In this document: positions 1 to 64,000 of the stretch, one piece after another
Position numbering within the stretch: the first letter of the stretch is position 1
Layout of the letters: each line of letters starts with the position of its first letter
NCBI RefSeq assembly: GCF_040931995.1
Contig: NZ_CP162412.1
Span: 992,001 to 1,056,000 of the forward strand
DNA: 64,000 nt
Reading direction: 5' to 3'
Source: Pelagovum sp. HNIBRBA483
GTDB lineage: Bacteria > Pseudomonadota > Alphaproteobacteria > Rhodobacterales > Rhodobacteraceae
Made by a program: the position numbers and the translations under genes
The notes under the pieces: model-generated
Databases searched by the model: none
Told to the model about the DNA's origin: nothing
Seen by the model: the letters and a program-made list of their open reading frames with translations, nothing else

Positions 1-91
1 GCTCCGTCCCGGCCCTCGGCGCTGGACAAACGCCGCCAGAGCAAGAAGGGTAGGGAAGTAAGCAGCATTCGGGATCGCATGGGAGGAACGG

Positions 92-547
92 GTGGCTCTC
101 AGTCTGAACAACTTGCGGAAATTGCGCGGGGCGCTGGTTGCCCTGCGCAGATGGGGTCTCCGCACGATCTGGGGCATGGATATTCACCCAACTGTCGAGC
201 TGTCCTTCTCCGCGCGGCTTGACCGCACCCATCCCAAGGGCATTCACGTCGATGCCTATACCTATATCGCTTTCGATGTGCGGGTACTGTCCCATGATAT
301 GGTCCGCGCCCTTCGCAGCGATACGCGGATCGGCAAGCATTGCTTCATTGGCGGAAAATCTCTGATCTTGCCCGGCGTCACGATTGGCGACAGTTGCATC
401 GTTGCCGCCGGATCGGTTGTCACCAAATCTGTCCCCGCCAACAGCATCGTCGCCGGAAATCCCGCGCGGGTGATCCGTAGCGGTGTCGAATTGTTGCCCT
501 ATGGTCGCCTGCCCCCCGCATCGGAAGGCACGGCTGAAAAAGGATAA
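92..547 (+). CDS. Hexapeptide-repeat (LbH) acyltransferase
   Basis: A 151-residue protein with left-handed beta-helix hexapeptide repeats in its C-terminal half (the I/V-G-x-x-x-I pattern around residues 75-125, including LILPGVTIGDSCIVAAGSVV and the closing VAGNPARVIR). This is the signature of the maltose/nodulation/colanic-acid type O-acetyltransferases, which use acetyl-CoA to acetylate sugars. The GTG start at 92 sits 6-10 bases after a GGGAGG Shine-Dalgarno. It precedes an O-antigen ligase-like gene, so a role in acetylating a surface polysaccharide or its precursor is likely, but the acceptor cannot be read from sequence. The protein is slightly short for the family. Confidence 0.85.
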   Translation: MALSLNNLRKLRGALVALRRWGLRTIWGMDIHPTVELSFSARLDRTHPKGIHVDAYTYIAFDVRVLSHDMVRALRSDTRIGKHCFIGGKSLILPGVTIGDSCIVAAGSVVTKSVPANSIVAGNPARVIRSGVELLPYGRLPPASEGTAEKG

Positions 548-611
548 TTGGGCATCGCGCACGGATATGGCATTGTAACCGCACAGAACCCAGCCACAGA
601 CGGTCAGTCAT

Positions 612-1946
612 TTGCTCCGAAGCCCCACTCTCATCCCGGATGCCCATGTCAACGAGGCACCGGCACAATCCGAACTCCCCCGTTGGGTCAAATTCGGGTT
701 GGTGCTCTACCTTTTTCTGATGTTCTTACCGCTCCAGCCACATCTGGCGGGGATCAACCTAATCCCGTTCCGGCTGTTCCTTCTCGTAACGATCATTCCC
801 TTCACCCTCATTCGGATACGCTCTGACTCCGGCTTCGACCGGATCGACGCGCTGATGGCCCTTCTGAGTTTCTGGGTGTTTCTGTCCTTCATCGTCAATC
901 ATGGCATGGCGCGGTTTGAATTCGCGGTGATGTCAGCGATTGAATATTACGGCGGTTTTCTGGTTGGCCGCGTGCTGGTCACCTCGCTGTCCGGATTCCG
1001 GTTCTTCCTCAACGCCTTTGTCATCGCACTCGCACTGATGATCCCCTTCGCGGTGATCGAAAACCGCACCGGAACGAACCTTTGGCTCGATTTTTTCATA
1101 AAGTTTTCGACAACAAACATGCCTGGACCTCCCGAAATGCGCTTCGGTGGATTCAGGGTCAATTCGGTCTTTGCCCACCCGATCCATTTCGGCATCGCAG
1201 GTTCAATGTTCCTAGGCTGCTATTTCACGCTCTATCGCTGGGGAGAGGGCCGCGCGGTCCGTGTGCTCGTTGCGTTAGCCGTTGTGTTCTTGGCCCAGTC
1301 GTCGGCGCCCATGCTCTCGGTGGGTGGGCAACTTGGGCTGCTTGCGTGGGGTGTCATGAGCCGCGACCGCTGGAAGCTTCTTCTGGCTTTGTTTGTCGCT
1401 GCTTTCGTGTTCCTCAGCATTGCGTCCGATCGCGGCCCGATCATCATTTTGGTCGAGACGATGACCCTCAACCCCCGTACTGCTTGGTGGCGGATACACA
1501 TCTGGAACTTCGGCATCGAAAACGTCTGGCAAAATCCGATCTTCGGATTGGGGATGCGCGATTGGGTGCGGCCGCACTGGTTGGCCCCCACGGTGGATAA
1601 TTTCTGGCTCTTGATCGCCATGCGGCATGGGCTGCCTGCAGTTGCCTGCCTGATCGGCGCGGTGGCCATCACCATCACCCGCATCATGCGGGCAACCTAC
1701 GCGCAGCCGGATATGGAGCGCGCGCGCTTGGGCTATCTCATCTCGATGCTCGGCTACATCATCGCCTTCGCGACCGTGTTCGCATGGGGGCAAATGGTGG
1801 CGCTCAGCATGGTCTTCCTCGGCGCCGGCGCCTTCCTCTTCGCCCCCACCAATGGCGGCACGCCTGACGAGGAAAGCACTAATATCCAACCACCAACCCC
1901 GCGTGCAATCGCGCCGCGCTATACGCGGTTTCCGGCCAAAAAGTGA
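612..1946 (+). CDS. O-antigen ligase / polysaccharide polymerase-like membrane protein
   Basis: A 444-residue polytopic membrane protein with about ten hydrophobic segments spread from residue 25 to 420. A long hydrophilic loop near residues 290-325 contains the conserved-looking WRIHIWNFGIENVWQNPIFG-type stretch, where Wzy/WaaL family proteins carry arginine and histidine residues. Family members join lipid-linked O-antigen or exopolysaccharide units in the inner membrane. The start used is TTG at 612, because no ATG occurs before the first membrane segment; a later GTG cannot be excluded. It lies 64 bases downstream of the acyltransferase and is convergent with the arylsulfotransferase-like gene. 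Substrate unknown. Confidence 0.75.
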   Translation: MLRSPTLIPDAHVNEAPAQSELPRWVKFGLVLYLFLMFLPLQPHLAGINLIPFRLFLLVTIIPFTLIRIRSDSGFDRIDALMALLSFWVFLSFIVNHGMARFEFAVMSAIEYYGGFLVGRVLVTSLSGFRFFLNAFVIALALMIPFAVIENRTGTNLWLDFFIKFSTTNMPGPPEMRFGGFRVNSVFAHPIHFGIAGSMFLGCYFTLYRWGEGRAVRVLVALAVVFLAQSSAPMLSVGGQLGLLAWGVMSRDRWKLLLALFVAAFVFLSIASDRGPIIILVETMTLNPRTAWWRIHIWNFGIENVWQNPIFGLGMRDWVRPHWLAPTVDNFWLLIAMRHGLPAVACLIGAVAITITRIMRATYAQPDMERARLGYLISMLGYIIAFATVFAWGQMVALSMVFLGAGAFLFAPTNGGTPDEESTNIQPPTPRAIAPRYTRFPAKK

Positions 1947-1959
1947 GCGCTTCACTTTT
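1939..1959. terminator. Possible bidirectional terminator hairpin
   Basis: An 8-bp perfect inverted repeat (AAAAGTGA, 5-base loop, TCACTTTT) overlaps the stop codon of the O-antigen ligase-like gene and lies between two convergent genes. A-run and T-run flanks would serve both strands. The stem is A+T-rich, so it would be weak. Confidence 0.4.
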
Positions 1960-1995
1960 GACTAAGGACTTTCTTCCGCAATTCATGTCGCCGCG

Positions 1996-3363
1996 CTATT
2001 GGCAGGTATCAAACCCAGCAAGATTGTTGCCAAAAAAATTGCGCGGGAACAGGTCTGCATTAGTGATTTCGCCGACGTATTGGTCATTAAACTGATTGAC
2101 ATATTCCCAAACAATCATACCGCTACCATCGACCTCAATAACCCGCCCACCGTCAAATTCGGTGATGATCATGCCGTCATCTGGCAAGAGTTCATGCTGA
2201 CCTCGGATTACCGAAAGCATTTCTTGTCCGGTACTTTCGCCGAAGCGCACTTCGGTCTCCGATGTCGCTGGGTCAACGAGTATGATATTCGTGGAAAAAG
2301 GCGTCGAAAGGTCTGTGCGGCGATTTTTGTACGCTGTAGAAAATGTATTATTGTTGAAAACCGAGATGCGTCCATCTGACCTGAATTCGGGATCATGCTG
2401 CCGTAGCCAGGGGCCCGTTTGATGCCATTTGACAGCATGGGTTTCTCGATCGATGACCATGATGAAGTTGAGCTCACGCATCGAAATCATCAAATCACCA
2501 GCCCTGAACAGCGGAAAAGAGTCGGAAAAGCGAGAACTCAGCTCCGCAATTTTGTTTGCATGGACCGGCTCATCAGGACCGACGCTGCCTGCATCGAAAC
2601 TGCTGCCTGTTGCTGTCAAAATTGGCAGTAAACCGCCTTCCCGCATCAACTCGGGAATGGAAGTTCTCTCAAGAATTTCTCCATCTTCTGAAATCCTCAA
2701 AATGGTATCTTCCTTGATCGTGCCGGTGCTCAAAGTGGCTGAGAAGGGGCGGAACCGATCAGGTTCATGCGAAGGTTCCCAGAGTGTTCGGCCAAGCACC
2801 CAGTACCCGCCTTTTTCGGCGCGCGTGACCGAGTGGTGCGTATATTCATCTACGGCCCAGACGACCTCGCCACATTGAGTCAATTTCACGGTGCCGCAAT
2901 ACTCATAATTGAACACAAGTTCGCCGTGAGGGGTGACGAGTGCTCCATGCGTATCAACGTCCAGCGGAGAACTTACCGCGCAAGGACGGCTTTCCGCATC
3001 TGGGAAATGTTTCAAATAATCCAATGACCAGCGTTGAATGATCGTACCATCGCGCTCGATGAGCCGCGCTTGGTTTTCACCGTCGAAGAACCCCATCATG
3101 AATACGAGGTTATCATCGTCGGTGACGTTCTTGGTTACCCCGTTGCCCTGCCCACGGGAAGGCTGCAAATGATTTCTGACCGAGAACGGAACTTCGTCGA
3201 ACAAGCCGATATTTCCAATATCGACCAATACCGTCCTGAGCAATGGTACCGGTTGTAGGTCTTTGGAAGACGCCACCACACCATAGACAAACGCGCCGCC
3301 GATTGTGAGGAATACTGCGGATAATATAAACAGATATTTTGCGACTCGATCCAGAAACGTCAT
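1996..3363 (-). CDS. Arylsulfotransferase (ASST)-like beta-propeller protein, membrane anchored
   Basis: A 455-residue protein with one N-terminal membrane segment (about residues 8-30), followed by a periplasmic region with repeated propeller-blade features such as ARLIERDGTIIQRWSLDYL, LRISEDGEILERTSIPEL, VIEVDGSGMIVWEYVNQ and the HELLPDDGMIITEF segment. This resembles the arylsulfotransferase/ASST-like family (PF14269 type), which includes sulfate-transferring enzymes and uncharacterised propellers. I cannot assign an acceptor or confirm the catalytic histidine. Base composition is visibly less G+C-rich than the catabolic genes that follow, suggesting separate acquisition together with the polysaccharide genes. 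It is convergent with the O-antigen ligase-like gene. Confidence 0.7.
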   Translation of the reverse strand: MTFLDRVAKYLFILSAVFLTIGGAFVYGVVASSKDLQPVPLLRTVLVDIGNIGLFDEVPFSVRNHLQPSRGQGNGVTKNVTDDDNLVFMMGFFDGENQARLIERDGTIIQRWSLDYLKHFPDAESRPCAVSSPLDVDTHGALVTPHGELVFNYEYCGTVKLTQCGEVVWAVDEYTHHSVTRAEKGGYWVLGRTLWEPSHEPDRFRPFSATLSTGTIKEDTILRISEDGEILERTSIPELMREGGLLPILTATGSSFDAGSVGPDEPVHANKIAELSSRFSDSFPLFRAGDLMISMRELNFIMVIDRETHAVKWHQTGPWLRQHDPEFRSDGRISVFNNNTFSTAYKNRRTDLSTPFSTNIILVDPATSETEVRFGESTGQEMLSVIRGQHELLPDDGMIITEFDGGRVIEVDGSGMIVWEYVNQFNDQYVGEITNADLFPRNFFGNNLAGFDTCQ

Positions 3364-3476
3364 GAACTCTAAACACTACAGTCAAAAATTTAAATTAAAG
3401 GTGGTCCCTCGATAATTGAGGCGATGATGGCGAAAATGAGTTCAAAAAGATATGTCTTTCGCAATTACGCTGCTTT

Positions 3477-4766
3477 TTAGGGAGACTTGCCCCCCGCCAC
3501 CGCCCGCGCTGCTTTGGCGATTGCCGCCTCCGTAACCTGTAAATCTGCCTCCGTGAGCGCGAGGCTGGGGTAGGTCTTACCGGCGGATTTGAAAATTCCG
3601 TTGGCCTTCAGCGCCGCATTCCAGCGGCCAGCCGCCGCCGCGTCGCCCTCTTTTACCGCGCGGTAATCTCTTGGTGCGTCCTTGGTGAACACGACTTCAA
3701 ACAATGTCGCATCGCCGACGATCTGATACGGCACGCCGGTCGCACTCAGATGGGCGTCGATCATCCCCATGATCCGCTCCCCCGTCGCGCGGAGGGACGA
3801 ATACTGCCCCTCACGCCGTAGGATTTCGAGGCTCTTCAGCCCCGCCGCCGCCGCCACCGGATTGCCTGAAAGCGTGCCCAGCTGCATCAGCCACGCATCC
3901 GCCCCCACTTCTGCTTTGTCGAAATGCGCCATGATATCCGCGCGTCCCACCGTCGCCGCCAGCGGGAAGCCGCCACCGATCACCTTGCCCAGTGTGCACA
4001 GGTCGGGCGTCACACCATAGAGCGTCTGCGCACCTCCGTAATCAAACCGGAAGCCCGTCACCACCTCGTCGAAGATCAGCACAATGCCATAGCGGTCACA
4101 TTCATCCCGTAAGCATTGGAGAAAGCCAGACTCCGGCGGGATGATCCGCTGCAAGGGCTCGACGATCAGCGCCGCCACGTCATGCCCGTGTTCGGCCAAT
4201 AGCGAGCGGATGAATTCTGGGTCGTTGAACGGCGCGATCAGCATTTCTGCCGCGACGCTCTGCGGAATCCCCGCGCTATCTGGCACCGCTTGCGGGAAGT
4301 TCACCCGCTTGCTTGGCGCAAGGCTCATCTGCGCCTCGGCCGACATGCCGTGATAACCGCCTTCAAACTTTACGATCTTGTCCCGCCCCGTAAACGCCCG
4401 CGCCAACCGGATCGCATACATATCGGCCTCGCCGCCGGAGGAGACATAGCGCAGCCGCTCGGCACAGGGCACCGCGTCACAAATCGCCTCGGCCAGTTCG
4501 ATGCCCTGCGGGTTGTTGGCAAAGAAGGTCTGCCCATTGGGCAGCTGTTGCAGCACCGCCTCCAGCACCTCAGGGTGCCCATGCCCCAGCAGCATCGGGC
4601 CGGAGCCGATCAGATAATCAACATACTCCGTCCCATCCGCATCCCACACCCGCGCAGCCTCGCCACGGGTGATAACGGTCGTCGGATCAAAATTTCCGAA
4701 GCCCCCCGCAGGGAGCACGGCGCGCGCGCGGTCAATCCATTCGGCTTGGGTGGTCAGGCGGTTCAT
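3477..4766 (-). CDS. Class III PLP aminotransferase, glutamate-1-semialdehyde aminomutase-like
   Basis: A fold-type I, class III aminotransferase of 429 residues. It has the N-terminal substrate region (GTEYVDYLIGSGPMLLGHGHP), the cofactor region (YVSSGGEADMYAIRLARAFTG), the FDEVVTGFR segment and the PLP-binding lysine in TLGKVIGGGFPLAA. The start chosen is ATG at 4766, 4 bases after the upstream gene's stop; longer frames into that gene lack family similarity. It resembles HemL, but no haem gene is nearby and it closes a catabolic operon (enolase-superfamily enzyme, DMGDH-like flavoprotein). It more likely transaminates a semialdehyde or keto acid from that pathway. Confidence 0.85.
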   Translation of the reverse strand: MNRLTTQAEWIDRARAVLPAGGFGNFDPTTVITRGEAARVWDADGTEYVDYLIGSGPMLLGHGHPEVLEAVLQQLPNGQTFFANNPQGIELAEAICDAVPCAERLRYVSSGGEADMYAIRLARAFTGRDKIVKFEGGYHGMSAEAQMSLAPSKRVNFPQAVPDSAGIPQSVAAEMLIAPFNDPEFIRSLLAEHGHDVAALIVEPLQRIIPPESGFLQCLRDECDRYGIVLIFDEVVTGFRFDYGGAQTLYGVTPDLCTLGKVIGGGFPLAATVGRADIMAHFDKAEVGADAWLMQLGTLSGNPVAAAAGLKSLEILRREGQYSSLRATGERIMGMIDAHLSATGVPYQIVGDATLFEVVFTKDAPRDYRAVKEGDAAAAGRWNAALKANGIFKSAGKTYPSLALTEADLQVTEAAIAKAARAVAGGKSP

Positions 4767-4770
4767 TGTG

Positions 4771-5874
4771 TCAGTCCAGTATGAGGTCAGGAGTGCCGAG
4801 TGCGGCAGCGTCAACGGTGATGCCAAGCCCCGCCCCCTTGGGCGGTGCGATCCGCCCCTTGGCGCGGCTCGGGGCGTCTGGCGCGAGGCGCGGCCCAACA
4901 TAATGCGACAGGTCACACACGTTCAGCACCCGCGCCGGTTCGGTCGCAGCACCCAGATGCAGCGCGGCAGCGGTAACGATATCCGACCCCCAAGTGCATT
5001 CGATGCACATCTTTGCGCCCAGATGCAGGGTCAGGTCGCGCGCGCGGCGTGTCGCCGATAGCCCGCCAAATTTCGACAGTTTCAGGGCCACCGCATCCAT
5101 CAACCCCAATTGATGCGCTTGCAAAAGGCTCGCGGTGTCATGCGCGCGCTCGTCGAGCTTCATTGGCAGTCCCGTTGCCACCTTCACCTGCGCGCATTCC
5201 TCCAACGTGTTGCAGGGTTGCTCCAGCATCACGTCCAGATGCGCCACGGCGCGCCCCACGCGGATCGCGTCCAGTGTCGTCGCGCCACAGTTCCAGTCGC
5301 CATAAACAAGCGGCCCGTCACCCACCGCCGCGCGTACCTTGGTCAGCCGCTCCACGTCGGTTTGCCAGTCGCCCGATGCGCCAAGTTTCACCTGAAACTG
5401 GGTGATCCCTTGCGCTTGCGCGTCTCGGGCGATGCGGGCCATTTCGTCCGGCGCAACACAGGTGATCGAATGATAAAGCGGCATATCCGCCTGCCGCTTC
5501 CCGCCCAACAGCGCGTGAAGCGGCAGGCCCGCCACCTGACCAGTGATGTCCCACAGCGCGATATCGAGCGCCGACATCGCATAGCGGTGATCGGGCAAAT
5601 AGGCCGCGCAGCGCGTGATGAGCGCCTCCGGCCCAACGGGATCAGCGCCAAGGATCACCGGCGCCAGTTCTTGCAGGGCAGGGGCCACGCCCCGCGCATA
5701 GGCGGGCAGGTAATGCGGGATCGGGCAGACCTCTCCCCAACCGCGCAGGCCAGTATCGGTATCGACAGCGATCACCACACTCTCGACGGTATCGCAGGTT
5801 TTGCCCTCGGCCATGTAATAGGCCGTGTGGCTCGTCAAAGGCACATGCCAGAGCGAAAGCCGCGTGATCTTCAT
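4771..5874 (-). CDS. Enolase-superfamily enzyme, mandelate racemase/muconate lactonizing type
   Basis: A 367-residue enzyme with an N-terminal capping domain (residues 1-120) and a C-terminal TIM barrel. Visible active-site features are a lysine in FQVKLG (about 165), metal ligands in YGDWN (Asp), MLEQPC (Glu) and LDERA (Asp/Glu), and a second lysine in LKLSKFGG (about 265). Paired lysines are typical of members that abstract an alpha proton, such as amino acid racemases, hydroxyproline betaine epimerase and cis-3-hydroxy-L-proline dehydratase. With a Rieske oxygenase and DMGDH-like protein nearby, a betaine or hydroxyproline-derived substrate is likely. The exact reaction is inference. Spacing to both operon neighbours is under 30 bases. 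Confidence 0.85.
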   Translation of the reverse strand: MKITRLSLWHVPLTSHTAYYMAEGKTCDTVESVVIAVDTDTGLRGWGEVCPIPHYLPAYARGVAPALQELAPVILGADPVGPEALITRCAAYLPDHRYAMSALDIALWDITGQVAGLPLHALLGGKRQADMPLYHSITCVAPDEMARIARDAQAQGITQFQVKLGASGDWQTDVERLTKVRAAVGDGPLVYGDWNCGATTLDAIRVGRAVAHLDVMLEQPCNTLEECAQVKVATGLPMKLDERAHDTASLLQAHQLGLMDAVALKLSKFGGLSATRRARDLTLHLGAKMCIECTWGSDIVTAAALHLGAATEPARVLNVCDLSHYVGPRLAPDAPSRAKGRIAPPKGAGLGITVDAAALGTPDLILD

Positions 5875-5902
5875 CTCTTACCCGCCCTTGTTCCCGCGCA
5901 GG

Positions 5903-8359
5903 TCATTCCGCCGCCTCCACGACCGCATCCGCGCGTGGCTTCAGGCTTTGCGGGTCATAGGCCGGTTCGCCCAGCACCCGTGCGCTGCGCGGCTGGCCGT
6001 GGATCACCACCTCCAACGCCGTGCCAGCTTTGGCGGCATGCGGCTTGAGATAGGCAAAGGCGAGGATCTTGCCGACCGTGTGCCCATAGGCAACCGACGC
6101 GGTAGAGCCGACGACATTGCCCTCTAACAGCACCGCCTCACCGCCATGCCCGTCGCGCACCCCGTCGGGCGCAATCTCCAGATAGGCGCAGACCCAAGGC
6201 AAATCGGTGTTCAGAGTTTTGTCGCGGCCAAGATAGTCCTTATCCTCCCGCGCAAAGCGCAGCACATCCGCTTCCGCCAGCGTGACCTCATTGGTCAACT
6301 CGCCCGCCCCTTTGAAGCCCTTTTCCATCCGCATCACGTTCATCGCAAAGCTGCCGTAATCGGCAATGCCATGCGCTTCTCCGGCCGCCCAAAGCGCTTG
6401 ATAGACGTCCAGCATCGCATCAGCTGGCATGTGCAGTTCCCAGCCCAGCTCGCCCGCATAGGACATACGGAAGGCCCAGATCGTATGCCCCGCGATGGCG
6501 ATCTCCTGCGCCGAAAGCCAGCGAAACGCCGCATTATCCAGCCGCGCATCGGTGCATGCCGCGAGCACATCTCGCGTCCGCGGCCCGTTCAGAGACAGAG
6601 CGCCCCACGCCTCCGACAGCGCGGTCACGGTCACATCCTCGCCCGCGCGCTGCGCTGCCAGATGATCCAACAAGCGCTGCTCGAAGAAAGCCGCGCAAAC
6701 AAGGTAATAGCGATCCTCCGCCATCCGCACAATGGTGGTTTCCAACTCGATCCGCCCACGGCGGTTCAGCATATGAGTCAACGTGATGGAGCCGTTTTTC
6801 TGTGGCATCCGGTTCGCTGTCAGCCGGTCAAGCAGGGCATAGGCATCCGGTCCCTCGACCATCACCTTGGTGAACGCGGTCACATCCATGATGCCCACCC
6901 GCTCGCGCACCGCCTTCACCTCAGCGCCGACCATCCGGTCTGTCTCCGTGCGGCGGAAGCTGTAGTGATCCTCCTGCGCCACCCCGTCGCGGGCAAACCA
7001 GCGCGGCCGCTCGAAGCCGTAAACCTCCTCGTAAACCGCGCCTTTCGCCTTAAGTAGCTCATACAGCGGCGATGGTTTGATCGGGCGGCCTGCCAGCCGG
7101 TTGAAATGCGGGAAGGGGATCTCATGGCGAAGGCAGTAATCCTCCTGCGCTTTCACCACCTGCCACTCTTTCGTTGCATAGCTGCCAAAGCGGCGCGGGT
7201 CATAATCCCGCATCGAAATATCCGCCGCCCCATGCACCATCCAGCGGGCCAATTCGCGCGTTAGTCCCGGCCCCCAGCCAATGCCAATTTGCGTGCCGCA
7301 GCAACACCAGTAATTCCGCACGCCCGGGGCAGGGCCGATCAGCGGGTTGCCATCCGGCGGATGGCTGATCGCGCCATGCACATCGCGGGTGATTCCCAGT
7401 TCGGCGAAGATCGGCATCCGGTTCAGGCTTTCCTCCAGCCACGGCATCACACGGTCATAATCCGCGTCAAACAGCTCGTTCTCGGCCTCCCACGGGCAAT
7501 GGTCGATCCACACGCTGTTCGGGTTGGTCTTTTCGTAAATGCCGATCAGCCCCTTTTTCTGCTCCATGCGGATGTAGCCGGAAACCTTCCGGTCATCGCG
7601 GATCACCGGCAGTTCCTTCTCCAGATCGCGGAACTCCGGCACTTCGTCGGTGACGAAGTAGTGATGCGTCATCGAGGTCATCGGCAGTTGCAGCCCAGAC
7701 CATTCCCCCATCTGCCGCGCATAGGTGCCGCCTGCGTTGACGACATGCTCACAGCGGATCGTGCCTTTTTCCGTCTCCACGATCCATTCACCATTGTCGG
7801 CTTGGGTGATGTGCGTCGCGCGGCAGCGGCGGAAAATCCGCACCCCCTTCGCCCGCGCTCCTGCGGCCATCGCCATAGTGACGTTCGTCGGGTCCACATG
7901 GCCATCATCCGGCGTGTGCAACGCCCCCAAAACACCGTCGAGATTGTAGAACGGATGCAACTCCGCCACCTGTTCCGGCCCCACCAATTCGATATTGAAT
8001 CCAAGGCTCCGCCCGACCGAGAGCGTGTGCCGCAGCCAGTCCATCTCGTCCTCGGTATAGGCCAGCCGGAACGACCCGCAGCCATGCCAAGTGACCGCCT
8101 GTCCCGTCTCCGCCTCCAACTTGCCGGAATACAACCCGATATTGTAATCGACGCATTTTCCGAGGCTGAAGCTCGATGTTGAATGCGTGATCTGCCCCGC
8201 CGCATGCCATGTGCTGCCACTGGTCAGTTCCGCTTTTTCAAGGAGCACCGTGTCCGCGCCCCAGCCCTCGTGGCCGAGGTGATAGGCCAACCCGACCCCC
8301 ATCACCCCGCCTCCCACGATGACGACACGGGCCTGAGTAGGGAAGTTGGAATCCTGCAT
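5903..8359 (-). CDS. Dimethylglycine/sarcosine dehydrogenase-like FAD-GcvT fusion
   Basis: An 818-residue two-part protein. Residues 1-400 are a DAO-type FAD oxidoreductase with the dinucleotide fold VVIVGGGVMGVGLAYHLG and the STWHAAGQ segment, whose histidine matches the covalent FAD site of dimethylglycine dehydrogenase. Residues 430-810 are the FAO_M bridge plus GcvT and its C-terminal barrel, which accept the oxidised methyl on tetrahydrofolate. Such enzymes remove N-methyl groups from secondary or tertiary amino acids and make methylene-THF. It heads the minus-strand operon, divergent from the RpiR regulator. Substrate could be dimethylglycine, sarcosine or N-methylproline; the neighbouring Rieske gene argues for a betaine pathway. 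Confidence 0.85.
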   Translation of the reverse strand: MQDSNFPTQARVVIVGGGVMGVGLAYHLGHEGWGADTVLLEKAELTSGSTWHAAGQITHSTSSFSLGKCVDYNIGLYSGKLEAETGQAVTWHGCGSFRLAYTEDEMDWLRHTLSVGRSLGFNIELVGPEQVAELHPFYNLDGVLGALHTPDDGHVDPTNVTMAMAAGARAKGVRIFRRCRATHITQADNGEWIVETEKGTIRCEHVVNAGGTYARQMGEWSGLQLPMTSMTHHYFVTDEVPEFRDLEKELPVIRDDRKVSGYIRMEQKKGLIGIYEKTNPNSVWIDHCPWEAENELFDADYDRVMPWLEESLNRMPIFAELGITRDVHGAISHPPDGNPLIGPAPGVRNYWCCCGTQIGIGWGPGLTRELARWMVHGAADISMRDYDPRRFGSYATKEWQVVKAQEDYCLRHEIPFPHFNRLAGRPIKPSPLYELLKAKGAVYEEVYGFERPRWFARDGVAQEDHYSFRRTETDRMVGAEVKAVRERVGIMDVTAFTKVMVEGPDAYALLDRLTANRMPQKNGSITLTHMLNRRGRIELETTIVRMAEDRYYLVCAAFFEQRLLDHLAAQRAGEDVTVTALSEAWGALSLNGPRTRDVLAACTDARLDNAAFRWLSAQEIAIAGHTIWAFRMSYAGELGWELHMPADAMLDVYQALWAAGEAHGIADYGSFAMNVMRMEKGFKGAGELTNEVTLAEADVLRFAREDKDYLGRDKTLNTDLPWVCAYLEIAPDGVRDGHGGEAVLLEGNVVGSTASVAYGHTVGKILAFAYLKPHAAKAGTALEVVIHGQPRSARVLGEPAYDPQSLKPRADAVVEAAE

Positions 8360-8420
8360 TTGTCTGTCCTGTGAATGATCTTGCTGCGACTCGCATTTTC
8401 GATGGACAGGCTAATGGGAC

Positions 8421-8460
8421 GTTTGTATCATCGTCAATCATGAATCAAACAAATGTATCA
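8421..8460 (+). promoter_or_regulatory. Divergent control region with repeated TGTATCA sites
   Basis: The gap between the DMGDH-like gene and the RpiR gene is A+T-rich. The 7-mer TGTATCA occurs at 8424-8430 and 8454-8460, with ATGATTGA/ATCATGAATC motifs between. The second copy overlaps the first codons of the regulator. This is a plausible autoregulatory RpiR operator covering both divergent promoters; it is inferred, not demonstrated. Confidence 0.4.
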
Positions 8461-9324
8461 CAAACTGTTCTCGACCGACTCGCTGGCGAGTGGGACAGCC
8501 TCACCCCCGAGGCGCAAAAGGCCGCGCGCTATGTGCTGGAAAATCCGGCAGATGTCGGCGTCTCCACCGTGCGCGAGATCGCGGAAGCGGCCAACGTCAA
8601 GCCAAACACCTTTGTCCGTATGGCGCGGCAGGTGGGGTTCGATGGCTACGAGGATTTCCGCGCCCCGTTCCGCGAGGCCATCCGGCAGGGCGGCGTCAGC
8701 TTTCCTGACCGCGCCCGCTGGCTACAAGGGATCAGCCGCTCCGGCGAGCTGGGCGGGCTTTATGCCGATATGATCGGCAGCGCCGTCCGCAATATCGAGG
8801 AAACCTTCGCCACCATCTCGGCAGATGATCTCAAAGCAGCGGCCGAGGCGATCTGGTCCTCGCGGCAGGTGTTCACCCTCGGTGTGGGGGTGAACAACGC
8901 CAATGCGCGCAACTTCACCTATCTCGCCTCCACCGGCATGACCCAGTTCCACGCCATCCCCCGCCCCGGGTCCACGGCGGTCGATGATCTCGCATGGGCC
9001 GACGGGCGCGATGTGCTCATCGCCATGACCTGCAAGCCCTACCGCACCGAGGTGATCGAAGCGGTGCAAATCGCCCGCGAGCAGGGCGTCACCGTCATCG
9101 GCATCTCCGACAGCCCCGCCAGCCCGATCATTCTGGCCGCGCAACATGGCTTCACAGTTGCCGTCGATACACCGCAGTTTTTCCCGTCTTCCGTGTCCAC
9201 GATTGCGCTTCTCGAAACGCTCCTGAGCTTCGTGATCTCGGTTGCCAGCGATGAAATCGTCGAACGGGTCGAAAAATTCCATCTCCGTCGCCACCAGTTG
9301 GGCATTTATCAAGAGGATCGCTGA
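8440..9324 (+). CDS. RpiR/MurR family transcriptional regulator (HTH + SIS)
   Basis: A 294-residue regulator. The N-terminal HTH_6 domain (residues 1-75) shows the typical VSTVREIAEAANVKPNTFVRMARQ helix-turn-helix. Residues about 110-260 form a SIS domain (VFTLGVGVNNANARNFTYL, VLIAMTCKPYRTEVIEAVQ, GVTVIGISDSPASPI), which usually senses a small ligand. ATG 8440 is preferred over ATG 8371 because the HTH domain starts directly after it and the earlier start would use up the divergent promoter region. Its stop overlaps the Rieske gene start (TGATG). It likely controls both arms of the betaine-type cluster in response to a pathway intermediate. Confidence 0.88.
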   Translation: MNQTNVSQTVLDRLAGEWDSLTPEAQKAARYVLENPADVGVSTVREIAEAANVKPNTFVRMARQVGFDGYEDFRAPFREAIRQGGVSFPDRARWLQGISRSGELGGLYADMIGSAVRNIEETFATISADDLKAAAEAIWSSRQVFTLGVGVNNANARNFTYLASTGMTQFHAIPRPGSTAVDDLAWADGRDVLIAMTCKPYRTEVIEAVQIAREQGVTVIGISDSPASPIILAAQHGFTVAVDTPQFFPSSVSTIALLETLLSFVISVASDEIVERVEKFHLRRHQLGIYQEDR

Positions 9325-10409
9325 TGACCGCGCCGCTCACCCATTCACTCGATGCCCGCTACTACACTGATCCCCTGATCTTCGAGGCCGAGCGCAAGGG
9401 CCTTCTCGCCCGCACATGGCAATTCGCCGGTCACGCCAGCCAGCTCGAAAATCCGGGCGATTACTTCGCGTTTGAGATGGCCGGCGAAAGCCTCTTCTGC
9501 ATCAAGGGCCGCGATGGCGAGATCCGCACCTTCTACAACGTCTGCCAACACCGCGCCCACCAGCTTGTCTCCGGTGCCGGTTCCACCCGCGTTGTCGTCT
9601 GCCCCTATCACGCATGGACCTATGAGCTGACAGGCCAACTGCGCGCGGGGCCAAATCTTAAGGCGGTTGAGGGCTTCGACAAAAGCAAAGTCTGCCTGAC
9701 GGCGGTTCGTACCGAAGTTTTCCTCGGTTTCATCTTCGTCAACCTCGATCCCGACGCCGCCCCGATGGATGACTGGTTCCCCAATGTCCGTAATGAACTG
9801 TCAGAATGGGTGCCGAACTGGGACAAGCTCAAACCCATCGAATGGGTAGAAATTCCCGAAAACTGCAATTGGAAGGTTTCGGTCGAAAACTACTCCGAAT
9901 GCTACCACTGCTCGATCAATCACCCGACCTTCGCCACCGGCGTGATCAAGCCTGAAACCTATGACATCCAGCCCCAAGGCTACTGCCTGCGCCACACGAC
10001 CGAGTGCCAGAGCCTTGAAAATATGACCTATGAGATCGACCGCTCCAACGCCCATGCCGAGGAGTATTCGAGCTGGTTCCTCTGGCCAATGTTCAGCTTT
10101 CAGGTCTACCCCGGCAATGTGCTCAACACCTATCACTGGCGCGCCGTGGATGCCGACCATGTGATCGTCTGGCGCGGCTGGTACACCGAAGAGGGCTGGG
10201 ACAGCGAAACCATCCGCCGCCTCGCCGTGCAGGACCGCGCCACCACAGTCGAGGAAGACATCCACCTCGTTGAATCCGTCCAGCGCGGCCTCAAATCACG
10301 CGGCTATGTCCCGGGGCCACTGGTGGTTGATCCCCGCTGCGGCGTGAACTCCGAACACTCCGTTATGACCTTGCAAAAATGGATGCGCGAAGGTGTCTCC
10401 CCGCTCTAG
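9324..10409 (+). CDS. Rieske non-haem iron oxygenase, large subunit (betaine demethylase type)
   Basis: A 361-residue oxygenase. The Rieske [2Fe-2S] site is visible as CQHRAH and CPYHAW (C-x-H, 17 residues, C-x2-H, about residues 74-97). The mononuclear iron site is ENYSECYHCSINHP (about 188-202), with a downstream Asp expected near residue 310. The motif and length match the family of glycine betaine monooxygenase GbcA, stachydrine demethylase and carnitine oxygenase, which hydroxylate an N-methyl group and release formaldehyde. It is translationally coupled to RpiR. No reductase partner (FAD/NADH, ferredoxin) is present in the window, so electrons must come from an unlinked or shared reductase. 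Substrate assignment is inference. Confidence 0.85.
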   Translation: MTAPLTHSLDARYYTDPLIFEAERKGLLARTWQFAGHASQLENPGDYFAFEMAGESLFCIKGRDGEIRTFYNVCQHRAHQLVSGAGSTRVVVCPYHAWTYELTGQLRAGPNLKAVEGFDKSKVCLTAVRTEVFLGFIFVNLDPDAAPMDDWFPNVRNELSEWVPNWDKLKPIEWVEIPENCNWKVSVENYSECYHCSINHPTFATGVIKPETYDIQPQGYCLRHTTECQSLENMTYEIDRSNAHAEEYSSWFLWPMFSFQVYPGNVLNTYHWRAVDADHVIVWRGWYTEEGWDSETIRRLAVQDRATTVEEDIHLVESVQRGLKSRGYVPGPLVVDPRCGVNSEHSVMTLQKWMREGVSPL

Positions 10410-10420
10410 CGGCGCAGGGA

Positions 10421-10861
10421 TTATCCGGCCAGAACGCTCACAAAAAACACCAGACGGTTGCCCTCGGCAAAAACGTCGACAATGTACATGTTTTGATACC
10501 GCGCATCGAGCATGAGCCGCTCAAGATTTGGGACAGTGCCGTCGCACCATGTTCTTAAGTCCGCATTGGAGATCATCGACCGGCGGTTCAGGTCTGTAAA
10601 ATATCCGTCCCATTCATCAAGGGGACCGGCCGCATTGAACCGATGCATATTCGCGCGATCTTGCTGGATCAGTCCAAGAGCATTGCCAAGCGCCGCGCCA
10701 CGCGAATTCACGCGGTCCTGTGGATCGACGGCAAAGACATAGGTAAAGAGATGCCCCTTCGCACCTACCGGAACGCCTTCCCAATTCTTACAGGCCGGAG
10801 CCGCACTCGCCACAGTCGCGGCTATCGATAGAAAAATCGAGATTACAGCAAGTCGCAACAT
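10421..10861 (-). CDS. Secreted protein of unknown function
   Basis: A 146-residue protein that I do not recognise. It has a clear Sec signal peptide (MLRLAVISIFLSIAATVASA, cleavage after ASA) and two cysteines (in PACKNW and RTWCDG) that could form a disulfide in the periplasm. It is convergent with the Rieske gene and is the first gene of a stretch with lower G+C. A frame-length ORF with a good signal peptide supports it being real. Confidence 0.6.
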   Translation of the reverse strand: MLRLAVISIFLSIAATVASAAPACKNWEGVPVGAKGHLFTYVFAVDPQDRVNSRGAALGNALGLIQQDRANMHRFNAAGPLDEWDGYFTDLNRRSMISNADLRTWCDGTVPNLERLMLDARYQNMYIVDVFAEGNRLVFFVSVLAG

Positions 10862-11074
10862 GGCTGATCCCTTCTCCGTGTTCAGGTTCTCTTCGCGGCG
10901 TTATGCATAACGCCCACTGTGCTAGGGATGATAATTTACCGAGCCATCTCTGCCAGATTTCCTATACTGATGCGCTGATTTTTGTTTTGCTCCCTGTTGT
11001 ATCATTACGGCGTGATCGCCGTGAAAATTAGGCCCAGGCACTTGCGCTTCGCCATTCAATTGGGGGTGTCCTTG

Positions 11075-11625
11075 ATGAAGATTTTCTTGTCCCTACTCTT
11101 CATGTTTTTAGCCACCGTTACGCGCGCAGAAACGTTCATTACCTCGGATCTCGACGGCGATGGTCACGCGGAAAGTTTTGAACTCATAGGGGCTGACATC
11201 GATGCGCTCGATGATGGTGCTGATCTCCTGATCCGCTCTGGCGCGACCACCATACGCGCGCGCGACATTGCTTGGGTCGGTGGGCTTTACGGCCAGCTTC
11301 CTATGCTCGTACGCGCGCCGAATGGATCCATCCTGCTGACGTCGATGAACGCGTCCGTTGGGCGTGATCGTTGGGAACTTACCCTCACCATAGCCTATCG
11401 CTCGGGTGTGCATATCGCATAGCTGGCTACACCTACCATTGGCGCGATACCTTGAACCCTGATGCGTTTGGCTCCTGCAATCTCAATTTGTTAACGGGGC
11501 GCGGCACTCTCACGACGCCAAATCAGAAGAACAAACCCGTTCGCACAGTGCTGTCAGCGCCTCGGGTCGAGGAGTGGTCCGCCTATGCGCCTCTACCCGC
11601 CGCTTGTGATCCTGACCTGTCGTAG
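11075..11625 (+). pseudogene. Secreted Ca-binding-like protein gene, broken by a 2-bp frameshift
   Basis: ATG 11075 begins a signal peptide (MKIFLSLLFMFLATVTRA) followed by a DLDGDGHAE motif typical of FG-GAP/EF-hand-like calcium loops. The first frame stops at 11422. From about 11410 the -1 frame continues with protein-like sequence (AYRIAGYTYHW, then NLLTGRG) to a stop at 11625. Removing one GT from GTGTG (11406-11410) would read YRSGAYRIAGYTYHW without interruption. So this is either a recent pseudogene or a sequencing error in one gene of about 182 codons. No known function. Confidence 0.6.
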
Positions 11626-11720
11626 CGCCATTTTTCTGCTTTGAAGTCGCCGCGCAAGGAAAGCATCGCCAAAGCTGAAGAGGGTGATGGTAACGCAGCG
11701 CCCGATGCGCGGTCCGCCGA

Positions 11721-12236
11721 TCAGTTTCGCGGGGCGTCGATGCGCACCATCGCTTCATTTCTGCGCATGAACGGGAGTGTGAAAGGCCCATTATAGGTTG
11801 CCCTTATGACCTCTCCTCTTACGGAATGGCCATCTGCGTTCAATGCGTTTAGCAATTCGGTCCGAGCGCGTGCAAAGTTGCTCTCGGTAGCGCTGCCGCG
11901 ATAGCTCCGCACAGCATAATAGCCGCCCTCCACGGAAATAATTTCGACCCGTGGATTCGTCGGCTGCGGCGCCGTTTCCGACGTGAATTCCTTTGGTAGG
12001 AAAAACTGCATGAACCCTGTATTTTCGGCAGTCGACTGCAAGACAGGTACCGTCATGGCAAACTTTTCGGATTGCGCGACAGGGACCGTCATACTGACCT
12101 TTTCGGAACTGGTGTTGGCACCAGAGATATATTGGGAGAGTAACCGGAAAGAGCCGTTCTGACTCCCTTTAGACCTTACTTGCGCAGCGAGGCGGTCTTC
12201 GTAGAGTCGGATCTCATAACCCTCCGCTTTGCTCAC
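11721..12236 (-). CDS. SOUL family haem-binding protein
   Basis: A 171-residue SOUL/HBP-type protein, recognised by YEIRLYEDRLAAQV at the N terminus, the KVSMTVPV and KFAMTVPV strands, FFLPKEF, and the C-terminal RRNEAMVRI strand. Homologues bind haem or tetrapyrroles. Most bacterial SOUL proteins have an N-terminal signal or membrane anchor; here an in-frame stop lies only five codons before the GTG start, and the domain begins almost at once. The protein is therefore predicted cytosolic, or its leader has been lost. No clear Shine-Dalgarno precedes GTG 12236. It lies 55 bases downstream of the proteorhodopsin gene on the same strand, so co-transcription is likely. Confidence 0.8.
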   Translation of the reverse strand: MSKAEGYEIRLYEDRLAAQVRSKGSQNGSFRLLSQYISGANTSSEKVSMTVPVAQSEKFAMTVPVLQSTAENTGFMQFFLPKEFTSETAPQPTNPRVEIISVEGGYYAVRSYRGSATESNFARARTELLNALNADGHSVRGEVIRATYNGPFTLPFMRRNEAMVRIDAPRN

Positions 12237-12291
12237 AACGTCAAAAGGGCACTAGCGCTAAGCCAGCGCCCTTGAGATTCATGTTAGTCTG

Positions 12292-12996
12292 TCAGTGGGT
12301 ATCCTTTTCACTGTCTTTCGTCGCGAGATACCAAATGATAAGACCGAAGAGAATCTTATTCACGAAATCCGCTAAGTTGTAGACCGCATTCAGCGCGCCT
12401 TCATCGACCCCGCCCATGAAGTATCCAAGGACATATCCAATTGGATAAATGGCCCAACCTACCAATACAATCCAACGCATCGCATTAAATGCAGATTTGA
12501 CAGATGTCTCGGCGGATGCCGCTGCGCGACCAGCTTCTCCTCCGTAGATTTCCCAGATTATGATCGCCCAACCGACCATACCGATCCAGAAACCCAAGCC
12601 TGCCGACATAATGCCCGCCTCGCCAAGGTAACCAAATATCAGCATCACCAAGGTGCCGACAAGGAGCCTCAAGAAGGAGCCGAAGCCGACACTTGCGCCT
12701 ACAGCCCGTAAGATGATGTAGAATTCGATCATCAATAGCGGCACCGTGATCAGCCAGTCTATGTAGCGATAAACGATTGGGGTAGTTTGCTCGACGACCC
12801 AGTAGTCTCTCATGTAGTCATAATGAACTCCGGCGATCAGCGTCACCAAGCCTGCAACAAGCAGTGACAACCTCCAATGAGATTTTACCCGAAGTCCTTC
12901 GTAGAGAAAAAAGACAGTCGATGCGATCATTGCGACCGACACCAGCCAGAATGTGACCCCTACGAGATCACTGCTTTGTAAGAACATTTTTTCCAT
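12292..12996 (-). CDS. Proteorhodopsin, light-driven proton pump (green type)
   Basis: A 234-residue, seven-helix microbial rhodopsin. The helix C motif RYIDWLITVPLLMIEFY gives the proton acceptor Asp80, Thr84 and proton donor Glu91 (the DTE set of proton pumps). His58 in GVHYDYM matches the His that partners the acceptor in proteorhodopsins. Lys214 in LADFVNKILFG is the retinal Schiff-base lysine. Leu88, at the spectral tuning position, predicts green absorption. A strong AAGGGAGG lies 6-7 bases before ATG 12996. The short N terminus may lack a cleaved signal peptide. No retinal synthesis gene (blh, crt) lies within the window. G+C is clearly below that of flanking core genes, consistent with transfer. 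Confidence 0.95.
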   Translation of the reverse strand: MEKMFLQSSDLVGVTFWLVSVAMIASTVFFLYEGLRVKSHWRLSLLVAGLVTLIAGVHYDYMRDYWVVEQTTPIVYRYIDWLITVPLLMIEFYIILRAVGASVGFGSFLRLLVGTLVMLIFGYLGEAGIMSAGLGFWIGMVGWAIIIWEIYGGEAGRAAASAETSVKSAFNAMRWIVLVGWAIYPIGYVLGYFMGGVDEGALNAVYNLADFVNKILFGLIIWYLATKDSEKDTH

Positions 12997-13087
12997 TTGC
13001 CCCTCCCTTGTTGAGCTACTTCAACAGTAGCGCGATTATTGGGAGCGACATATTGACACGCGCATACAAATTAGTCCCAAAAGGATA

Positions 13088-13147
13088 CCTCTAGAGTGTG
13101 CGCTGCGGAAAAAAAACTGGCTAATTTATGAAAATACACCCTAGAGG
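13088..13147. repeat. Inverted repeat upstream of proteorhodopsin
   Basis: CCTCTAGAGTGT (13088-13099) and ACACCCTAGAGG (13136-13147) are inverted with 11 of 12 positions matching and 36 bases between. The pair lies about 90 bases before the proteorhodopsin start and flanks the start of a possible small divergent ORF. It could be a regulator site or the remnant of a mobile element end. Confidence 0.4.
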
Positions 13148-13298
13148 CGAAAAAGAAACCCCAAGGAAAAAGTCGAACGTCAGCTTCTATAGCGATCCAA
13201 GACTGTGGATCGGTTGGGTTTTTGCGATTTCGTGGTCAATGCTGATAGTCCAACCACTTATAATGCTTTCAGCATCCCTGAACTTCTCCGGCACCTGA
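13128..13298 (+). CDS. Possible 56-residue single-span membrane protein
   Basis: ATG 13128 opens a frame of 56 codons ending at TGA 13296. The product has a basic, hydrophilic N-terminal part (residues 1-25) and one predicted membrane helix, with WIGWVFAISWSMLIVQPLIM at residues 27-46. That layout looks protein-like and the gene is divergent from proteorhodopsin. Against it: no clear Shine-Dalgarno and no recognised family. Function unknown. Confidence 0.35.
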   Translation: MKIHPRGEKETPRKKSNVSFYSDPRLWIGWVFAISWSMLIVQPLIMLSASLNFSGT

Positions 13299-13665
13299 CA
13301 ATTACTCACTGACTGGACGGCGACTGAAATTCAGACGTGTGGGCTGTGATGGCGCAGCTCTGTTCATGGTTGAGGGGTACGGTCGGTTTGAACCGATGAG
13401 TTAAGATGCGAACCTCAACCAGAACATGACGCGAAAGTAATTCTGTTCCGCGACATGACGTACCGCTTCTCCACGTAATGGGAAATCGGGGGCACACTGC
13501 TGCGAGTCTCGTGGCTTCTCTGGGTGTCAATGCCACTTGGGAGTGCCGTCGGCGAAGTTTAGGTTTCTAACGTGATGTTCCCAAGGAAACCTACAGGGAA
13601 AACCTACGGGGAAAAGCCCCCTCAAGAGCTCTCAAAAGTCTTCAAAATAAGGATATTTGTACAAG
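13299..13665. other. Non-coding stretch beside tRNA-Glu
   Basis: No convincing gene is seen here. A 76-codon minus-strand frame (13306-13536) lacks a ribosome site and family features. Near 13590 there is a locally repetitive segment (AACCTACAGGGAAAACCTACGGGGAAAA written as two near-copies of AAACCTAC-GGGAAAA). The stretch forms the boundary between the low-G+C island and tRNA-Glu. Confidence 0.5.
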
Positions 13666-13740
13666 TGGCAGCCCGTAGGGGAATCGAACCCCTCTTTCCA
13701 GGTTGAAAACCTGGCGTCCTAACCGATAGACGAACGGGCC
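13666..13740 (-). tRNA. tRNA-Glu (anticodon UUC)
   Basis: A 75-base cloverleaf including an encoded CCA. The acceptor stem GGCCCGT pairs with ACGGGCT (one G-U), the anticodon arm CCAGG-TTTTCAA-CCTGG gives anticodon TTC, and the T arm contains GGTTCGATTCC. The discriminator base is G, as usual for tRNA-Glu. It lies upstream of the low-G+C proteorhodopsin region, whose island would sit on the 3' side of the tRNA, the usual side for integration. I found no repeat of the tRNA 3' end at the far side of the island. Confidence 0.96.
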
Positions 13741-13823
13741 ACTTGGTGAGGCGGCTTTTAGGCAAAGCAGGGGGAGGGCGCAAGAGGGATTTTTCGAAAA
13801 AACATCTCCGGCAACGAAAAAAA

Positions 13824-15578
13824 TCACCCCCGTGAAATTGCCTCTGCCGCATCTTCCAAACGCAGTTGAACCGACTGCCTCCCTTGCCAGACATTGATGT
13901 CCAAACGTCCCGCCAGATGGAACCGCGCGCCGCCGTGATTGAGCAGCCTTGGCCCCAGTGGGCCATCCATCGCGCCAAAGCAGATCGCGTCCAGCCGCGC
14001 GCCCATCCCGTCGCCAAAGCTGATCTTGAGGTGGTTTGCCCCAACCTGTTTGGCAAAGCTGATCTGCACATCGGGGAAGGCAAAGCGCGGGGCAGGGGCG
14101 CCCGCGCCAAATGGGCCTGCCTCCTCCAGTTGCGTCACCAGATCGACCTGCGCCGCACCTGGCATCAACAGCCCGTCGAGCCGCAAATCTGCTGGCCCCA
14201 TCTGCCCCGCGCCTTGCCGCTCCAGCAGTTCTCCGAGCCGCGCCATCGCCGCTTCGATCTTGTCGGGTGCCACCGTTAGCCCCGCCGCCATCTTGTGGCC
14301 GCCGCCTTTGATCAGCAAGCCTTCACGCGCCACCTGATGGATCGCCGCCCCCAGATCAACGCCAGAGATCGAGCGCCCCGATCCCTTGCCCTCGCCATCC
14401 GCAAGGCCGATCACGACCGCTGGCCGGTTCGTCGCTTCCTTCAGGCGGGCGGCAACGATCCCAACAACGCCCGCATGCCATCCATCTCCGGCGGCCCAGA
14501 CAAGCGGCCCCTCCAGCCCCCGCGCCTCTGCCTGTTCAAGCGCACTGTCACGGACCATCGTTTCGATCTCGCGCCGCTCTGTGTTCAGAGCATCAAGCCG
14601 CTCAGCCAGAGCCGCCGCTTCATGCGGGTCGGTGGTGGAAAGCAGCCAGGCGCCGAGATCCGATTTGCCAATCCGCCCACCGGCATTCACCCGTGGCCCC
14701 AAGAGAAAGCCCAGATGATATGCGTTCGGCGTTGCATCCATTCGCGCCACATCCGCCAGCGCCACCAAGCCGGGGCGTTGCCGTCGCGCCAAGACCTTCA
14801 GCCCTTGCCGGACAAAAGCGCGGTTCAACCCCGTCAGCGGTGCCACATCCGCAACCGTCGCCAATGCCACGAGGTCAAGAAGCGCCATCAGGTCAGGCCC
14901 GCTCTTGCCCGCTTCTCGCAGGCGGCGGTTCACCTCGACCAGCAACAGGAACACCACGCCCGCCGCGCAAAGATGCGCCAAGTCACCGCTTTCGTCCTGC
15001 CGGTTCGGGTTCACCACCGCGCACGCATCGGGCAGTGTCTCACCGCCCAAATGGTGATCGAGGATCACCACATCGGCACCCTCGGCGGCCGCAATCGCTT
15101 CATGGCTCAGCGTGCCGCAATCCACGCAAATGATCAGGTCATGCGCGCTGGCAAGGCTCTGCATTGCAGGCACGTTCGGTCCGTAGCCTTCGTCGATCCG
15201 GTCGGGGATATAGAGCGTCGCCTGCTGGCCCATATCGCGCAGCCAGCTGATCAGCAGCGCAGAGGATGCGCCCCCATCCACGTCATAATCGCCGAAAATC
15301 GCAATCCTTTGCCGCCCTTCCAGCGCCGCGATGAAGCGCGCGGCCGCTTTCTCCATATCCCGCAGGCTGCGGGGGTCAGGCATCAGCTCACGCAGCTTCG
15401 GGTCAAGAAATGCCGCCGAGTCAGTAGGGGTCACCCCGCGCCGCACCAATGTCCGGCAGACAGGCGCGAGCAGGCCCGTCAACTGTTCCATCGCCTCGGT
15501 GTGGCGCTCTTCCTCGACGGATGGTCCGATCCAGCGTCGGCCCGTCAGCGATTGCGTCACCCCGAGGAAAGCAGTCAT
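13824..15578 (-). CDS. recJ: Single-stranded-DNA-specific exonuclease RecJ
   Basis: A 584-residue DHH-superfamily 5'-3' exonuclease of recombination and mismatch repair. The phosphoesterase motifs are visible: IFGDYDVDGG (about residue 95), ICVDCGT, VILDHHLGG (about 173) and the DHHA1 region GWHAGVVGIVAARL and GKGSGRSI...GGHKMAAG (residues 370-430). A C-terminal OB-like domain follows. The length is normal for the family. Its ATG overlaps the glpX stop (TGATG), so the two are translationally coupled, as in other Rhodobacteraceae. Confidence 0.95.
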   Translation of the reverse strand: MTAFLGVTQSLTGRRWIGPSVEEERHTEAMEQLTGLLAPVCRTLVRRGVTPTDSAAFLDPKLRELMPDPRSLRDMEKAAARFIAALEGRQRIAIFGDYDVDGGASSALLISWLRDMGQQATLYIPDRIDEGYGPNVPAMQSLASAHDLIICVDCGTLSHEAIAAAEGADVVILDHHLGGETLPDACAVVNPNRQDESGDLAHLCAAGVVFLLLVEVNRRLREAGKSGPDLMALLDLVALATVADVAPLTGLNRAFVRQGLKVLARRQRPGLVALADVARMDATPNAYHLGFLLGPRVNAGGRIGKSDLGAWLLSTTDPHEAAALAERLDALNTERREIETMVRDSALEQAEARGLEGPLVWAAGDGWHAGVVGIVAARLKEATNRPAVVIGLADGEGKGSGRSISGVDLGAAIHQVAREGLLIKGGGHKMAAGLTVAPDKIEAAMARLGELLERQGAGQMGPADLRLDGLLMPGAAQVDLVTQLEEAGPFGAGAPAPRFAFPDVQISFAKQVGANHLKISFGDGMGARLDAICFGAMDGPLGPRLLNHGGARFHLAGRLDINVWQGRQSVQLRLEDAAEAISRG

Positions 15579-16546
15579 CAGCGGCCGGTCGGGTGGCGGT
15601 AGCTCATGCGGCGCACCGATCCGGTCTTCGACCGCATCAGGATCGTCTCGGCGGTCAATGCGCCCGGTTCGCGCTTGATGCCTGGCAGGAGCGAGCCGTC
15701 GGTCACGCCCGTGGCGGCAAAGATGACGTCGCCGGAAACCATATCATCGCGGGTATAAACGCGGTCGAGGTTGGTCACGCCTGCGTTGGCAGCGCGGCCG
15801 CGCTCGTCATCATTGCGGAATAGCAGCTTACCAAAAATCTGCCCGCCCATGCATTTCAGCGCCGCGGCGGCCAGCACACCTTCTGGTGCGCCGCCAGAGC
15901 CCATATACATGTCGATGCCGGTTTTGTCCGGCTCGGCGCAATGCATCACGCCTGCAACGTCCCCGTCAGTGATCAGCCGGATCGCCGCGCCGGTGGAACG
16001 CAGCTCCGCGATCAGATCTTCATGGCGCGGGCGTTCCAGCACGCAAACGGTGATGTCCTCGGTCGAACATCCTTTCGCCGCCGCCAGCGCCGAAACGCGC
16101 TCCGACGGGCTCATCGTTAAAGTGACGACACCCGGTTTGAAGCCGGGGCCGATGGCGAGCTTGTCCATATACACATCCGGTGCATGCAGCATCGAGCCAC
16201 GCGGCCCCATCGCGATAACGGCAAGCGCGTTGGGCATGTCCTTGGCGGTCAGGGTCGTGCCTTCCAGCGGGTCAAGCGCGATGTCCACCGCAGGGCCGGA
16301 GCCAGTGCCCACTTCCTCACCGATATAGAGCATCGGCGCTTCGTCGCGTTCGCCTTCACCGATCACCACCACACCGGCAATATCGAGGCTGTTGAGCTGG
16401 GTGCGCATCGCGTCCACCGCTGCCTGATCCGCTGCTTTTTCGTCACCCCGTCCGATCAACCGCGCCGATGCAAGCGCCGCCGCCTCCGAAACACGGGCGA
16501 GGCCCAGCGATAGCATTCTGTCATGAAATTCGGCGGCTTTGGACAT
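15578..16546 (-). CDS. glpX: Fructose-1,6-bisphosphatase class II
   Basis: A 322-residue GlpX-type phosphatase of gluconeogenesis, acting in the cytosol. Diagnostic segments are the N-terminal AAALASARLIGRGDEKAADQAAV, GVVVIGEGERDEAPMLYIGE, the metal site VDIALDPLEGTTL and the IGSGGAPEGVLAAAALKCMGG-like segment. It lies 81 bases downstream of hom and is coupled to recJ. The neighbourhood hom-glpX-recJ is a conserved core block in this family of bacteria. Confidence 0.95.
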   Translation of the reverse strand: MSKAAEFHDRMLSLGLARVSEAAALASARLIGRGDEKAADQAAVDAMRTQLNSLDIAGVVVIGEGERDEAPMLYIGEEVGTGSGPAVDIALDPLEGTTLTAKDMPNALAVIAMGPRGSMLHAPDVYMDKLAIGPGFKPGVVTLTMSPSERVSALAAAKGCSTEDITVCVLERPRHEDLIAELRSTGAAIRLITDGDVAGVMHCAEPDKTGIDMYMGSGGAPEGVLAAAALKCMGGQIFGKLLFRNDDERGRAANAGVTNLDRVYTRDDMVSGDVIFAATGVTDGSLLPGIKREPGALTAETILMRSKTGSVRRMSYRHPTGR

Positions 16547-16627
16547 GGGTATTCCTCTCTGATGTCTACGTCCCGCCTAGCCCGTGGGTCGAGAGGGCGC
16601 AAGTTTGTGAACGCTAACAGGCAGTAA

Positions 16628-17914
16628 TCAAACCGCTTCGATGCGGATCGCCACAGGTTCACCCTCAACAACGCCCGTGCTGCGGAAGCCTTCCAGCGCC
16701 TCTTCCAGCGCCATGCGGGTCGTCTTGTGGGTCACGATCAGCACAGGTGCTGCCGTGTCCTGATGCCCGTATTGCCGCATCCGGTCGATAGAGACACCGG
16801 CCTCGCCCAACACCCGCGCGACTTTCGCCAGCGCACCGGGTTTGTCCTGCAATTGCAGGCGCAGGTAGTAGGGCGCTGGCACAGCGGCCCGCGCGGCGCG
16901 TGCCTTGCGCAGGGTCACGGCCGGTTGGCCAAAGACCGGCATGCGGAAGCCCCGCGCCAGATCAAGAATATCACCCATCACCGCGCTCGCGGTCGGGCCT
17001 TCACCCGCGCCAGCCCCGCGCAATACGATCTGGCCCACGCTGTCGCCTTCCAACACCACCATATTGGTGCCACCGTCGAGCTGGCCCAAAGGTGAGCTGT
17101 CCGGCACAAGGCAGGGCGACATGCGCTGTTCCAGCCCGCGGCCGGTCATTTGGGCCACGCCGAGCAGCTTGATCTTATAGCCCATATCGGCCGCCTGCCG
17201 GATGTCCTCGATGGTGATCGAGCCAATGCCTTCCAGCTCGACCGCATCAAAATCCACCTGCGTTCCAAAAGCGATGGAGGCAAGGATCGCCAGCTTATGG
17301 CCCGCATCAATGCCGCCGACGTCGAGGTTCGGATCGGCTTCCAGATAGCCCAGCTTGTCGGCCTCGTCGAAAACCGCCTCATAGGGCAGGCCCGCGCTTT
17401 CCATCCGTGTGAGGATATAGTTGCAGGTGCCGTTCATCACGCCCATCACGCGGGTAATCTCGTTTCCGGCCAGCCCTTCGTTCAGCGATTTGATCACCGG
17501 AATGCCGCCCGCCACCGCGGCTTCAAAGCGGATCACCCGGCCCGCCGCTTCGGCGTGCTCGGCCAAAGCCTGCCCGTTCACCGCCAGCATCGCCTTGTTC
17601 GCGGTGACAACATCCTTGCCCGCCGCCAGCGCGGCTTCGGTCGCGGCCTTCGCAGGCCCGTCCGAGCCGCCCATCAATTCAACAAAAATATCCACGTCGT
17701 CCCGCGTTGCGAGAACCACCGGATCGTCTTCCCAAGCGTAGCCGTCCAGCGACACACCGCGATCCTTGTCGCGCGAGCGGGCCGATACTGCCGAAATCTC
17801 GATTGTGCGGCCAGTACGCGCGGTCAGCAGCTCTCCATGTTGGCGAATGATCTTGATCAGACCGACACCGACCGTTCCGAGACCGGCGATTCCGAGGCGC
17901 AATGGGGCAGACAT
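16628..17914 (-). CDS. hom: Homoserine dehydrogenase
   Basis: A 428-residue enzyme that reduces aspartate semialdehyde to homoserine for threonine and methionine synthesis. It has the N-terminal NAD(P) fold LGIAGLGTVGVGLIKI, the catalytic region around NGTCNYILTRME and YLEADPNLDVGGIDAGHKLAIL, and a C-terminal ACT domain (YYLRLQLQDKPGALAKVARV) for feedback control by threonine. ATG 17914 is chosen because the nucleotide-binding fold begins four residues later; the 60-base upstream extension has no family match. Confidence 0.95.
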   Translation of the reverse strand: MSAPLRLGIAGLGTVGVGLIKIIRQHGELLTARTGRTIEISAVSARSRDKDRGVSLDGYAWEDDPVVLATRDDVDIFVELMGGSDGPAKAATEAALAAGKDVVTANKAMLAVNGQALAEHAEAAGRVIRFEAAVAGGIPVIKSLNEGLAGNEITRVMGVMNGTCNYILTRMESAGLPYEAVFDEADKLGYLEADPNLDVGGIDAGHKLAILASIAFGTQVDFDAVELEGIGSITIEDIRQAADMGYKIKLLGVAQMTGRGLEQRMSPCLVPDSSPLGQLDGGTNMVVLEGDSVGQIVLRGAGAGEGPTASAVMGDILDLARGFRMPVFGQPAVTLRKARAARAAVPAPYYLRLQLQDKPGALAKVARVLGEAGVSIDRMRQYGHQDTAAPVLIVTHKTTRMALEEALEGFRSTGVVEGEPVAIRIEAV

Positions 17915-17991
17915 ATGAGATTCCGTGGCTTGAAATGTTACCGCGCTGTTATCGCGATCCGCCCGTCTCTGCAACGCGCGATCTGGCCTTT

Positions 17992-18246
17992 TCAGGGCTG
18001 CCGTGCCCGCAATGCGTCGGCCCGCGCGCGCAAATCAGCACCTTCGGCGCTCGTGGCATTAGCAATAGCCGCGCCATCGGCGCTCATCCCGTCCGCACCC
18101 GCGAGGATATAGTCGATCGAGGTCAATTCCGTACCCGATACAGCGCCGCTCGGGGTCATGTCATCGGGCAGGGCGAGCGTTTTGGGCCAATCAGCGCAGC
18201 CTGCAAGCCCTGCAAGCACCAGCACCAGAATCGCATACCTTCTCAT
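17992..18246 (-). CDS. Small lipoprotein of unknown function
   Basis: An 84-residue product whose N terminus MRRYAILVLVLAGLAGCADW carries a lipobox (LAGC), so it is predicted to be lipid-modified and membrane-anchored. The rest is alanine-rich with a helical, ARADALRARQP-type C terminus. ATG 18246 is chosen because the signal peptide starts there. It lies between hom and the pirin gene. No family recognised. Confidence 0.65.
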   Translation of the reverse strand: MRRYAILVLVLAGLAGCADWPKTLALPDDMTPSGAVSGTELTSIDYILAGADGMSADGAAIANATSAEGADLRARADALRARQP

Positions 18247-18311
18247 GAAAAAGCCCCGCCCGTTTGCACGGGCAGAGCCTATCTCGAAGCCCCTCGGCTG
18301 CACAAGCGGCG

Positions 18312-19223
18312 TCAGTGCGCCGGCTTGATAAAGGTGCCGTTGCGCAACTCGCGCATCGCTTGGCGCAGTTCCTCTTGCGTGTTCATCACGATCGGGCCGT
18401 GCCACGCGACCGGCTCCTCGATCGGCGCACCGGAAATTAGCAAAAAGCGAATGCCTTCCTCACCTGCCTGCACCGTGACCTCTTCGCCCGTGCCAAACCG
18501 GATCAGCGTCCGGTTGCCCGACAGGTCGCGGATGTTCACCTCCTCGCCCATCACTTCCTTTTCAAGCAGAACGCCCTGCGGCGCGGAGGCGTCGCTGAAC
18601 CGTCCTGCCCCCTTAAAGACATAGGCAAAGGCACGGCGGTAAGTGTCGATCTTGAAGGTCTTGCGCACATTCGGCGGCACATAAATGTCGAGGTATTGCG
18701 GATCAGCGGCAATCCCGTCTACCGGCCCACGCTTACCCCAGAACTCGCCAACGATCACCTTCACACGGGTGCCGTCATCATCGATGATTTCGGGGATATC
18801 CTTGCCCTGCACATCCTGATAGCGCGGCGCAGTCATTTTCATGCTGCCGGGAAGGTTCGCCCAAAGCTGGAAGCCATGCATCTGGCCGGCGATATTTCCT
18901 TTCGGCATTTCCTGATGCAGGATGCCCGATCCGGCGGTCATCCACTGCACGTCCCCCGCGCCGAGCGTCCCCTCGTTGCCAAGGCTGTCGCCATGTTCGA
19001 CCGTGCCTTGCAGGACATAGGTAATCGTCTCGATCCCGCGGTGCGGATGCCACGGAAATCCGCGCATGAAGTCCTCGGGCCGGTCATTGCGGAAATCGTC
19101 AAACAGCAGGAACGGGTCCAGTTCCGATGGATCCTGAAATCCGAAAGCACGGTGCAGTTTCACACCCGCACCTTCCATCGTGGGCATGGCCTTTCTGGCC
19201 TCAAGAGTCGGGCGAATCGACAT
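18312..19223 (-). CDS. Pirin family protein (cupin)
   Basis: A 303-residue bicupin of the pirin family. The metal-binding motif of the first cupin is visible as FPWHPHRGIETITYVLQGTVEHGDS (His, His, Glu, His) and ILHQEMP follows. A C-terminal pirin domain lies at residues 180-290. Members are reported as quercetin dioxygenases or redox-responsive cofactors, so the role is uncertain. ATG 19223 has GGAG 5 bases upstream, better than the in-frame ATG at 19235. Divergent from the small membrane protein gene. Confidence 0.88.
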   Translation of the reverse strand: MSIRPTLEARKAMPTMEGAGVKLHRAFGFQDPSELDPFLLFDDFRNDRPEDFMRGFPWHPHRGIETITYVLQGTVEHGDSLGNEGTLGAGDVQWMTAGSGILHQEMPKGNIAGQMHGFQLWANLPGSMKMTAPRYQDVQGKDIPEIIDDDGTRVKVIVGEFWGKRGPVDGIAADPQYLDIYVPPNVRKTFKIDTYRRAFAYVFKGAGRFSDASAPQGVLLEKEVMGEEVNIRDLSGNRTLIRFGTGEEVTVQAGEEGIRFLLISGAPIEEPVAWHGPIVMNTQEELRQAMRELRNGTFIKPAH

Positions 19224-19386
19224 AACAATCTCCATTGCGTTGCTGCCTTAAATATGGAGCGCGCCCCCGCGATTGCAATTTCTCCTACTGCGGTTTTGCG
19301 CAGAGTGTCCGTGCATTTGCGCGCAGCTGTCTTTCCCTCCGGTGCTTGTCAGGCTACATCGCTGTCACCCCAGTAGGAGAGCGCCC

Positions 19387-19881
19387 GTGTCCGATGACCT
19401 CTATACCGCCGACGAAAACGGCTTTTATGCCCGCCTCCATGCCGCGCCGATCCGCCGCCATGTAGCCTACGGGATGATCCTGCTGTTTGGAGCGGCGGTG
19501 CTCTATGTCCTCTTCCAATCCCCGCCCTCTGGCCCGTGGGTCGTTGTGATGCTCGCCATTGCCGCCGCCGCGTTCTGGGCCGCGATCCGCTTGCGCAGCG
19601 CGACGCTTCTTTGGATCGACCTCACCGAAGAAGGCCTCAGCGACAGCGCCGGAAATCAGATCGCAAGCTTCGAGGATATTGTCTCCGTCCATCGCGGTGT
19701 GTTCGCGTTCAAGCCATCAAACGGGTTCCTGCTGAAGCTGCGCCACTCCCAGCCTCTTGGGTGGCAGCCCGGCATGTGGTGGCGCTTCGGGCGCCGTGTT
19801 GGCATCGGCGGCGTGGTGCCTGCGATCAATGCCCGCTACATGGCCGAAACCATAGAGCACCGGCTCGCCGCGCGCCGCTAG
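19387..19881 (+). CDS. Small membrane protein of unknown function
   Basis: A 164-residue protein with two membrane helices (about residues 26-45 and 50-68), followed by a soluble PH-like domain (LLWIDLTEEGLSDSAGNQIASFEDIVSVHRG). A GGAGAG site lies just before GTG 19387; a longer in-frame start at 19273 would add a non-conserved leader. The architecture resembles short bacterial membrane proteins with a photosystem-assembly/PH-like domain, but I cannot name a function. Confidence 0.7.
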   Translation: MSDDLYTADENGFYARLHAAPIRRHVAYGMILLFGAAVLYVLFQSPPSGPWVVVMLAIAAAAFWAAIRLRSATLLWIDLTEEGLSDSAGNQIASFEDIVSVHRGVFAFKPSNGFLLKLRHSQPLGWQPGMWWRFGRRVGIGGVVPAINARYMAETIEHRLAARR

Positions 19882-20088
19882 GAGCCGAGGCCCACAGGCG
19901 ATCGTCCGGTCTGCCTGTCATCGACAGTCTAAAATTCTGCAAGAATTTGCCGATAGGGACTATGTCCTTAATTCGGATTTTTTTGCGTTTTTATAAAGAT
20001 TTTGCATGAATTCTGGCGTTAGGGTGGAAATCAGGGTGGAGGAGCCCGTTACAAGAGCCGCGCGCTGCGCGGGATAGAGGAGGCGAAA
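19882..20088 (+). promoter_or_regulatory. A+T-rich upstream region of glutamate dehydrogenase
   Basis: About 207 bases without a gene. The part from 19930 to 20010 is strongly A+T-rich, with T-runs near 19978 and 19991, in contrast to the flanks. It ends in a GAGGAGGCG ribosome site before the dehydrogenase. It probably holds the promoter; no factor-specific operator is recognised. Confidence 0.4.
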
Positions 20089-21528
20089 ATGGCCGCAGCC
20101 GAAACACCGATTAAAGAACCCTCATTTCGTGAATCCGTTGATATCATGTTCAACCGTGCGGTGCGGTTGATGGATCTCTCCCCGGGGTTGGAGGAAAAAA
20201 TCCGCGTCTGCAACGCAACCTATACCGTCCGTTTCGGTGTGCGTCTGCGCGGTGGGATTCATACGTTCACCGGCTATCGTTCGGTGCATTCCGAGCATAT
20301 GGAGCCGGTCAAGGGCGGCATCCGCTATGCCACTTCCGTCAATCAAGACGAGGTCGAGGCGCTCGCCGCGCTGATGACCTACAAATGCGCGTTGGTCGAA
20401 GCACCGTTTGGCGGGTCAAAGGGCGGATTGTGCATTGATCCCCGCGCTTGGGAAGAACATGAGCTAGAGGCAATCACCCGCCGCTTCGCCTACGAATTGG
20501 CAAAGCGTGATCTGATCCACCCCTCGCAAAACGTCCCCGCGCCCGACATGGGCACCGGCGAGCGGGAGATGGCATGGATGGCCGATCAGTACATGCGGAT
20601 GAACACCACTGATATTAACGGCCGCGCCTGTGTCACCGGCAAACCGATCAATCAGGGCGGCATTCAGGGCCGGACAGAGGCAACGGGCCGCGGCGTCCAG
20701 TTCGCCCTGCGCGAGTTCTTCCGCGATCCCCTTGACGTGGCGAAGGCAGGTCTTGTCGGCACGCTCGACGGTAAGCGCGTCGTGGTGCAGGGCTTGGGTA
20801 ACGTGGGCTTCCACGCCGCCAAGTTCCTGTCAGAGGAAGACGGCTGCAAGATCGTCGGCATCATCGAACGCGATGGCGCTCTGTACGATGAAAATGGCAT
20901 CAACGTTCCGGCTGTCCACGAATGGATGACCAAGCATGGCGGCATTGCCGGTTATCCCGACGCCATCCACCACGAACAAGGCGCCGCCGTGCTTGAGGCC
21001 GATTGCGATATCCTGATCCCAGCGGCGCTTGAAGGGGTGATCAACCTCTCCAACGCCGAGCAAATCAAAGCTCCGCTGATAATCGAGGCCGCAAACGGCC
21101 CCGTCACCGCTGGCGCGGACGAGATCTTGCGCAAAAAGGGCGTGGTTATCATCCCTGATATGTATGCCAACGCAGGTGGTGTGACGGTTTCCTATTTCGA
21201 ATGGGTCAAGAACCTCAGCCATATCCGCTTCGGCCGGATGCAGCGCCGCTCCGAGGAAGCCCGCGCACAGCTCATCATCGATGAGTTGGAGCGCCTCAGC
21301 ACCGAAAAAGGGCTCGGCGCGCTCAGCGACCGCTTCAAGACCGAGTACCTGCGCGGGGCAGGGGAGCTAGAGCTGGTCCGTTCCGGCCTTGATGACACGA
21401 TGCGCACGGCCTTCCAGTCGATGCGCGCGGTTTGGCACGGGCGCGACGATGTCGAGGATCTGCGCACCGCCGCCTATCTCGTCGCGATTGACCGCGTGGC
21501 GGGAAGCTACCGCGCCAAAGGCTTGTAA
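20089..21528 (+). CDS. Glutamate dehydrogenase (Glu/Leu/Phe/Val family)
   Basis: A 479-residue amino acid dehydrogenase. The substrate domain shows MEPVKGGIRY and the catalytic lysine in APFGGSKGGL (about residue 110), then VPAPDMGTGEREMAWMADQY. The C-terminal nucleotide-binding domain has VVQGLGNVGFHAAKFL and the aspartyl/glutamyl region ILIPAALEGVI. The length fits NAD-linked hexameric GDHs of Rhodobacteraceae. It links glutamate with 2-oxoglutarate and ammonium. A strong ribosome site (GGAGGCG) precedes ATG 20089. Monocistronic, with a hairpin after the stop. Confidence 0.92.
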   Translation: MAAAETPIKEPSFRESVDIMFNRAVRLMDLSPGLEEKIRVCNATYTVRFGVRLRGGIHTFTGYRSVHSEHMEPVKGGIRYATSVNQDEVEALAALMTYKCALVEAPFGGSKGGLCIDPRAWEEHELEAITRRFAYELAKRDLIHPSQNVPAPDMGTGEREMAWMADQYMRMNTTDINGRACVTGKPINQGGIQGRTEATGRGVQFALREFFRDPLDVAKAGLVGTLDGKRVVVQGLGNVGFHAAKFLSEEDGCKIVGIIERDGALYDENGINVPAVHEWMTKHGGIAGYPDAIHHEQGAAVLEADCDILIPAALEGVINLSNAEQIKAPLIIEAANGPVTAGADEILRKKGVVIIPDMYANAGGVTVSYFEWVKNLSHIRFGRMQRRSEEARAQLIIDELERLSTEKGLGALSDRFKTEYLRGAGELELVRSGLDDTMRTAFQSMRAVWHGRDDVEDLRTAAYLVAIDRVAGSYRAKGL

Positions 21529-21543
21529 TCAAATAAAAACCCC

Positions 21544-21570
21544 AAGCGGGCGCCGTCACAGCGCCCGCTT
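21544..21570 (+). terminator. Hairpin after glutamate dehydrogenase
   Basis: A perfect 10-bp stem (AAGCGGGCGC / GCGCCCGCTT) with a 7-base loop starts 16 bases after the stop codon. The T-tract downstream is short, while the A-run on the 5' side would be a good T-tract on the minus strand. Confidence 0.65.
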
Positions 21571-21640
21571 ACAATCCAAAGGCGAGCGCCCCGATTTGGC
21601 CACAATCGGGTCATGATGGCGCCCATTGCTTAAGCGAAAA

Positions 21641-21673
21641 GACTCTCTGCGTGGCCCCATGTCACGGAGAGTC
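21641..21673 (+). promoter_or_regulatory. RNA hairpin that would hide the tadE ribosome binding site
   Basis: GACTCTC (21641-21647) plus CGTG (21650-21653) pair with CACG (21663-21666) plus GAGAGTC (21667-21673), giving 11 pairs with a 2-base bulge and a 9-base loop. The GGAGAG Shine-Dalgarno of the following gene (ATG 21678) lies inside the 3' arm. If transcribed in this form, translation initiation would need the stem opened. Confidence 0.5.
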
Positions 21674-21677
21674 GACA

Positions 21678-22082
21678 ATGCAAATATTCAGAAAATTGCT
21701 CACAAAGTTCCACCGCGCCGAAGATGGCTCCGCCACCGTCGAGGCCGTCCTCTGGCTGCCGTTCTTCGTGCTGACATTCGTCATGATCGCGGATACGTCC
21801 TTCGTTTTCCACCGTCAGGCCGAGATCCAGCGCATCGTTCAGGATGCCAACCGCCTCTATTCGGTGGGTTTCCTGCAAAGCGAGAGCGAGACGGTCGATT
21901 GGGTCAAGACAGCGCTAACGCCGCTCTCGACAGGCGCAAGTGTCACCGCAACCGAGGATGGCGGCGTGATCCGCACCCGCGCCTTGGTGCCGGTCGAGGA
22001 TCTTGTCGCGGTCGGCATGTTCGGCTTCCTCAGCGGCTACAATATCGGGGTCGAGACCGAACAGGTCATCGAATTCTTTTAG
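21678..22082 (+). CDS. TadE-like pilus assembly protein
   Basis: A 134-residue protein with a short charged leader, then the TadE signature EDGSATVEAVLWLPFFVLTFVMI (about residues 16-38), where the glutamate after the processing site precedes one membrane helix. TadE-type pseudopilins are minor components of Flp/Tad adhesion pili. ATG 21678 is chosen on the ribosome site GGAGAG 6 bases upstream. A TadG-like gene follows 9 bases later. The remaining Tad machinery (CpaABC, TadABC) is not in the window. Confidence 0.8.
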   Translation: MQIFRKLLTKFHRAEDGSATVEAVLWLPFFVLTFVMIADTSFVFHRQAEIQRIVQDANRLYSVGFLQSESETVDWVKTALTPLSTGASVTATEDGGVIRTRALVPVEDLVAVGMFGFLSGYNIGVETEQVIEFF

Positions 22083-22091
22083 GATTATACC

Positions 22092-23420
22092 ATGATCGCC
22101 CGTCAAGCATTCCAGCATCTGATCCGCCGCCTCGCAACGCGCGAAGACGGTGGCATCACGATTTTTGGGCTGTTCATGTGCGCCTGTGTGCTGATCCTCG
22201 GCGGTATCGCGGTTGATATTTCGCACCTCTACGCCGCTCGCACGCAGCTTCAGGTTACAACGGATGTCGCCGCCCATGCCGCCCTGCATAGCGTGAATTT
22301 CTCGACCCGCGATCCCGTTCAGGCCAAGATCGACGCACTGGCCACGGTCGAAGCCAATATGCCGAAATCCCGCTACGGCGAGGTCATCACGGCGCAAGAC
22401 ATCACCTTCGGCAACTACGACTATGACACACGCACCTTCACGCCTGATGCGACTTCGGACGACGCGGTTGCCGTGCGCGGCCGCCGCGCCCGCGCTGCCC
22501 GCAATCCTGTCTCCACATTCCTTTTGCGGCTGGTGGGGATCGACTATTTCGATGCGGTCACACAGTCGGTCTTTGTGACCTACATCCCAAGCTGTTTCCG
22601 CGAAGGCTTCGTGGCGAATAACACGATCGATATGCAGTCGAACAATATCTACACGGCCGGCTTCTGCATCCATTCCAACTCCCATGTTGAATTGAACAGC
22701 TCCAACGAATTTGCCGACAATACCGTCGTTTCCATGCCCAACGATGCCGATATCGTCACCCCCGGCGGCGAGCTGGACAGCAACCCCGGCCTTGAAGGGG
22801 CGCTTGATGAACACGCCTATAAGATCGGTGTATTGAAGATGCTGCCCGTCTGGATGGCCGATTTCGCGGCGGGCAATACCAACTTCACGCCCGATTACAT
22901 CAATGCATCAGGCGTGATCTCCCTCACCGCCCCTCAGTTCAAAGCGCCAAACATCAAGAAAAACCGCATTCACCTCGTCACCTGCAACGGCAGCCAGCCG
23001 CTGAACTTCAGCTCCAATGTGGTGATCGAAGATCTGGTGCTGATCACCAATTGTCAGATCCACTTCGCGGCAGACGCACTCTTGCGGAACTCGGTCATCG
23101 CGACCACCAATACCGCGTCCAAGTCTATTTACGCTGGCGCCAACATCACCATCGGTGAGGATGACAACTGCGGCGCAGGCGGCGACAGCCAGATCCTGAC
23201 CTTGGGTTCGGTCGAACTGACAGCCGGCGTGAACATCTACGGCAGCCAGATCATCGCGCAGGATGACATTTATCTTACCTCCAATGCCGTGGGTATCGAG
23301 GGCGCGTCGCTGATCGCGGGTGACCAGATTTCGATTACGTCGAATGGCTCGATGGGGTTCTGTGGGGGCGAGTCGATGACCCGTAATTTCGAGGTCGATT
23401 ACTTCCGCCTCGCCTACTGA
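22092..23420 (+). CDS. TadG-like protein with repetitive C-terminal domain
   Basis: A 442-residue protein. Residues 15-50 hold the TadE/TadG-type segment EDGGITIFGLFMCACVLILGG (a class III-like leader with one membrane helix). Residues 50-150 resemble the pilus-assembly Flp TadG N-domain. From residue 180 on, the chain is unusual: short Asn/Ser-rich strands (TIDMQSNNIYTAGFCIHSNSH, VELTAGVNIYGSQIIAQDDI, YLTSNAVGIEGASLI) that look like a right-handed beta-helix. Cysteines in pairs suggest extracytoplasmic disulfides. It lies 9 bases after tadE and is probably exported with it. The exact role in adhesion is inferred. Confidence 0.75.
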   Translation: MIARQAFQHLIRRLATREDGGITIFGLFMCACVLILGGIAVDISHLYAARTQLQVTTDVAAHAALHSVNFSTRDPVQAKIDALATVEANMPKSRYGEVITAQDITFGNYDYDTRTFTPDATSDDAVAVRGRRARAARNPVSTFLLRLVGIDYFDAVTQSVFVTYIPSCFREGFVANNTIDMQSNNIYTAGFCIHSNSHVELNSSNEFADNTVVSMPNDADIVTPGGELDSNPGLEGALDEHAYKIGVLKMLPVWMADFAAGNTNFTPDYINASGVISLTAPQFKAPNIKKNRIHLVTCNGSQPLNFSSNVVIEDLVLITNCQIHFAADALLRNSVIATTNTASKSIYAGANITIGEDDNCGAGGDSQILTLGSVELTAGVNIYGSQIIAQDDIYLTSNAVGIEGASLIAGDQISITSNGSMGFCGGESMTRNFEVDYFRLAY

Positions 23421-23600
23421 TACGCCCTGCGTTTCAGTAAATCCGCAGCCGCTTTCAGCTTTCGTTGAGTATTTTCCCCGCGCGCCCGAAAATCGTCGCA
23501 GATAGAAAGATTTTGTCGAAAAGCGGCATTGCCTGCCGTTGTCGGATCGTTAACGTTGCCTCCGAACCTGCCGCAGCGGCGGGCCGTATGGAGAGCAGAC

Positions 23601-24854
23601 ATGCGATATTCCGGACTGCAAGTCCTGAAAGAGGGGCTGTTCGGTCAGAAAGGGTGGAAACCCGTCTGGCGCGATCCCGCGCCGAAATCCGAATATGACA
23701 TCGTGATCATCGGCGGCGGCGGCCACGGCCTTTCAACCGCCTATTACCTCGCCAAAGAGCACGGCCTGACCAACATTGCCGTGCTGGAAAAGGGCTACCT
23801 TGGCGGCGGCAACGTGGGGCGCAACACCACCATCGTGCGCGCCAACTACTTCCTGCCGGGCAATTCCGAGTTCTATTCCCATTCGCTCAAGCTGTGGGAA
23901 ACTTTGGAGCAGGAACTGAACTACAACGTGATGCATTCGCAGCGCGGGTTGATCAACCTGTTCCACTCCGACGGCCAGCGGGATGCCTTCGTGCGGCGCG
24001 GCAACGCGATGATCAATCAGGGCGACGATGCCGAGCTGCTCGACCGCGAAGGCGTGCGCAAGCATCTCCCCTATCTCGATTTCGACAATATCCGCTTCCC
24101 TATCTACGGCGGCCTCCTGCACCGGCGCGGCGGCACCGCGCGGCACGATGCGGTCGCTTGGGGCTACGCGCGCGGCGCCGATCAGCGCGGCGTTGACCTG
24201 ATCCAGAATTGTGAAGTCACCGGCATCGACATCGAAAACGGCAAGGTCCGCGGCGTGCAAACCACCCGTGGCGCGATCCGCGCAAAGAAGGTCGCCATCG
24301 TCACCGCTGGCCGCTCCGGTCAGGTCGCGGCGCTGGCGGGGATGCGCCTGCCCATCGAAAGCCACATCCTTCAAGCCTTCGTCACCGAGGGGCTGAAGCC
24401 CGTGATCGATCATGTGGTCAGCTTCGGCATGGGCCACTTCTACATCAGCCAGTCCGATAAGGGTGGCCTCGTATTCGGCGGCGATCTGGATTTCTACAGC
24501 TCCTACGCCAGCCGCGGCAACCTGCCGATGAAAGAGCACGTCATGGACGCCGCCATGACCCTGATGCCGATGATCGGCAAGGCCAAGGTCTTGCGCAGTT
24601 GGGGCGGCATCATGGACATGACGCCCGATGGTTCCCCAATCATCGACAAGACAGATACCGTAGGGCTCTTCGTCGATTGCGGCTGGTGCTATGGCGGCTT
24701 CAAGGCGGTGCCGGGGTCGGGCTACTCGCTCGCCCATCTGATCGCCACCGGCAACCATCACGCCCCCGCCGCCCGCTACCGGCTCGACCGCTTCCGCACC
24801 GGCTACGGCATCATGGATGAAGAGGGCAAAGGCTCTCAGCACAACCTCCACTGA
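23601..24854 (+). CDS. soxB: Sarcosine oxidase subunit beta
   Basis: A 417-residue FAD subunit of heterotetrameric sarcosine oxidase, with the dinucleotide fold YDIVIIGGGGHGLSTAYYLA (about residue 32), NVGRNTTIVRANYF, and the flavin-contact region SWGGIMDMTPDGSPIID. The complex oxidises sarcosine to glycine, transferring the methyl group to tetrahydrofolate or releasing formaldehyde with H2O2. ATG 23601 is chosen because GGAGAG lies 6 bases before it and the MRYSGLQVLKEGLFG start is typical. It is first in soxBDAG; no glyA or purU follows here. Confidence 0.95.
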   Translation: MRYSGLQVLKEGLFGQKGWKPVWRDPAPKSEYDIVIIGGGGHGLSTAYYLAKEHGLTNIAVLEKGYLGGGNVGRNTTIVRANYFLPGNSEFYSHSLKLWETLEQELNYNVMHSQRGLINLFHSDGQRDAFVRRGNAMINQGDDAELLDREGVRKHLPYLDFDNIRFPIYGGLLHRRGGTARHDAVAWGYARGADQRGVDLIQNCEVTGIDIENGKVRGVQTTRGAIRAKKVAIVTAGRSGQVAALAGMRLPIESHILQAFVTEGLKPVIDHVVSFGMGHFYISQSDKGGLVFGGDLDFYSSYASRGNLPMKEHVMDAAMTLMPMIGKAKVLRSWGGIMDMTPDGSPIIDKTDTVGLFVDCGWCYGGFKAVPGSGYSLAHLIATGNHHAPAARYRLDRFRTGYGIMDEEGKGSQHNLH

Positions 24855-24899
24855 CGGGATGAGAAACATGACAAGCCCCCGCATAAAAGGGATTTCCGC

Positions 24900-25160
24900 A
24901 TGAGACTGACATGCCCCGTCTGCGGTGACCGCGACCACCGCGAATTTACATATAAAGGCGACGCCGTGATGCTCGACCGCCCCGCGCCCGACGCCGGAAC
25001 CGATGCATGGGACAGCTACCTGCACCTGCGCGACAACCCCTGCGGCGACACCCGCGATCTCTGGTATCACGATCCCTGCGGCGCGTGGGTCGTGGTGGAG
25101 CGTAACACCGCCACTCATGCCGTCACCGGCACCGCCCTCGCATCGGAGGCCAAAGGATGA
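24900..25160 (+). CDS. soxD: Sarcosine oxidase subunit delta
   Basis: An 86-residue zinc-binding subunit with the N-terminal LTCPVCGDRDHREF motif and the downstream DNPCG and HDPCGAWVVVERNT segments, whose Cys and His residues bind structural zinc. The stop overlaps the soxA start (ATGA), so the two are translationally coupled. Confidence 0.95.
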   Translation: MRLTCPVCGDRDHREFTYKGDAVMLDRPAPDAGTDAWDSYLHLRDNPCGDTRDLWYHDPCGAWVVVERNTATHAVTGTALASEAKG

Positions 25161-28087
25161 GACTCACCGGCAAAGGCCTCCTCGATCAGAGCCGTTCCAT
25201 CCCCTTCAGCTTCGATGGCGTGGCCATGTCCGGCGTCGAGGGCGACACGCTCGCCTCCGCGCTGCTGGCCAATGGCGTGCGCGTCGTTGCGCGTTCGTTC
25301 AAATACCACCGCCCGCGCGGCATCCTCGCGGCAGGGTCGGAGGAACCCAACGCACTCGTCACCATCGGGCGCGGCGCAGAGACAGACCCCAACGTCCGCG
25401 CCACGGTCCAAGAGCTTTACGCAGGGCTGGACGCCGCGAGCCAGAACCGCTTCCCGTCGCTGAAGTTCGATCTCCTTTCGGTCAACGACCTCGCTTCGCC
25501 CTTCCTCGCCGCAGGGTTCTACTACAAAACCTTCATGTGGCCGCGCAGCTTCTGGGAAAAGCTTTACGAGCCATTCATCCGCCGCGCCGCCGGCCTTGGT
25601 GCGCTGAGCGAGCAGCACAACCCCGACCGCTACGAAAAAGCCTTCGCCTTCTGTGATGTGCTGGTGATCGGCGCTGGCCCGTCTGGCTTGATGGCTGCGC
25701 TGACCGCCGCGCAAGCGGGGCTTGATGTGATCCTCGCGGACGAAGACAGCCGCATGGGTGGCCGCCTCCTGTCCGAGACGCACGAGATCGATGGAAAGCC
25801 CGGTCATATCTGGGTAGACGAGATGCTCGACACCCTGCGCAGCATGGACAATGTCCGCCTGATGCCGCGTACGACCGTCACCGGCGCGTATGATCAAGGC
25901 ACCTACGGCGCTCTGGAGCGCGTGGGCCACCACCGCGCCCGCACTGAGGGCCTGCCGCGCGAATGTTTCTGGCGTATCGTGGCGAAACGCTCGATCCTCT
26001 GCGCCGGTGCGCTTGAACGCCCCATCGCCTTCCCCAATAACGACCGCCCCGGCATCATGACCGCCAACGCGGTGCGCAGCTACCTCAACCGCTATGGCGT
26101 CGCTGCGGGGCAGGCCGTCAGCATCTTCGCCAATAACGACGATGCCCACCGCACCGCGCATGACCTCGCCGCCGCAGGGGTGAACATCGCCGCCGTGATC
26201 GACAGCCGCGCTGATGCGCAAGTGTCGGGCGATTTCCCCGTCTATACCGGCGCGCAGGTGATCGGCACCTCGGGCCGCCTCGGGCTCGAAAGCATCACCA
26301 TCCGGCACGCGGGCGGCACGCGGAAAATCTGCACCGACTGCCTCGCCATGTCCGGCGGGTGGAACCCGACCGTCCACATGACCTGCCACATGAACGGCCG
26401 CCCCACATGGCGCGAGGATATCCTGTCCTTCGTGCCGACACCGGGCAGCGTTCCAGGCATGTCCGTGGCCGGTGCCGCCAATGGCAGCTTCTCGACGGCC
26501 GCTTGCTTGGCCGAAGGTGCCGCCGTTGCCGCTGCGGTTGCCGCCGATCTGGGCAAGAAGGCCGCACCCGCCACCACGCCAAAGGCCGAAGATGGCGCTT
26601 ATCGCCTCGCGCCCCTGTGGATGGTCGAGGGCAAGGGTCGCAAATGGCTCGATTTCCAGAACGACGTGCATGTGAAGGATATCCACCTCGCCGCGCGGGA
26701 GAACTTCCGCTCCGTCGAGCATATGAAGCGCTACACCACCCAAGGCATGGCCCCCGATCAGGGCAAGAACTCCAACGTCGCCGCCCTCGCAGTGCTGGCC
26801 GATGCAACGGGCCGTGGTATCCCCGAAACCGGCACCACGACCTTCCGCCCGCCTTACGTCCCCGTTTCCATCGCGTCGATGGGGGCAGGGGCGCAGGGCA
26901 AAGGCTTCGCGCCCCAGCGCCTGACCACCTCGCATCACGCCGCCATTGCACGCGGCGCTCCGATGATCGAGGCGGGCCTCTGGTATCGCCCCAGCTACTT
27001 CCCCCGCGATGGCGAAGAGACATGGCGTCAGTCCTGTGACCGCGAAGTGGGCTATGTGCGCAACGCGGTCGGCATTGTTGATGCGTCCACCTTGGGCAAG
27101 ATCGACATCCAAGGCCCCGATGCCGCTGCCTTCCTTGATTTCGTCTACTCCAACACCTTTTCCACGCTCAAGGTCGGCCGCGCCCGCTACGGCCTGATGC
27201 TGCGCGAAGATGGTTACGTCATGGACGACGGCACCACCGCGCGACTGGGCGAGAACCACTATGTGATGACCACCACCACCGCCGCCGCAGGCGAGGTGAT
27301 GCGCCATCTCGATTGGGTCTTGCAGGGCCTCCGCCCCGATTTCGATGTGCAGATCGTCTCGGTGACAGAGCAATGGGCGCAATTCGCCGTCGCCGGCCCC
27401 AAAAGCCGCGAACTGCTGAACGGTCTGCTCGACACCCCCATCGACGGCGAGAGCTTCCCCTTCATGGCCTGTGGCGAGGTCAGCATCGGCGGCATCGGCG
27501 GGCGGCTCTTCCGCATCTCCTTCTCCGGCGAACATGCCTATGAATTCGCCATTCCCGCCCGCTACGGCGAAAGCCTCTACAAGCTGCTCGTCGCCCGCGC
27601 CGAGGCGCTCGGCGGTGGCCCCTACGGGATGGAAGCGCTCAACGTTCTGCGCATCGAAAAGGGCTTCATCACCCATTCCGAGATCCACGGCCGCACCACG
27701 GCCTTTGACATCGGCATGGAGCGCATGGTTTCCGCCAAGAAGGACTGCGTCGGCAAAACCATGTCCGAGCGGGCGGGCCTGAAAGACCCGCAGCGCGGAC
27801 AGCTCGTGGGCCTGCGTCCCGTCGGTTCGGTCAAGCAACTGACAGCAGGCGCGCATCTCTTTGCCGAGAGCGCGGAACCTGTCCGCGTGAATGACGAAGG
27901 CTATATCACCTCCGTCGCTTATTCGCCGACGCTGGAAACCTATCTCGGCCTCGGCTTCCTCAAGAACGGCCGCGCGCGGCACGGGGAGAAAATAAAAATG
28001 GTCGATCACCTGCGCGGCGTCACCGCCATTTGCGAGGTCTGCGATCCCGTGGCCTTTGATCCCGAGGGAGGACGTGTTCGTGGTTGA
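25157..28087 (+). CDS. soxA: Sarcosine oxidase subunit alpha
   Basis: A 976-residue NAD/folate-binding subunit. Residues 1-100 form a ferredoxin-like domain (SGVEGDTLASALLANGV, KYHRPRGILAAG). Residues 160-480 carry the nucleotide fold VLVIGAGPSGLMAALTAAQAG and the GTSGRLGL region. From about residue 580 comes a GcvT domain (MIEAGLWYRPSYFPR, then GIVDASTLGKIDIQGPDA) that accepts the methyl group on tetrahydrofolate. The length is normal for the family. Coupled to soxD upstream and overlapping soxG downstream. Confidence 0.95.
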   Translation: MRLTGKGLLDQSRSIPFSFDGVAMSGVEGDTLASALLANGVRVVARSFKYHRPRGILAAGSEEPNALVTIGRGAETDPNVRATVQELYAGLDAASQNRFPSLKFDLLSVNDLASPFLAAGFYYKTFMWPRSFWEKLYEPFIRRAAGLGALSEQHNPDRYEKAFAFCDVLVIGAGPSGLMAALTAAQAGLDVILADEDSRMGGRLLSETHEIDGKPGHIWVDEMLDTLRSMDNVRLMPRTTVTGAYDQGTYGALERVGHHRARTEGLPRECFWRIVAKRSILCAGALERPIAFPNNDRPGIMTANAVRSYLNRYGVAAGQAVSIFANNDDAHRTAHDLAAAGVNIAAVIDSRADAQVSGDFPVYTGAQVIGTSGRLGLESITIRHAGGTRKICTDCLAMSGGWNPTVHMTCHMNGRPTWREDILSFVPTPGSVPGMSVAGAANGSFSTAACLAEGAAVAAAVAADLGKKAAPATTPKAEDGAYRLAPLWMVEGKGRKWLDFQNDVHVKDIHLAARENFRSVEHMKRYTTQGMAPDQGKNSNVAALAVLADATGRGIPETGTTTFRPPYVPVSIASMGAGAQGKGFAPQRLTTSHHAAIARGAPMIEAGLWYRPSYFPRDGEETWRQSCDREVGYVRNAVGIVDASTLGKIDIQGPDAAAFLDFVYSNTFSTLKVGRARYGLMLREDGYVMDDGTTARLGENHYVMTTTTAAAGEVMRHLDWVLQGLRPDFDVQIVSVTEQWAQFAVAGPKSRELLNGLLDTPIDGESFPFMACGEVSIGGIGGRLFRISFSGEHAYEFAIPARYGESLYKLLVARAEALGGGPYGMEALNVLRIEKGFITHSEIHGRTTAFDIGMERMVSAKKDCVGKTMSERAGLKDPQRGQLVGLRPVGSVKQLTAGAHLFAESAEPVRVNDEGYITSVAYSPTLETYLGLGFLKNGRARHGEKIKMVDHLRGVTAICEVCDPVAFDPEGGRVRG

Positions 28088-28634
28088 ACTCATCGCTAAA
28101 TCAGCCTGCGCGGGCCACTTGCCCGTCACCATCGGTAGCCTCACGCTTAGCGAGGAAACCCCCAATCCCGTCACCTCCATCGCACCGTTCAAGGGGCAGG
28201 CGGAGGCAGTGTCTGAGCGGCTCGAATCCGCGCTGGGCGTTAAATTCCCCGCTCCTAACCGCTCCACCTCGAAATCCGGCGTTCGGCTCGTGTGGTCGGG
28301 GCAGGGGCGGGCGCTCTTGATGGGCGCCGCCGCGCCTGATCTTGCTGGCCTCGCTGCGATGACCCATCAGTCCGACGCCAATGCCATTGTCACCCTCAGC
28401 GGCGACGGCGCGGAGGATGTCCTCGCCCGTTTGGTGCCGGTCGATCTGCGCGCCGCCCATTTCAAGCGCGGCCACACAGCCCGCACACTTCTCGGGCATA
28501 TGTCCGCCAGCATCACGCGCACAGGGGCCGACAGCTTCGAGATCATGGTCTTCCGCGCGATGGCGGGCACGCTTGTGCATGAGCTGACCGAGGCAATGGA
28601 AAGCCTCCACGCCCGTCGGTCACATCTCGTCTAA
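28080..28634 (+). CDS. soxG: Sarcosine oxidase subunit gamma
   Basis: A 184-residue gamma subunit; the C-terminal VLARLVPVDLRAAHFKRGHTA and HMSASITRTGADSFEIMVFRA segments match the family. GTG 28080 is preferred because a strong GAGGGAGGACG site lies just before it and it overlaps the soxA stop by 8 bases; an ATG at 28056 would give 192 residues. It is the last gene of the operon and overlaps the convergent XRE gene by 15 bases at its 3' end. Confidence 0.9.
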   Translation: MVELIAKSACAGHLPVTIGSLTLSEETPNPVTSIAPFKGQAEAVSERLESALGVKFPAPNRSTSKSGVRLVWSGQGRALLMGAAAPDLAGLAAMTHQSDANAIVTLSGDGAEDVLARLVPVDLRAAHFKRGHTARTLLGHMSASITRTGADSFEIMVFRAMAGTLVHELTEAMESLHARRSHLV

Positions 28635-29477
28635 CAGCCCTTTGAGCACGTCCGGCCAATCACGGTCGGACGCACTCGCCTCGCGGATCAGCCGGTCGAA
28701 ATGGTCGGTGATTGCGAGCACCCGCTCGCTGTCACGAAACGCCAGATAGTTCCGCCCCAGATACACCACCGCCAATAGCGGCCCAAAGATCGTGACCGGC
28801 GCGGAAAACAGCCGCCGCGCATCAAACAAGAACACCCGCATCTTGGGGTAGAGCTGCTCATGCAGCGTGATCATCTGTTCGATCTGCGCCCGCCTGAGTG
28901 CTTCGGGAACGCCATCGTAATAGCCCTCGCCCCGCGCAAAGCTCTCGACCTCGTGGCGGGGCAGGGCGATCTCGTAATCCGAGCGCGATCCCGCCATCCA
29001 TTCCAGCCTGTCACGGCTCGCCCCAATCGCCTGATCGGTGGTCCGTCCCAGCGATGGCTCATATTCCCAGCGCAGCATATCGGGCAGTTTCAGCATATCC
29101 GGCAACCCCGCCGGCACATGGCGGATCTTGTAGCCCGCCGCTTCCTGATGCCAGCCAAAGATGCTTTCATCCACCAGCGCGCGCGGCGCTTCCGGCATGG
29201 TCAATGAGGCCGCCACCAGATCGCTCGCCTGTTCGGGCCGCTCACTCAGGCCCAAGAGCCAGTCGGCGCTCACGCCCAAAACCGCCGCGCATTGCGCCAC
29301 GACCTGCGCATTCGGCAGCCGCGCCCCGTCGCCCTTCAAGATCTGGTTCACCGTGGAGCGATCCACCCCCGCCCCCCGCGCAAGGGCGCTTTGGCTGATC
29401 TGCTGTTCCCGCATCGCCTGTCCGATCCTGTCCCGAAACAGGGTTGCACGGTCACGTTTGTCGATTTTTGTAAACAT
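28620..29477 (-). CDS. XRE family transcriptional regulator
   Basis: A 285-residue protein with an N-terminal HTH_XRE domain (RDRIGQAMREQQISQSALARGAGVDRSTVNQILKGDG, about residues 15-55) and a C-terminal region of about 190 residues that I cannot assign, with several tryptophans and a LFDARRLFSAPVTIFGPLLAVVYLG segment. It is convergent with soxG and divergent from the DUF2061 gene. It might regulate sarcosine oxidase or the desaturase pair; position alone does not decide. Confidence 0.85.
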   Translation of the reverse strand: MFTKIDKRDRATLFRDRIGQAMREQQISQSALARGAGVDRSTVNQILKGDGARLPNAQVVAQCAAVLGVSADWLLGLSERPEQASDLVAASLTMPEAPRALVDESIFGWHQEAAGYKIRHVPAGLPDMLKLPDMLRWEYEPSLGRTTDQAIGASRDRLEWMAGSRSDYEIALPRHEVESFARGEGYYDGVPEALRRAQIEQMITLHEQLYPKMRVFLFDARRLFSAPVTIFGPLLAVVYLGRNYLAFRDSERVLAITDHFDRLIREASASDRDWPDVLKGLLDEM

Positions 29478-29584
29478 AAGTTTATAAATACACCATTTGT
29501 GGCGTTCTGTTAATCACATTCCAACTGCCCGTCTGCCGTCTGCCAATGTAACGGTTTTGTGACCCCGAAATTGCAGGAGGCAAG

Positions 29585-29791
29585 ATGGAAACCCGCACCC
29601 GTTCGCTCGTCAAAGCCGTGATCTGGAGCGCTCTTGGCTTCCTCGTGATGGCGCTTGTGGGCTTGGCTTTTACCGGCTCTCTGGCGGTTGGCGGCGTGAT
29701 GGCGGTGCTCAACACGGTGATCGGCCTGATCACCTATGTGCTCTACGAACGCCTCTGGGCGCGCATTTCATGGGGGCGGCTCGATGCCTAA
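29585..29791 (+). CDS. DUF2061 small membrane protein
   Basis: A 68-residue protein of the DUF2061 family: METRTRSLVKAVIWSALGF followed by two membrane helices and the closing NTVIGLITYVLYERLWARISWG. A GGAGGCAAG ribosome site precedes ATG 29585. The stop overlaps the desaturase start by 8 bases, so the two are coupled and a shared membrane-lipid role is plausible. Function of the family is unknown. Confidence 0.85.
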   Translation: METRTRSLVKAVIWSALGFLVMALVGLAFTGSLAVGGVMAVLNTVIGLITYVLYERLWARISWGRLDA

Positions 29792-30680
29792 TCGCCGCGC
29801 GAAGTTCGAGTGGATCACCCTCGCGCTGATCCTCGCCTGTTACGCGGTGTGGGGGCTGTCCGTATTCTGGCTCTCCACCATGAGCCTCTGGCTCGCGATC
29901 CCTGTGGCGGGTGCCAGCATCGCGCTGCATTCTTCCCTCACGCACGAAGCAATCCACGGCCATCCGTTCCGCCGCGCGTGGCACAATGCGGCGCTGATGT
30001 TCCCCGCGCTGACGCTCTGCGTGCCTTACATGCGCTTCCGCGACAGTCATTTGGCGCATCACACCGATGCCCGCCTGACCGACCCCTATGACGACCCCGA
30101 AAGCAATTACCTTGATCCCGCCGTTTGGGAACGCCTCGCCCCGCTGCTGCGCTGGGTGCTGGCGTTCAACAATACGCTCGCCGGTCGTCTGCTCATTGGC
30201 CCGCTGGTGGGGCAGATCGCGTGGATGATCGCCGATGCCCGCGCCATCCGCGCAGGCGACCGCGCGGCCCTCTCGGGCTGGCTCTGGCATCTGCCTGCGC
30301 TGGCGCTGGCACTGGCGCTTGTTGCCGCCGCACCGATGCCGCTCTGGGCCTATCTCGTCGCGGCCTACATCGGGCTCGCGATCCTGAAAATCCGCACTTT
30401 CCTCGAACATCAGGCACATGAACGCGCCCGCGCCCGCACCGTCATCATCGAAGATCGTGGCCCGCTCGCATTTCTATTTCTTAACAACAACTTACACGTT
30501 GTTCACCACATGCATCCCCGTGTGCCGTGGTATCGCCTCCCGCAGCTCTACCGCGCCAATCCGGAACGCTATCTGGGCTGCAACGGCGGCTACCGTTACC
30601 GCTCCTACGGAGAGGTTTTCCGCCGCTATTTCTTTCAGGCCAAAGACCCCGTGGCGCACCCGCTCTGGCGCCGGCCCTAG
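29784..30680 (+). CDS. Membrane fatty acid desaturase family protein
   Basis: A 298-residue integral membrane di-iron protein. Three histidine boxes are seen: THEAIHGHP (about residue 56), SHLAHHTD (about 92) and HVVHHMHP (about 250), with HQAHER near 223. Four to five hydrophobic stretches surround them. It belongs to the fatty-acid desaturase/beta-carotene hydroxylase superfamily; acyl-lipid or acyl-CoA desaturation is more likely, but the substrate cannot be fixed. ATG 29784 is chosen because its coding frame begins right after the DUF2061 gene with an 8-base overlap. The 3' end overlaps the convergent NUDIX gene by 4 bases. Confidence 0.85.
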   Translation: MPNRRAKFEWITLALILACYAVWGLSVFWLSTMSLWLAIPVAGASIALHSSLTHEAIHGHPFRRAWHNAALMFPALTLCVPYMRFRDSHLAHHTDARLTDPYDDPESNYLDPAVWERLAPLLRWVLAFNNTLAGRLLIGPLVGQIAWMIADARAIRAGDRAALSGWLWHLPALALALALVAAAPMPLWAYLVAAYIGLAILKIRTFLEHQAHERARARTVIIEDRGPLAFLFLNNNLHVVHHMHPRVPWYRLPQLYRANPERYLGCNGGYRYRSYGEVFRRYFFQAKDPVAHPLWRRP

Positions 30681-31348
30681 ACCAGCCCCAGACGCATGAT
30701 CTCGCGTTCCTCGTCGCGGTTCTTGAAGAACGGCACACTTTCCGGCGCGCGCCCTGTCTCCAGCGCGGCAATCTCGGCTAACACGATTTGGGTGATAAAC
30801 GGCAAGTCAAACTGCCGCGCGCGGGCCAGCGGCACCCATTGCAGATGCGCCAGCTCATCCTCGGCGCCGTCAAAATCGTCAGGGTCGCTGGTCAGCAGCG
30901 CCGCATCCGCCAGCAAGAACCGGGCGTCAAACCGGCGCGGGCGACCCGGCGGCGTGATCGCGCGAAACACGAAATGCATCCCAGCGCCACTTGGTCTCAG
31001 CCCCCGCTTCGCATAACCCCGCCAGCCCTGCGGCGCATCCGGCCAAGCAGCCTGCGCCCCAATCGTCTGTCCGGTTTCTTCCCATAACTCGCGGATCGCA
31101 GCGGCGGCAAAGCTCTCGGGCGGCAGCGTGCTCTCTTGTTGCAGCCGCTCGGCACAGCGCAGATCAAGCGGCGCCGCTAGCGGCACAGTGCTGTCCACCG
31201 GATCAATCGCCCCTCCGGGAAATACGAACTTCCCCGGCATGAATGCGGCGCTCTTGCCCCTTTGCCCCATCAGCACCGCACGGCCCTCTGGCATCTCTCG
31301 CATCACGATGATCGTGGCGGCGTCTCGGATGGGGGGCGCGTCGGTCAT
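30677..31348 (-). CDS. NUDIX hydrolase
   Basis: A 223-residue NUDIX protein whose box is split by an insertion: FVFPGGAIDPVDS, then about 30 residues, then AAIRELWEETGQTIG. That layout resembles the CoA-pyrophosphatase/NUDT7-NUDT19-like subgroup. Pyrophosphohydrolase on a nucleoside diphosphate derivative is expected; the substrate is unknown. ATG 31348 is chosen because the conserved RDAATIIVMR start follows directly. It shares its strand with the DUF983 gene 43 bases upstream. Confidence 0.88.
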   Translation of the reverse strand: MTDAPPIRDAATIIVMREMPEGRAVLMGQRGKSAAFMPGKFVFPGGAIDPVDSTVPLAAPLDLRCAERLQQESTLPPESFAAAAIRELWEETGQTIGAQAAWPDAPQGWRGYAKRGLRPSGAGMHFVFRAITPPGRPRRFDARFLLADAALLTSDPDDFDGAEDELAHLQWVPLARARQFDLPFITQIVLAEIAALETGRAPESVPFFKNRDEEREIMRLGLV

Positions 31349-31391
31349 ACATTGGCTCCGTTCATCATGAGGAGCGCACCGGCACGACTGT

Positions 31392-31823
31392 TCAGTTTTT
31401 GCCGAACCCGTGCATCCGCTTCGCCCACTGGATGCCCACAACCAGCCCTTTCAGCCGTGGCAGCAAATAGAGCGAAAGCGCCACACAGCCGATGGTGAAC
31501 CCCGTCGCCATCACGATAGGATCGGGGCGGAACTTGGTAAAGACCACATGGATCATCGGCGCCATGATATGCCCCACCACCAGAATGGTCAGGTAGGCAG
31601 GGCCGTCATCTGCGCGGTGATGGTGCAGCTCTTCGCGGCATACGGGGCAGTTGTCCTGCACCTTCAGATAGCCCGAAAACAGCCGCCCCTTCCCGCAATT
31701 CGGGCAGGTCCGCCGCAAGCCGCGCATTACAGCGGTCTTGGCATTGCGTTCGTCCTCGGCGCCGAGGGAGGTATCGGTAGCTTCGATCGGAAGGTCTGTC
31801 ATATCGGGACCGCTATCTGGCAT
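31392..31823 (-). CDS. DUF983 membrane protein
   Basis: A 143-residue protein of the DUF983 family. A zinc-ribbon-like motif (CPNCGKGRLF, then NCPVCREELHHHRADDGPAY, residues about 40-73) precedes two membrane helices (about 75-95 and 105-125). In many alphaproteobacteria this family sits near NUDIX or cytochrome genes; here it is probably co-transcribed with the NUDIX gene. ATG 31823 or the in-frame ATG 21 bases later are both possible starts. Function unknown. Confidence 0.85.
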   Translation of the reverse strand: MPDSGPDMTDLPIEATDTSLGAEDERNAKTAVMRGLRRTCPNCGKGRLFSGYLKVQDNCPVCREELHHHRADDGPAYLTILVVGHIMAPMIHVVFTKFRPDPIVMATGFTIGCVALSLYLLPRLKGLVVGIQWAKRMHGFGKN

Positions 31824-32029
31824 ATGGTTTCTCCAAGCGTCACACTTGCGCCACGCGTACTTGTTTTTAAAGGGGGGAAACACCCGCCGCGTCGCGATGT
31901 CGCAAAGGGAAACCCACCTCTCTGAAACTTTTTTGTCTTTCTCGCGACGGAAAAGCGCCGCCGCGGCGTTTTACCTCTGTCTTCGGCAGTTGAGGGCCGC
32001 AGGACAGAGAACCTCGAAAGGATAGAAGA

Positions 32030-32605
32030 ATGAAAACCAAACTCTTGATGGCAGCCATTATCGCGGGTCTAGCAGCCAGCGCAGTACAGGCAAATGACGG
32101 GATGTCCCGTCGTGGCGGGGGCATGGGGCCAATGGGCGGCGCGCCTATGATGGATTTCGCCACGCTCGATCAAAACGGCGATGGCGCGATCACCCTCGAA
32201 GAGCTTCAGTCCATCCCGCAATCCCGCTTCGCCGCGGCCGACAGCAACGGTGATGGTGCGCTGAGCAGCGACGAACTGTCCGCCCAGATGGCCGCGCAGA
32301 TGGCGGCGCGCGTTGCGCAGATGATGTCCCGCTTCGACGCCAATGGCGACGGGCTGTTGCAGGCTGATGAAATGCCGAAGCCCCGCGGTGAAATGCCTGT
32401 CGAGCGGATGCTCGCGCACCTGGATACCGATGACGACGGTCAGATCTCTCAAGAGGAGTTCGCCGCAGCCGCAGAGATGCACGGCAAAGGGCGCGGCGGC
32501 ATGCATGGCGGTCTTGGTGAAGGTCACGGCAAGGGCCACGGCGAAGGTCACGGTCATGGTGAAGGTCACAGCCACGGCCACGGCGACGACGATCACGATA
32601 GCTGA
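32030..32605 (+). CDS. Secreted EF-hand protein with His/Gly-rich tail
   Basis: A 191-residue protein with a signal peptide (cleavage near AVQA-ND), four EF-hand loops (DQNGDGAITLEE, DSNGDGALSSDE, DANGDGLLQADE, DTDDDGQISQEE) and a final 45-residue tail of HGKGHGEGHGHGEG type. EF-hands bind calcium; the tail could bind Ni, Zn or Cu in the periplasm. A GAAAGGATAG ribosome site precedes ATG 32030. The ECF sigma factor gene starts 89 bases later, which suggests a periplasmic metal sensing or buffering unit. Confidence 0.88.
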   Translation: MKTKLLMAAIIAGLAASAVQANDGMSRRGGGMGPMGGAPMMDFATLDQNGDGAITLEELQSIPQSRFAAADSNGDGALSSDELSAQMAAQMAARVAQMMSRFDANGDGLLQADEMPKPRGEMPVERMLAHLDTDDDGQISQEEFAAAAEMHGKGRGGMHGGLGEGHGKGHGEGHGHGEGHSHGHGDDDHDS

Positions 32606-32694
32606 TCGCCGCCTCGCCCGCGCGGTCCGGTGCGCAGAACTGCACCGGGCCGCGGCATTTGCCTTGCTGCCCGTTGCGGAGTACAGCCTGCCTC

Positions 32695-33288
32695 ATGACA
32701 CCTGCCGCCAATCCTGCTTTTGCCGACGCGCCCGACGCGGCGCTGATCGTGGCATTTGCCAACGGCGATACGGCAGCAGCAGCCGAGATCATGGCCCGCT
32801 TCGCGCCGCGCGTACTGGCGCAGGCCACGCGGCTTTTGCGCGATCAGGAGGAGGCAGAGGACGTGACGCAAGAGGCATTCTTGCGGTTGTGGCGGGTCGC
32901 ACCGCGCTGGCAGCAAGGGCAGGCGGCCCTGTCCACATGGCTCTATCAGGTGACGTCCAATCTCGCGTTGGACCGCCTGCGGCGGCGGCATCGCAGCAAT
33001 ACCTCGCTGGATGCCGTGGCCGAACCGCAGGACGATGCACCCGCCGCCGTGGACCGCTTGCAAATGCAGGCCCGGCAGGAGGCACTGGGCGCGGCACTGG
33101 CGCAGTTGCCCGAACGGCAGGCACAAGCGGTCGCATTGCGCCATCTCGAGGGCTTGGCCAATCCACAGATCGCCGAGATCATGGAGATCACCACCGAGGC
33201 CGTCGAAAGCCTCGTTGCGCGGGGTAAACGCGCCTTGGCTACGCAGTTGATGGCCCGTAAACAGGAATTGGGGTTTGATGATGACTGA
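32695..33288 (+). CDS. ECF-type RNA polymerase sigma factor
   Basis: A 197-residue sigma-70 family member. Region 2 contains RLLRDQEEAEDVTQEAFLRLW (about residues 55-75) and region 4 has LPERQAQAVALRHLEGLANP followed by a helix-turn-helix (about 145-185). ATG 32695 is chosen because region 2 begins after a short leader. Its stop overlaps the next gene, a membrane protein that may serve as anti-sigma factor. Expected to control envelope or metal-response genes, perhaps this operon itself. Confidence 0.9.
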   Translation: MTPAANPAFADAPDAALIVAFANGDTAAAAEIMARFAPRVLAQATRLLRDQEEAEDVTQEAFLRLWRVAPRWQQGQAALSTWLYQVTSNLALDRLRRRHRSNTSLDAVAEPQDDAPAAVDRLQMQARQEALGAALAQLPERQAQAVALRHLEGLANPQIAEIMEITTEAVESLVARGKRALATQLMARKQELGFDDD

Positions 33289-33652
33289 TAAAACCGATCC
33301 AAAATCCGAGGCTATCCTCGACGTGCTTTTCGATGAGCGGCGCGCGGAGGATGTCGCCCCCCCTTCTGATGCCCTGATGGCCCGCATGATGGCCGATGCC
33401 AGCGCCGCGCTTGCCGACGCTGCACAAGAGGCCACGCCCGTAGGAATTCCGCGCCGATCCCCCATTGCGGGGCTATGGGCCGCGCTGGGTGGCTGGCTCG
33501 GGGCAGGCGGGTTGGCGGCGGCCACGTTGACCGGACTTTGGGTCGGCATTGCGCAGCCCGCCGCCCTTGACTCGCTCAATGACGCGCTGCTCGGCCAGAG
33601 CCAGACATTAACCATTTTTTCGACAACCGATCCGTTCGGAAGCGAGGGCTGA
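33281..33652 (+). CDS. Single-span membrane protein, possible anti-sigma factor
   Basis: A 123-residue protein with a soluble N-terminal part (residues 1-60) and one membrane segment (about 62-88, GLWAALGGWLGAGGLAAATL). Adjacent ATGs at 33278 and 33281 are possible; 33281 gives the tight 8-base overlap with the sigma gene. The cytosolic N terminus, single span and coupling to an ECF sigma are typical for anti-sigma factors, but no zinc-binding HxxxCxxC motif is present. Family not recognised, so this is inference from context. Confidence 0.7.
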   Translation: MTDKTDPKSEAILDVLFDERRAEDVAPPSDALMARMMADASAALADAAQEATPVGIPRRSPIAGLWAALGGWLGAGGLAAATLTGLWVGIAQPAALDSLNDALLGQSQTLTIFSTTDPFGSEG

Positions 33653-33655
33653 TCC

Positions 33656-34153
33656 ATGACTGATCCCATGACCGATCCAAAACCCGATCCTGCTATGCGT
33701 CCCCGCTCCACAGGCACCAGCCGCGCCGTGCGCCTGGTGCTGGTGCTCTCTCTGGCGCTAAACCTCGCCGTTGCCGGTGTGGTCATTGGCGGCGCCGTCA
33801 ACGGGCGGATGCCACATCACTTCGGCGGGTTTGATATGAGCCTCGGCCCGTTCGAACGCGCCCTGACGCCGGAAGGCCGCCGCGCCATTCGTGAGGATCT
33901 GCGCGGTCGCATCGAGCTGCGTGATCGCCGCGTGCGCGCTGGTAGGGAGGAGTTGATGAACTTCCTTTCCGCCCTCCGCGCCGAGCCGTTCGACGGTGCC
34001 GCAGTCGCCGCCATTTTCGAGACACAGCGGTCCCGTGCCACCAGTGGCATGCAAGCCGGTCACGAGGCGCTCCTAGCCCGTCTCGGCAGCATGAGCCCCG
34101 CCGACAGAAAAGCCTTCGCTGATCGTCTGGAGAACGAGCTGCGCCGTCGCTAG
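33656..34153 (+). CDS. Periplasmic heavy-metal sensor-like protein (CnrX/CpxP type)
   Basis: A 165-residue protein with one N-terminal membrane span (about residues 24-47), then a helical periplasmic domain (RAALTPEGRRAIREDLRGRIELRDRR-type, followed by REELMNFLSALRAEPFDGAAVAAIF), as in the heavy-metal resistance/Spy-CpxP-CnrX group. Such proteins bind metals or misfolded proteins and signal to an anti-sigma factor. It lies 3 bases after the putative anti-sigma gene, so the three together look like a CnrYXH-like unit. Convergent with the diguanylate cyclase gene. Confidence 0.8.
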   Translation: MTDPMTDPKPDPAMRPRSTGTSRAVRLVLVLSLALNLAVAGVVIGGAVNGRMPHHFGGFDMSLGPFERALTPEGRRAIREDLRGRIELRDRRVRAGREELMNFLSALRAEPFDGAAVAAIFETQRSRATSGMQAGHEALLARLGSMSPADRKAFADRLENELRRR

Positions 34154-34196
34154 CTTGCCTGAATGGTGCGCGTGTTCTGCGCATCACGCCACGGCA

Positions 34197-35636
34197 TCAC
34201 GCGGCGGCATCGTCCTGCAACAGGCTGACCTGATTGCGCCCGTTGCCCTTGGCCGCATAGAGGGCGCGATCGGCCCGCGCGATCAGTGTTTCCGGTGTCA
34301 GAGGGTGCTTGCCACCCGCTGCGCCGCTCGCCACCCCCACCGAGATTGTCAGCGTCACGCTGCGGCCGTCGGGCAGCACAAAGGGCGCGCCTTCCATTGC
34401 GCGGCGCAGCCGCTCTCCGGTTGCCGCTGCGGCGGCGGCATCCAGCTTCGGGATCACCACGAGGAATTCTTCTCCGCCAATCCGCGCGATCAGGTCGATC
34501 CGGCGGAGGGCGTCGCGCAGGCGTGCGGCAATGCCTTGCAGCACCGCATCGCCGGCAGCATGGCCGAACCGATCATTGACCGCCTTGAAGTGATCAACGT
34601 CCAGCACCAGCGCCGCGATATCTTCCTGCCCTTTGCCATGCCGCTCTAGAAGTGTCGCCATATGAGCCAGCGCATAACGGCGGTTATGCAGGCCGGTGAG
34701 CGGGCAGGTCACTGCCGCTTCCGCGCTGCGCTGCACTGTCGCCCGCAGTCGGTCGAGCCTGATCTTCTGGGTCGCAAGGCGCGTCAACCTGAGCAGTAAC
34801 TCGTCAACCGGCGCCACCTCGGTGGCGATGTCATTGGCCCCCATGTCCAGCGCCATCGCGGCAATCTCCGCCTCGCTCTCGGCATGCGCTGTGAGGATCA
34901 GCTGCGCCGTATGGCGCGTGTCAGGGCGGCTGCGCAGGTCAGCCAGCAGTCGGAACAGCCAGCCGGGGTCATGGGCGGTGCTTTCCGTGGGGCGGGCGTC
35001 AATCAAGATCACATCCGGTGCCTGCAACATCGCGTCATGCGCAAGGAACGCTTCCGCCGTCCAGAGCGGGGCAGGGCGGCCTGCCTTCTGTTCCAGCGCC
35101 TCGGCCAAGGCCGCGCTCTCGGTGGCATCCGCACAAAGGATCGCGGCCCGCAGCGGCAATCCACCGGCGCTGGCGCTCGCACCTGAAAGGTCAAACCCCG
35201 CCTCCGGCTCTGCAAAGCCCAGCGCACGTCCCGTATCCTCGAGAAAGCGTAGCTCCGCTTCCGTTTCGCGGGCGCGCAACAGGCTACGGATACGCGCGCG
35301 CAGGAGCGTGTCGTTCAGCGGTTTCGCCAGAACCTCGTCCGCGCCCGCTTCCAGAACGGCCCGCCGCGCTTCGGCATTGTTAAACCGGCCCACACCGATG
35401 ATCGGCACACCGGCCCCGCCCGATTCCCGCCGCAGCGCCCGTGTAAACCGCGCCGCTTCGGGCCCCAGCGTGCTCATGTCGATGACGATCAAATCCCAAC
35501 GGCTCAGGGACAATTGCAGCCGCGCCTCATTCAGCGATCCGGCGGTCGTCACCTGATAGCGCGCGGTTTCCAGCCGCACTTTCAGCAGAATGCGGTTGGT
35601 CGCCACCGTATCGATAATCAGAATTCGGCCAGACAT
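34197..35636 (-). CDS. pleD: PleD-like response regulator, diguanylate cyclase
   Basis: A 479-residue protein with two receiver-like domains and a GGEEF output domain. REC1 (residues 1-120) has RILIIDTVATN and the phospho-acceptor candidate LIVIDMSTLG. REC2 (about 160-290) is degenerate. The C-terminal domain (315-470) has an intact GGEEF and the RxxD inhibitory site just before it, so it should make c-di-GMP with product inhibition. The layout matches Caulobacter PleD. ATG 35636 starts right at the receiver domain. No divK is next to it. Confidence 0.88.
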   Translation of the reverse strand: MSGRILIIDTVATNRILLKVRLETARYQVTTAGSLNEARLQLSLSRWDLIVIDMSTLGPEAARFTRALRRESGGAGVPIIGVGRFNNAEARRAVLEAGADEVLAKPLNDTLLRARIRSLLRARETEAELRFLEDTGRALGFAEPEAGFDLSGASASAGGLPLRAAILCADATESAALAEALEQKAGRPAPLWTAEAFLAHDAMLQAPDVILIDARPTESTAHDPGWLFRLLADLRSRPDTRHTAQLILTAHAESEAEIAAMALDMGANDIATEVAPVDELLLRLTRLATQKIRLDRLRATVQRSAEAAVTCPLTGLHNRRYALAHMATLLERHGKGQEDIAALVLDVDHFKAVNDRFGHAAGDAVLQGIAARLRDALRRIDLIARIGGEEFLVVIPKLDAAAAAATGERLRRAMEGAPFVLPDGRSVTLTISVGVASGAAGGKHPLTPETLIARADRALYAAKGNGRNQVSLLQDDAAA

Positions 35637-35727
35637 TCCGCGCCCCTTTCGCGCTGATGCATTGAGTTTCATTCAAATTGTGCGCATTAGGTTAAAAAAG
35701 CGTGAGCAGGCGGGCTGGGAGGCTAAA

Positions 35728-36006
35728 ATGGGTCCTGAAGCGGCAGAAACTGTGGGCATTAAGGCACTTGGCTGGCTGGCTGCCAATGATGATCTGCGCT
35801 CTGTTTTCCTCGGCGCCACCGGCGCACAGCTCGAAGACCTGCGCGCCAGCGCCAGCGATCCGATCTTTCTCGCCTCGGTGCTTGATTTCCTGATGATGGA
35901 TGACGCCTGGGTCATCGCTTTTTGTGATGATGCGGGCCTGAAATACGAAACACCGATGCGCGCACGCCAAGCCATGCCCGGCGCAGAGCAGGTCCATTGG
36001 ACATGA
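35728..36006 (+). CDS. DUF3572 family protein
   Basis: A 92-residue protein with AAETVGIKALGWLAANDDLRSVFL and a C-terminal VLDFLMMDDAWVIAFC segment, matching DUF3572, a small alphaproteobacterial family of unknown function. A GGGAGG site lies 8-13 bases before ATG 35728. Its stop overlaps the HAD phosphatase start (ATGA). The gene is divergent from pleD. Confidence 0.85.
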   Translation: MGPEAAETVGIKALGWLAANDDLRSVFLGATGAQLEDLRASASDPIFLASVLDFLMMDDAWVIAFCDDAGLKYETPMRARQAMPGAEQVHWT

Positions 36007-36716
36007 GCCAGACACCCATCACCGGCATCGTTTTCGATAAAGACGGCACGCTATTTGATTTCAACGCCACATGGGGCGCTTGGGCAGGGCGCTTGATCCG
36101 CGAACTGGCGGCGGATGATCCCTCCCGCTATGACGCGCTGTGCAGCGTTTTGGGATATGATCCCGCCGCGCAAGCGTTCGAAGAGGGCAGCATCGTCATT
36201 GCCGAAACGGTGCAAACCGTGTCCGGCGCGATCCTGCCGCACCTGCCCGCTGGCACAGACCGCGCATCGCTCATCGCGCAGATGAACGCGCTCGCCGCCG
36301 ACGTACCGCAAATATCCGCTGCACCTTTGCGCGCTTTCATGGCCGATCTCTCGGCGCGCGGCTTGCGGCTGGGCGTGGCGACCAACGATGCAGAGGCACC
36401 CGCCCGCGCGCATCTGTCCCGCGCAGGCGTGCTGGAACAGTTCGATTTCGTCGCCGGATATGACAGCGGCTATGGCGGCAAACCAGCCCCGGGCCAGTTG
36501 CAGGCATTCTGCGACCGTTTCGCGCTTGCCCCCGCGTCATGTGTGATGGTGGGTGACAGCTTGCATGACCTCCACGCAGGCCGTGCCTTGGGCATGTGGA
36601 CGGTCGGCGTCCTGACCGGCCCCGCCCCCCGCGCGGCGCTCACGCCGCATGCTGACGTCGTCCTGCACTCGATTGCCGATCTTCCGGCATGGCTGGATCA
36701 GGTCGCCACGCGCTAA
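36003..36716 (+). CDS. HAD family phosphatase, phosphoglycolate phosphatase-like
   Basis: A 237-residue HAD hydrolase: motif I IVFDKDGTLFDF, motif II VATND, the conserved lysine in GKPAPG, and motif III VMVGDSLHD. A C1 cap (residues 20-85) fits phosphoglycolate phosphatase and related enzymes, but many HADs share this. ATG 36003 overlaps the DUF3572 stop. A general 2-phosphoglycolate or metabolite repair role is possible. Confidence 0.88.
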   Translation: MSQTPITGIVFDKDGTLFDFNATWGAWAGRLIRELAADDPSRYDALCSVLGYDPAAQAFEEGSIVIAETVQTVSGAILPHLPAGTDRASLIAQMNALAADVPQISAAPLRAFMADLSARGLRLGVATNDAEAPARAHLSRAGVLEQFDFVAGYDSGYGGKPAPGQLQAFCDRFALAPASCVMVGDSLHDLHAGRALGMWTVGVLTGPAPRAALTPHADVVLHSIADLPAWLDQVATR

Positions 36717-36815
36717 ATTTCGCGAGATTTTCAAAAACGACGAAATCTGTCGCTTTCGGCACCGAAACCGACACGCGCACTCGTAATGCTGTGCAGGAAA
36801 CCAAGGGAGTCTCCC

Positions 36816-38375
36816 ATGTCCGATCCTGCCCCCCGCCGCCGCCGCTCCGGCGGTCGCGCCGCTAACACCGCCCTGCGTGGCGCTGGTACTTTCCAGCAAA
36901 TGCCGTGGCGCATACCCGTCAATACCGACCGCCCGACCGAGCCGCTTGACGAGGCCGGCGTCGCCGCGATCCACGATGGCGCAATGCGTATCCTCGAGGA
37001 GATCGGCATCGAATTCCTCAACGAGGAAGCGCTGGACTTGTTCCGCGCGGCAGGGTGTACGGTGAATGGCACCAATGTTCGTATGGGGCGCGACTGGGTG
37101 ATGGAGATGGTCGGCAAGGCGCCCACCCAGTTCACCATCATGGCCCGCAATCCGGCCCACGAGATCACCATCGGCGACAATCATATCCTGTTTGGCAATG
37201 TGTCCTCCCCGCCGAACTATTTCGACCTCGAGATCGGCCGCAAAGTCTCCGGCAACCGCGAGCAATGCGCCAACTTGCTCAAGCTCACCCAGCATTTCAA
37301 CTGTATCCACTTCGCCGGCGGCTATCCGGTGGAGCCGGTGGATATTCACCCCTCGGTCCGCCACCTCGACGTCCTCTTTGATAAACTCACCCTGACGGAC
37401 AAGGTCATGCATGCCTATTCGCTGGGCAAGGAGCGCGTCGAAGACGTGATGGAGATGGTGCGCATCGCGGGCGGGCTGACGGATGAGGAGTTCGAGTCGC
37501 GCCCCTATATGTACACCAATATCAACTCCACCTCGCCGCTGAAGCATGATGTGCCGATGATTGACGGTTGCCTGCGTTGCATCCGTCGCGGGCAGGCGGT
37601 GATCGTCACGCCCTTCACGCTGGCCGGTGCGATGGCGCCTGTGACCATGTCCGGCGCGGTAACGCTCTCAATCGCCGAAAGCCTCTCCGCCATCGCGCTG
37701 TTCCAGTTCGTCCGCCCCGGTGCGCCATGTGTTATCGGCACCTTCACCTCGAACGTCGATATGAAATCCGGCGCTCCCGCCTTCGGCACGCCAGAGTATA
37801 TGCGCGCCACGCAGATGACCGGCCAGATGGCGCGCTTCTATGGGCTGCCAATGCGGGCCTCCGGCGTTTGCGCGGCCAACGTGCCCGATGGACAGGCCAT
37901 GTGGGAAACTTCCAATTCGCTCTGGTCAGCGGTGCAGTCCGGCTCCAATGTCGTCTACCACGCGGCTGGCTGGCTCGAAGGCGGCCTGATCGCCTCGCCC
38001 GAGAAATTCGTAATGGATTGCGAAGTGCTGCAAATGATCCAGCGCTATTTCGAGCCCGCGATCACCGCCACCACCCCCGATGATATCGCGCTCGATGCGA
38101 TCCGTGAGGTCGGCCCCAACGGGCATTTCTTCGGCCATCCGCATACGCAGGCCCGCTATGAGGAGGCATTCTACGCGCCAATGGTTTCCGATTGGCGTAA
38201 CTTCGAGGCATGGGAAGCCGCTGGCAGCGTCTGGACGCCGGAACGCGCGCATCGCATTTTCAAGGATATCATCCGCGATTTCCAAGAGCCACCAATGGAC
38301 GTCGCCATCCGCGAAGAGCTTGCTGCCTTCGTCGAGCGCCGCAAATCTGAAGGCGGTGCACCGACCGATTTCTAG
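36816..38375 (+). CDS. MttB-family methyltransferase homologue without pyrrolysine
   Basis: A 519-residue member of the trimethylamine methyltransferase family (COG5598). It shows RILEEIGIEFLNEEALDLFRAAGC, IGDNHILFGNVSSPPNYFDLE, FTLAGAMAPVTMSGAV and a YHAAGWLEGGLIASPEKFV region. The open frame has no internal stop, so it is the non-pyrrolysine class that includes glycine betaine:corrinoid methyltransferases. No corrinoid protein (MttC type) or RamA-like activator is nearby. In the context of soxBDAG and the Rieske cluster, a quaternary amine substrate is likely. ATG 36816 is preceded by AAGGGAG. It overlaps the convergent zincin gene by 4 bases. Confidence 0.88.
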   Translation: MSDPAPRRRRSGGRAANTALRGAGTFQQMPWRIPVNTDRPTEPLDEAGVAAIHDGAMRILEEIGIEFLNEEALDLFRAAGCTVNGTNVRMGRDWVMEMVGKAPTQFTIMARNPAHEITIGDNHILFGNVSSPPNYFDLEIGRKVSGNREQCANLLKLTQHFNCIHFAGGYPVEPVDIHPSVRHLDVLFDKLTLTDKVMHAYSLGKERVEDVMEMVRIAGGLTDEEFESRPYMYTNINSTSPLKHDVPMIDGCLRCIRRGQAVIVTPFTLAGAMAPVTMSGAVTLSIAESLSAIALFQFVRPGAPCVIGTFTSNVDMKSGAPAFGTPEYMRATQMTGQMARFYGLPMRASGVCAANVPDGQAMWETSNSLWSAVQSGSNVVYHAAGWLEGGLIASPEKFVMDCEVLQMIQRYFEPAITATTPDDIALDAIREVGPNGHFFGHPHTQARYEEAFYAPMVSDWRNFEAWEAAGSVWTPERAHRIFKDIIRDFQEPPMDVAIREELAAFVERRKSEGGAPTDF

Positions 38376-39157
38376 GGCCTTGCTCCCGCCGCCGCGAGCC
38401 GCCTGAGCAGGGGTCTGAACGGCCATATCAGCGCGCGGACGACAGACGTGAGCACCGGCCTTGCATTCGCCATCATCGTGCGGGCGTAGTCGTCGGCTTC
38501 CTGCTCTTGTGTGTCCACCTGTCCGGCCTCGATATGTCCGGCCGTATGGTGGCCGATCTCATGATAGAAAGTGAATTCCCCATCCAGCCGTCGCCACCAG
38601 CGCCTGATCCCACGCGATGGGCCGGACGGCCATGTCAGAACGATGCCCGAGAAGAAACGGTTGTATTTCCCTAGATAGCCGGCGCCTTGCTCGCGCCCGA
38701 TGACATCAATCCGCGTGATGTGCGCGAGCGACACCCCCCTCGTCTGGCTCCACCGCTGCATGCCAGCGATGAGTGTCGCGCGGTCGGCGATGTCGGAGGA
38801 CACGAAGACAGGAATTCCACCAGCCAAGTGCATCGCAGGCACTTCGCCAATCCGTTTCGCCATCAATTCGAGCGTTTGCCTATGGAGCGGATGCAATCGG
38901 CTTGCGCGCAACCTGTCGACCTCTTTCTCAAAGGCGGCCGGGTCCACCTCGTCCAACAGCGCAAGCAAAACACCGAAATACCGCGACGCCGGCCCGCGTG
39001 GGGCGTCAAGCCATGCCGACGTGTTCAACTTCTCCTGTATCAGCTGCGCAGACGACGCCCCCTCACCGATCAGCTCGCGCCATGCGTCCCGCACAGTCTC
39101 GACCTTATCCGTCGAGATCCCCCTGAGGAGCCGGTCGATTGCGGGTCGCCTTTGCAT
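38372..39157 (-). CDS. Putative zinc metallopeptidase-like protein (HExxH) of unknown family
   Basis: A 261-residue protein that I do not place in a named family. The region FTFYHEIGHHTAGHIEAGQV contains HEIGHH (HExxH), and QEQEADDYART follows about 17 residues later, which could supply the third zinc ligand (Glu) of a gluzincin-type fold. No signal peptide is seen; a weakly hydrophobic C-terminal stretch (VVRALIWPFRPLLRRLA) may associate with membranes. ATG 39157 is 9 bases from a GGAG site; ATG 39163 is only 3 bases away. Upstream and downstream neighbours (mttB, znuA) give no functional hint except a zinc locus nearby. Confidence 0.6.
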   Translation of the reverse strand: MQRRPAIDRLLRGISTDKVETVRDAWRELIGEGASSAQLIQEKLNTSAWLDAPRGPASRYFGVLLALLDEVDPAAFEKEVDRLRASRLHPLHRQTLELMAKRIGEVPAMHLAGGIPVFVSSDIADRATLIAGMQRWSQTRGVSLAHITRIDVIGREQGAGYLGKYNRFFSGIVLTWPSGPSRGIRRWWRRLDGEFTFYHEIGHHTAGHIEAGQVDTQEQEADDYARTMMANARPVLTSVVRALIWPFRPLLRRLAAAGARP

Positions 39158-39278
39158 TGTCATGCACTCCGTTTAGTTGCTGAATCGGGCGAGAGTGCGG
39201 CCCATCGGTGGTCAAATGCCCTCAAAAATAGCCAATGACTATAGCTTTCACGAAATATAGCCAGAGCGGTCGTCCTCG

Positions 39279-40235
39279 TCAGCTCCCGCTTGCGCAGTCC
39301 GCGATGGTCTGCGCGAGTTCGCGCATCATCTCCGCATAATGCTCCGGCCCGAGCGGGATCGCCGCGCCCATCGGGTCCACAGTGGCGCTGCCCACACCGC
39401 TGCCTGCGACAAGGTTCTCGACGATGCGCGATCCGGTTTCACGGTCGCCCAGCACGCAGGAAACCGCGCCGCTCTGCACCAGTTCGGCAAGTTCTTGCAC
39501 ATGGCGCAGCCCCGGATCGGCGGCATCGCTTTCGGCAATCGCGCCCGCAATGGTCAGCCCGTAGCGCCGCGCGAGGTAGCGGTAAGCATCATGCGGCACG
39601 ATCACCGCACCGTTCACATCTGCCAGTACCGTCGCCAATTCCGCATCCAGCGCGGTCAGGGCGCTTTCCCAGTCGCCTGCACGCCGCTGATAAAGCGCCG
39701 CTTGCGCTGGATGACCTGCTGCCAAGGCGTCAGCCGTGACATGCCCCCATGCTATCATCACGGTGGGGTCTAGCCATGCATGCGGGTCAAATTCTCCGTG
39801 ATCATGCTTGTCCTCCGCCCCGTGGCTGTCATGCTCGTCATGCTCGTCATGCTCGTCATGCTCGTCATGGGCGGCAGTGCCCGCAATCGCGATCTTCTCC
39901 CACCCGCCCTGCGCCATCAGCTCCAGCTGCGCCGTGCTTTCCGCAACCGTTTCCAGCGCGGCACCCAGCCATGGCGTCAGCCCGTCACCGACCCACACCA
40001 GCAGATCCGCCTCACTCAGCGCGCGCGCATCCGAGGGGCGCAGCGCGAAATGGTGGGCCGATGCCTCCGCTGGCAGCAACAGCCGCACGTTCTCCGGTTG
40101 CCCCGTCAGCGCCGAAAGCATGCTGTGCACAGGGGCAATATCCGCCACCAGCACCGCTCCGTCCTGCTCCGCAAACGCTTGCGGAGCGACTGTCTGCATT
40201 GCCAAGAAACCACCAATGACAACCAACTTGCGCAT
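39279..40235 (-). CDS. znuA: Zinc ABC transporter substrate-binding protein
   Basis: A 318-residue periplasmic binding protein with a signal peptide. Zn-binding histidines are visible in PVHSML, ASAHHFALRPSDA, the DPHAWLDP segment and VPHDAYRY, as usual for cluster A-I metal receptors. Between the first domain's strands it carries an acidic His-rich loop (DEHDEHDEHDEHDSH and DKHDHGEFD), typical of ZnuA and thought to help capture zinc. ATG 40235 directly precedes the leader MRKLVVIGGFLAM. It is divergent from zur, with a Zur palindrome in between. Confidence 0.93.
   Translation of the reverse strand: MRKLVVIGGFLAMQTVAPQAFAEQDGAVLVADIAPVHSMLSALTGQPENVRLLLPAEASAHHFALRPSDARALSEADLLVWVGDGLTPWLGAALETVAESTAQLELMAQGGWEKIAIAGTAAHDEHDEHDEHDEHDSHGAEDKHDHGEFDPHAWLDPTVMIAWGHVTADALAAGHPAQAALYQRRAGDWESALTALDAELATVLADVNGAVIVPHDAYRYLARRYGLTIAGAIAESDAADPGLRHVQELAELVQSGAVSCVLGDRETGSRIVENLVAGSGVGSATVDPMGAAIPLGPEHYAEMMRELAQTIADCASGS
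39831..39866 (-). repeat. 9-bp tandem repeat in the znuA His loop
   Basis: Four exact copies of ATGCTCGTC in a row (plus strand), encoding repeats of Asp-Glu-His in ZnuA. Slipped pairing could change the loop length in steps of three residues without a frameshift. Confidence 0.9.
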
Positions 40236-40279
40236 GAAATTCCCACCTTGTGACTCGCTCTCTTTGGGCATATAGATGA

Positions 40280-40293
40280 TATGTTATAACATA
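40280..40293. promoter_or_regulatory. Zur binding site (zinc-responsive operator)
   Basis: A perfect 14-bp palindrome TATGTTATAACATA lies in the 75-base divergent gap between znuA and zur. It matches the ATGTTATxxxATAAC-type Zur boxes described in alphaproteobacteria. Zur with zinc would repress both promoters. Confidence 0.85.
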
Positions 40294-40310
40294 ACAAGAT
40301 CGGCAATCGC

Positions 40311-40796
40311 ATGACGCAGTCCAGCGCCAAACCTTTTTCCAGCCACGATCACGCAGGCTGCATCTCCACCGCGCTGACAGCGGCCGAGGCACAATGCGCC
40401 GCGCGTAAAGTGCAGCTCACGCCGGTGCGGCGCCGTACGCTTGAGATCTTGCTCGAAGCTCATGCCGCCCTTGGCGCCTACGATGTTCTGGCACGGCTCG
40501 ATGCGGATGGGTTCGGCTCCAAACCGCCCGTCGCCTATCGCGCGCTGGCCTTTTTGGTGGAGCAGGGCCTGGCGCACCGGATCGAACGGCTCAACGCTTT
40601 TGTCGCCTGCGCCCATGCCGGTGCCAACCATGATCCCGCATTTCTGATCTGTCGTGGGTGCGGTACCGTGGCCGAGGCCGAAACGGTTCCCGGTGGCGCG
40701 CTGTCCCGCGCGGCAGCGGCGGCAGGCTTCCTGATAGAGCAAACGGTGATCGAGGTCGAAGGCCTTTGCCCCACCTGCCAAGAGGAAGCCGCCTGA
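40311..40796 (+). CDS. zur: Zinc uptake regulator Zur (Fur family)
   Basis: A 161-residue Fur-family repressor. The winged helix lies at residues about 30-85 (LTPVRRRTLEILLEAHAALGAYDVLARL, then KPPVAYRALAFLVEQGLAHRIE). The structural zinc cysteines are visible as CRGC (about 115) and CPTC near the C terminus. It starts 18 bases after the Zur palindrome, so it is autoregulated by inference. Its stop overlaps znuC (TGATG). Confidence 0.93.
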   Translation: MTQSSAKPFSSHDHAGCISTALTAAEAQCAARKVQLTPVRRRTLEILLEAHAALGAYDVLARLDADGFGSKPPVAYRALAFLVEQGLAHRIERLNAFVACAHAGANHDPAFLICRGCGTVAEAETVPGGALSRAAAAAGFLIEQTVIEVEGLCPTCQEEAA

Positions 40797-41566
40797 TGTC
40801 CGCGCCGCTACTTTCCGCCACCCATATCTCCGCAGGGCACGGCACCGGCAGTCCAGTGCTGGAGAATGTCTCCCTCTCGCTCCGCCGTGGTGAGATCGTA
40901 ACCGTTGTCGGGCCAAACGGCTCGGGCAAATCCACGCTGCTGCAAGTGCTGATCGGGGCGCTGACACCCCGCAAGGGGCAGCTCACCCGCGCAAGCGGGC
41001 TGCGCATCGGCTATGTGCCGCAGAAATTGCAGATCGACCCGACCTTGCCGATCACCGTGCGTCGTTTCCTCGACTTGCCGCAAAAGGTCAGCGATGCCGC
41101 CGCCGCCGAGGCACTTCAGGCCGCAGGCGCGTCCGGCGTTGGCGCGCGGCAAATGACGGCGCTTTCGGGTGGGCAGTTCCAGCGGGTGCTGCTGGCCCGC
41201 GCGATCCTGTCGCGGCCTGATCTCCTGATCCTTGATGAGGCCACCCAAGGACTCGACCAACCCGGCTCGGCGCTGTTCTACCGCCAGATCGAAGAAGTCC
41301 GCGCGCGGCTCGGTTGCGCAGTGCTGATGGTCAGCCACGAATTACACGTCGTGATGAGCGCCTCTGATCGGGTGATCTGTCTCAACGGCCATATCTGCTG
41401 CGAAGGCACGCCTGAAGTCGTCTCTGCCGCGCCCGCATACCGTGAGCTGTTCGGCAGCGGCACAGGCGGCGCACTGGCGCTCTATCGGCACGAACATGAC
41501 CACGATCATGACCACGCCCATCACCATGACCATTCCCATGATCACACCCACCACCACCCTCACTAA
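40796..41566 (+). CDS. znuC: Zinc ABC transporter ATP-binding protein
   Basis: A 256-residue ATPase with Walker A VGPNGSGKST, signature LSGGQFQRV, Walker B LLILDEATQGLD and the switch histidine in MVSHELH. A C-terminal tail of alternating Asp/His (EHDHDHDHAHHHDHSHDH) follows the ATPase core and may bind zinc in the cytosol. ATG 40796 is coupled to zur. znuB follows 11 bases later. Confidence 0.93.
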   Translation: MSAPLLSATHISAGHGTGSPVLENVSLSLRRGEIVTVVGPNGSGKSTLLQVLIGALTPRKGQLTRASGLRIGYVPQKLQIDPTLPITVRRFLDLPQKVSDAAAAEALQAAGASGVGARQMTALSGGQFQRVLLARAILSRPDLLILDEATQGLDQPGSALFYRQIEEVRARLGCAVLMVSHELHVVMSASDRVICLNGHICCEGTPEVVSAAPAYRELFGSGTGGALALYRHEHDHDHDHAHHHDHSHDHTHHHPH

Positions 41567-41577
41567 GAGACAGCCCA

Positions 41578-42387
41578 ATGAGCCTCGCCGTTCTTGATGA
41601 TTTCGTGATCCGCGCGGCCCTTGCTGCACTGGGTGTGGCGCTTGCAGCAGGGGCGCTTGGCTGTTTCGTCGTCTGGCGGCGGATGGCCTATTTTGGGGAT
41701 GCCACAGCCCATGCGGCGATCCTTGGCGTGGCGATTGCGCTGGGGTTTTCGCTCTCGGTATTCACGGGCGTGATCGCGGTGGCGCTCCTGATGGCGCTGC
41801 TGATCTTCGCCCTGACAGATCGCGGCCACGCCGCCGATACGGTGCTGGGCGTGATGGCGCATGGTGGGCTTGCACTGGGCCTTGTCGCCGTCGCGCTGCT
41901 GCCCGGTATGCGGGTCGATCTTGAGGCCTATCTCTTTGGCGATGTGTTGACCGTCTCCCGCGGCGATCTTCTGGTGATCTGGGGCGGCGCGGCAGGCGTG
42001 GGCGCTGTGCTCTGGTGGCGCTGGTCAGCTCTGCTGACCGCTACGCTCAGCCCCGACCTTGCTTTTGCCGCCGGTATCAACCCACGCCGCGAGAAACTGA
42101 TCCTGACCCTGCTGCTCGCGGCTGTTGTGGCGGTCGCGATCAAGGTCGTCGGTGCGCTTCTGATCACCGCGCTCCTGATCATTCCTGCCGCCGCCGCCCG
42201 CCCGCTGGCCCGCACACCCGAGCAGATGGCGCTCACCTCTATGGCGCTCGGCGCAGTGGCCGCGCTCGGCGGCTTGGCAATGTCCCTGCGGCTCGATACA
42301 CCCGTTGGCCCGTCCATCGTGGTGACGGCGGTTTTGCTGTTTTCGCTGGGTCTTTTGGTCGGGCGGCTGGTGCCAGCGCTGCGCTAA
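41578..42387 (+). CDS. znuB: Zinc ABC transporter permease
   Basis: A 269-residue ABC-3 family permease with eight or so membrane segments. The conserved [17 protein letters not shown] and [20 protein letters not shown] segments are recognisable. It forms the inner-membrane channel for zinc with ZnuC. It overlaps the 3' end of the convergent dtd gene by 4 bases. Confidence 0.93.
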
Positions 42388-42821
42388 AGCTCGATCCAGA
42401 TCGTTACCGGCCCGTCATTGGTCAGCGCCACCTGCATATCCGCGCCAAACTGCCCCTTGGCGACCGGCACCCTCAACGCCGCCAATTCGCCCGCAAACGC
42501 CTCGTAAAGCCGCTCGCCCTCCTCCGGTGCCGCCGCTTGCGAAAACCCGGGCCGGTTGCCGCGCGAGGTGTCCGCCGCCAGCGTGAACTGGCTCACCACC
42601 AAGGCTTCCCCGCCAATATCCACCAGCGAGCGGTTCATCTTCCCCGCCTCATCCTTGAAAATGCGCAGCTTTGAAATTTTCGCCGCCATCTTCGCGGGCA
42701 GGTCGTCCGTGTCGCCTTCCATCGCACAGATCAGGATCAGCACACCTTGCCCGCAAGCGCCGATCTCCGCGCCATCAACGCTGACGGATGCCCCGCTGAC
42801 CCGCTGAATGAGCGCCCTCAC
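42384..42821 (-). CDS. dtd: D-aminoacyl-tRNA deacylase
   Basis: A 145-residue DTD that removes D-amino acids from mischarged tRNA. The catalytic SQFTLAAD motif (Thr) and the [10 protein letters not shown] (NxGPxT) motif are both intact, and the length is normal. Its start overlaps the stop of the sugar kinase gene (ATGA), so the two are co-transcribed. Confidence 0.95.
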
Positions 42822-43735
42822 AGCTCGTCCCTCCGCGGTGGGTTGGCCCCCGCGCGGCTCACCGTGACTGCCGCCGCCTTCACACCCAGCTCCAGCGCCG
42901 CGCGGATGTCCTCCGCGCCCAGCGCCGCGACGCGCTCTTTCGTCAGGCAGCCTCGCTCATGCAGCGCCGCCAAGACGCCCGCGTTAAACGTATCGCCCGC
43001 GCCGACGGTGTCCACCACCGTGACCTTGTTGGCGGGCACATGCACTGTCTCGCTGGCGGTATATCCGGTGGCGCCTTCGGCCCCTTCGGTGATGCACACG
43101 AGCTTCACACCCTTCGCCAACAGCCCCCGCGCGCGGTCCGCAAGGTCGCCTTCACCTTCCAGCCACAGCAAATCCTCGTCTGAGAGCTTCACAATATCCG
43201 CCATCCCGATCATCCGTTCGATCCGCGCACGATAGGCGGCTTCATCACGAATGAACCCGGGCCGGATGTTGGGGTCCAGCATCGTCACCTTGCTGCCCGC
43301 CTCGCGCGCCATCAACGCCTCATAGGTTGCGCCGCACGGCTCCACCACCAGCGAAATCCCCCCGAAGAACAACGCCTCCGCATCGATCGTCGTCGGCAGG
43401 TCCGCCTCAGAGAGCATCCGCCCAGCGGTGTTCTCGTCATAAAAGGCATAGGTCGCTTGCCCGTCCACCAGCTTCACAAACGCCACGGTCGACGGCTTTT
43501 CTGAGACATGGATCAGCGCGGTATCAACGCCACTATCCCGCAGCACGTTTTGCAGGATGTCCCCCAAAAAATCCCCCGCGATGCCGGAAAAGAACCCCAC
43601 AGGCGCACCCAGCCGCCCCAAGGCAATCGCGGTATTGAACACAGCCCCGCCCGCATAGGGGGCAAACGCATCTTCGCCCGCCTCGCTCTTGCGCGGGAGC
43701 ATGTCGATCAGGGCTTCGCCACAGGCTAGGATCAT
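42818..43735 (-). CDS. PfkB family sugar kinase, fructokinase-like
   Basis: A 305-residue ribokinase-family enzyme: N-terminal [30 protein letters not shown], and the C-terminal catalytic signature [18 protein letters not shown] (PfkB motif 2, with the aspartate base). The N-terminal region resembles fructokinases of alphaproteobacteria, phosphorylating fructose to fructose-6-phosphate, but related sugar kinases share it. No transporter or isomerase is adjacent. Confidence 0.88.
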
Positions 43736-43887
43736 CGTTATTCCTCCGGTTGTTGCTGCACTGATAGCGCAAACATTCCGCAGGCGCGAGGCAAAATCCG
43801 CACCCTGACAATCAAGCCAAATGGTAATCAGCGCTGCGGCCGTCAGCCCTGATCCTCTTGCGGCGATGACCTGCCGCGATCTGGCGC

Positions 43888-44820
43888 TTAATCAAATTTT
43901 ATTGGTGATTGCTTCGCCCGATTGACCCGCAGCGTAAACACATCCGGCCGCGCATAATGCCCGCTCACATCGAACTTCCGCCGTGATGCAGCGGCGGCGC
44001 CCACGTCGATCTCGCTGATCAACAGGCCTTTTTCCCTCCGCATCGGTCCGGCGTGAAGCCCCCCGAAGGGCTTGTAAACCACCGCGTCGCCATCATTGAT
44101 CCACTCCGCCGCATCGGGAAACAGCTCCCCGTAATAGGGCAGGTTGGTCGGCACATCCCCCGCCTCGAGCGAGGTTGAACAGCCGATAACCCAGCACCCG
44201 CCCTCTCGCGCAATATGCTGCATCGTCGCGAGCCAAGCTTCGCCGCAGTCCCATGTCGGTGCGCAGTAGATGTCGATATTCTGGGCATAGAGCGTGAACC
44301 GCGCCAGCGGCATGTAATTCTCCCAACAAAGCAGCGCGCCCACACGCCCGACAGCCGATTCGACCACCTTCAGCGTTGAGCCGTCGCCAAAGCCCCACAC
44401 CATCCGTTCAGGGTTCGTCGGCATCAGCTTGCGGTGGTTGTTCAGCAGTTTGCCATCCGCGTCGATGATCGCCACGCTATTGAACAGCGTGCTGCCACTA
44501 AGCGTGCCGTCAACTTCCTGATGTCCCATGACAACGACTACGGAATGCTCTTTCGCCGCCTCTTTGACAGGTGCCAGATCGTCCTTGCTCAGGTCGATGG
44601 AATTGGCTTGCGACAGGGCGAACAATGCGTCGGTTTTCTTCATCTCCGCACCCGGCTTCAGCCGCCAGACAAAAGTCGGATACCCCGGAAGCCACGTTTC
44701 GGGGAACACGATCAACCCGCACCCCTGCGCCGCCGCATCCGCAATCAAGGCCACCGCCCGCGCCAATGACTCCTCTTTGTTCATGTAAATAGGTGGTTGC
44801 TGCACAACTGCGATTTTCAT
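43888..44820 (-). CDS. Nitrilase-family carbon-nitrogen hydrolase
   Basis: A 310-residue hydrolase with the Glu-Lys-Cys triad visible in VFPETWLPG (Glu), NHRKLMPT (Lys) and LLCWENYMPL (Cys). The CWEN(Y) motif and length are those of true nitrilases rather than amidases. Nitriles to carboxylate plus ammonia is the expected reaction; substrate range is unknown. ATG 44820 has GGGAGAG 3-9 bases upstream. Single gene, with a 152-base gap to the kinase gene. Confidence 0.88.
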   Translation of the reverse strand: MKIAVVQQPPIYMNKEESLARAVALIADAAAQGCGLIVFPETWLPGYPTFVWRLKPGAEMKKTDALFALSQANSIDLSKDDLAPVKEAAKEHSVVVVMGHQEVDGTLSGSTLFNSVAIIDADGKLLNNHRKLMPTNPERMVWGFGDGSTLKVVESAVGRVGALLCWENYMPLARFTLYAQNIDIYCAPTWDCGEAWLATMQHIAREGGCWVIGCSTSLEAGDVPTNLPYYGELFPDAAEWINDGDAVVYKPFGGLHAGPMRREKGLLISEIDVGAAAASRRKFDVSGHYARPDVFTLRVNRAKQSPIKFD

Positions 44821-45053
44821 TATCTCTCCCTCCCCGCCAGATGACCTGCCACCAGCATAGACCAAATGCGCCGTTTCCGGTGGCTTTTCTCGCCTTGGGG
44901 TTGTGGGTCGGCAATGAGAGGCCATGCCGCAGGGGAAGTCTGTTCCGCGGGAAAAATGCGCGTTGTTGCAGCCAAATACCCGAAACCGCATCCGCCGAGG
45001 GCGTTGGGTTCCATCGGCAATCTCTGATTGCCTGCCCGTTCCACCCCGATACC

Positions 45054-46202
45054 CTACTGGTTCTGCGACGCGAAATACCCGATCGTGCCAATGATCACCG
45101 CCGCAAACAGCAGAGCCGCCGCGATCTTGATGATCGACCACGGCCGCCCGCCTTGCACCCGCCCTGTCTGGCCGTTGATCACCACCTGATAGCGCGTGCC
45201 GCGATAGCTGTAGGCCGCCACCCAAACCGGCAGCAGGATATGCTTGAAGGTCACATCGCGGATGTCGGTATCCACCCGATGAATGCGCTGGCGGTCGCCG
45301 CCGATGTCGCGTCTCACGTCACGGCGGATCTGCCGCGCCATCTGTTCGCGCGCATCCTCGAATCCTTCTTCGGGATCAACACGATAGGCTTCCGAGTTGA
45401 ACCCCGCCAGAAAATCGTTCCGATAGGGCGTTACTGCGCCCAGTTCCCACGGGGCCAACGCTTCAGTGTCGCCCTTTGGCAAGCTGCGCGAGGCCAGCAC
45501 GAAAAGGTCGTCAAACCGCCGCGCCACTGTGCCGGCCACACTGCGCCAGCGGGTTTTGCGCTGCCGGATCACCTGCGTCTTGCCGTTGCGCCTCACGGTG
45601 CGGCTAACGGTGTAATCGGTGCCGCGCTGGCCGCTATAGGTCGAGCGTGTTGCCGCATCAAAGGTCCAGAACGGCACATAAACGCCGCGCAACCCTCCCG
45701 CCTTCCGCGCGTGTTGTTGCAGCCCGTTTGGGGCAAACCACAGCTTGCCCAGCCATTGGCGCATCGCCTGCTGCGCCGCGCGTTCGGCAAGGGCGAAAGG
45801 GATCAACCCTTGCGGCTGGATGCGATGCGGCGCGCTTGTCTCCGCCACCACAGGCGTGCCGCAATAGGGGCAGGCTCCCGCGCGGCTGGCCCCGTCGAAG
45901 ATCACCTCCGCACCGCAATTCGGGCAGGGATGCGGGGCAGGGGGCGGCGCATCAGAGGTCAGATCACCCGCCTGCCGCAATCCGGCCAGAGCGCGCTTGT
46001 AGTCCATCTCCTGCACCAGCGGCGGCGGTGTGGCGTCCGTGTCCTCGACATCCTCCTCCGCTCCGCAATGCGGGCAGAGCAGATGTGTCGTCCCCGGTTC
46101 ATACTGCATGTCCCCGCCGCAAGAGGCGCAGGGGAAGCGCTCCGTCTCGGCGGTAGGGTCGGCTCGCTGCGCATCAGCCACTGGCGCGTTCCTGATGTTC
46201 AA
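45054..46202 (-). CDS. Zinc-ribbon membrane protein (YdjG-like)
   Basis: A 382-residue protein with two CxxC-CxxC zinc ribbons: CASCGG and CPHCGA (residues about 25-48), and CPNCGA and CPYCGT (about 92-118). Then comes a beta-rich middle (GVYVPFWTFDAATRSTYSG, DVTFKHILLPVWVAAYSYRG) and one C-terminal membrane helix (about 358-376). The layout resembles Bacillus YdjG-type proteins that recruit SPFH partners to membranes. It is the last gene of the operon from 50847 and overlaps the preceding gene by 29 bases. Function is inferred from context. Confidence 0.72.
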   Translation of the reverse strand: MNIRNAPVADAQRADPTAETERFPCASCGGDMQYEPGTTHLLCPHCGAEEDVEDTDATPPPLVQEMDYKRALAGLRQAGDLTSDAPPPAPHPCPNCGAEVIFDGASRAGACPYCGTPVVAETSAPHRIQPQGLIPFALAERAAQQAMRQWLGKLWFAPNGLQQHARKAGGLRGVYVPFWTFDAATRSTYSGQRGTDYTVSRTVRRNGKTQVIRQRKTRWRSVAGTVARRFDDLFVLASRSLPKGDTEALAPWELGAVTPYRNDFLAGFNSEAYRVDPEEGFEDAREQMARQIRRDVRRDIGGDRQRIHRVDTDIRDVTFKHILLPVWVAAYSYRGTRYQVVINGQTGRVQGGRPWSIIKIAAALLFAAVIIGTIGYFASQNQ

Positions 46203-46572
46203 AGCTCACCATCTGCGCCACCTCCCGCGCAGCCGCACTGGTGTAGCGGATCACATGGCAAAAGAGCGCGACGCGCCCCTCCCGCCAGATCCGCCCCGAA
46301 ACCGTGCCTGCCCGCCCGTGGGTGACGATGTCGCTGATCTCGATCCGCTCCGGCGGCGTGAGTGCCGCAAGCCCCGCGGCAATCGCTTCCGGCCCGATCC
46401 GCACTGGCCCGCGCCCTTCCCAACTGCTGCCCGCGCCGATCAGCCCCGCAGGCATCACCGCCACGCCCGAAAGCGCCAGCGCAATCGCTTCGGTTCGCGC
46501 TCCTTTGTCAGAGGCTGGCTGTGGGCATTGCCGCTTGATCTCGGTCGTGGGGATCAGCAGATCGTCAGCCAT
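46174..46572 (-). CDS. Small protein of unknown function (operon member)
   Basis: A 132-residue protein without membrane segments. Its C-terminal half (IEISDIVTHGRAGTVSGRIWREGRVALFCHVIRYTSAAAREVAQM) is strand-rich and recalls the NTF2/SnoaL-like fold, but the match is only visual. It starts 4 bases after the SPFH gene and overlaps the zinc-ribbon gene start by 29 bases, so it is translated as part of this operon. No catalytic residues can be claimed. Confidence 0.55.
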   Translation of the reverse strand: MADDLLIPTTEIKRQCPQPASDKGARTEAIALALSGVAVMPAGLIGAGSSWEGRGPVRIGPEAIAAGLAALTPPERIEISDIVTHGRAGTVSGRIWREGRVALFCHVIRYTSAAAREVAQMVSFEHQERASG

Positions 46573-46576
46573 CGGC

Positions 46577-47677
46577 TTACGCCTCCGGTGGCGGGGGCGG
46601 CGGCATCACCGTGAACAACTGCGCCAGCTCGGTCACATCCTCGGCCCGCTTCCAGCCGTCTTGGCCCGCGGTCCACACAAAGCTTTGCCGCGTCAGCGCG
46701 CCCTCAGCAGCCATCCGCCCCATCTGCGCCTTGGAGAACGGCCCCTTCGTCGCGCCGTTTTCGGCAATGTGCCAGACATGCTCCACGGGCGGCGGTGGTG
46801 GCGCGGCGGCCGCGCGGGCAGGGTGGGCACCCCACGGCCCCATATTCTGCGCCATCGCCATGCCCATACCAGCACCAAGCCCCGCTGCCATCGCACTGTC
46901 ACCGCCCGTTCCGGCGGCACTCAGCGCCTCGGCGGCGGCATATTGCGTGTAGCGGTCCAAATCCCCGATCAGCCCCATCGAGGTCCGCTTGTCGAGCGCC
47001 TTTTCCACCGCATCCGGCAGGCTGATATTCTCGATATACAGTTCCGGCAGGCTCAGCCCGTATTGCCCCAGCACCGGCGCGATCGCTTCCCCGATCACCT
47101 TGCCCAGATCGCCGGTATTCGCCGCCATATCCAGCACCGGAATGCCCGATTGCGCAATCGCGCGGCTGAACTCCTGTACGATGATGTTGCGGATCTGGAA
47201 GCTGATCTCATCACGGGTAAATGCCCCCTCCGTGCCAACGATCTCGGTCATGAAAACCGCCGGATCGCTGATCCGCGCCGCATAGGTGCCAAAAGCACGA
47301 ATCCGCACTGGCCCAAACTCCGGATCACGCAGCATCACAGGGTTTTTCGTGCCCCATTTGAAGTTCGGCATCCGCGTTGTCCGCAGGAAGTAGATTTCCG
47401 ATTTGAACGGCGAGCGGAACCCGTGATCCCAATGCTGAAGCGTGGTCAGCACCGGCATGTTGTTGGTTTCCAGCATATACAGGCCCGGCGTGAACACATC
47501 CGCCAGCTGCCCCTCATGCACAAAGACAGCAACCTGCCCCTCGCGCACGGTGAGCTTCGCCCCGTATTTGATCTCGTGGCCGTAGCGCTCAAACCGCCAG
47601 ACCATCATATCGGGGTCGTCCTCCGTCCATTCGATAACGTCGATGAACTCACCCGCCAGAAAATCCAGAATACCCAT
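46577..47677 (-). CDS. SPFH domain protein with C-terminal GYF_2 domain (YdjI-like)
   Basis: A 366-residue protein. Residues 20-230 resemble the virion-core/SPFH family (GAKLTVREGQVAVFVHEGQLADVFTPG, LELYIENISLPDAVEKALDKRTSMG). A low-complexity Ala/Gly/Met/Pro linker (about 255-300) follows, then a GYF_2-type domain (WHIAENGATKGPFSKAQMGRMA, then TLVWTAGQDGWKRAEDV) and a poly-Pro end. Homologous Bacillus YdjI acts with PspA and YdjG in membrane stress. No pspA is in this operon. It is 26 bases from the DUF2927 gene. Confidence 0.82.
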   Translation of the reverse strand: MGILDFLAGEFIDVIEWTEDDPDMMVWRFERYGHEIKYGAKLTVREGQVAVFVHEGQLADVFTPGLYMLETNNMPVLTTLQHWDHGFRSPFKSEIYFLRTTRMPNFKWGTKNPVMLRDPEFGPVRIRAFGTYAARISDPAVFMTEIVGTEGAFTRDEISFQIRNIIVQEFSRAIAQSGIPVLDMAANTGDLGKVIGEAIAPVLGQYGLSLPELYIENISLPDAVEKALDKRTSMGLIGDLDRYTQYAAAEALSAAGTGGDSAMAAGLGAGMGMAMAQNMGPWGAHPARAAAAPPPPPVEHVWHIAENGATKGPFSKAQMGRMAAEGALTRQSFVWTAGQDGWKRAEDVTELAQLFTVMPPPPPPEA

Positions 47678-47703
47678 AACTCTCTCCTCGTCACGCCGCC
47701 CCG

Positions 47704-48675
47704 TCAGACAGGGCCGCCCGTCGTTTCCGCGATAATTTCCTCCGCGATCCGGCGCACCAGCGGCGCGGCAGTATCGACCGTCATCCCCGGTTCCAGCCTC
47801 GGATCATACAGCATTTCCAGCAGCAATTCGTCATGCCGCGTCAGATAGGCGAATTCCTCGTCATCGTTAAAGATCGACGGTCGCGCCTGCGGGCTGTCAT
47901 TGGCCAAGCCAAGCCCCTGCGCCAGCTCCTCATGGATGCAGGATAGCCGCATCAAGGGCGGGTGCTCACCACGGATCAATGCAATCGCGCGATCATAGGT
48001 CACGCCGTCCGCATTCAACGCGCCGATCACCGCGCAAAGCTGGTCCTTCGGCAGGTCAAGAAACGCCCGCTTCGTCGCCCTTGTCATCCCGGGCATCAGC
48101 GCATCGAGTTCCGGCCCGAATGCGCGGCGGTCGTCCTCATTGAGCACGAGAACATGAAAATTGGCGCGCGCGTCGGTCTGGATGATCCGCAGCCCCGTCA
48201 CCTCCGCCAGCCGTGCGGCAAAGGCGGTCACGTCTTCGGTATCCCGCAAGCGCTGTTCTTCCGCCACGGTCGCGCCGAAAATCAGTTGCATCCGCACCGG
48301 CTTGTTCCAGCGGCGCAGGCGGCTTTCGGTTTCCCGCGCGACCAGCCCGTCGCCCTCGGTCACATATTCGTCCCGCAGCGCAATCCGCAGGAAATTGGTC
48401 GCCAAGTCCCTTGCGTCAAAGGGCGTATCCACCCCGCCACCATCGGTGCGCAACAACCCTTGCGCCAGCAGATCATTCTCCAACCGCTGGTAATGCACCC
48501 CCAGCGCGATGCTTTCCTGACTGCGCTCGCCAATATCCTCCGGCGCGGCAGTATCGGGGGTGGGCATGACAGGCGCAGGCGGGCGCGGCAGGGCCACACA
48601 GCCCGCCACCAGCCCCATCAGGGCCAGCCCGCCAAGGGCGCGTCGCAAACGCCCATATCCTTGTTTTGCCGCCAT
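47704..48675 (-). CDS. DUF2927 lipoprotein
   Basis: A 323-residue protein with a lipobox (GLVAGC, about residues 20-26), predicted to be lipid-anchored. The DUF2927 domain covers residues 70-300, including NFLRIALRDEY, QTDARANFHVLVLNEDD and the motif LSCIHEELAQGLGLANDSP, which looks like a modified HExxH zinc site with Gln in place of the second His. It lies 13 bases after telA. Its inclusion in a TelA/XpaC operon suggests an envelope role. Biochemical function unknown. Confidence 0.8.
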   Translation of the reverse strand: MAAKQGYGRLRRALGGLALMGLVAGCVALPRPPAPVMPTPDTAAPEDIGERSQESIALGVHYQRLENDLLAQGLLRTDGGGVDTPFDARDLATNFLRIALRDEYVTEGDGLVARETESRLRRWNKPVRMQLIFGATVAEEQRLRDTEDVTAFAARLAEVTGLRIIQTDARANFHVLVLNEDDRRAFGPELDALMPGMTRATKRAFLDLPKDQLCAVIGALNADGVTYDRAIALIRGEHPPLMRLSCIHEELAQGLGLANDSPQARPSIFNDDEEFAYLTRHDELLLEMLYDPRLEPGMTVDTAAPLVRRIAEEIIAETTGGPV

Positions 48676-48687
48676 GCGCGTGCTGCC

Positions 48688-49848
48688 TCAGGCGTCAGGG
48701 TCGGGGCCGCGGGCCGCATCCTGCGCCTTCGCTGCCGAGAGCGCGCCGCGCAGCTCCGTGGTCATGCTGGCCAGTTCCTTCTCGGCCTCCGCACGGCGGC
48801 GCTTGCCCTCATCCGCGATTTCAAGGCTTTCGTGGATCGTCGCGATCAGGTTGTCATTCGCTGCCTTGATGGCGGCGATGTCAAACACCCCGCGCTCGAT
48901 CTCGTTACGGATCGCGGCATTCGCCTGCCGCAGGTTCTCGGCATTAGCGGTCAGCAGCTCGTTGGTGAGGTCATTGGCATCCTTCACCGCCGCCGCTGCC
49001 TCCGATGACCGCTGAATCGTCACCGCCTGCGCAAGCTGTGTCTCCCACAGCGGCACCGTGTTCACCAAGGTCGAGTTGATCTTGGTCACAAGGCTCTTGT
49101 CATTTTCCTGCACCAGCCTGATCGAGGGCAGGGACTGCATCGTTACCTGCCGCGTCAGCTTCAGGTCATGTACCCGCCGCTCAAGATCGTCCCGCGCGGC
49201 GCGCAAATCGCGCAATTCCTGCGCCTTCATGATCGCCTGATCCTCAGGCGCGGCGTCGGCCTCCGCTGCAAGCGCAGGGATCGTTTCGCCGTCCAGTTCC
49301 GCCAGTTTCTGCTCACCCGCCGCGATGTAAAGCGCCAGCTCTCGGTAGAAAGCGAGCGTCTTGTCATAAAGCTGGTCAAGGCTCTCGATATCTTTCAGCA
49401 ACAGGTGCTCATGCCGCAGCAAGCTATCGGTGATCCGGTCGATCTGGCCCTGCACGCTCTCATAGCGGGCCATGAATTTCGCCGCTGGTGCCGCACGCCC
49501 GATCAGCCGCTCCCACCAGCTCCGCTTGCGGCGCATGTCCAGCTCGCTGATCAAAAAGCCCCGAATGGTGGTCACGATCTCGCGCAGGCTGTCTCCGGCA
49601 GGGCCAACATCCTTGTTGCGCACGCCTTGCAGCATGGATTGGCTGATCTCTTGGAGGTCAGCCTGTGCGCGGCTGCCAAAGCTGACAATCGCGGTGCTGC
49701 TCGTCAGGTCCAGCTCCGCCAGTCGCGCGGCGACTGCCGCGGCGTCGGTCACGGCTTCCGTCTCTTCTGGCGTGGCAAGCGCGGTGCCTGTCACGGCTGC
49801 GATCTTGTCCTGTTCGGCTTGCGCCTGTTTGCGAATTTCCACTGACAT
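48688..49848 (-). CDS. Toxic anion resistance protein TelA family
   Basis: A 386-residue, almost wholly helical protein of the TelA family (YaaN/YceH type), recognised by FLISELDMRRKRSWWERLIG, EHLLLKDIESLDQLYDKTLAFYRELALYIAAGEQKL and the conserved QSLPSIRLVQENDKSLVTKI followed by NSTLVNTVPLWETQL. Family members are linked to tellurite and envelope stress resistance and are often beside XpaC, as here. No transmembrane segment is seen. Its start is 14 bases after the XpaC gene end. The mechanism of the family is not settled. Confidence 0.9.
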   Translation of the reverse strand: MSVEIRKQAQAEQDKIAAVTGTALATPEETEAVTDAAAVAARLAELDLTSSTAIVSFGSRAQADLQEISQSMLQGVRNKDVGPAGDSLREIVTTIRGFLISELDMRRKRSWWERLIGRAAPAAKFMARYESVQGQIDRITDSLLRHEHLLLKDIESLDQLYDKTLAFYRELALYIAAGEQKLAELDGETIPALAAEADAAPEDQAIMKAQELRDLRAARDDLERRVHDLKLTRQVTMQSLPSIRLVQENDKSLVTKINSTLVNTVPLWETQLAQAVTIQRSSEAAAAVKDANDLTNELLTANAENLRQANAAIRNEIERGVFDIAAIKAANDNLIATIHESLEIADEGKRRRAEAEKELASMTTELRGALSAAKAQDAARGPDPDA

Positions 49849-49861
49849 TGGCTTCCCCTCG

Positions 49862-50758
49862 TTATGCGTCTCGCGGCTTCAACCCTTCGCGGGCCAGCCG
49901 GTCACGCAGCACTTTGATCTCGATATCCAGATCGCCGCGGTTATTTTCCAGCATCGCTTGCGTGCGGCTGGCAAAGTTTTCTTCAAGATCAACCAGCAGC
50001 GCCACGAATTCCGCCCGCGTTTCCGCGTCACCGCTGCGGCTGTAATGCTGGGCGAATTTTTCGGCAGCATCCCGCGCGCCCATCAGGTAAACGCCCAGAT
50101 ATTTCCGTGCCGCTGTCAGGTCGCGCGGATCGCTCTCCACGCTATGGATCATCCCGCGCGCGGCGTCTTGAAAGGCGATCACCTTCAATTCCAGTTTCCT
50201 GTCGCCCAAGGCGTGAATATGACCGAACATCTCCGCCAGATAGGCTTCTGCTTCGTTCACCACCCGCGTTACCCGCTCGCGCTGCACCGCGTCCATTCCC
50301 GGCGCGGCCTTGTCCCGCAGCGGATCAATGCCAAAACTGCCCAGATGCAACACCCCCGCCGCCACGCCGTACAGCACGGCGTTCAGCAGGCCCGTCTCAT
50401 GCATCAGCGCTGCACCTGTTATGCCCACGCCCGCCAGAACAGCCGCGAAAATCTTGCGCGGGATCGCCGGCCGCTTGGCCAGTTCACGCGCGTTATATGC
50501 GGCTTCCGCCCGAAGCCCGTTGCGCAACAGCCACGCGCCCAACCCCAGAACGCCCGCCGATGCCAGCCCCAACAGAAGCCCCGCCGCGCCCTCATCCAGC
50601 GCGCTGAACGCCAGCAAAACCGGCGGCAACCACATCAGGTTGGCACGAAACCCCGCCGGATCGCTCTGCCGCCCGCGCCCAGGCAAACGGCGCATCGGCT
50701 TTGCCTCCTGGCGGCGATGTCCTTCGGGGCTGTGTGCGCCTCCATACCGTTGCGCCAT
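49862..50758 (-). CDS. XpaC family membrane protein (5-bromo-4-chloroindolyl phosphate hydrolysis)
   Basis: A 298-residue protein with paired hydrophobic segments at about 45-75 and 105-140, and a helical cytosolic C-terminal domain (RVVNEAEAYLAEMFGHIHALGDRKLELKVIAFQD, then TAARKYLGVYLMGARDAAEKFAQHYSR). This matches the XpaC family, which pairs with TelA in Bacillus (xpaC-yaaN). ATG 50758 overlaps the stop of an upstream small ORF (TGATG); GTG 50761 would be one codon longer. The name reflects an indirect phosphatase phenotype; true function is unknown. Confidence 0.85.
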   Translation of the reverse strand: MAQRYGGAHSPEGHRRQEAKPMRRLPGRGRQSDPAGFRANLMWLPPVLLAFSALDEGAAGLLLGLASAGVLGLGAWLLRNGLRAEAAYNARELAKRPAIPRKIFAAVLAGVGITGAALMHETGLLNAVLYGVAAGVLHLGSFGIDPLRDKAAPGMDAVQRERVTRVVNEAEAYLAEMFGHIHALGDRKLELKVIAFQDAARGMIHSVESDPRDLTAARKYLGVYLMGARDAAEKFAQHYSRSGDAETRAEFVALLVDLEENFASRTQAMLENNRGDLDIEIKVLRDRLAREGLKPRDA

Positions 50759-50847
50759 CACATGCCTCCCAGCCAGCCCAAGGCAACGCCGGTCATCAGC
50801 ACCATCATCAGGATATAGGCAAGCTTGCCAACGGGACCGGGAATCAC
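50758..50847 (-). CDS. Small (29-residue) membrane protein at the head of the XpaC-TelA operon
   Basis: GTG 50847 opens a 29-codon frame with GGAGG 7 bases upstream. The product MIPGPVGKLAYILMMVLMTG followed by VALGWLGGM is one hydrophobic helix. Its stop overlaps the XpaC ATG as TGATG, so translation of xpaC would be coupled to it. Too short for normal gene finders, but start, ribosome site, coupling and hydrophobicity all agree. Confidence 0.65.
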   Translation of the reverse strand: MIPGPVGKLAYILMMVLMTGVALGWLGGM

Positions 50848-51003
50848 CGCGCCACCTCCGGCCTGTGAGGGCCGCGCATGATCACTGTGTTACTGTCATC
50901 CGCGCATCGCATGGACATAGAATAGGAAGACTTCGCGCCCATTGCGAGAGGGACAGTGCCGCTTTCGGCGATTTTCGGCAGACCTGCGCCCGCCGGACAG
51001 CGA

Positions 51004-51819
51004 TCAGCGCTTCGGGCGCGGCGGCCCGGGCTTGCGGCGGCGCTGCGGCTTCGGGCGCGGCTTGTCGCTATCGCTCTCGGCAGGGCCTTCGCCCAACTGG
51101 TCGCGCAGCACGCGGCGGCGCACCTCTTCCACTTCGCCCGCCTTCAGATTGCCCAGCTGAAACGGCCCGTAGCTGATGCGAATGAGCCTGTTCACCACGG
51201 TGCCGAGCTCCGCCATCGCGCGGCGGATCTCGCGGTTCTTTCCTTCGCGCAGGCCAATCGTCAGCCACGCATTCGCTCCTTGCTGGCGATCAAACGTCAC
51301 CTGCATCGGCTGGTAGCGGATACCTTCCACCTCGATCCCCGCGCGCAGCCGGTCCAGCGTCGCTTCCGAGGCCGAGCCCTTGATCCGCACGCGATAGCGC
51401 CGCAGCCAGCCGGTATCAGGCAGCTCCAGCTTCCGCTTCAGCGCCCCGTCATTCGTCAGGAGAAGCAGCCCTTCGGAGTTGAGGTCCAACCGCCCCACCG
51501 ACATCACCCGCGGCATATCCTCCGGCAAGGTGTCAAAAACCGTCTCGCGGCCCTTTTCATCCTTCGCCGTCGTCACCAACCCCGCAGGCTTATGATAGAG
51601 CCACAGCCGCGCCGGTTCCTGCGGGCCAACAGGCTTGCCATCCACCGTGATCCTGTCCTTCGCGGTGATGTTCAGCGCAGGGCTGTCGATCTTCCGCCCA
51701 TTCACGCTGACCCGCCCCTCGGCAATCATGCGCTCCGCTTCCCGCCGCGAGGCAACGCCTGCGCGGGAAAGCACTTTGGCGATACGGTCGCCGTCGGGGG
51801 GTGTCTGTGATCCGGTCAT
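51004..51819 (-). CDS. rRNA pseudouridine synthase, RsuA/RluB family
   Basis: A 271-residue enzyme with an N-terminal S4 RNA-binding domain (residues 10-60, RIAKVLSRAGVASRREAERMIAEGRVSVNG) and the catalytic domain with GRLDLNSEGLLLLTNDG, whose aspartate is the nucleophile, and LREGKNREIRRA. The basic, Pro/Arg-rich C-terminal tail (from residue 245) resembles RluB, which modifies 23S rRNA, but RsuA/RluE/RluF cannot be fully excluded. It is divergent from tadA with about 100 bases between. Confidence 0.9.
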   Translation of the reverse strand: MTGSQTPPDGDRIAKVLSRAGVASRREAERMIAEGRVSVNGRKIDSPALNITAKDRITVDGKPVGPQEPARLWLYHKPAGLVTTAKDEKGRETVFDTLPEDMPRVMSVGRLDLNSEGLLLLTNDGALKRKLELPDTGWLRRYRVRIKGSASEATLDRLRAGIEVEGIRYQPMQVTFDRQQGANAWLTIGLREGKNREIRRAMAELGTVVNRLIRISYGPFQLGNLKAGEVEEVRRRVLRDQLGEGPAESDSDKPRPKPQRRRKPGPPRPKR

Positions 51820-51918
51820 ATCTCGTCGTTACGCCCTGCCGCGCCGCACTGCAATCGCCCGCGCGCAGAAATCCGCATCACCCTTGCCAAAAGCGCGGGG
51901 CAGGGGCATCACATCCCC

Positions 51919-52371
51919 ATGACATTCCGCTCGCATATGGACATCGCGCTGGAGGAAGCCCGCAACGCCGCCGCCCGTGGCGAGGTGCCGGTCGGCGCTT
52001 GCGTCATTGCGCCTGATGGCACGGTGATCGCCCGCGCTGGCAACCGCACCCGCGAATTGAGCGATCCCACCGCCCATGCCGAAGTGCTCGCCATCCGCGC
52101 CGCCTGTGCCGCGCTGGGGAGCGAACGGCTCACCGGCCACGACCTCTACGTCACGCTAGAGCCTTGCCCGATGTGCGCCGCCACCATCAGCTTCGCCCGC
52201 ATTGCCCGCCTCTACTACGGTGCGGGTGACCCGAAATCCGGCGGAGTCGCCCAAGGCGCCCGCGTCTTTTCCCACCCGCAGTGCCACCATAAGCCCGAGG
52301 TCTATGACGGCATCGCCGCACCCGAGGCCGAAGCGCTGCTCACCCGCTTCTTTGCCGAGAAGCGCACTTAA
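51919..52371 (+). CDS. tadA: tRNA adenosine(34) deaminase
   Basis: A 150-residue zinc deaminase with the HAEVLAIR (His-Ala-Glu) and EPCPMCAAT (PCxxC) motifs and the ARLYYGAGDPKSGG segment of TadA, which makes inosine at the wobble position of tRNA-Arg. The length is normal and ATG 51919 directly precedes the first helix. Divergent from the pseudouridine synthase. Confidence 0.95.
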   Translation: MTFRSHMDIALEEARNAAARGEVPVGACVIAPDGTVIARAGNRTRELSDPTAHAEVLAIRAACAALGSERLTGHDLYVTLEPCPMCAATISFARIARLYYGAGDPKSGGVAQGARVFSHPQCHHKPEVYDGIAAPEAEALLTRFFAEKRT

Positions 52372-52450
52372 ACCACCCGAAAACCCCCGCCGCGCGACTG
52401 CCACGCAAATTTGTGCTAACGTTCCACGAAACGCTAAGCGGAGCATTCTC

Positions 52451-53131
52451 ATGGCCCACATCCCCTATCTCCAGTCCATTTATCCTCTCGCAGGCGAGTC
52501 AGCAGTCGATATCGGCGCGGGGGAGGGCACCTTCTCGCGCCAACTCGCGGCAGAAGGGGCCAAAGTCACCGCCATCGAGATCGACGCCGATAAGGTCGCA
52601 TGGGCACGCGCCCACCTGCCTGCGGACATCACCGTGAAGCGGGGCGTCGCCGAAAAGCTCCCCCTGCCAGATGCCTCGCAAGATCTCTGCTGCATGTTCT
52701 TCTCGCTGCACCATGTCCCGAAAGAGGCGCAAGACACCGCCTTCGCCGAAATCCTCCGCGTGACCAAGCCCGCAGGCCGCCTCCACATCGTCGAGCCATT
52801 TGCCTATGGCACCATGTTCGATGTGGTCCGTTTCGTGGAGGATGAAACCGAAGTCCGCACCCACTCCCACGCCATCCTGCCGCAGCTTTCCGAGCGCCTC
52901 CCCCTGCGCCTGCGCGCGCATGAGGATTACACCCTTACCCGCGCCTTCGACAGCTTCGATGACTTCGCCGAACAGATCATCCGCATCGACCCCGCCCGCA
53001 TGGAGGTCTTCCCCGATGTGGCCGATGAGATGCGCGCCGCCTACGAAAACGCGGTCGAGGAGGAGGCAGGCCAGCGCGTCCTGCGCCAGCCCTGCGCCGC
53101 TTATCATTTTGAGGTTATGGGCAGCGCCTAG
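52451..53131 (+). CDS. Class I SAM-dependent methyltransferase
   Basis: A 226-residue protein with a SAM-binding motif AVDIGAGEGTFSRQLA (about residue 19), VTAIEIDADKV, the MFFSLHHVPKE segment and RLHIVEPFAYGTMFDVV. It is like the UbiE/small-molecule methyltransferase group, with no clear substrate. ATG 52451 has GCGGAG 7-12 bases upstream; an in-frame extension to 52202 runs through tadA and is not real. Confidence 0.82.
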   Translation: MAHIPYLQSIYPLAGESAVDIGAGEGTFSRQLAAEGAKVTAIEIDADKVAWARAHLPADITVKRGVAEKLPLPDASQDLCCMFFSLHHVPKEAQDTAFAEILRVTKPAGRLHIVEPFAYGTMFDVVRFVEDETEVRTHSHAILPQLSERLPLRLRAHEDYTLTRAFDSFDDFAEQIIRIDPARMEVFPDVADEMRAAYENAVEEEAGQRVLRQPCAAYHFEVMGSA

Positions 53132-53272
53132 GCCGCTCTGGCGGTTCGCCCCGTTGCCCGCCGCTTTCTACCTGTTAACCAAAAAGTTACCCCCGCGCCG
53201 CGCTCCCAACCGTTAACGTTCGCTTTCGCAGCAGTCCGGTGGGCAGGTATTCTGCAGGTGCGATATGCATAG

Positions 53273-53305
53273 GATGTGCATCAGTTGTGCATCACTTGTG
53301 CATGC
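53273..53305. repeat. Three tandem 11-bp TTGTGCATCA-like repeats
   Basis: Three consecutive 11-base units, GATGTGCATCA, GTTGTGCATCA and CTTGTGCATGC, each share TGTGCAT at the same position (8 of 11 bases constant), after a related ATATGCAT at 53264. The 228-base gap also holds several GTTAAC/TTAACC sequences. One site per DNA turn fits cooperative protein binding. No replication gene is nearby, so an origin is not claimed. Confidence 0.55.
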
Positions 53306-53359
53306 CCATTAACCATTGATTCCGCTGCGGCGCAGAAATTTACCTTTGTTGTGAATGGG

Positions 53360-54052
53360 TTAAAATTTCAGTGTCTCCATCACCTCCGGCACCCGCACAT
53401 CCACCTCCGGCAGCGCCTGTACCAGCGCGTCAGCGGATTGCGCCAAAATCGGGAATGTCTTGTAGTGGCAGGGGATCACCGTCTTGAATTTGAAGTAACG
53501 TTTCGCGGCATAGGCCGCGCGCCCCATATCCATCGTGTAATGGCCGCCCGCACAGAGGATACCGATGTCGGGGCGGTGCAAATCCCCCATCCACTCCATA
53601 TCCGCCATGATGTCCGTATCACCCGAAACGTAGATCACGTGACCGTCCCCCGCGATCATGAATCCAGCCTCCGATCCAGCGACCGATAGCCCGTCGCCCG
53701 TATAGTCGATGCTGGAGGAATGCACCGCATTCACCATCGTCACCGCCACACCGTTGAGGTGCAGCGTTCCGCCCTTGCCAAAGCCCGTCACATCAGCGCC
53801 GCGCCCATCAAGCACTTGGCTCAGCTCATGAATGCAGCCAATGCGGGCGCCGGTTTCCAGCGCGATTTCAATGGCTTCCGCTGCGTGGTCGCCATGCCCG
53901 TGCGTCAGGAAAATCCAGCTCACCCCCTCCAGCGCCGCCGCGCGGCTCTCGTCGGGGAAACTCGGATTGGTGGTTAGCCAAGGGTCGATCAGCAGGATTT
54001 CATTGCCAATCTCGATCCTGAAACTCGCATGTCCCAACCAAGTGATTTTCAT
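53360..54052 (-). CDS. Metallo-beta-lactamase fold hydrolase (UPF0173 type)
   Basis: A 230-residue metal-dependent hydrolase beginning MKITWLGHASFRIEIGNE, with FLTHGHGDHAAEAIEIA (HxHxDH), YVSGDTDI (Asp ligand) and VIPCHYKTFP (His). These are the zinc ligands of the UPF0173/L-ascorbate-6-P lactonase-like group. The substrate is unknown. Divergent from the ceramidase-like gene. Confidence 0.9.
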   Translation of the reverse strand: MKITWLGHASFRIEIGNEILLIDPWLTTNPSFPDESRAAALEGVSWIFLTHGHGDHAAEAIEIALETGARIGCIHELSQVLDGRGADVTGFGKGGTLHLNGVAVTMVNAVHSSSIDYTGDGLSVAGSEAGFMIAGDGHVIYVSGDTDIMADMEWMGDLHRPDIGILCAGGHYTMDMGRAAYAAKRYFKFKTVIPCHYKTFPILAQSADALVQALPEVDVRVPEVMETLKF

Positions 54053-54114
54053 TTTCGCCTCCCGCGCTATTGTCCATGTTATCTGAGGTTAAACCGGAAA
54101 CAGGACGCCGCGAA

Positions 54115-54777
54115 ATGGAACTTTTCAACCAGATTGACGGCTATTGCGAACGGACGGATTTCACCTATTGGTCCGAGCCGCTGAACGCCGTGACCAATCT
54201 CTCCTTCATCATTGCCGCGCTGATTTTGTGGCCGCGCGTGCGCGGAATTCTGGGCGCACAGGTGCTCGTAGCGATCCTTTTCGTGATCGGCGTGGGCAGT
54301 TATCTCTTCCACACCCATGCCACCGTTTGGGCCGCGATGGCCGATACAATCCCGATCGGTCTGTTCATTCTCGCTTATCTTTTTCTGGTTAATCTCCACA
54401 TCATGCGCTGGCCCCTCTGGGCCGCCACCCTCGGAACCCTCGCGTTCCTACCCTACGCCACCGCCGTCACCTCGGCGATCATGCATATGCCGGTCAGTTT
54501 CTTAAAAATCTCTTCATTTTATTGGTCGGTCCCTCTTTTACTTGTTATTTACGCCTCTTTCCAAAGGGTTAAGGCCGCAGGCGTCAGCCGCGGCTTCCTG
54601 ATCGGGGCGGGGTTGCTCGCTTTGTCGCTCACCTTCCGCTCGCTCGATGAAACCCTCTGTTCGGCCTTGCCGATCGGCACCCATTTCATGTGGCATTTGC
54701 TGAACGGGGTGATGCTTGGCTGGATGATCGTCGTTTACCGCAGCCACATGCTTGCGAGTGCGCCACAGGGCAGGTAA
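54115..54777 (+). CDS. Ceramidase-family membrane protein
   Basis: A 220-residue protein with seven membrane segments. Candidate metal residues lie in YLFHTHATVWAAMAD (about 66-80), LDETLC and GTHFMWHLLNGV (about 193-204), the usual pattern of the alkaline ceramidase/CREST superfamily. Bacterial members are hydrolases of unknown substrate. ATG 54115 is chosen because ELFNQIDGYCERTDFTYWSEP is the conserved start; an earlier ATG at 54076 would add 13 residues. Confidence 0.78.
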   Translation: MELFNQIDGYCERTDFTYWSEPLNAVTNLSFIIAALILWPRVRGILGAQVLVAILFVIGVGSYLFHTHATVWAAMADTIPIGLFILAYLFLVNLHIMRWPLWAATLGTLAFLPYATAVTSAIMHMPVSFLKISSFYWSVPLLLVIYASFQRVKAAGVSRGFLIGAGLLALSLTFRSLDETLCSALPIGTHFMWHLLNGVMLGWMIVVYRSHMLASAPQGR

Positions 54778-54810
54778 AGCAGGCGCGATTGAGAATTTAC
54801 GGAGAGCCCC

Positions 54811-55098
54811 ATGTCGATTGACACGGAAACCGCCCGCCGCGTCGCCAAGCTGGCCCGCATCAAAGTCGAAGAGGACGCGCTGCCCGCACTCGCCTCAGAA
54901 TTCAGCGCCATCCTCGGCTTCATCGAGCAATTGAATGAGGTCGATGTCGAAGGCGTCGAGCCAATGACCTCCGTTACCCCGCAACGCCTCAAGCGGCGCG
55001 AAGATGTGGTGACAGACGGCAGCCAGCAAGCCGCCGTTCTCAAGAACGCGCCCGATGCCCGCGAGGGCTTCTTTGCCGTGCCGAAGGTGGTGGAATAA
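54811..55098 (+). CDS. gatC: Aspartyl/glutamyl-tRNA amidotransferase subunit C
   Basis: A 95-residue Gat[21 protein letters not shown] at the N terminus, [22 protein letters not shown] in the middle and a C-terminal FFAVPKVVE. It wraps GatA in the GatCAB complex, which converts Glu-tRNA-Gln (or Asp-tRNA-Asn) to the amide form. Its stop and the gatA start overlap. gatB is not in the window. Confidence 0.95.
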
Positions 55099-56576
55099 TG
55101 ACCGATCTGACCAAACTCAAAATCGCCGAGGCCCGCGACGCATTGCGCAAGGGTGATGTCACATCCGTTGAATTGACCGAGGCATGCCTCTCCGCCATCG
55201 ACGCAGCCGATGCGCTGGGCGCTTTCGTTCACAAGACACCCGAGATCGCGCTTAAGCAGGCCAAAGCCGCCGATGCCCGCAACGGCGCAAACGCCCCCGC
55301 GCTTAACGGTATCCCCTTGGGGATCAAAGACCTTTTCTGCACCAAAGGCGTGCCGAGCCAAGCGGCCAGCGGCATCCTTGAAGGGTTCCGCCCCGAGTAC
55401 GAAAGCACCGTCACCAGCCAGCTTTTTGCCGATGGCGCCGTGATGCTCGGCAAGCTGAACATGGACGAATTCGCGATGGGCTCGTCCAATGAAACATCCG
55501 TCTACGGCAATGCCGTGAATCCGTGGAAGGTCGATGACCGCCAGCTCACGCCGGGCGGCTCCTCTGGCGGTTCCGCTTCTGCTGTTGCGGCTGATCTCTG
55601 CCTTGGTGCAACGGGCACCGATACCGGCGGCTCGATCCGCCAGCCCGCCGCCTTTACCGGCATCACCGGCATCAAGCCCACCTATGGGCGCTGCTCGCGC
55701 TGGGGCATCGTGGCTTTCGCCTCCTCGCTCGATCAGGCTGGCCCGATGACGAAAGATGTCCGCGACGCGGCGATCATGCTCACCTCGATGTGCGGGCATG
55801 ACCCGAAGGACTCCACCTCCGCCGATCTCGCCGTGCCGGATTTCGAAGCCGCACTGACCGGCGACATTAAGGGCAAAACCATCGGCATTCCCAAGGAATA
55901 CCGCATGGAGGGCACCCCCGCCGAGATCGAAAAACTTTGGTCAGATGGCGCTGATATGCTGCGCGATGCCGGAGCCAAGGTCGTCGATATCTCACTGCCG
56001 CACACGAAATATGCATTGCCCGCCTATTATGTGATCGCACCGGCTGAGGCTTCCTCCAACCTCGCGCGCTACGACGGTGTCCGCTTCGGCCATCGCGCCA
56101 GCCTTGAGGCAGGCGACGGCATCACCGAGATGTACGAGAAGACCCGCGCCGAGGGCTTCGGCCACGAAGTGCAGCGCCGCGTCATGGTCGGCACTTATGT
56201 GCTCTCCGCAGGCTTCTACGATGCTTACTACAACCGCGCACGTCGGGTGCGTGCCCTGATCAAGCGCGACTTCGATCAGGTCTTTGCCGATGGCGTCGAT
56301 GCGATCCTGACACCCGCCACACCTTCTGCGGCGTTCGGCCTTGGCGAGATGACGGATGCCGATCCGATCCAGATGTACCTCAACGATGTGTTCACCGTGA
56401 CGGTGAACCTCGCGGGCCTGCCCGGTATCTCGGTGCCCACGGGCCTTGATTCCCAAGGTCTGCCGCTCGGTTTGCAGCTTATCGGCCGCCCTTGGGAAGA
56501 GGGCGACCTGCTGAATATCGCCTATCGTCTCGAGCAATCCGCGGGCTTCGTGGCCAAACCGTCTAAGTGGTGGTAA
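55098..56576 (+). CDS. gatA: Aspartyl/glutamyl-tRNA amidotransferase subunit A
   Basis: A 492-residue amidase with the Ser-Ser-Lys triad visible: Lys in [13 protein letters not shown], and the serines in [15 protein letters not shown] and [13 protein letters not shown]. It releases ammonia from glutamine for tRNA-dependent amidation. Co-translated with gatC. Length is normal. Confidence 0.95.
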
Positions 56577-56614
56577 GCAAAACGGTGATTGACTGACCAA
56601 CAGGGATTTTAGGG

Positions 56615-57358
56615 ATGCGTGTTTGGGGTGTGTTGGGGGTAGCAATTGCCGTTACCGTAGCAGGCTGTGCGCCAGAGGTGCCCGATAGCGGGCGCGGCGT
56701 CGGTTTTGGCGATTACACTGAATACCAACTCCAGCAATTGCGCAGGCAGCAAGCCATTGCCGCGCGCCCGAACCCAGAGTCGCTTACCGGAACGCCGCTT
56801 GTGGCCGATAACTCTCCTGCCCGTGACGGAACGTTGGCAGAGGCCCCTGCAAGCGAAGATGCTCCCTTGTCGGCAATCTCGCCCGATGCGCTGGCTGCGG
56901 TTGGTATTGGCGCCATCGCGCCGAGTGAGACGATCGAGGCCACGCCGCTCGAAGCCAACAACCCCACGCTCTCGGATGAGCAGGATTTCGCGGCCGTCTC
57001 CGAGCGTGAAACCATCGAGAGCGATGCAGAGCGTCTGGAGCGTCTCGCGGGGGCCTACGAGGTCATCCAACCGGGCGCTGTGCCTGTGCGTGAAGGTGAT
57101 ACAGGTCCGAACATCGTTGAATACGCGTTGAACGCGCCGAATGCCCTTGGGCAGGAATGGTACAGCCGCTTCGCCTTCTCGAGCGAAACGCGCTTCCAAC
57201 GCAACTGCGCCAAGTACCGCACGCCTGATGAAGCACAGCGCGATTTCCTCGCCCGTGGTGGGCCAGAGCGTGATATGCTGGGCATTGACCCTGATGGCGA
57301 CGGTTTCGCCTGTGGCTGGGATCCTGCGCCATACCGCGCGGCTCTTTCCGCCCAGTAA
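56615..57358 (+). CDS. Lipoprotein with excalibur calcium-binding domain
   Basis: A 247-residue protein with a lipobox (VTVAGCAPE, about residue 18) and a C-terminal excalibur-type domain: NCAKYRTPDEAQRDFLARGGPERDMLGIDPDGDGFACGWDP (Cys pair and the DxDGDGxxC calcium loop, about residues 195-240). The middle is acidic and low in complexity (Ala/Glu/Pro). The role is unknown; it may be a periplasmic or surface lipoprotein. It follows gatA by 38 bases. Confidence 0.8.
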   Translation: MRVWGVLGVAIAVTVAGCAPEVPDSGRGVGFGDYTEYQLQQLRRQQAIAARPNPESLTGTPLVADNSPARDGTLAEAPASEDAPLSAISPDALAAVGIGAIAPSETIEATPLEANNPTLSDEQDFAAVSERETIESDAERLERLAGAYEVIQPGAVPVREGDTGPNIVEYALNAPNALGQEWYSRFAFSSETRFQRNCAKYRTPDEAQRDFLARGGPERDMLGIDPDGDGFACGWDPAPYRAALSAQ

Positions 57359-57422
57359 ACCACCGCTTTTACAATTTGGACGGATTGACCCGCCCGCGCG
57401 GGCCGCATAGGAGCGGTATCGC

Positions 57423-57815
57423 GCGGATGGCTGGATGACCGCGGCAGGGTTCGCCCCGTCGAGGAAAGTCCGGACTCCACAAGGCACGGTGCCGGGTAAC
57501 GCCCGGCGGGGGAAACCCTAGGGAAAGCGCCACAGAGAACAGACTACCGTCGCTGCGGCGGCGGAAAAGGTGAAACGGTGGGGTAAGAGCCCACCGCGGG
57601 ACTGGCAACAGGACCGGCACGGCAAGCCCCACCGGGAGCAATGCCAAATAGGGGCCTCGCGCGGGTGTGATCGGCTTGCCGATATCCCCGCAGGGACGCC
57701 TGACCCCGAGAGGCCCGGGTTGGCAGCTAGAGGTCCATTGGCAACAATGGATCGAGATGAATGGTCATCCAGGGCGGTCTTCGCCCGGACAAAATCCGGC
57801 TTATAGGCCATCCGC
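57423..57815 (+). ncRNA. rnpB: RNase P RNA (bacterial type A)
   Basis: About 393 bases. The ends pair as GCGGATGG and CCATCCGC (P1). The universally conserved GAGGAAAGTCCGGACTCC (P4/CR I) lies at 57461-57478, and the partner ACAGAGAACAGACTACC near 57531. Near the 3' end CCGGCTTATAGGCCATC completes P4 and P1. Ribozyme of tRNA 5' processing. The position upstream of rpmG is usual in Rhodobacteraceae. Confidence 0.95.
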
Positions 57816-57939
57816 GCAAATCTTTCGCTCTTGCCGCGCTTTGAGTGTTGACTCGGGGGCGGCTGCCGTTAAAAGGCGGGCTTCATACGAATTTATGCGC
57901 GACGCGCCCGATAGGGCCCGCGATCAGGAGAGATGAGAC

Positions 57940-58107
57940 ATGGCGAAGCCGACCACCATCAAGATCCGCCTGAACTCCAGCGCGGGGACCGGCCACTTCT
58001 ATGTGACCAAAAAGAATGCACGCACCATGACCGAGAAAATGGTCGTTCGTAAATACGATCCGGTTGCACGCAAGCACGTCGAATACAAAGAAGGTAAGAT
58101 CAAGTAA
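57940..58107 (+). CDS. rpmG: 50S ribosomal protein L33
   Basis: A 55-residue protein, [20 protein letters not shown] to the end [12 protein letters not shown], the alphaproteobacterial L33 without zinc-binding cysteines. A CAGGAGAGATG ribosome site precedes ATG 57940. Too short for many gene lists. Followed by a strong terminator. Confidence 0.97.
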
Positions 58108-58130
58108 GATCACCTCTTTTGCAGAGATCA

Positions 58131-58163
58131 GGGCCGCGCTTCATCAGCGCGGCCTTTTCTTTT
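58131..58163 (+). terminator. Rho-independent terminator of rpmG
   Basis: A GGCCGCGCT / AGCGCGGCC 9-bp stem with a 5-base loop, followed by TTTTCTTTT. Lies 24 bases after the rpmG stop. Confidence 0.9.
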
Positions 58164-58192
58164 GCCTGCTCGCCTGTTCGGAGCTGGGAAGC

Positions 58193-58222
58193 AAATAAAA
58201 AAGGCCGCCCGAAGGCGGCCTT
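58193..58222 (-). terminator. Rho-independent terminator of the Bax-inhibitor-like gene
   Basis: On the minus strand a 9-bp stem AAGGCCGCC / GGCGGCCTT with a TTCG tetraloop is followed by TTTTATTTG. It starts 24 bases after the stop of the minus-strand gene at 58246. Confidence 0.9.
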
Positions 58223-58245
58223 GCATTTGTGATCTTGAGGACTGC

Positions 58246-58983
58246 TTATTCGCGGTTGCCCAGGAATTGCAGCAGGAACATGAACAGGTTGATGAAGTCG
58301 AGGTAGAGGTTCAGTGCCCCCATGATCGCTGATTTGGCGAGCCACTCGCTGTCCATCGACTTTGCGTGCTGGATATAGTCGTTCTTGATCTTCTGCGTGT
58401 CATAGGCGGTGAGGCCTGCAAAAATCAGCACACCGAGGATCGATACGGCAAAGTAGATCGCCGGCGACTGCAGGAAGATGTTGACGATCATCGCAACCAC
58501 GAGCCCGATCACACCCATGATGAGGAACGATCCCCAACCGGAGATGTCCTTTTTCGTGGTGTAGCCCCAAAGGCTGAGCCCCGCGAAAGAGATCGCGGTG
58601 ATCAGGAAGGTCTGCGCGATCGAGACATCTGTGAACGCCTTGAAAATCCATGCAATCGACAGGCCCATTGCGCCGGCAAATGCGTAGAAGAACGTTTGCG
58701 CGCCGGCAGCGGAGAGGCGGTTGATTGCGCCACCAAACAGGAACACCATCCCGAGCGGCAGGAACATTGCAATCCAGCCGAGGATGTTCGGCTGCAAGGT
58801 TGCCGGATCACGGAAGATCGACAGAAGCGCATCGTTCGAACCGATCGCCCAAGAAACACCCGCCGTAACCAGTAGGCCCACGGACATCGTTCCGTAGACT
58901 TTGTTCATATGTGCGCGAAGGCCCTCATCGATCTCGGCAGTGCGGGCACCTGCCGCGGTCCGGACCGTCTGATAGTTAGCCAT
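58246..58983 (-). CDS. Bax inhibitor-1/YccA family membrane protein
   Basis: A 245-residue protein with seven membrane helices from about residue 30 to 240 and the family pattern HMNKVYGTMSVGLLVTAGVSWAIG, FFYAFAGAMGLSIAWIF, ILGVLIFAGLTAYDTQKI and NLYLDFINLFMFLLQFLGNR. Members regulate membrane proteases or conduct calcium. ATG 58983 follows GGAGGGG by 4 bases; longer in-frame starts extend into A+T-rich non-coding sequence. Confidence 0.92.
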   Translation of the reverse strand: MANYQTVRTAAGARTAEIDEGLRAHMNKVYGTMSVGLLVTAGVSWAIGSNDALLSIFRDPATLQPNILGWIAMFLPLGMVFLFGGAINRLSAAGAQTFFYAFAGAMGLSIAWIFKAFTDVSIAQTFLITAISFAGLSLWGYTTKKDISGWGSFLIMGVIGLVVAMIVNIFLQSPAIYFAVSILGVLIFAGLTAYDTQKIKNDYIQHAKSMDSEWLAKSAIMGALNLYLDFINLFMFLLQFLGNRE

Positions 58984-59162
58984 TAACCCCTCCAAGGTAT
59001 GTTTTATCCGTTGACCCCACGCATGCGCGAGGCTTGTGTAATATATTGGAAACTTCCCTCCGGTTTTCAAGATTTTCCGGTCGGGATTTCGGATTTCCAG
59101 TGAAAATGCCGGAAACTGTGCCATTTCTTAACAGCGGGTTAAAAATAAGGCAGGGTAAGAGG

Positions 59163-60134
59163 TTAACCCATCGTTATCACGACTTTGCCCGTCGACTTGC
59201 GCTCCCGCAGCAGCTCAAGCCCCTCCAACGCCCGCTCAAATGGCAACTGGTGACTGATATGAGGGCAGATTTTTCCTGCTTCATAGAGCGACATCAGATC
59301 GGTGAGGCTCTCGCGCAGAACATCCGGCGCGAATTTCATATAGCCGCCCCAGTAGAAACCGATCAGGTCGATATTCTTGACGAGCAGATGGTTCGCCGCG
59401 ACCGGCGGCACCGTGCCTGATGCAAACCCGATGCTCAGAATCCGCGCTTCCCGTCGTGCCGATTTCATCGCCAGCGTGAATAACTCGCCCCCCACCGGAT
59501 CATAGACGACATCCGCGCCACCAGCGCCTTTTACCTCCGCAATCAGGCGCTCCAGCCCCAAATCGGAATCAAGAACTTCATCAGCTCCGGCGGCTTGCGC
59601 TGTCGCGCATTTCTCCGCACCGCGCGCAACGGCAGTAACGTGCGCACCCATTGCCTTTCCGATCTCCACCGCAGTCAGGCCAACGCCTCCCGCTGCACCG
59701 AGAACCAACAGGCGTTCACCAGCCCGGAGCCGTGCCCGCCGCGTCAGGGCAAGGTGCGATGTGCCGTAGGCGATTTGGAATCCCGCTGCATGTTCATCCG
59801 GCATGCCGTCGGGGATCGGCAGGCATGCCGCTGCCTCGAACACACCTTCTTCCGCAAGCCCGCCGGCCCCGCAAAACACAGCAACCCGCTGCCCGACTGA
59901 AATTTCGCCGCACCCCTCAGTGATCTCGATCACGTCACCCGCAACCTCCAGTCCCGGCGTAAAAGGGGTAGGGGGTGTATCCTGATAGCGCCCTTCAACC
60001 ATCAGGAGGTCAGCAAAGTTCAAACCGCAAGCGCGGATACGCAGCCGAATTTCGCCCTTGGCGAGTGTTTCGCGTTTAAGCTCGCAAAGCGCCGGAAGTT
60101 GACCGTAGGCTGTCACTTTGAAGGATCTTAGCAT
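59163..60134 (-). CDS. NADPH:quinone oxidoreductase (MDR superfamily)
   Basis: A 323-residue zinc-independent MDR enzyme, with an N-terminal GroES-like domain (residues 1-125) and the nucleotide fold LLVLGAAGGVGLTAVEIGKAMG (about 145-166). The C-terminal VPPVAANHLLVKNIDLIGFYWGGYM segment is typical of the QOR/Nmr subfamily. It probably reduces quinones or enoyl substrates with NADPH. A possible operator hairpin lies upstream at 60161-60181. Confidence 0.88.
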   Translation of the reverse strand: MLRSFKVTAYGQLPALCELKRETLAKGEIRLRIRACGLNFADLLMVEGRYQDTPPTPFTPGLEVAGDVIEITEGCGEISVGQRVAVFCGAGGLAEEGVFEAAACLPIPDGMPDEHAAGFQIAYGTSHLALTRRARLRAGERLLVLGAAGGVGLTAVEIGKAMGAHVTAVARGAEKCATAQAAGADEVLDSDLGLERLIAEVKGAGGADVVYDPVGGELFTLAMKSARREARILSIGFASGTVPPVAANHLLVKNIDLIGFYWGGYMKFAPDVLRESLTDLMSLYEAGKICPHISHQLPFERALEGLELLRERKSTGKVVITMG

Positions 60135-60142
60135 ATCGCTCT

Positions 60143-60181
60143 CTTTTTTAGATAGGCGGTTTAAAGAAGAATAGTCTTTAA
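60143..60181. promoter_or_regulatory. Upstream region of quinone oxidoreductase: repeated 15-mer and inverted repeat
   Basis: CTTTTTTAGATAGGC (60143-60157) is repeated exactly at 60808-60822 before the hisN-like gene. Next to it, TTAAAGA and TCTTTAA (60161-60167 and 60175-60181) form a perfect inverted repeat with a 7-base spacer, a typical dimeric regulator site layout. The spacing suggests control of the gene ending at 59163. Confidence 0.4.
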
Positions 60182-60397
60182 TTTCAATTGATTGATGATT
60201 TCCACCATACTTAGAGGATAGGGTGCATGCTATCCTTTAGATTGTATTTATGTGCTTTTGCCCATCTGGACCCCTGCAACTCCGGCGTGTTTTATGGGGT
60301 CAGTGAAGTTACTCGGTGTTGAGCGCGCGGCTTGATAAAACAGCAACCAAGCCAAAGTGCAAACGACTGACGCCGAAGGTAGTGATTGGAGCAAGAT

Positions 60398-60769
60398 ATG
60401 AAACACCCTGTTGACGTCCATGTTGGCAAGCGTATCCGGCATCGTCGTTGGATGAATGGTACGACGCAACAGCAATTGGCTGAAAAGGTTGGTATCAAGT
60501 TCCAACAGATTCAAAAATACGAAACTGGCATGAACCGCGTATCCGCTTCCCGTCTTTGGGATATCGGTCATGCTTTGAATGTCCCGATCTCCTTCTTCTT
60601 TGAGGGGTTGGAGCAGGACGACGCTTCCGTACATGGTGCCGCCGACCTCCCGAGTGATATCCTGGCGGATAAAGAGGCGCTGGAGCTTCTCCGTTCGTAC
60701 TACACGATGCCGGAAAACCAGCGCCGCCGTCTGTTCGATCTGGCCCGCGTTCTGAGCGACGCTGCCTGA
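60398..60769 (+). CDS. XRE family DNA-binding protein
   Basis: A 123-residue regulator. The HTH_XRE domain lies at residues 8-62 (VGKRIRHRRWMNGTTQQQLAEKVGIKFQQIQKYETGMNRVSASRLWDIGHAL). The short C-terminal part (DLPSDILADKEALELLRSYYTMPENQRRRLFDLARVL) matches the Rhodobacter CtrA-like XRE group. ATG 60398 is preceded by GGAG. It lies between the quinone oxidoreductase and hisN-like genes. Confidence 0.9.
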   Translation: MKHPVDVHVGKRIRHRRWMNGTTQQQLAEKVGIKFQQIQKYETGMNRVSASRLWDIGHALNVPISFFFEGLEQDDASVHGAADLPSDILADKEALELLRSYYTMPENQRRRLFDLARVLSDAA

Positions 60770-60836
60770 AAGGACGGTTGACCCCTGATGCCGTCCCGCG
60801 CTACCGCCTTTTTTAGATAGGCAGGAGCGGGGCGGT

Positions 60837-61649
60837 ATGGGGTCGCAGTCAAACGAGTATGACATCGAAGAGTTGTTGCGTGTCGCGACCACGTTGGCCG
60901 ATATCGCAGCGCCGGAGACACTCCGGCACTTTCGGGCGTCATCTCTCTCCGTCGATAATAAAGACAGCTCCGGCTTCGATCCGGTCACGGTCGCTGATCG
61001 GGCAGCAGAGCAAGCAATGCGTGCCTATCTCGCGGAACACCGCCCGCGTGACGGCCTCCTCGGTGAGGAATTCGGCGCAAGCGCGGGGACGAATGACCTC
61101 ACATGGATCATTGACCCGATTGATGGAACCCGTGGCTACATGTCCGGCACCCCGACCTGGGGCACGCTGATTGGGCTGCGGGATGCTGACGGCCCAGTCC
61201 TTGGCTTAATCGACCAGCCCTATATTGGTGAGCGGTTCATCGGCGCGAACGGGCGTGCGTGGATGAGCGGGCCGCATGGCGAACGTGCGATCGCGACGCG
61301 GCAAGGCTCTACACTCGAAACAGCGATCTTGTTCTCGACCTTCCCTGAAGTCGGCAGTGCTGAGGAGCGGAAAGCTTTCGAGGCCGTTTCCGCTTATGCG
61401 CGGCTCACACGCTTTGGCATGGATTGTTACGCCTATGCGCTCGTTGCGATGGGGCAGGTCGATCTGGTGATCGAAGCCGGACTGAATGCCTACGACATTC
61501 AAGCGCCACTCGCTCTTATTGAAGCCGCTGGCGGTGTTGTCACTGATTGGGAAGGCCAGCCTGTCACCGCAGGTGGCCGCGTCATCGCCGCTGGCAATAA
61601 AACAGTCTACGCCGAAGCGCTGGCTGTGATCCGGTCGACCCTGAACTAG
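60837..61649 (+). CDS. hisN: Inositol monophosphatase family protein, histidinol-phosphatase (HisN)-like
   Basis: A 270-residue Mg-dependent phosphatase: GEEFGASAG, the signature WIIDPIDGTRGYMSG (metal site, about 91-105) and a C-terminal AYDIQAPLALIEAAGGVVTDWEG (metal site; Tyr replaces the usual Trp). The alphaproteobacterial form is generally the histidinol-phosphate phosphatase of histidine synthesis, but myo-inositol phosphatase is a close alternative. GGAGCGGGGCGGT precedes ATG 60837. Confidence 0.85.
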   Translation: MGSQSNEYDIEELLRVATTLADIAAPETLRHFRASSLSVDNKDSSGFDPVTVADRAAEQAMRAYLAEHRPRDGLLGEEFGASAGTNDLTWIIDPIDGTRGYMSGTPTWGTLIGLRDADGPVLGLIDQPYIGERFIGANGRAWMSGPHGERAIATRQGSTLETAILFSTFPEVGSAEERKAFEAVSAYARLTRFGMDCYAYALVAMGQVDLVIEAGLNAYDIQAPLALIEAAGGVVTDWEGQPVTAGGRVIAAGNKTVYAEALAVIRSTLN

Positions 61650-61770
61650 CGAAATCAAATGATTGCGCGATTTGTCTCTCGCGCCCTATAAGAGTTGGGC
61701 CGAGTCCTTGCCCCTTCTGTCGGCGCGTTCCCGTGATCTCCGAAGGGGAGAACCTGAAGAGGGGGGCACC

Positions 61771-63111
61771 ATGGGACAAAAAACAATCATCAGGAAAGCA
61801 GACTCCATCCTCACGATGGATGACCAGCGCCGCGAGTTGGTTCAGGCCGATATTCTTTTCGAGGACGGCGTCGTTATCGCGGTGGGCGAGGACCTCGATG
61901 CACCGCTGGCAAATGAGGTTTCCGGCGTCGGTTGCATCGTGACCCCTGGCCTCGTCAATACCCACCACCACCTCTACCAGACCCTCACCCGCGCGGTGCC
62001 GGGTGGGCAGGATGCGCTCCTCTTTGGCTGGCTGCAAACGCTCTATCCGATCTGGTCCCGTTTTGGGCCGGAAGAGATGTTCGTATCTGCGCAGATTGGT
62101 CTTGCGGAACTGGCGCTGTCGGGCTGCACATTGACCTCCGATCATCTTTACTTGTTTCCCAACGGGTCACGGCTTGATGATACTATCGCTGCTGCCTCCG
62201 AAACAGGACTGCGCTTTCATCCCACCCGCGGTGCAATGAGCATCGGAGAAAGCGGTGGCGGGCTGCCACCTGATGATCTTGTTGAAAAAGAAGCCGCTAT
62301 ACTCGACGATTGCATCCGCGTGATCGATGCCCATCACGATGCAAGCGAAGGCGCGATGGTGCGCGTCGGCGTCGCGCCTTGCTCCCCCTTTTCCGTTTCA
62401 CGCGAACTGATGCGGGATGCCGCTTTGCTGGCGCGGGACAAGGGCGTCATGCTGCATACACACCTTGCCGAAAACGATGAAGACATTGCCTATTCCGAGG
62501 CAAAATTCGGCTGCCGCCCCGGCCAATACGCTGAAGATCTTGGATGGACGGGCGATGATGTCTGGCATGCTCATTGCGTGAAGCTTGATGTACAGGAGAT
62601 CGACCTTTTCGCCCGTACCGGCACAGGTGTCGCCCATTGTCCTTGTTCCAACTGCAGGCTTGGTTCCGGTGTGGCTCCTGTCCGTGCGATGCGGGATCAG
62701 GGCGTGAAAGTTGGGCTTGGGGTTGATGGTTCAGCCAGCAATGATCAAGGCAATCTGGTACTTGAGGCGCGTCAAGCCATGCTTCTTCAGCGGGTTTCGC
62801 GCGGGGCTGATGCCATGAGTTCCCGCGAAGCGCTTGAAATTGCCACAAGAGGCGGTGCCGATGTCTTGGGACGCTCTGATGTCGGCCGGATAGCGGTCGG
62901 AAAGCGAGCTGACATTGCCATGTGGGATACACGAGGTATCGAAAGCGCGGGTTCGTGGGATCCTGCTGCCCTCTTGCTGGCAGGCCCTTCTAAAGTCCGC
63001 AACCTCTTTGTCGAAGGTCGCCAAGTGGTGGCCGACGGTACGATGACGACGATCGACCTGCCCAAAGTCATCGCCCGTCAGAACGCGCTGGCACGGATGC
63101 TGGTTAGCTAA
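61771..63111 (+). CDS. 8-oxoguanine deaminase-like amidohydrolase
   Basis: A 446-residue TRZ/ATZ-type amidohydrolase. The zinc ligands are visible: VNTHHHLYQTLTRAVPGGQD (HxH), MLHTHLAEND (His), WHAHCVKLD (His) and LGVDGSASND (Asp). The layout SDHLYLFPNGSRLDD and PCSNCRLGSG matches enzymes annotated as 8-oxoguanine deaminase, releasing ammonia to form urate. It also resembles hydroxyatrazine hydrolases, so the substrate is probable, not proved. ATG 61771 has GAGGGGGG upstream; an in-frame start at 61663 is not conserved. Confidence 0.85.
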   Translation: MGQKTIIRKADSILTMDDQRRELVQADILFEDGVVIAVGEDLDAPLANEVSGVGCIVTPGLVNTHHHLYQTLTRAVPGGQDALLFGWLQTLYPIWSRFGPEEMFVSAQIGLAELALSGCTLTSDHLYLFPNGSRLDDTIAAASETGLRFHPTRGAMSIGESGGGLPPDDLVEKEAAILDDCIRVIDAHHDASEGAMVRVGVAPCSPFSVSRELMRDAALLARDKGVMLHTHLAENDEDIAYSEAKFGCRPGQYAEDLGWTGDDVWHAHCVKLDVQEIDLFARTGTGVAHCPCSNCRLGSGVAPVRAMRDQGVKVGLGVDGSASNDQGNLVLEARQAMLLQRVSRGADAMSSREALEIATRGGADVLGRSDVGRIAVGKRADIAMWDTRGIESAGSWDPAALLLAGPSKVRNLFVEGRQVVADGTMTTIDLPKVIARQNALARMLVS

Positions 63112-64000
63112 GGGCGCGCCCGTTTATCCACACGGCTCTAACCGCGCGGTCGTCACCCATCATGATCGTGGGGAATAAAGCATCCCAAAAAGACTCGGCT
63201 CTGCTGGTGCGCTGAGCGATTGCTTCGGTCGACTCAAGATCGAGGATCACCAGATCAGCAGCAGCGCCGACGCCCAAATGCCCGATATGTCCTTGCCGGT
63301 GCACCGCGCGCGCGGATCCTTCTGTCGCCAGCCAGATAAGCTGCGCCGGATGCAAAGCCACGCCACGCAATTGGCCGATCTCGTAGGCGGCTGCCATTGT
63401 CCGCAGCATGGAAAATGACGAACCACCACCGGTGTCCGTCGCCAGCCCGACGCGCAGGCCATGTTGTTTCAAACCCTGTAGGTCAAACAGACCTGACCCG
63501 ATGAAGGTATTTGATGTCGGGCAATGCACCACCGAGGCATCCATTTCTTTCAACCGCGCGATTTCTCTCTCTTCCAGATAGATCGCATGCCCGTAGAGCC
63601 CTTTCGGCCCTAAAAGACCAAACCGCTCATAGGTATCGAGGTAATCGCGGCTCTCGGGGAAAAGTTCCTTGACCCACGCCAACTCTGGTATCTGCTCGCT
63701 CAAGTGGGTCTGCATCAGGCAATCTGGGTGCTCCGACCAGAGCGCGCCCACTGCCGCCAGTTGTTCAGGTGTCGATGTAGGCGAAAAGCGTGGTGTAATC
63801 GCGTAATGCGCTCGGCCTTTGCCATGCCACTTTTCCAACAACCGTTTGCTGTCATCATAGGCCGATTTTGCGGTGTCGCGGAGCGCATCGGGTGCGTTTC
63901 TGTCCATACAGGTTTTGCCCGCGAACACCTCCATTTCCAGCTCTGCGGCGGCGTTGAAGAATGCATCAACACTTTCGGGATGGATGGTGCAAAAACTCAC
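63104..64000 (-). CDS. guaD: Guanine deaminase, partial (cut by window end)
   Basis: The last 298 or so residues of an amidohydrolase that continues past the window. Metal-related motifs seen are MQTHLSEQ (His), YGHAIYLEE (His) and VGLATDTGGGSS (Asp), with the typical VHCPTSNTFIGSGLFDLQGLKQHG. The C-terminal WINGRAL is complete. This is the GuaD pattern (guanine to xanthine plus ammonia). The true N terminus is beyond 64000. It is convergent with the 8-oxoguanine deaminase-like gene and overlaps it by 8 bases. Confidence 0.88.
   Translation of the reverse strand: MSFCTIHPESVDAFFNAAAELEMEVFAGKTCMDRNAPDALRDTAKSAYDDSKRLLEKWHGKGRAHYAITPRFSPTSTPEQLAAVGALWSEHPDCLMQTHLSEQIPELAWVKELFPESRDYLDTYERFGLLGPKGLYGHAIYLEEREIARLKEMDASVVHCPTSNTFIGSGLFDLQGLKQHGLRVGLATDTGGGSSFSMLRTMAAAYEIGQLRGVALHPAQLIWLATEGSARAVHRQGHIGHLGVGAAADLVILDLESTEAIAQRTSRAESFWDALFPTIMMGDDRAVRAVWINGRALS

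Follow-up and report, generated by a model that had tools for sequence, protein, structure and literature searches.

The pump gene and its genomic setting

The window, which is the whole 64,000-nucleotide stretch of DNA analysed here, contains a proteorhodopsin gene in a low-GC interval beside a tRNA gene. The features at the locus are listed below; the DNA comparison is with G001, a MAG titled Marivivens sp., whose pump locus is L011.

12292..12996, minus strand: proteorhodopsin gene (234 amino acids; ATG start; DTE triad; Leu tuning residue; retinal-binding Lys214)
12997..13030, minus strand: leader with GGGAGGGG ribosome-binding stretch, common to L011; the G001 DNA match ends at 13030
12245..12273, minus strand: terminator-like hairpin 3' of the pump gene (RNA fold -22.5 kcal/mol, z -4.27)
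11721..12236, minus strand: SOUL heme-binding family protein (Pfam PF04832, 134.1 bits), adjoining the pump gene downstream
10413..13662, no strand: low-GC variable slot (GC 52.3%); the G001 DNA match stops at 10412 and resumes at 13663
13666..13740, minus strand: tRNA-Glu (TTC) at the slot edge (ARAGORN; Rfam tRNA 59.7 bits)

The sequence-only reading had described a complete proton-pump rhodopsin, and this description is borne out: the 234-residue frame is whole, and Pfam recognises a single family in it, Bac_rhodopsin (PF01036, residues 12-227), scoring 155.6 bits (cut-off 24.6), far above chance. All residues named in that reading (H58, D80, T84, L88, E91 and K214) carry the numbers it gave, and we take their aligned counterparts in green proteorhodopsin (GPR) to be H75, D97, T101, L105, E108 and K231. 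The DTE triad (D80, T84, E91), the His of the acceptor pair (H58) and the retinal Lys (K214) by which proteorhodopsins are recognised are therefore all found. An AlphaFold2 model built from 24 aligned proteins of the window and the fetched loci (alignment A1, which leaves out L028, L032 and L036, among others) has a mean pLDDT of 88.7. Foldseek places PDB 9r22 (PsPR, entitled a light-driven proton pump) at the top with 70% identity, and VIA-align ranks 4kly, a blue proteorhodopsin mutant, first (Z 33.1) in a near tie with 9r22 (Z 32.2); the PF01036 match and the model's likeness to proteorhodopsin structures together identify the seven-helix rhodopsin domain. In every tested feature the protein reads as an ordinary proteorhodopsin. 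Green absorption is predicted from Leu88 by its alignment with L105 of GPR, so the earlier forecast of a green pump holds as a prediction.

PsPR resembles the window protein in fold, is 70-71% identical to it and lacks an N-terminal extension over the aligned region, but differs in a five-residue insertion before the DTE helix. GPR (PDB 7b03, 8cnk) shares the functional residues and the Leu tuning at 54% identity; it has a signal sequence, as described in part of PMC11322631, whereas inspection of the alignment by eye reveals no signal-peptide-like N-terminal extension in the window protein.

The slot is bounded by a Rieske oxygenase gene and the tRNA-Glu, and contains two open reading frames (ORFs) without a recognised family, the SOUL protein gene and the pump gene. 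GC content falls from 61.2% in the window to 52.3% in the slot and 49.5% in the pump gene. At the slot position G001 has 765 other bases (query window 8371-16546), and its match resumes at 13663, three bases past the 3' end of the tRNA-Glu; its own pump gene lies roughly 46 kb off on that contig, among different neighbours. In five of the seven more distant family genomes (G003, G004, G013, G017, G327) the match also sets in no more than a few bases from 13663; in the other two (G002, G016) it sets in inside recJ. The pump gene thus occupies a variable slot next to a tRNA. The L011 gene is followed by a counterpart hairpin (-26.8 kcal/mol, z -4.84), and because leader and hairpin are common to both Marivivens genes, the shared unit is in essence a single gene together with its leader and end; the window's hairpin is missing from the consensus-scan list. 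A promoter scan returned one site, where shuffled sequences average 1.6, and among 19 upstream regions compared by eye a common block occurs in the two Marivivens only; we claim no promoter.

Signs of a vehicle were sought in several places. No integrase was recognised among the slot proteins scanned with Pfam, although the two family-less ORFs remain without assignment, and a repeat search at the slot gave short repeats only. A search of 50,697 phage records gave no match; four stretches of viral contigs matched a pattern and none encodes a relative, while eight plasmid records hold distant rhodopsins only (26.0-37.5% identity). For the slot ORF at 10421-10861, a relative with 74% identity lies on another contig. 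A SOUL homologue beside the pump was not found in L011-L036 by neighbour protein clusters, and the sequence comparison gives no sign that the SOUL protein has a role in pump function. Its start apparently lacks the first 11 profile positions, and the gene was possibly shortened by arrival of the pump gene.

Other features of the window were observed in passing. Beside the slot, positions 5903-10409 encode what look by eye like an 818-residue dehydrogenase-like protein and an RpiR-type regulator, and also the Rieske oxygenase, which NCBIfam matches best to GbcA (154.7 bits; cut-off 670); this is likely a glycine-betaine/dimethylglycine breakdown cluster. Further low-GC patches lie at 1801-3705, over a 455-residue ORF (1996-3363), and at 59801-60805.

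Retinal and carotenoid genes in the genome

The window's genome comprises 3,039,227 bases in two contigs and is 99.08% complete; the two-contig assembly suggests an isolate. The sequence-only reading had found no retinal genes near the pump, and this is confirmed and extended: the blh profile (BCD/PF15461) has no match anywhere in the genome up to E 10, so the retinal-gene gap is genome-wide and reaches beyond the window. A profile for RPE65-type oxygenases likewise has no match in the whole genome up to E 10. Lack of both blh and an RPE65/diox1-type oxygenase is one mark of a retinal-auxotroph rhodopsin bacterium, and the genome shows it at 99.08% completeness; the other mark, use of external retinal by the cell, would be expected.

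The proposal that blh and crtEIBY be sought genome-wide was taken up for blh, crtI and crtB, with one profile for each absent enzyme and with crtE and crtY outside the search; neither blh, nor crtI over its cut-off, nor a convincing crtB was found. The phytoene-desaturase model has no match at E 1e-30. It yields 36 sub-cut-off matches, each covering about 27-47 of 504 positions at the N-terminal end; the eight inspected by eye (L003-L010) resemble other FAD- or NAD-binding oxidoreductases and were rejected as crtI candidates. A single SQS_PSY match lies above the Pfam cut-off at 85.2 bits. As a phytoene synthase it was set aside, since the protein scores best to HpnD (50.8 bits against an NCBIfam cut-off of 278.6) and matches a cyanobacterial CrtB at no better than E 0.066; it appears to be a weak HpnD-like protein and no convincing CrtB.

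These results narrow the earlier suggestion that retinal must be made elsewhere or be taken up. Synthesis by the known enzymes within this genome loses its footing, because blh, RPE65 and crtI over the cut-off were not found, and uptake or an unknown enzyme is left. The absence of any retinal synthesis gene had also been named as grounds for giving up the pump. As far as the profiles reach, that absence is what we found, yet the pump reading stands, since retinal supplied from outside can charge proteoopsin, as described in part of PMC11322631.

A control within the family indicates that the blh profile works there. A rhodopsin-family match occurs in 13 of 394 family genomes, and blh was detected in 6 of the 12 rhodopsin-positive ones that remain when the window's genome is excluded, so the profile is able to find blh in this family. 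The blh-negative genomes are G001, G012, G368, G137, G379 and G380. The retinal lysine is kept in G137, G379 and G380. As a separate observation, the rhodopsin-family proteins L047 (G368) and L048 (G012), from genomes without blh, have Arg and Leu at the retinal-lysine site and, without that lysine, probably do not bind retinal.

Relatives, tree and selection

Scanning one genome per species gave 26 loci encoding relatives (L011-L036). The nearest is L011 at 94% identity, in G001, which is 89% complete and the only other genome of the window's genus compared; it has the pump gene and no blh. Fifteen loci (L012-L026, 74-82%) belong by title to Gammaproteobacteria, Pseudomonadales or Lysobacterales, L027 (69%) to an uncultured alphaproteobacterium and L028 (74%) to a Pelagibacteraceae MAG. 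Some of the L012-L026 loci have, next to the pump or not far from it, genes that by eye are TonB-dependent-receptor-like (e.g., L021, 10814-12799) and whose products might import carotenoids. Together with the window's genome, the genomes of L011-L028 form a clade set of 19, of which the other 18 are MAGs with a completeness figure known for G001 (89%) alone.

Each of the 19 genomes has one rhodopsin match, and all 19 proteins keep the His, the DTE triad, the retinal Lys and the Leu tuning residue. Leu had been called unusual at this site in the sequence-only reading; that remark falls, and green tuning by Leu appears normal for the clade. Profile searches found neither blh nor crtI over the cut-off in 18 of the 19. 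The exception is G402, the one genome with either gene, which carries both together on one contig, separate from its pump gene. Longer crtI-like matches occur in six of the 19 (G397, G399, G400, G407, G408 and G409; 107-148 bits against a cut-off of 238.1), which may have a carotenoid-type enzyme. Of the 27 genomes in the wider blh search three are positive, and of the 27 in the wider crtI search four exceed the cut-off. In the more distant L029 and L030 (60%) the protein carries a signal-peptide-like extension, and blh and crtI share a contig with the pump; L031-L035 (50-53%, Gln type) come from genomes in which blh and crtI over the cut-off were not found; L036, whose gene is truncated at a contig end, comes from a genome with crtI and without blh.

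In the tree, the Marivivens pair are sisters (100/99) within a clade of 18 rows (99/99), which L027 and 15 gammaproteobacterial sequences complete; the window protein is nested in a mainly gammaproteobacterial clade. The tree leaves out L001 and L037 (the window and L011 genes again), L028 (frame broken near its start), L036 (cut by a contig end) and L046, L047 and L048 (not proteorhodopsins). Mapped on the tree, the blh label needs four changes against a shuffled mean of 7.3, with one of 500 shuffles as low, a contrast inflated by near-copies.

Substitution patterns bear on both the maintenance and the history of the gene. The Marivivens pump genes differ at pS 0.761 and pN 0.037 over 232 codons (the L011 gene ends in N, and comparisons cover 231-232 codons), and the blh-less pair L021/L022 has dN 0.004 and dS 0.539; low pN against high pS, and low dN against high dS, argue that the pump protein is under selection and strongly conserved. 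Between the same two genomes the core neighbours RpiR, Rieske, recJ and glpX have pS of 0.32-0.58, in counts that omit hom (stop in the target) and in which SOUL and ORF 10982 are unmatched in the stretches compared. Because the pump pS lies above that of its neighbours, lateral arrival or exchange of the Marivivens pump gene would fit better than plain descent.

Source of the retinal and alternative explanations

The explanation that we consider probable is that a lone gene for a green proton pump was acquired and that its product receives retinal from outside the cell. The analysis shows an intact gene with its residues, retinal genes missing here and across the clade, a nested tree position and differing genomic sites; pumping, retinal uptake, the donor and the direction of transfer we infer. 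Marivivens would have received the gene from the mainly gammaproteobacterial pump clade that was found without a retinal operon. The opsin would be made empty and then loaded with retinal that carotenoid-producing neighbours release; light would isomerise the retinal on K214, the Schiff-base proton would pass to D80, paired with H58, and be replaced via E91. These roles of D80, H58, E91 and K214 are established for proteorhodopsins. The near-universal retinal-gene gap among the closest relatives suggests that cells of the 18 clade members without retinal genes probably take the pigment from neighbours. Published support comes from part of PMC11322631, where retinal-free proteoopsin is stable, decanoate serves as a placeholder and a scavenging route is modelled.

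Retinal auxotrophy has already been described from other organisms. Proteobacteria with rhodopsin and without blh and diox1 are stated to exist (PMC7734400, data not shown there), and retinal auxotrophy is proposed in the part consulted of PMC12422013 for most Luna-1 actinobacteria. These and Saccharibacteria (PMC9296517), as far as the excerpts extend, resemble the present case in having a proton-pump rhodopsin without blh, with outside retinal proposed, but they belong to other phyla than the window's and have other rhodopsin families; most Luna-1 genomes retain crtB and crtY (same part of PMC12422013), whereas the genome here yielded neither crtI over the cut-off nor a convincing crtB. The roseobacter RCA cluster likewise has a laterally acquired green proteorhodopsin according to part of PMC10675870, but there blh and crt genes share an operon with the pump, whereas the window pump stands alone. 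In the literature searched we found no paper combining Marivivens and proteorhodopsin, and none on the clade's missing blh among the titles and abstract openings of the matches listed.

Two other rhodopsin classes were considered and rejected. Flotillin-associated rhodopsins (FArhodopsins) have DTT, DTL or DNI in place of DTE, according to part of PMC10308929, and are accompanied by a neighbouring flotillin gene and by a second, standard proteorhodopsin elsewhere in the genome; the motif here is DTE, the genome has one rhodopsin only, and no flotillin was found among six neighbouring proteins scanned with Pfam. A xanthorhodopsin-type carotenoid antenna would be blocked by the Phe that stands at the putative antenna column in all 19 clade members; the column, presumably the antenna glycine position, holds Gly in all five xanthorhodopsin-like family proteins (L041-L045), and glycine opens the antenna site as described in part of PMC13043013.

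Strong conservation of the pump calls for some source of retinal, and the cell could make its own through an unrecognised enzyme or pathway. This has been proposed for Aurantimicrobium minutum, which lacks blh and diox1, still contains retinal and pumps unsupplemented (PMC7734400, in part). A. minutum retains its carotenoid pathway according to the same source, however, while here the lack of crtI over the cut-off and the weak HpnD-like synthase mean that the usual retinal precursor seems to be missing too; we regard internal synthesis as unlikely. Incompleteness offers another way out, since the genome is 99.08% and not 100% complete and one profile only served for each enzyme, so that a retinal operon might be unassembled or too divergent. 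The assembly has just two contigs, blh is also absent from G001 and from 16 of the 17 other clade genomes, and the profile succeeds in 6 of 12 family genomes, which together make a missed operon highly improbable.

Different in kind are readings in which the protein does no light-driven work. Actinorhodopsin scrambles lipids independently of retinal, and such a role has been proposed for opsins of cells without the last retinal gene (PMC12805836, in part), so the window protein might be a phospholipid scramblase or a membrane-structuring protein. The same source reports no sequence requirement for scrambling, yet all 19 clade proteins retain the lysine and the residues of the proton relay, and only light-driven work would need them; a retinal-free role is accordingly very unlikely in our estimation. 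The low GC, the variable slot beside a tRNA and the other site in G001 would also suit a recent passenger, intact and idle in the window's species. Against an idle passenger stand the very low pN beside high pS in the Marivivens pair and the intact frame, leader and terminator-like hairpin, and we give that reading scarcely any weight.

Beyond the probable single-gene acquisition and outside charging in this genome, the DTE-Leu, extension-less clade could be a one-gene light-energy module without a chromophore pathway, moving between Gammaproteobacteria, SAR11-like Alphaproteobacteria and roseobacters and kept by selection on retinal leaked by neighbours; we hold this wider reading tentatively, at a little short of an even chance. 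If the single-gene explanation is true, importing one gene yields light energy with neighbours supplying the pigment, phototrophy of such cells depends on the community, and counts of rhodopsin genes overestimate self-sufficient phototrophs; if the module reading is true as well, retinal is a shared community resource, much like a vitamin. That retinal genes are missing clade-wide, in several lineages, deserves follow-up more than any other finding here, and the clade provides a natural comparison set, with 18 members without blh and crtI over the cut-off and one with both.

The N-terminal extension provides a further lead. By eye, a signal-peptide-like extension is present in L029, L030, L038 and L040, with blh in three of the four genomes, and is absent from the window protein, L011-L027, L031-L035 and L039, where blh almost never occurs. 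Exceptions are L038 (G379), with the extension and no blh; G402, with blh and a protein (L019) that has no extension; and L036, with the extension and no blh in a small, cut assembly. That loss of the extension goes with loss of blh is a lead only, drawn by eye from related rows. In GPR the N-terminal extension influences oligomer size, as described in part of PMC11322631.
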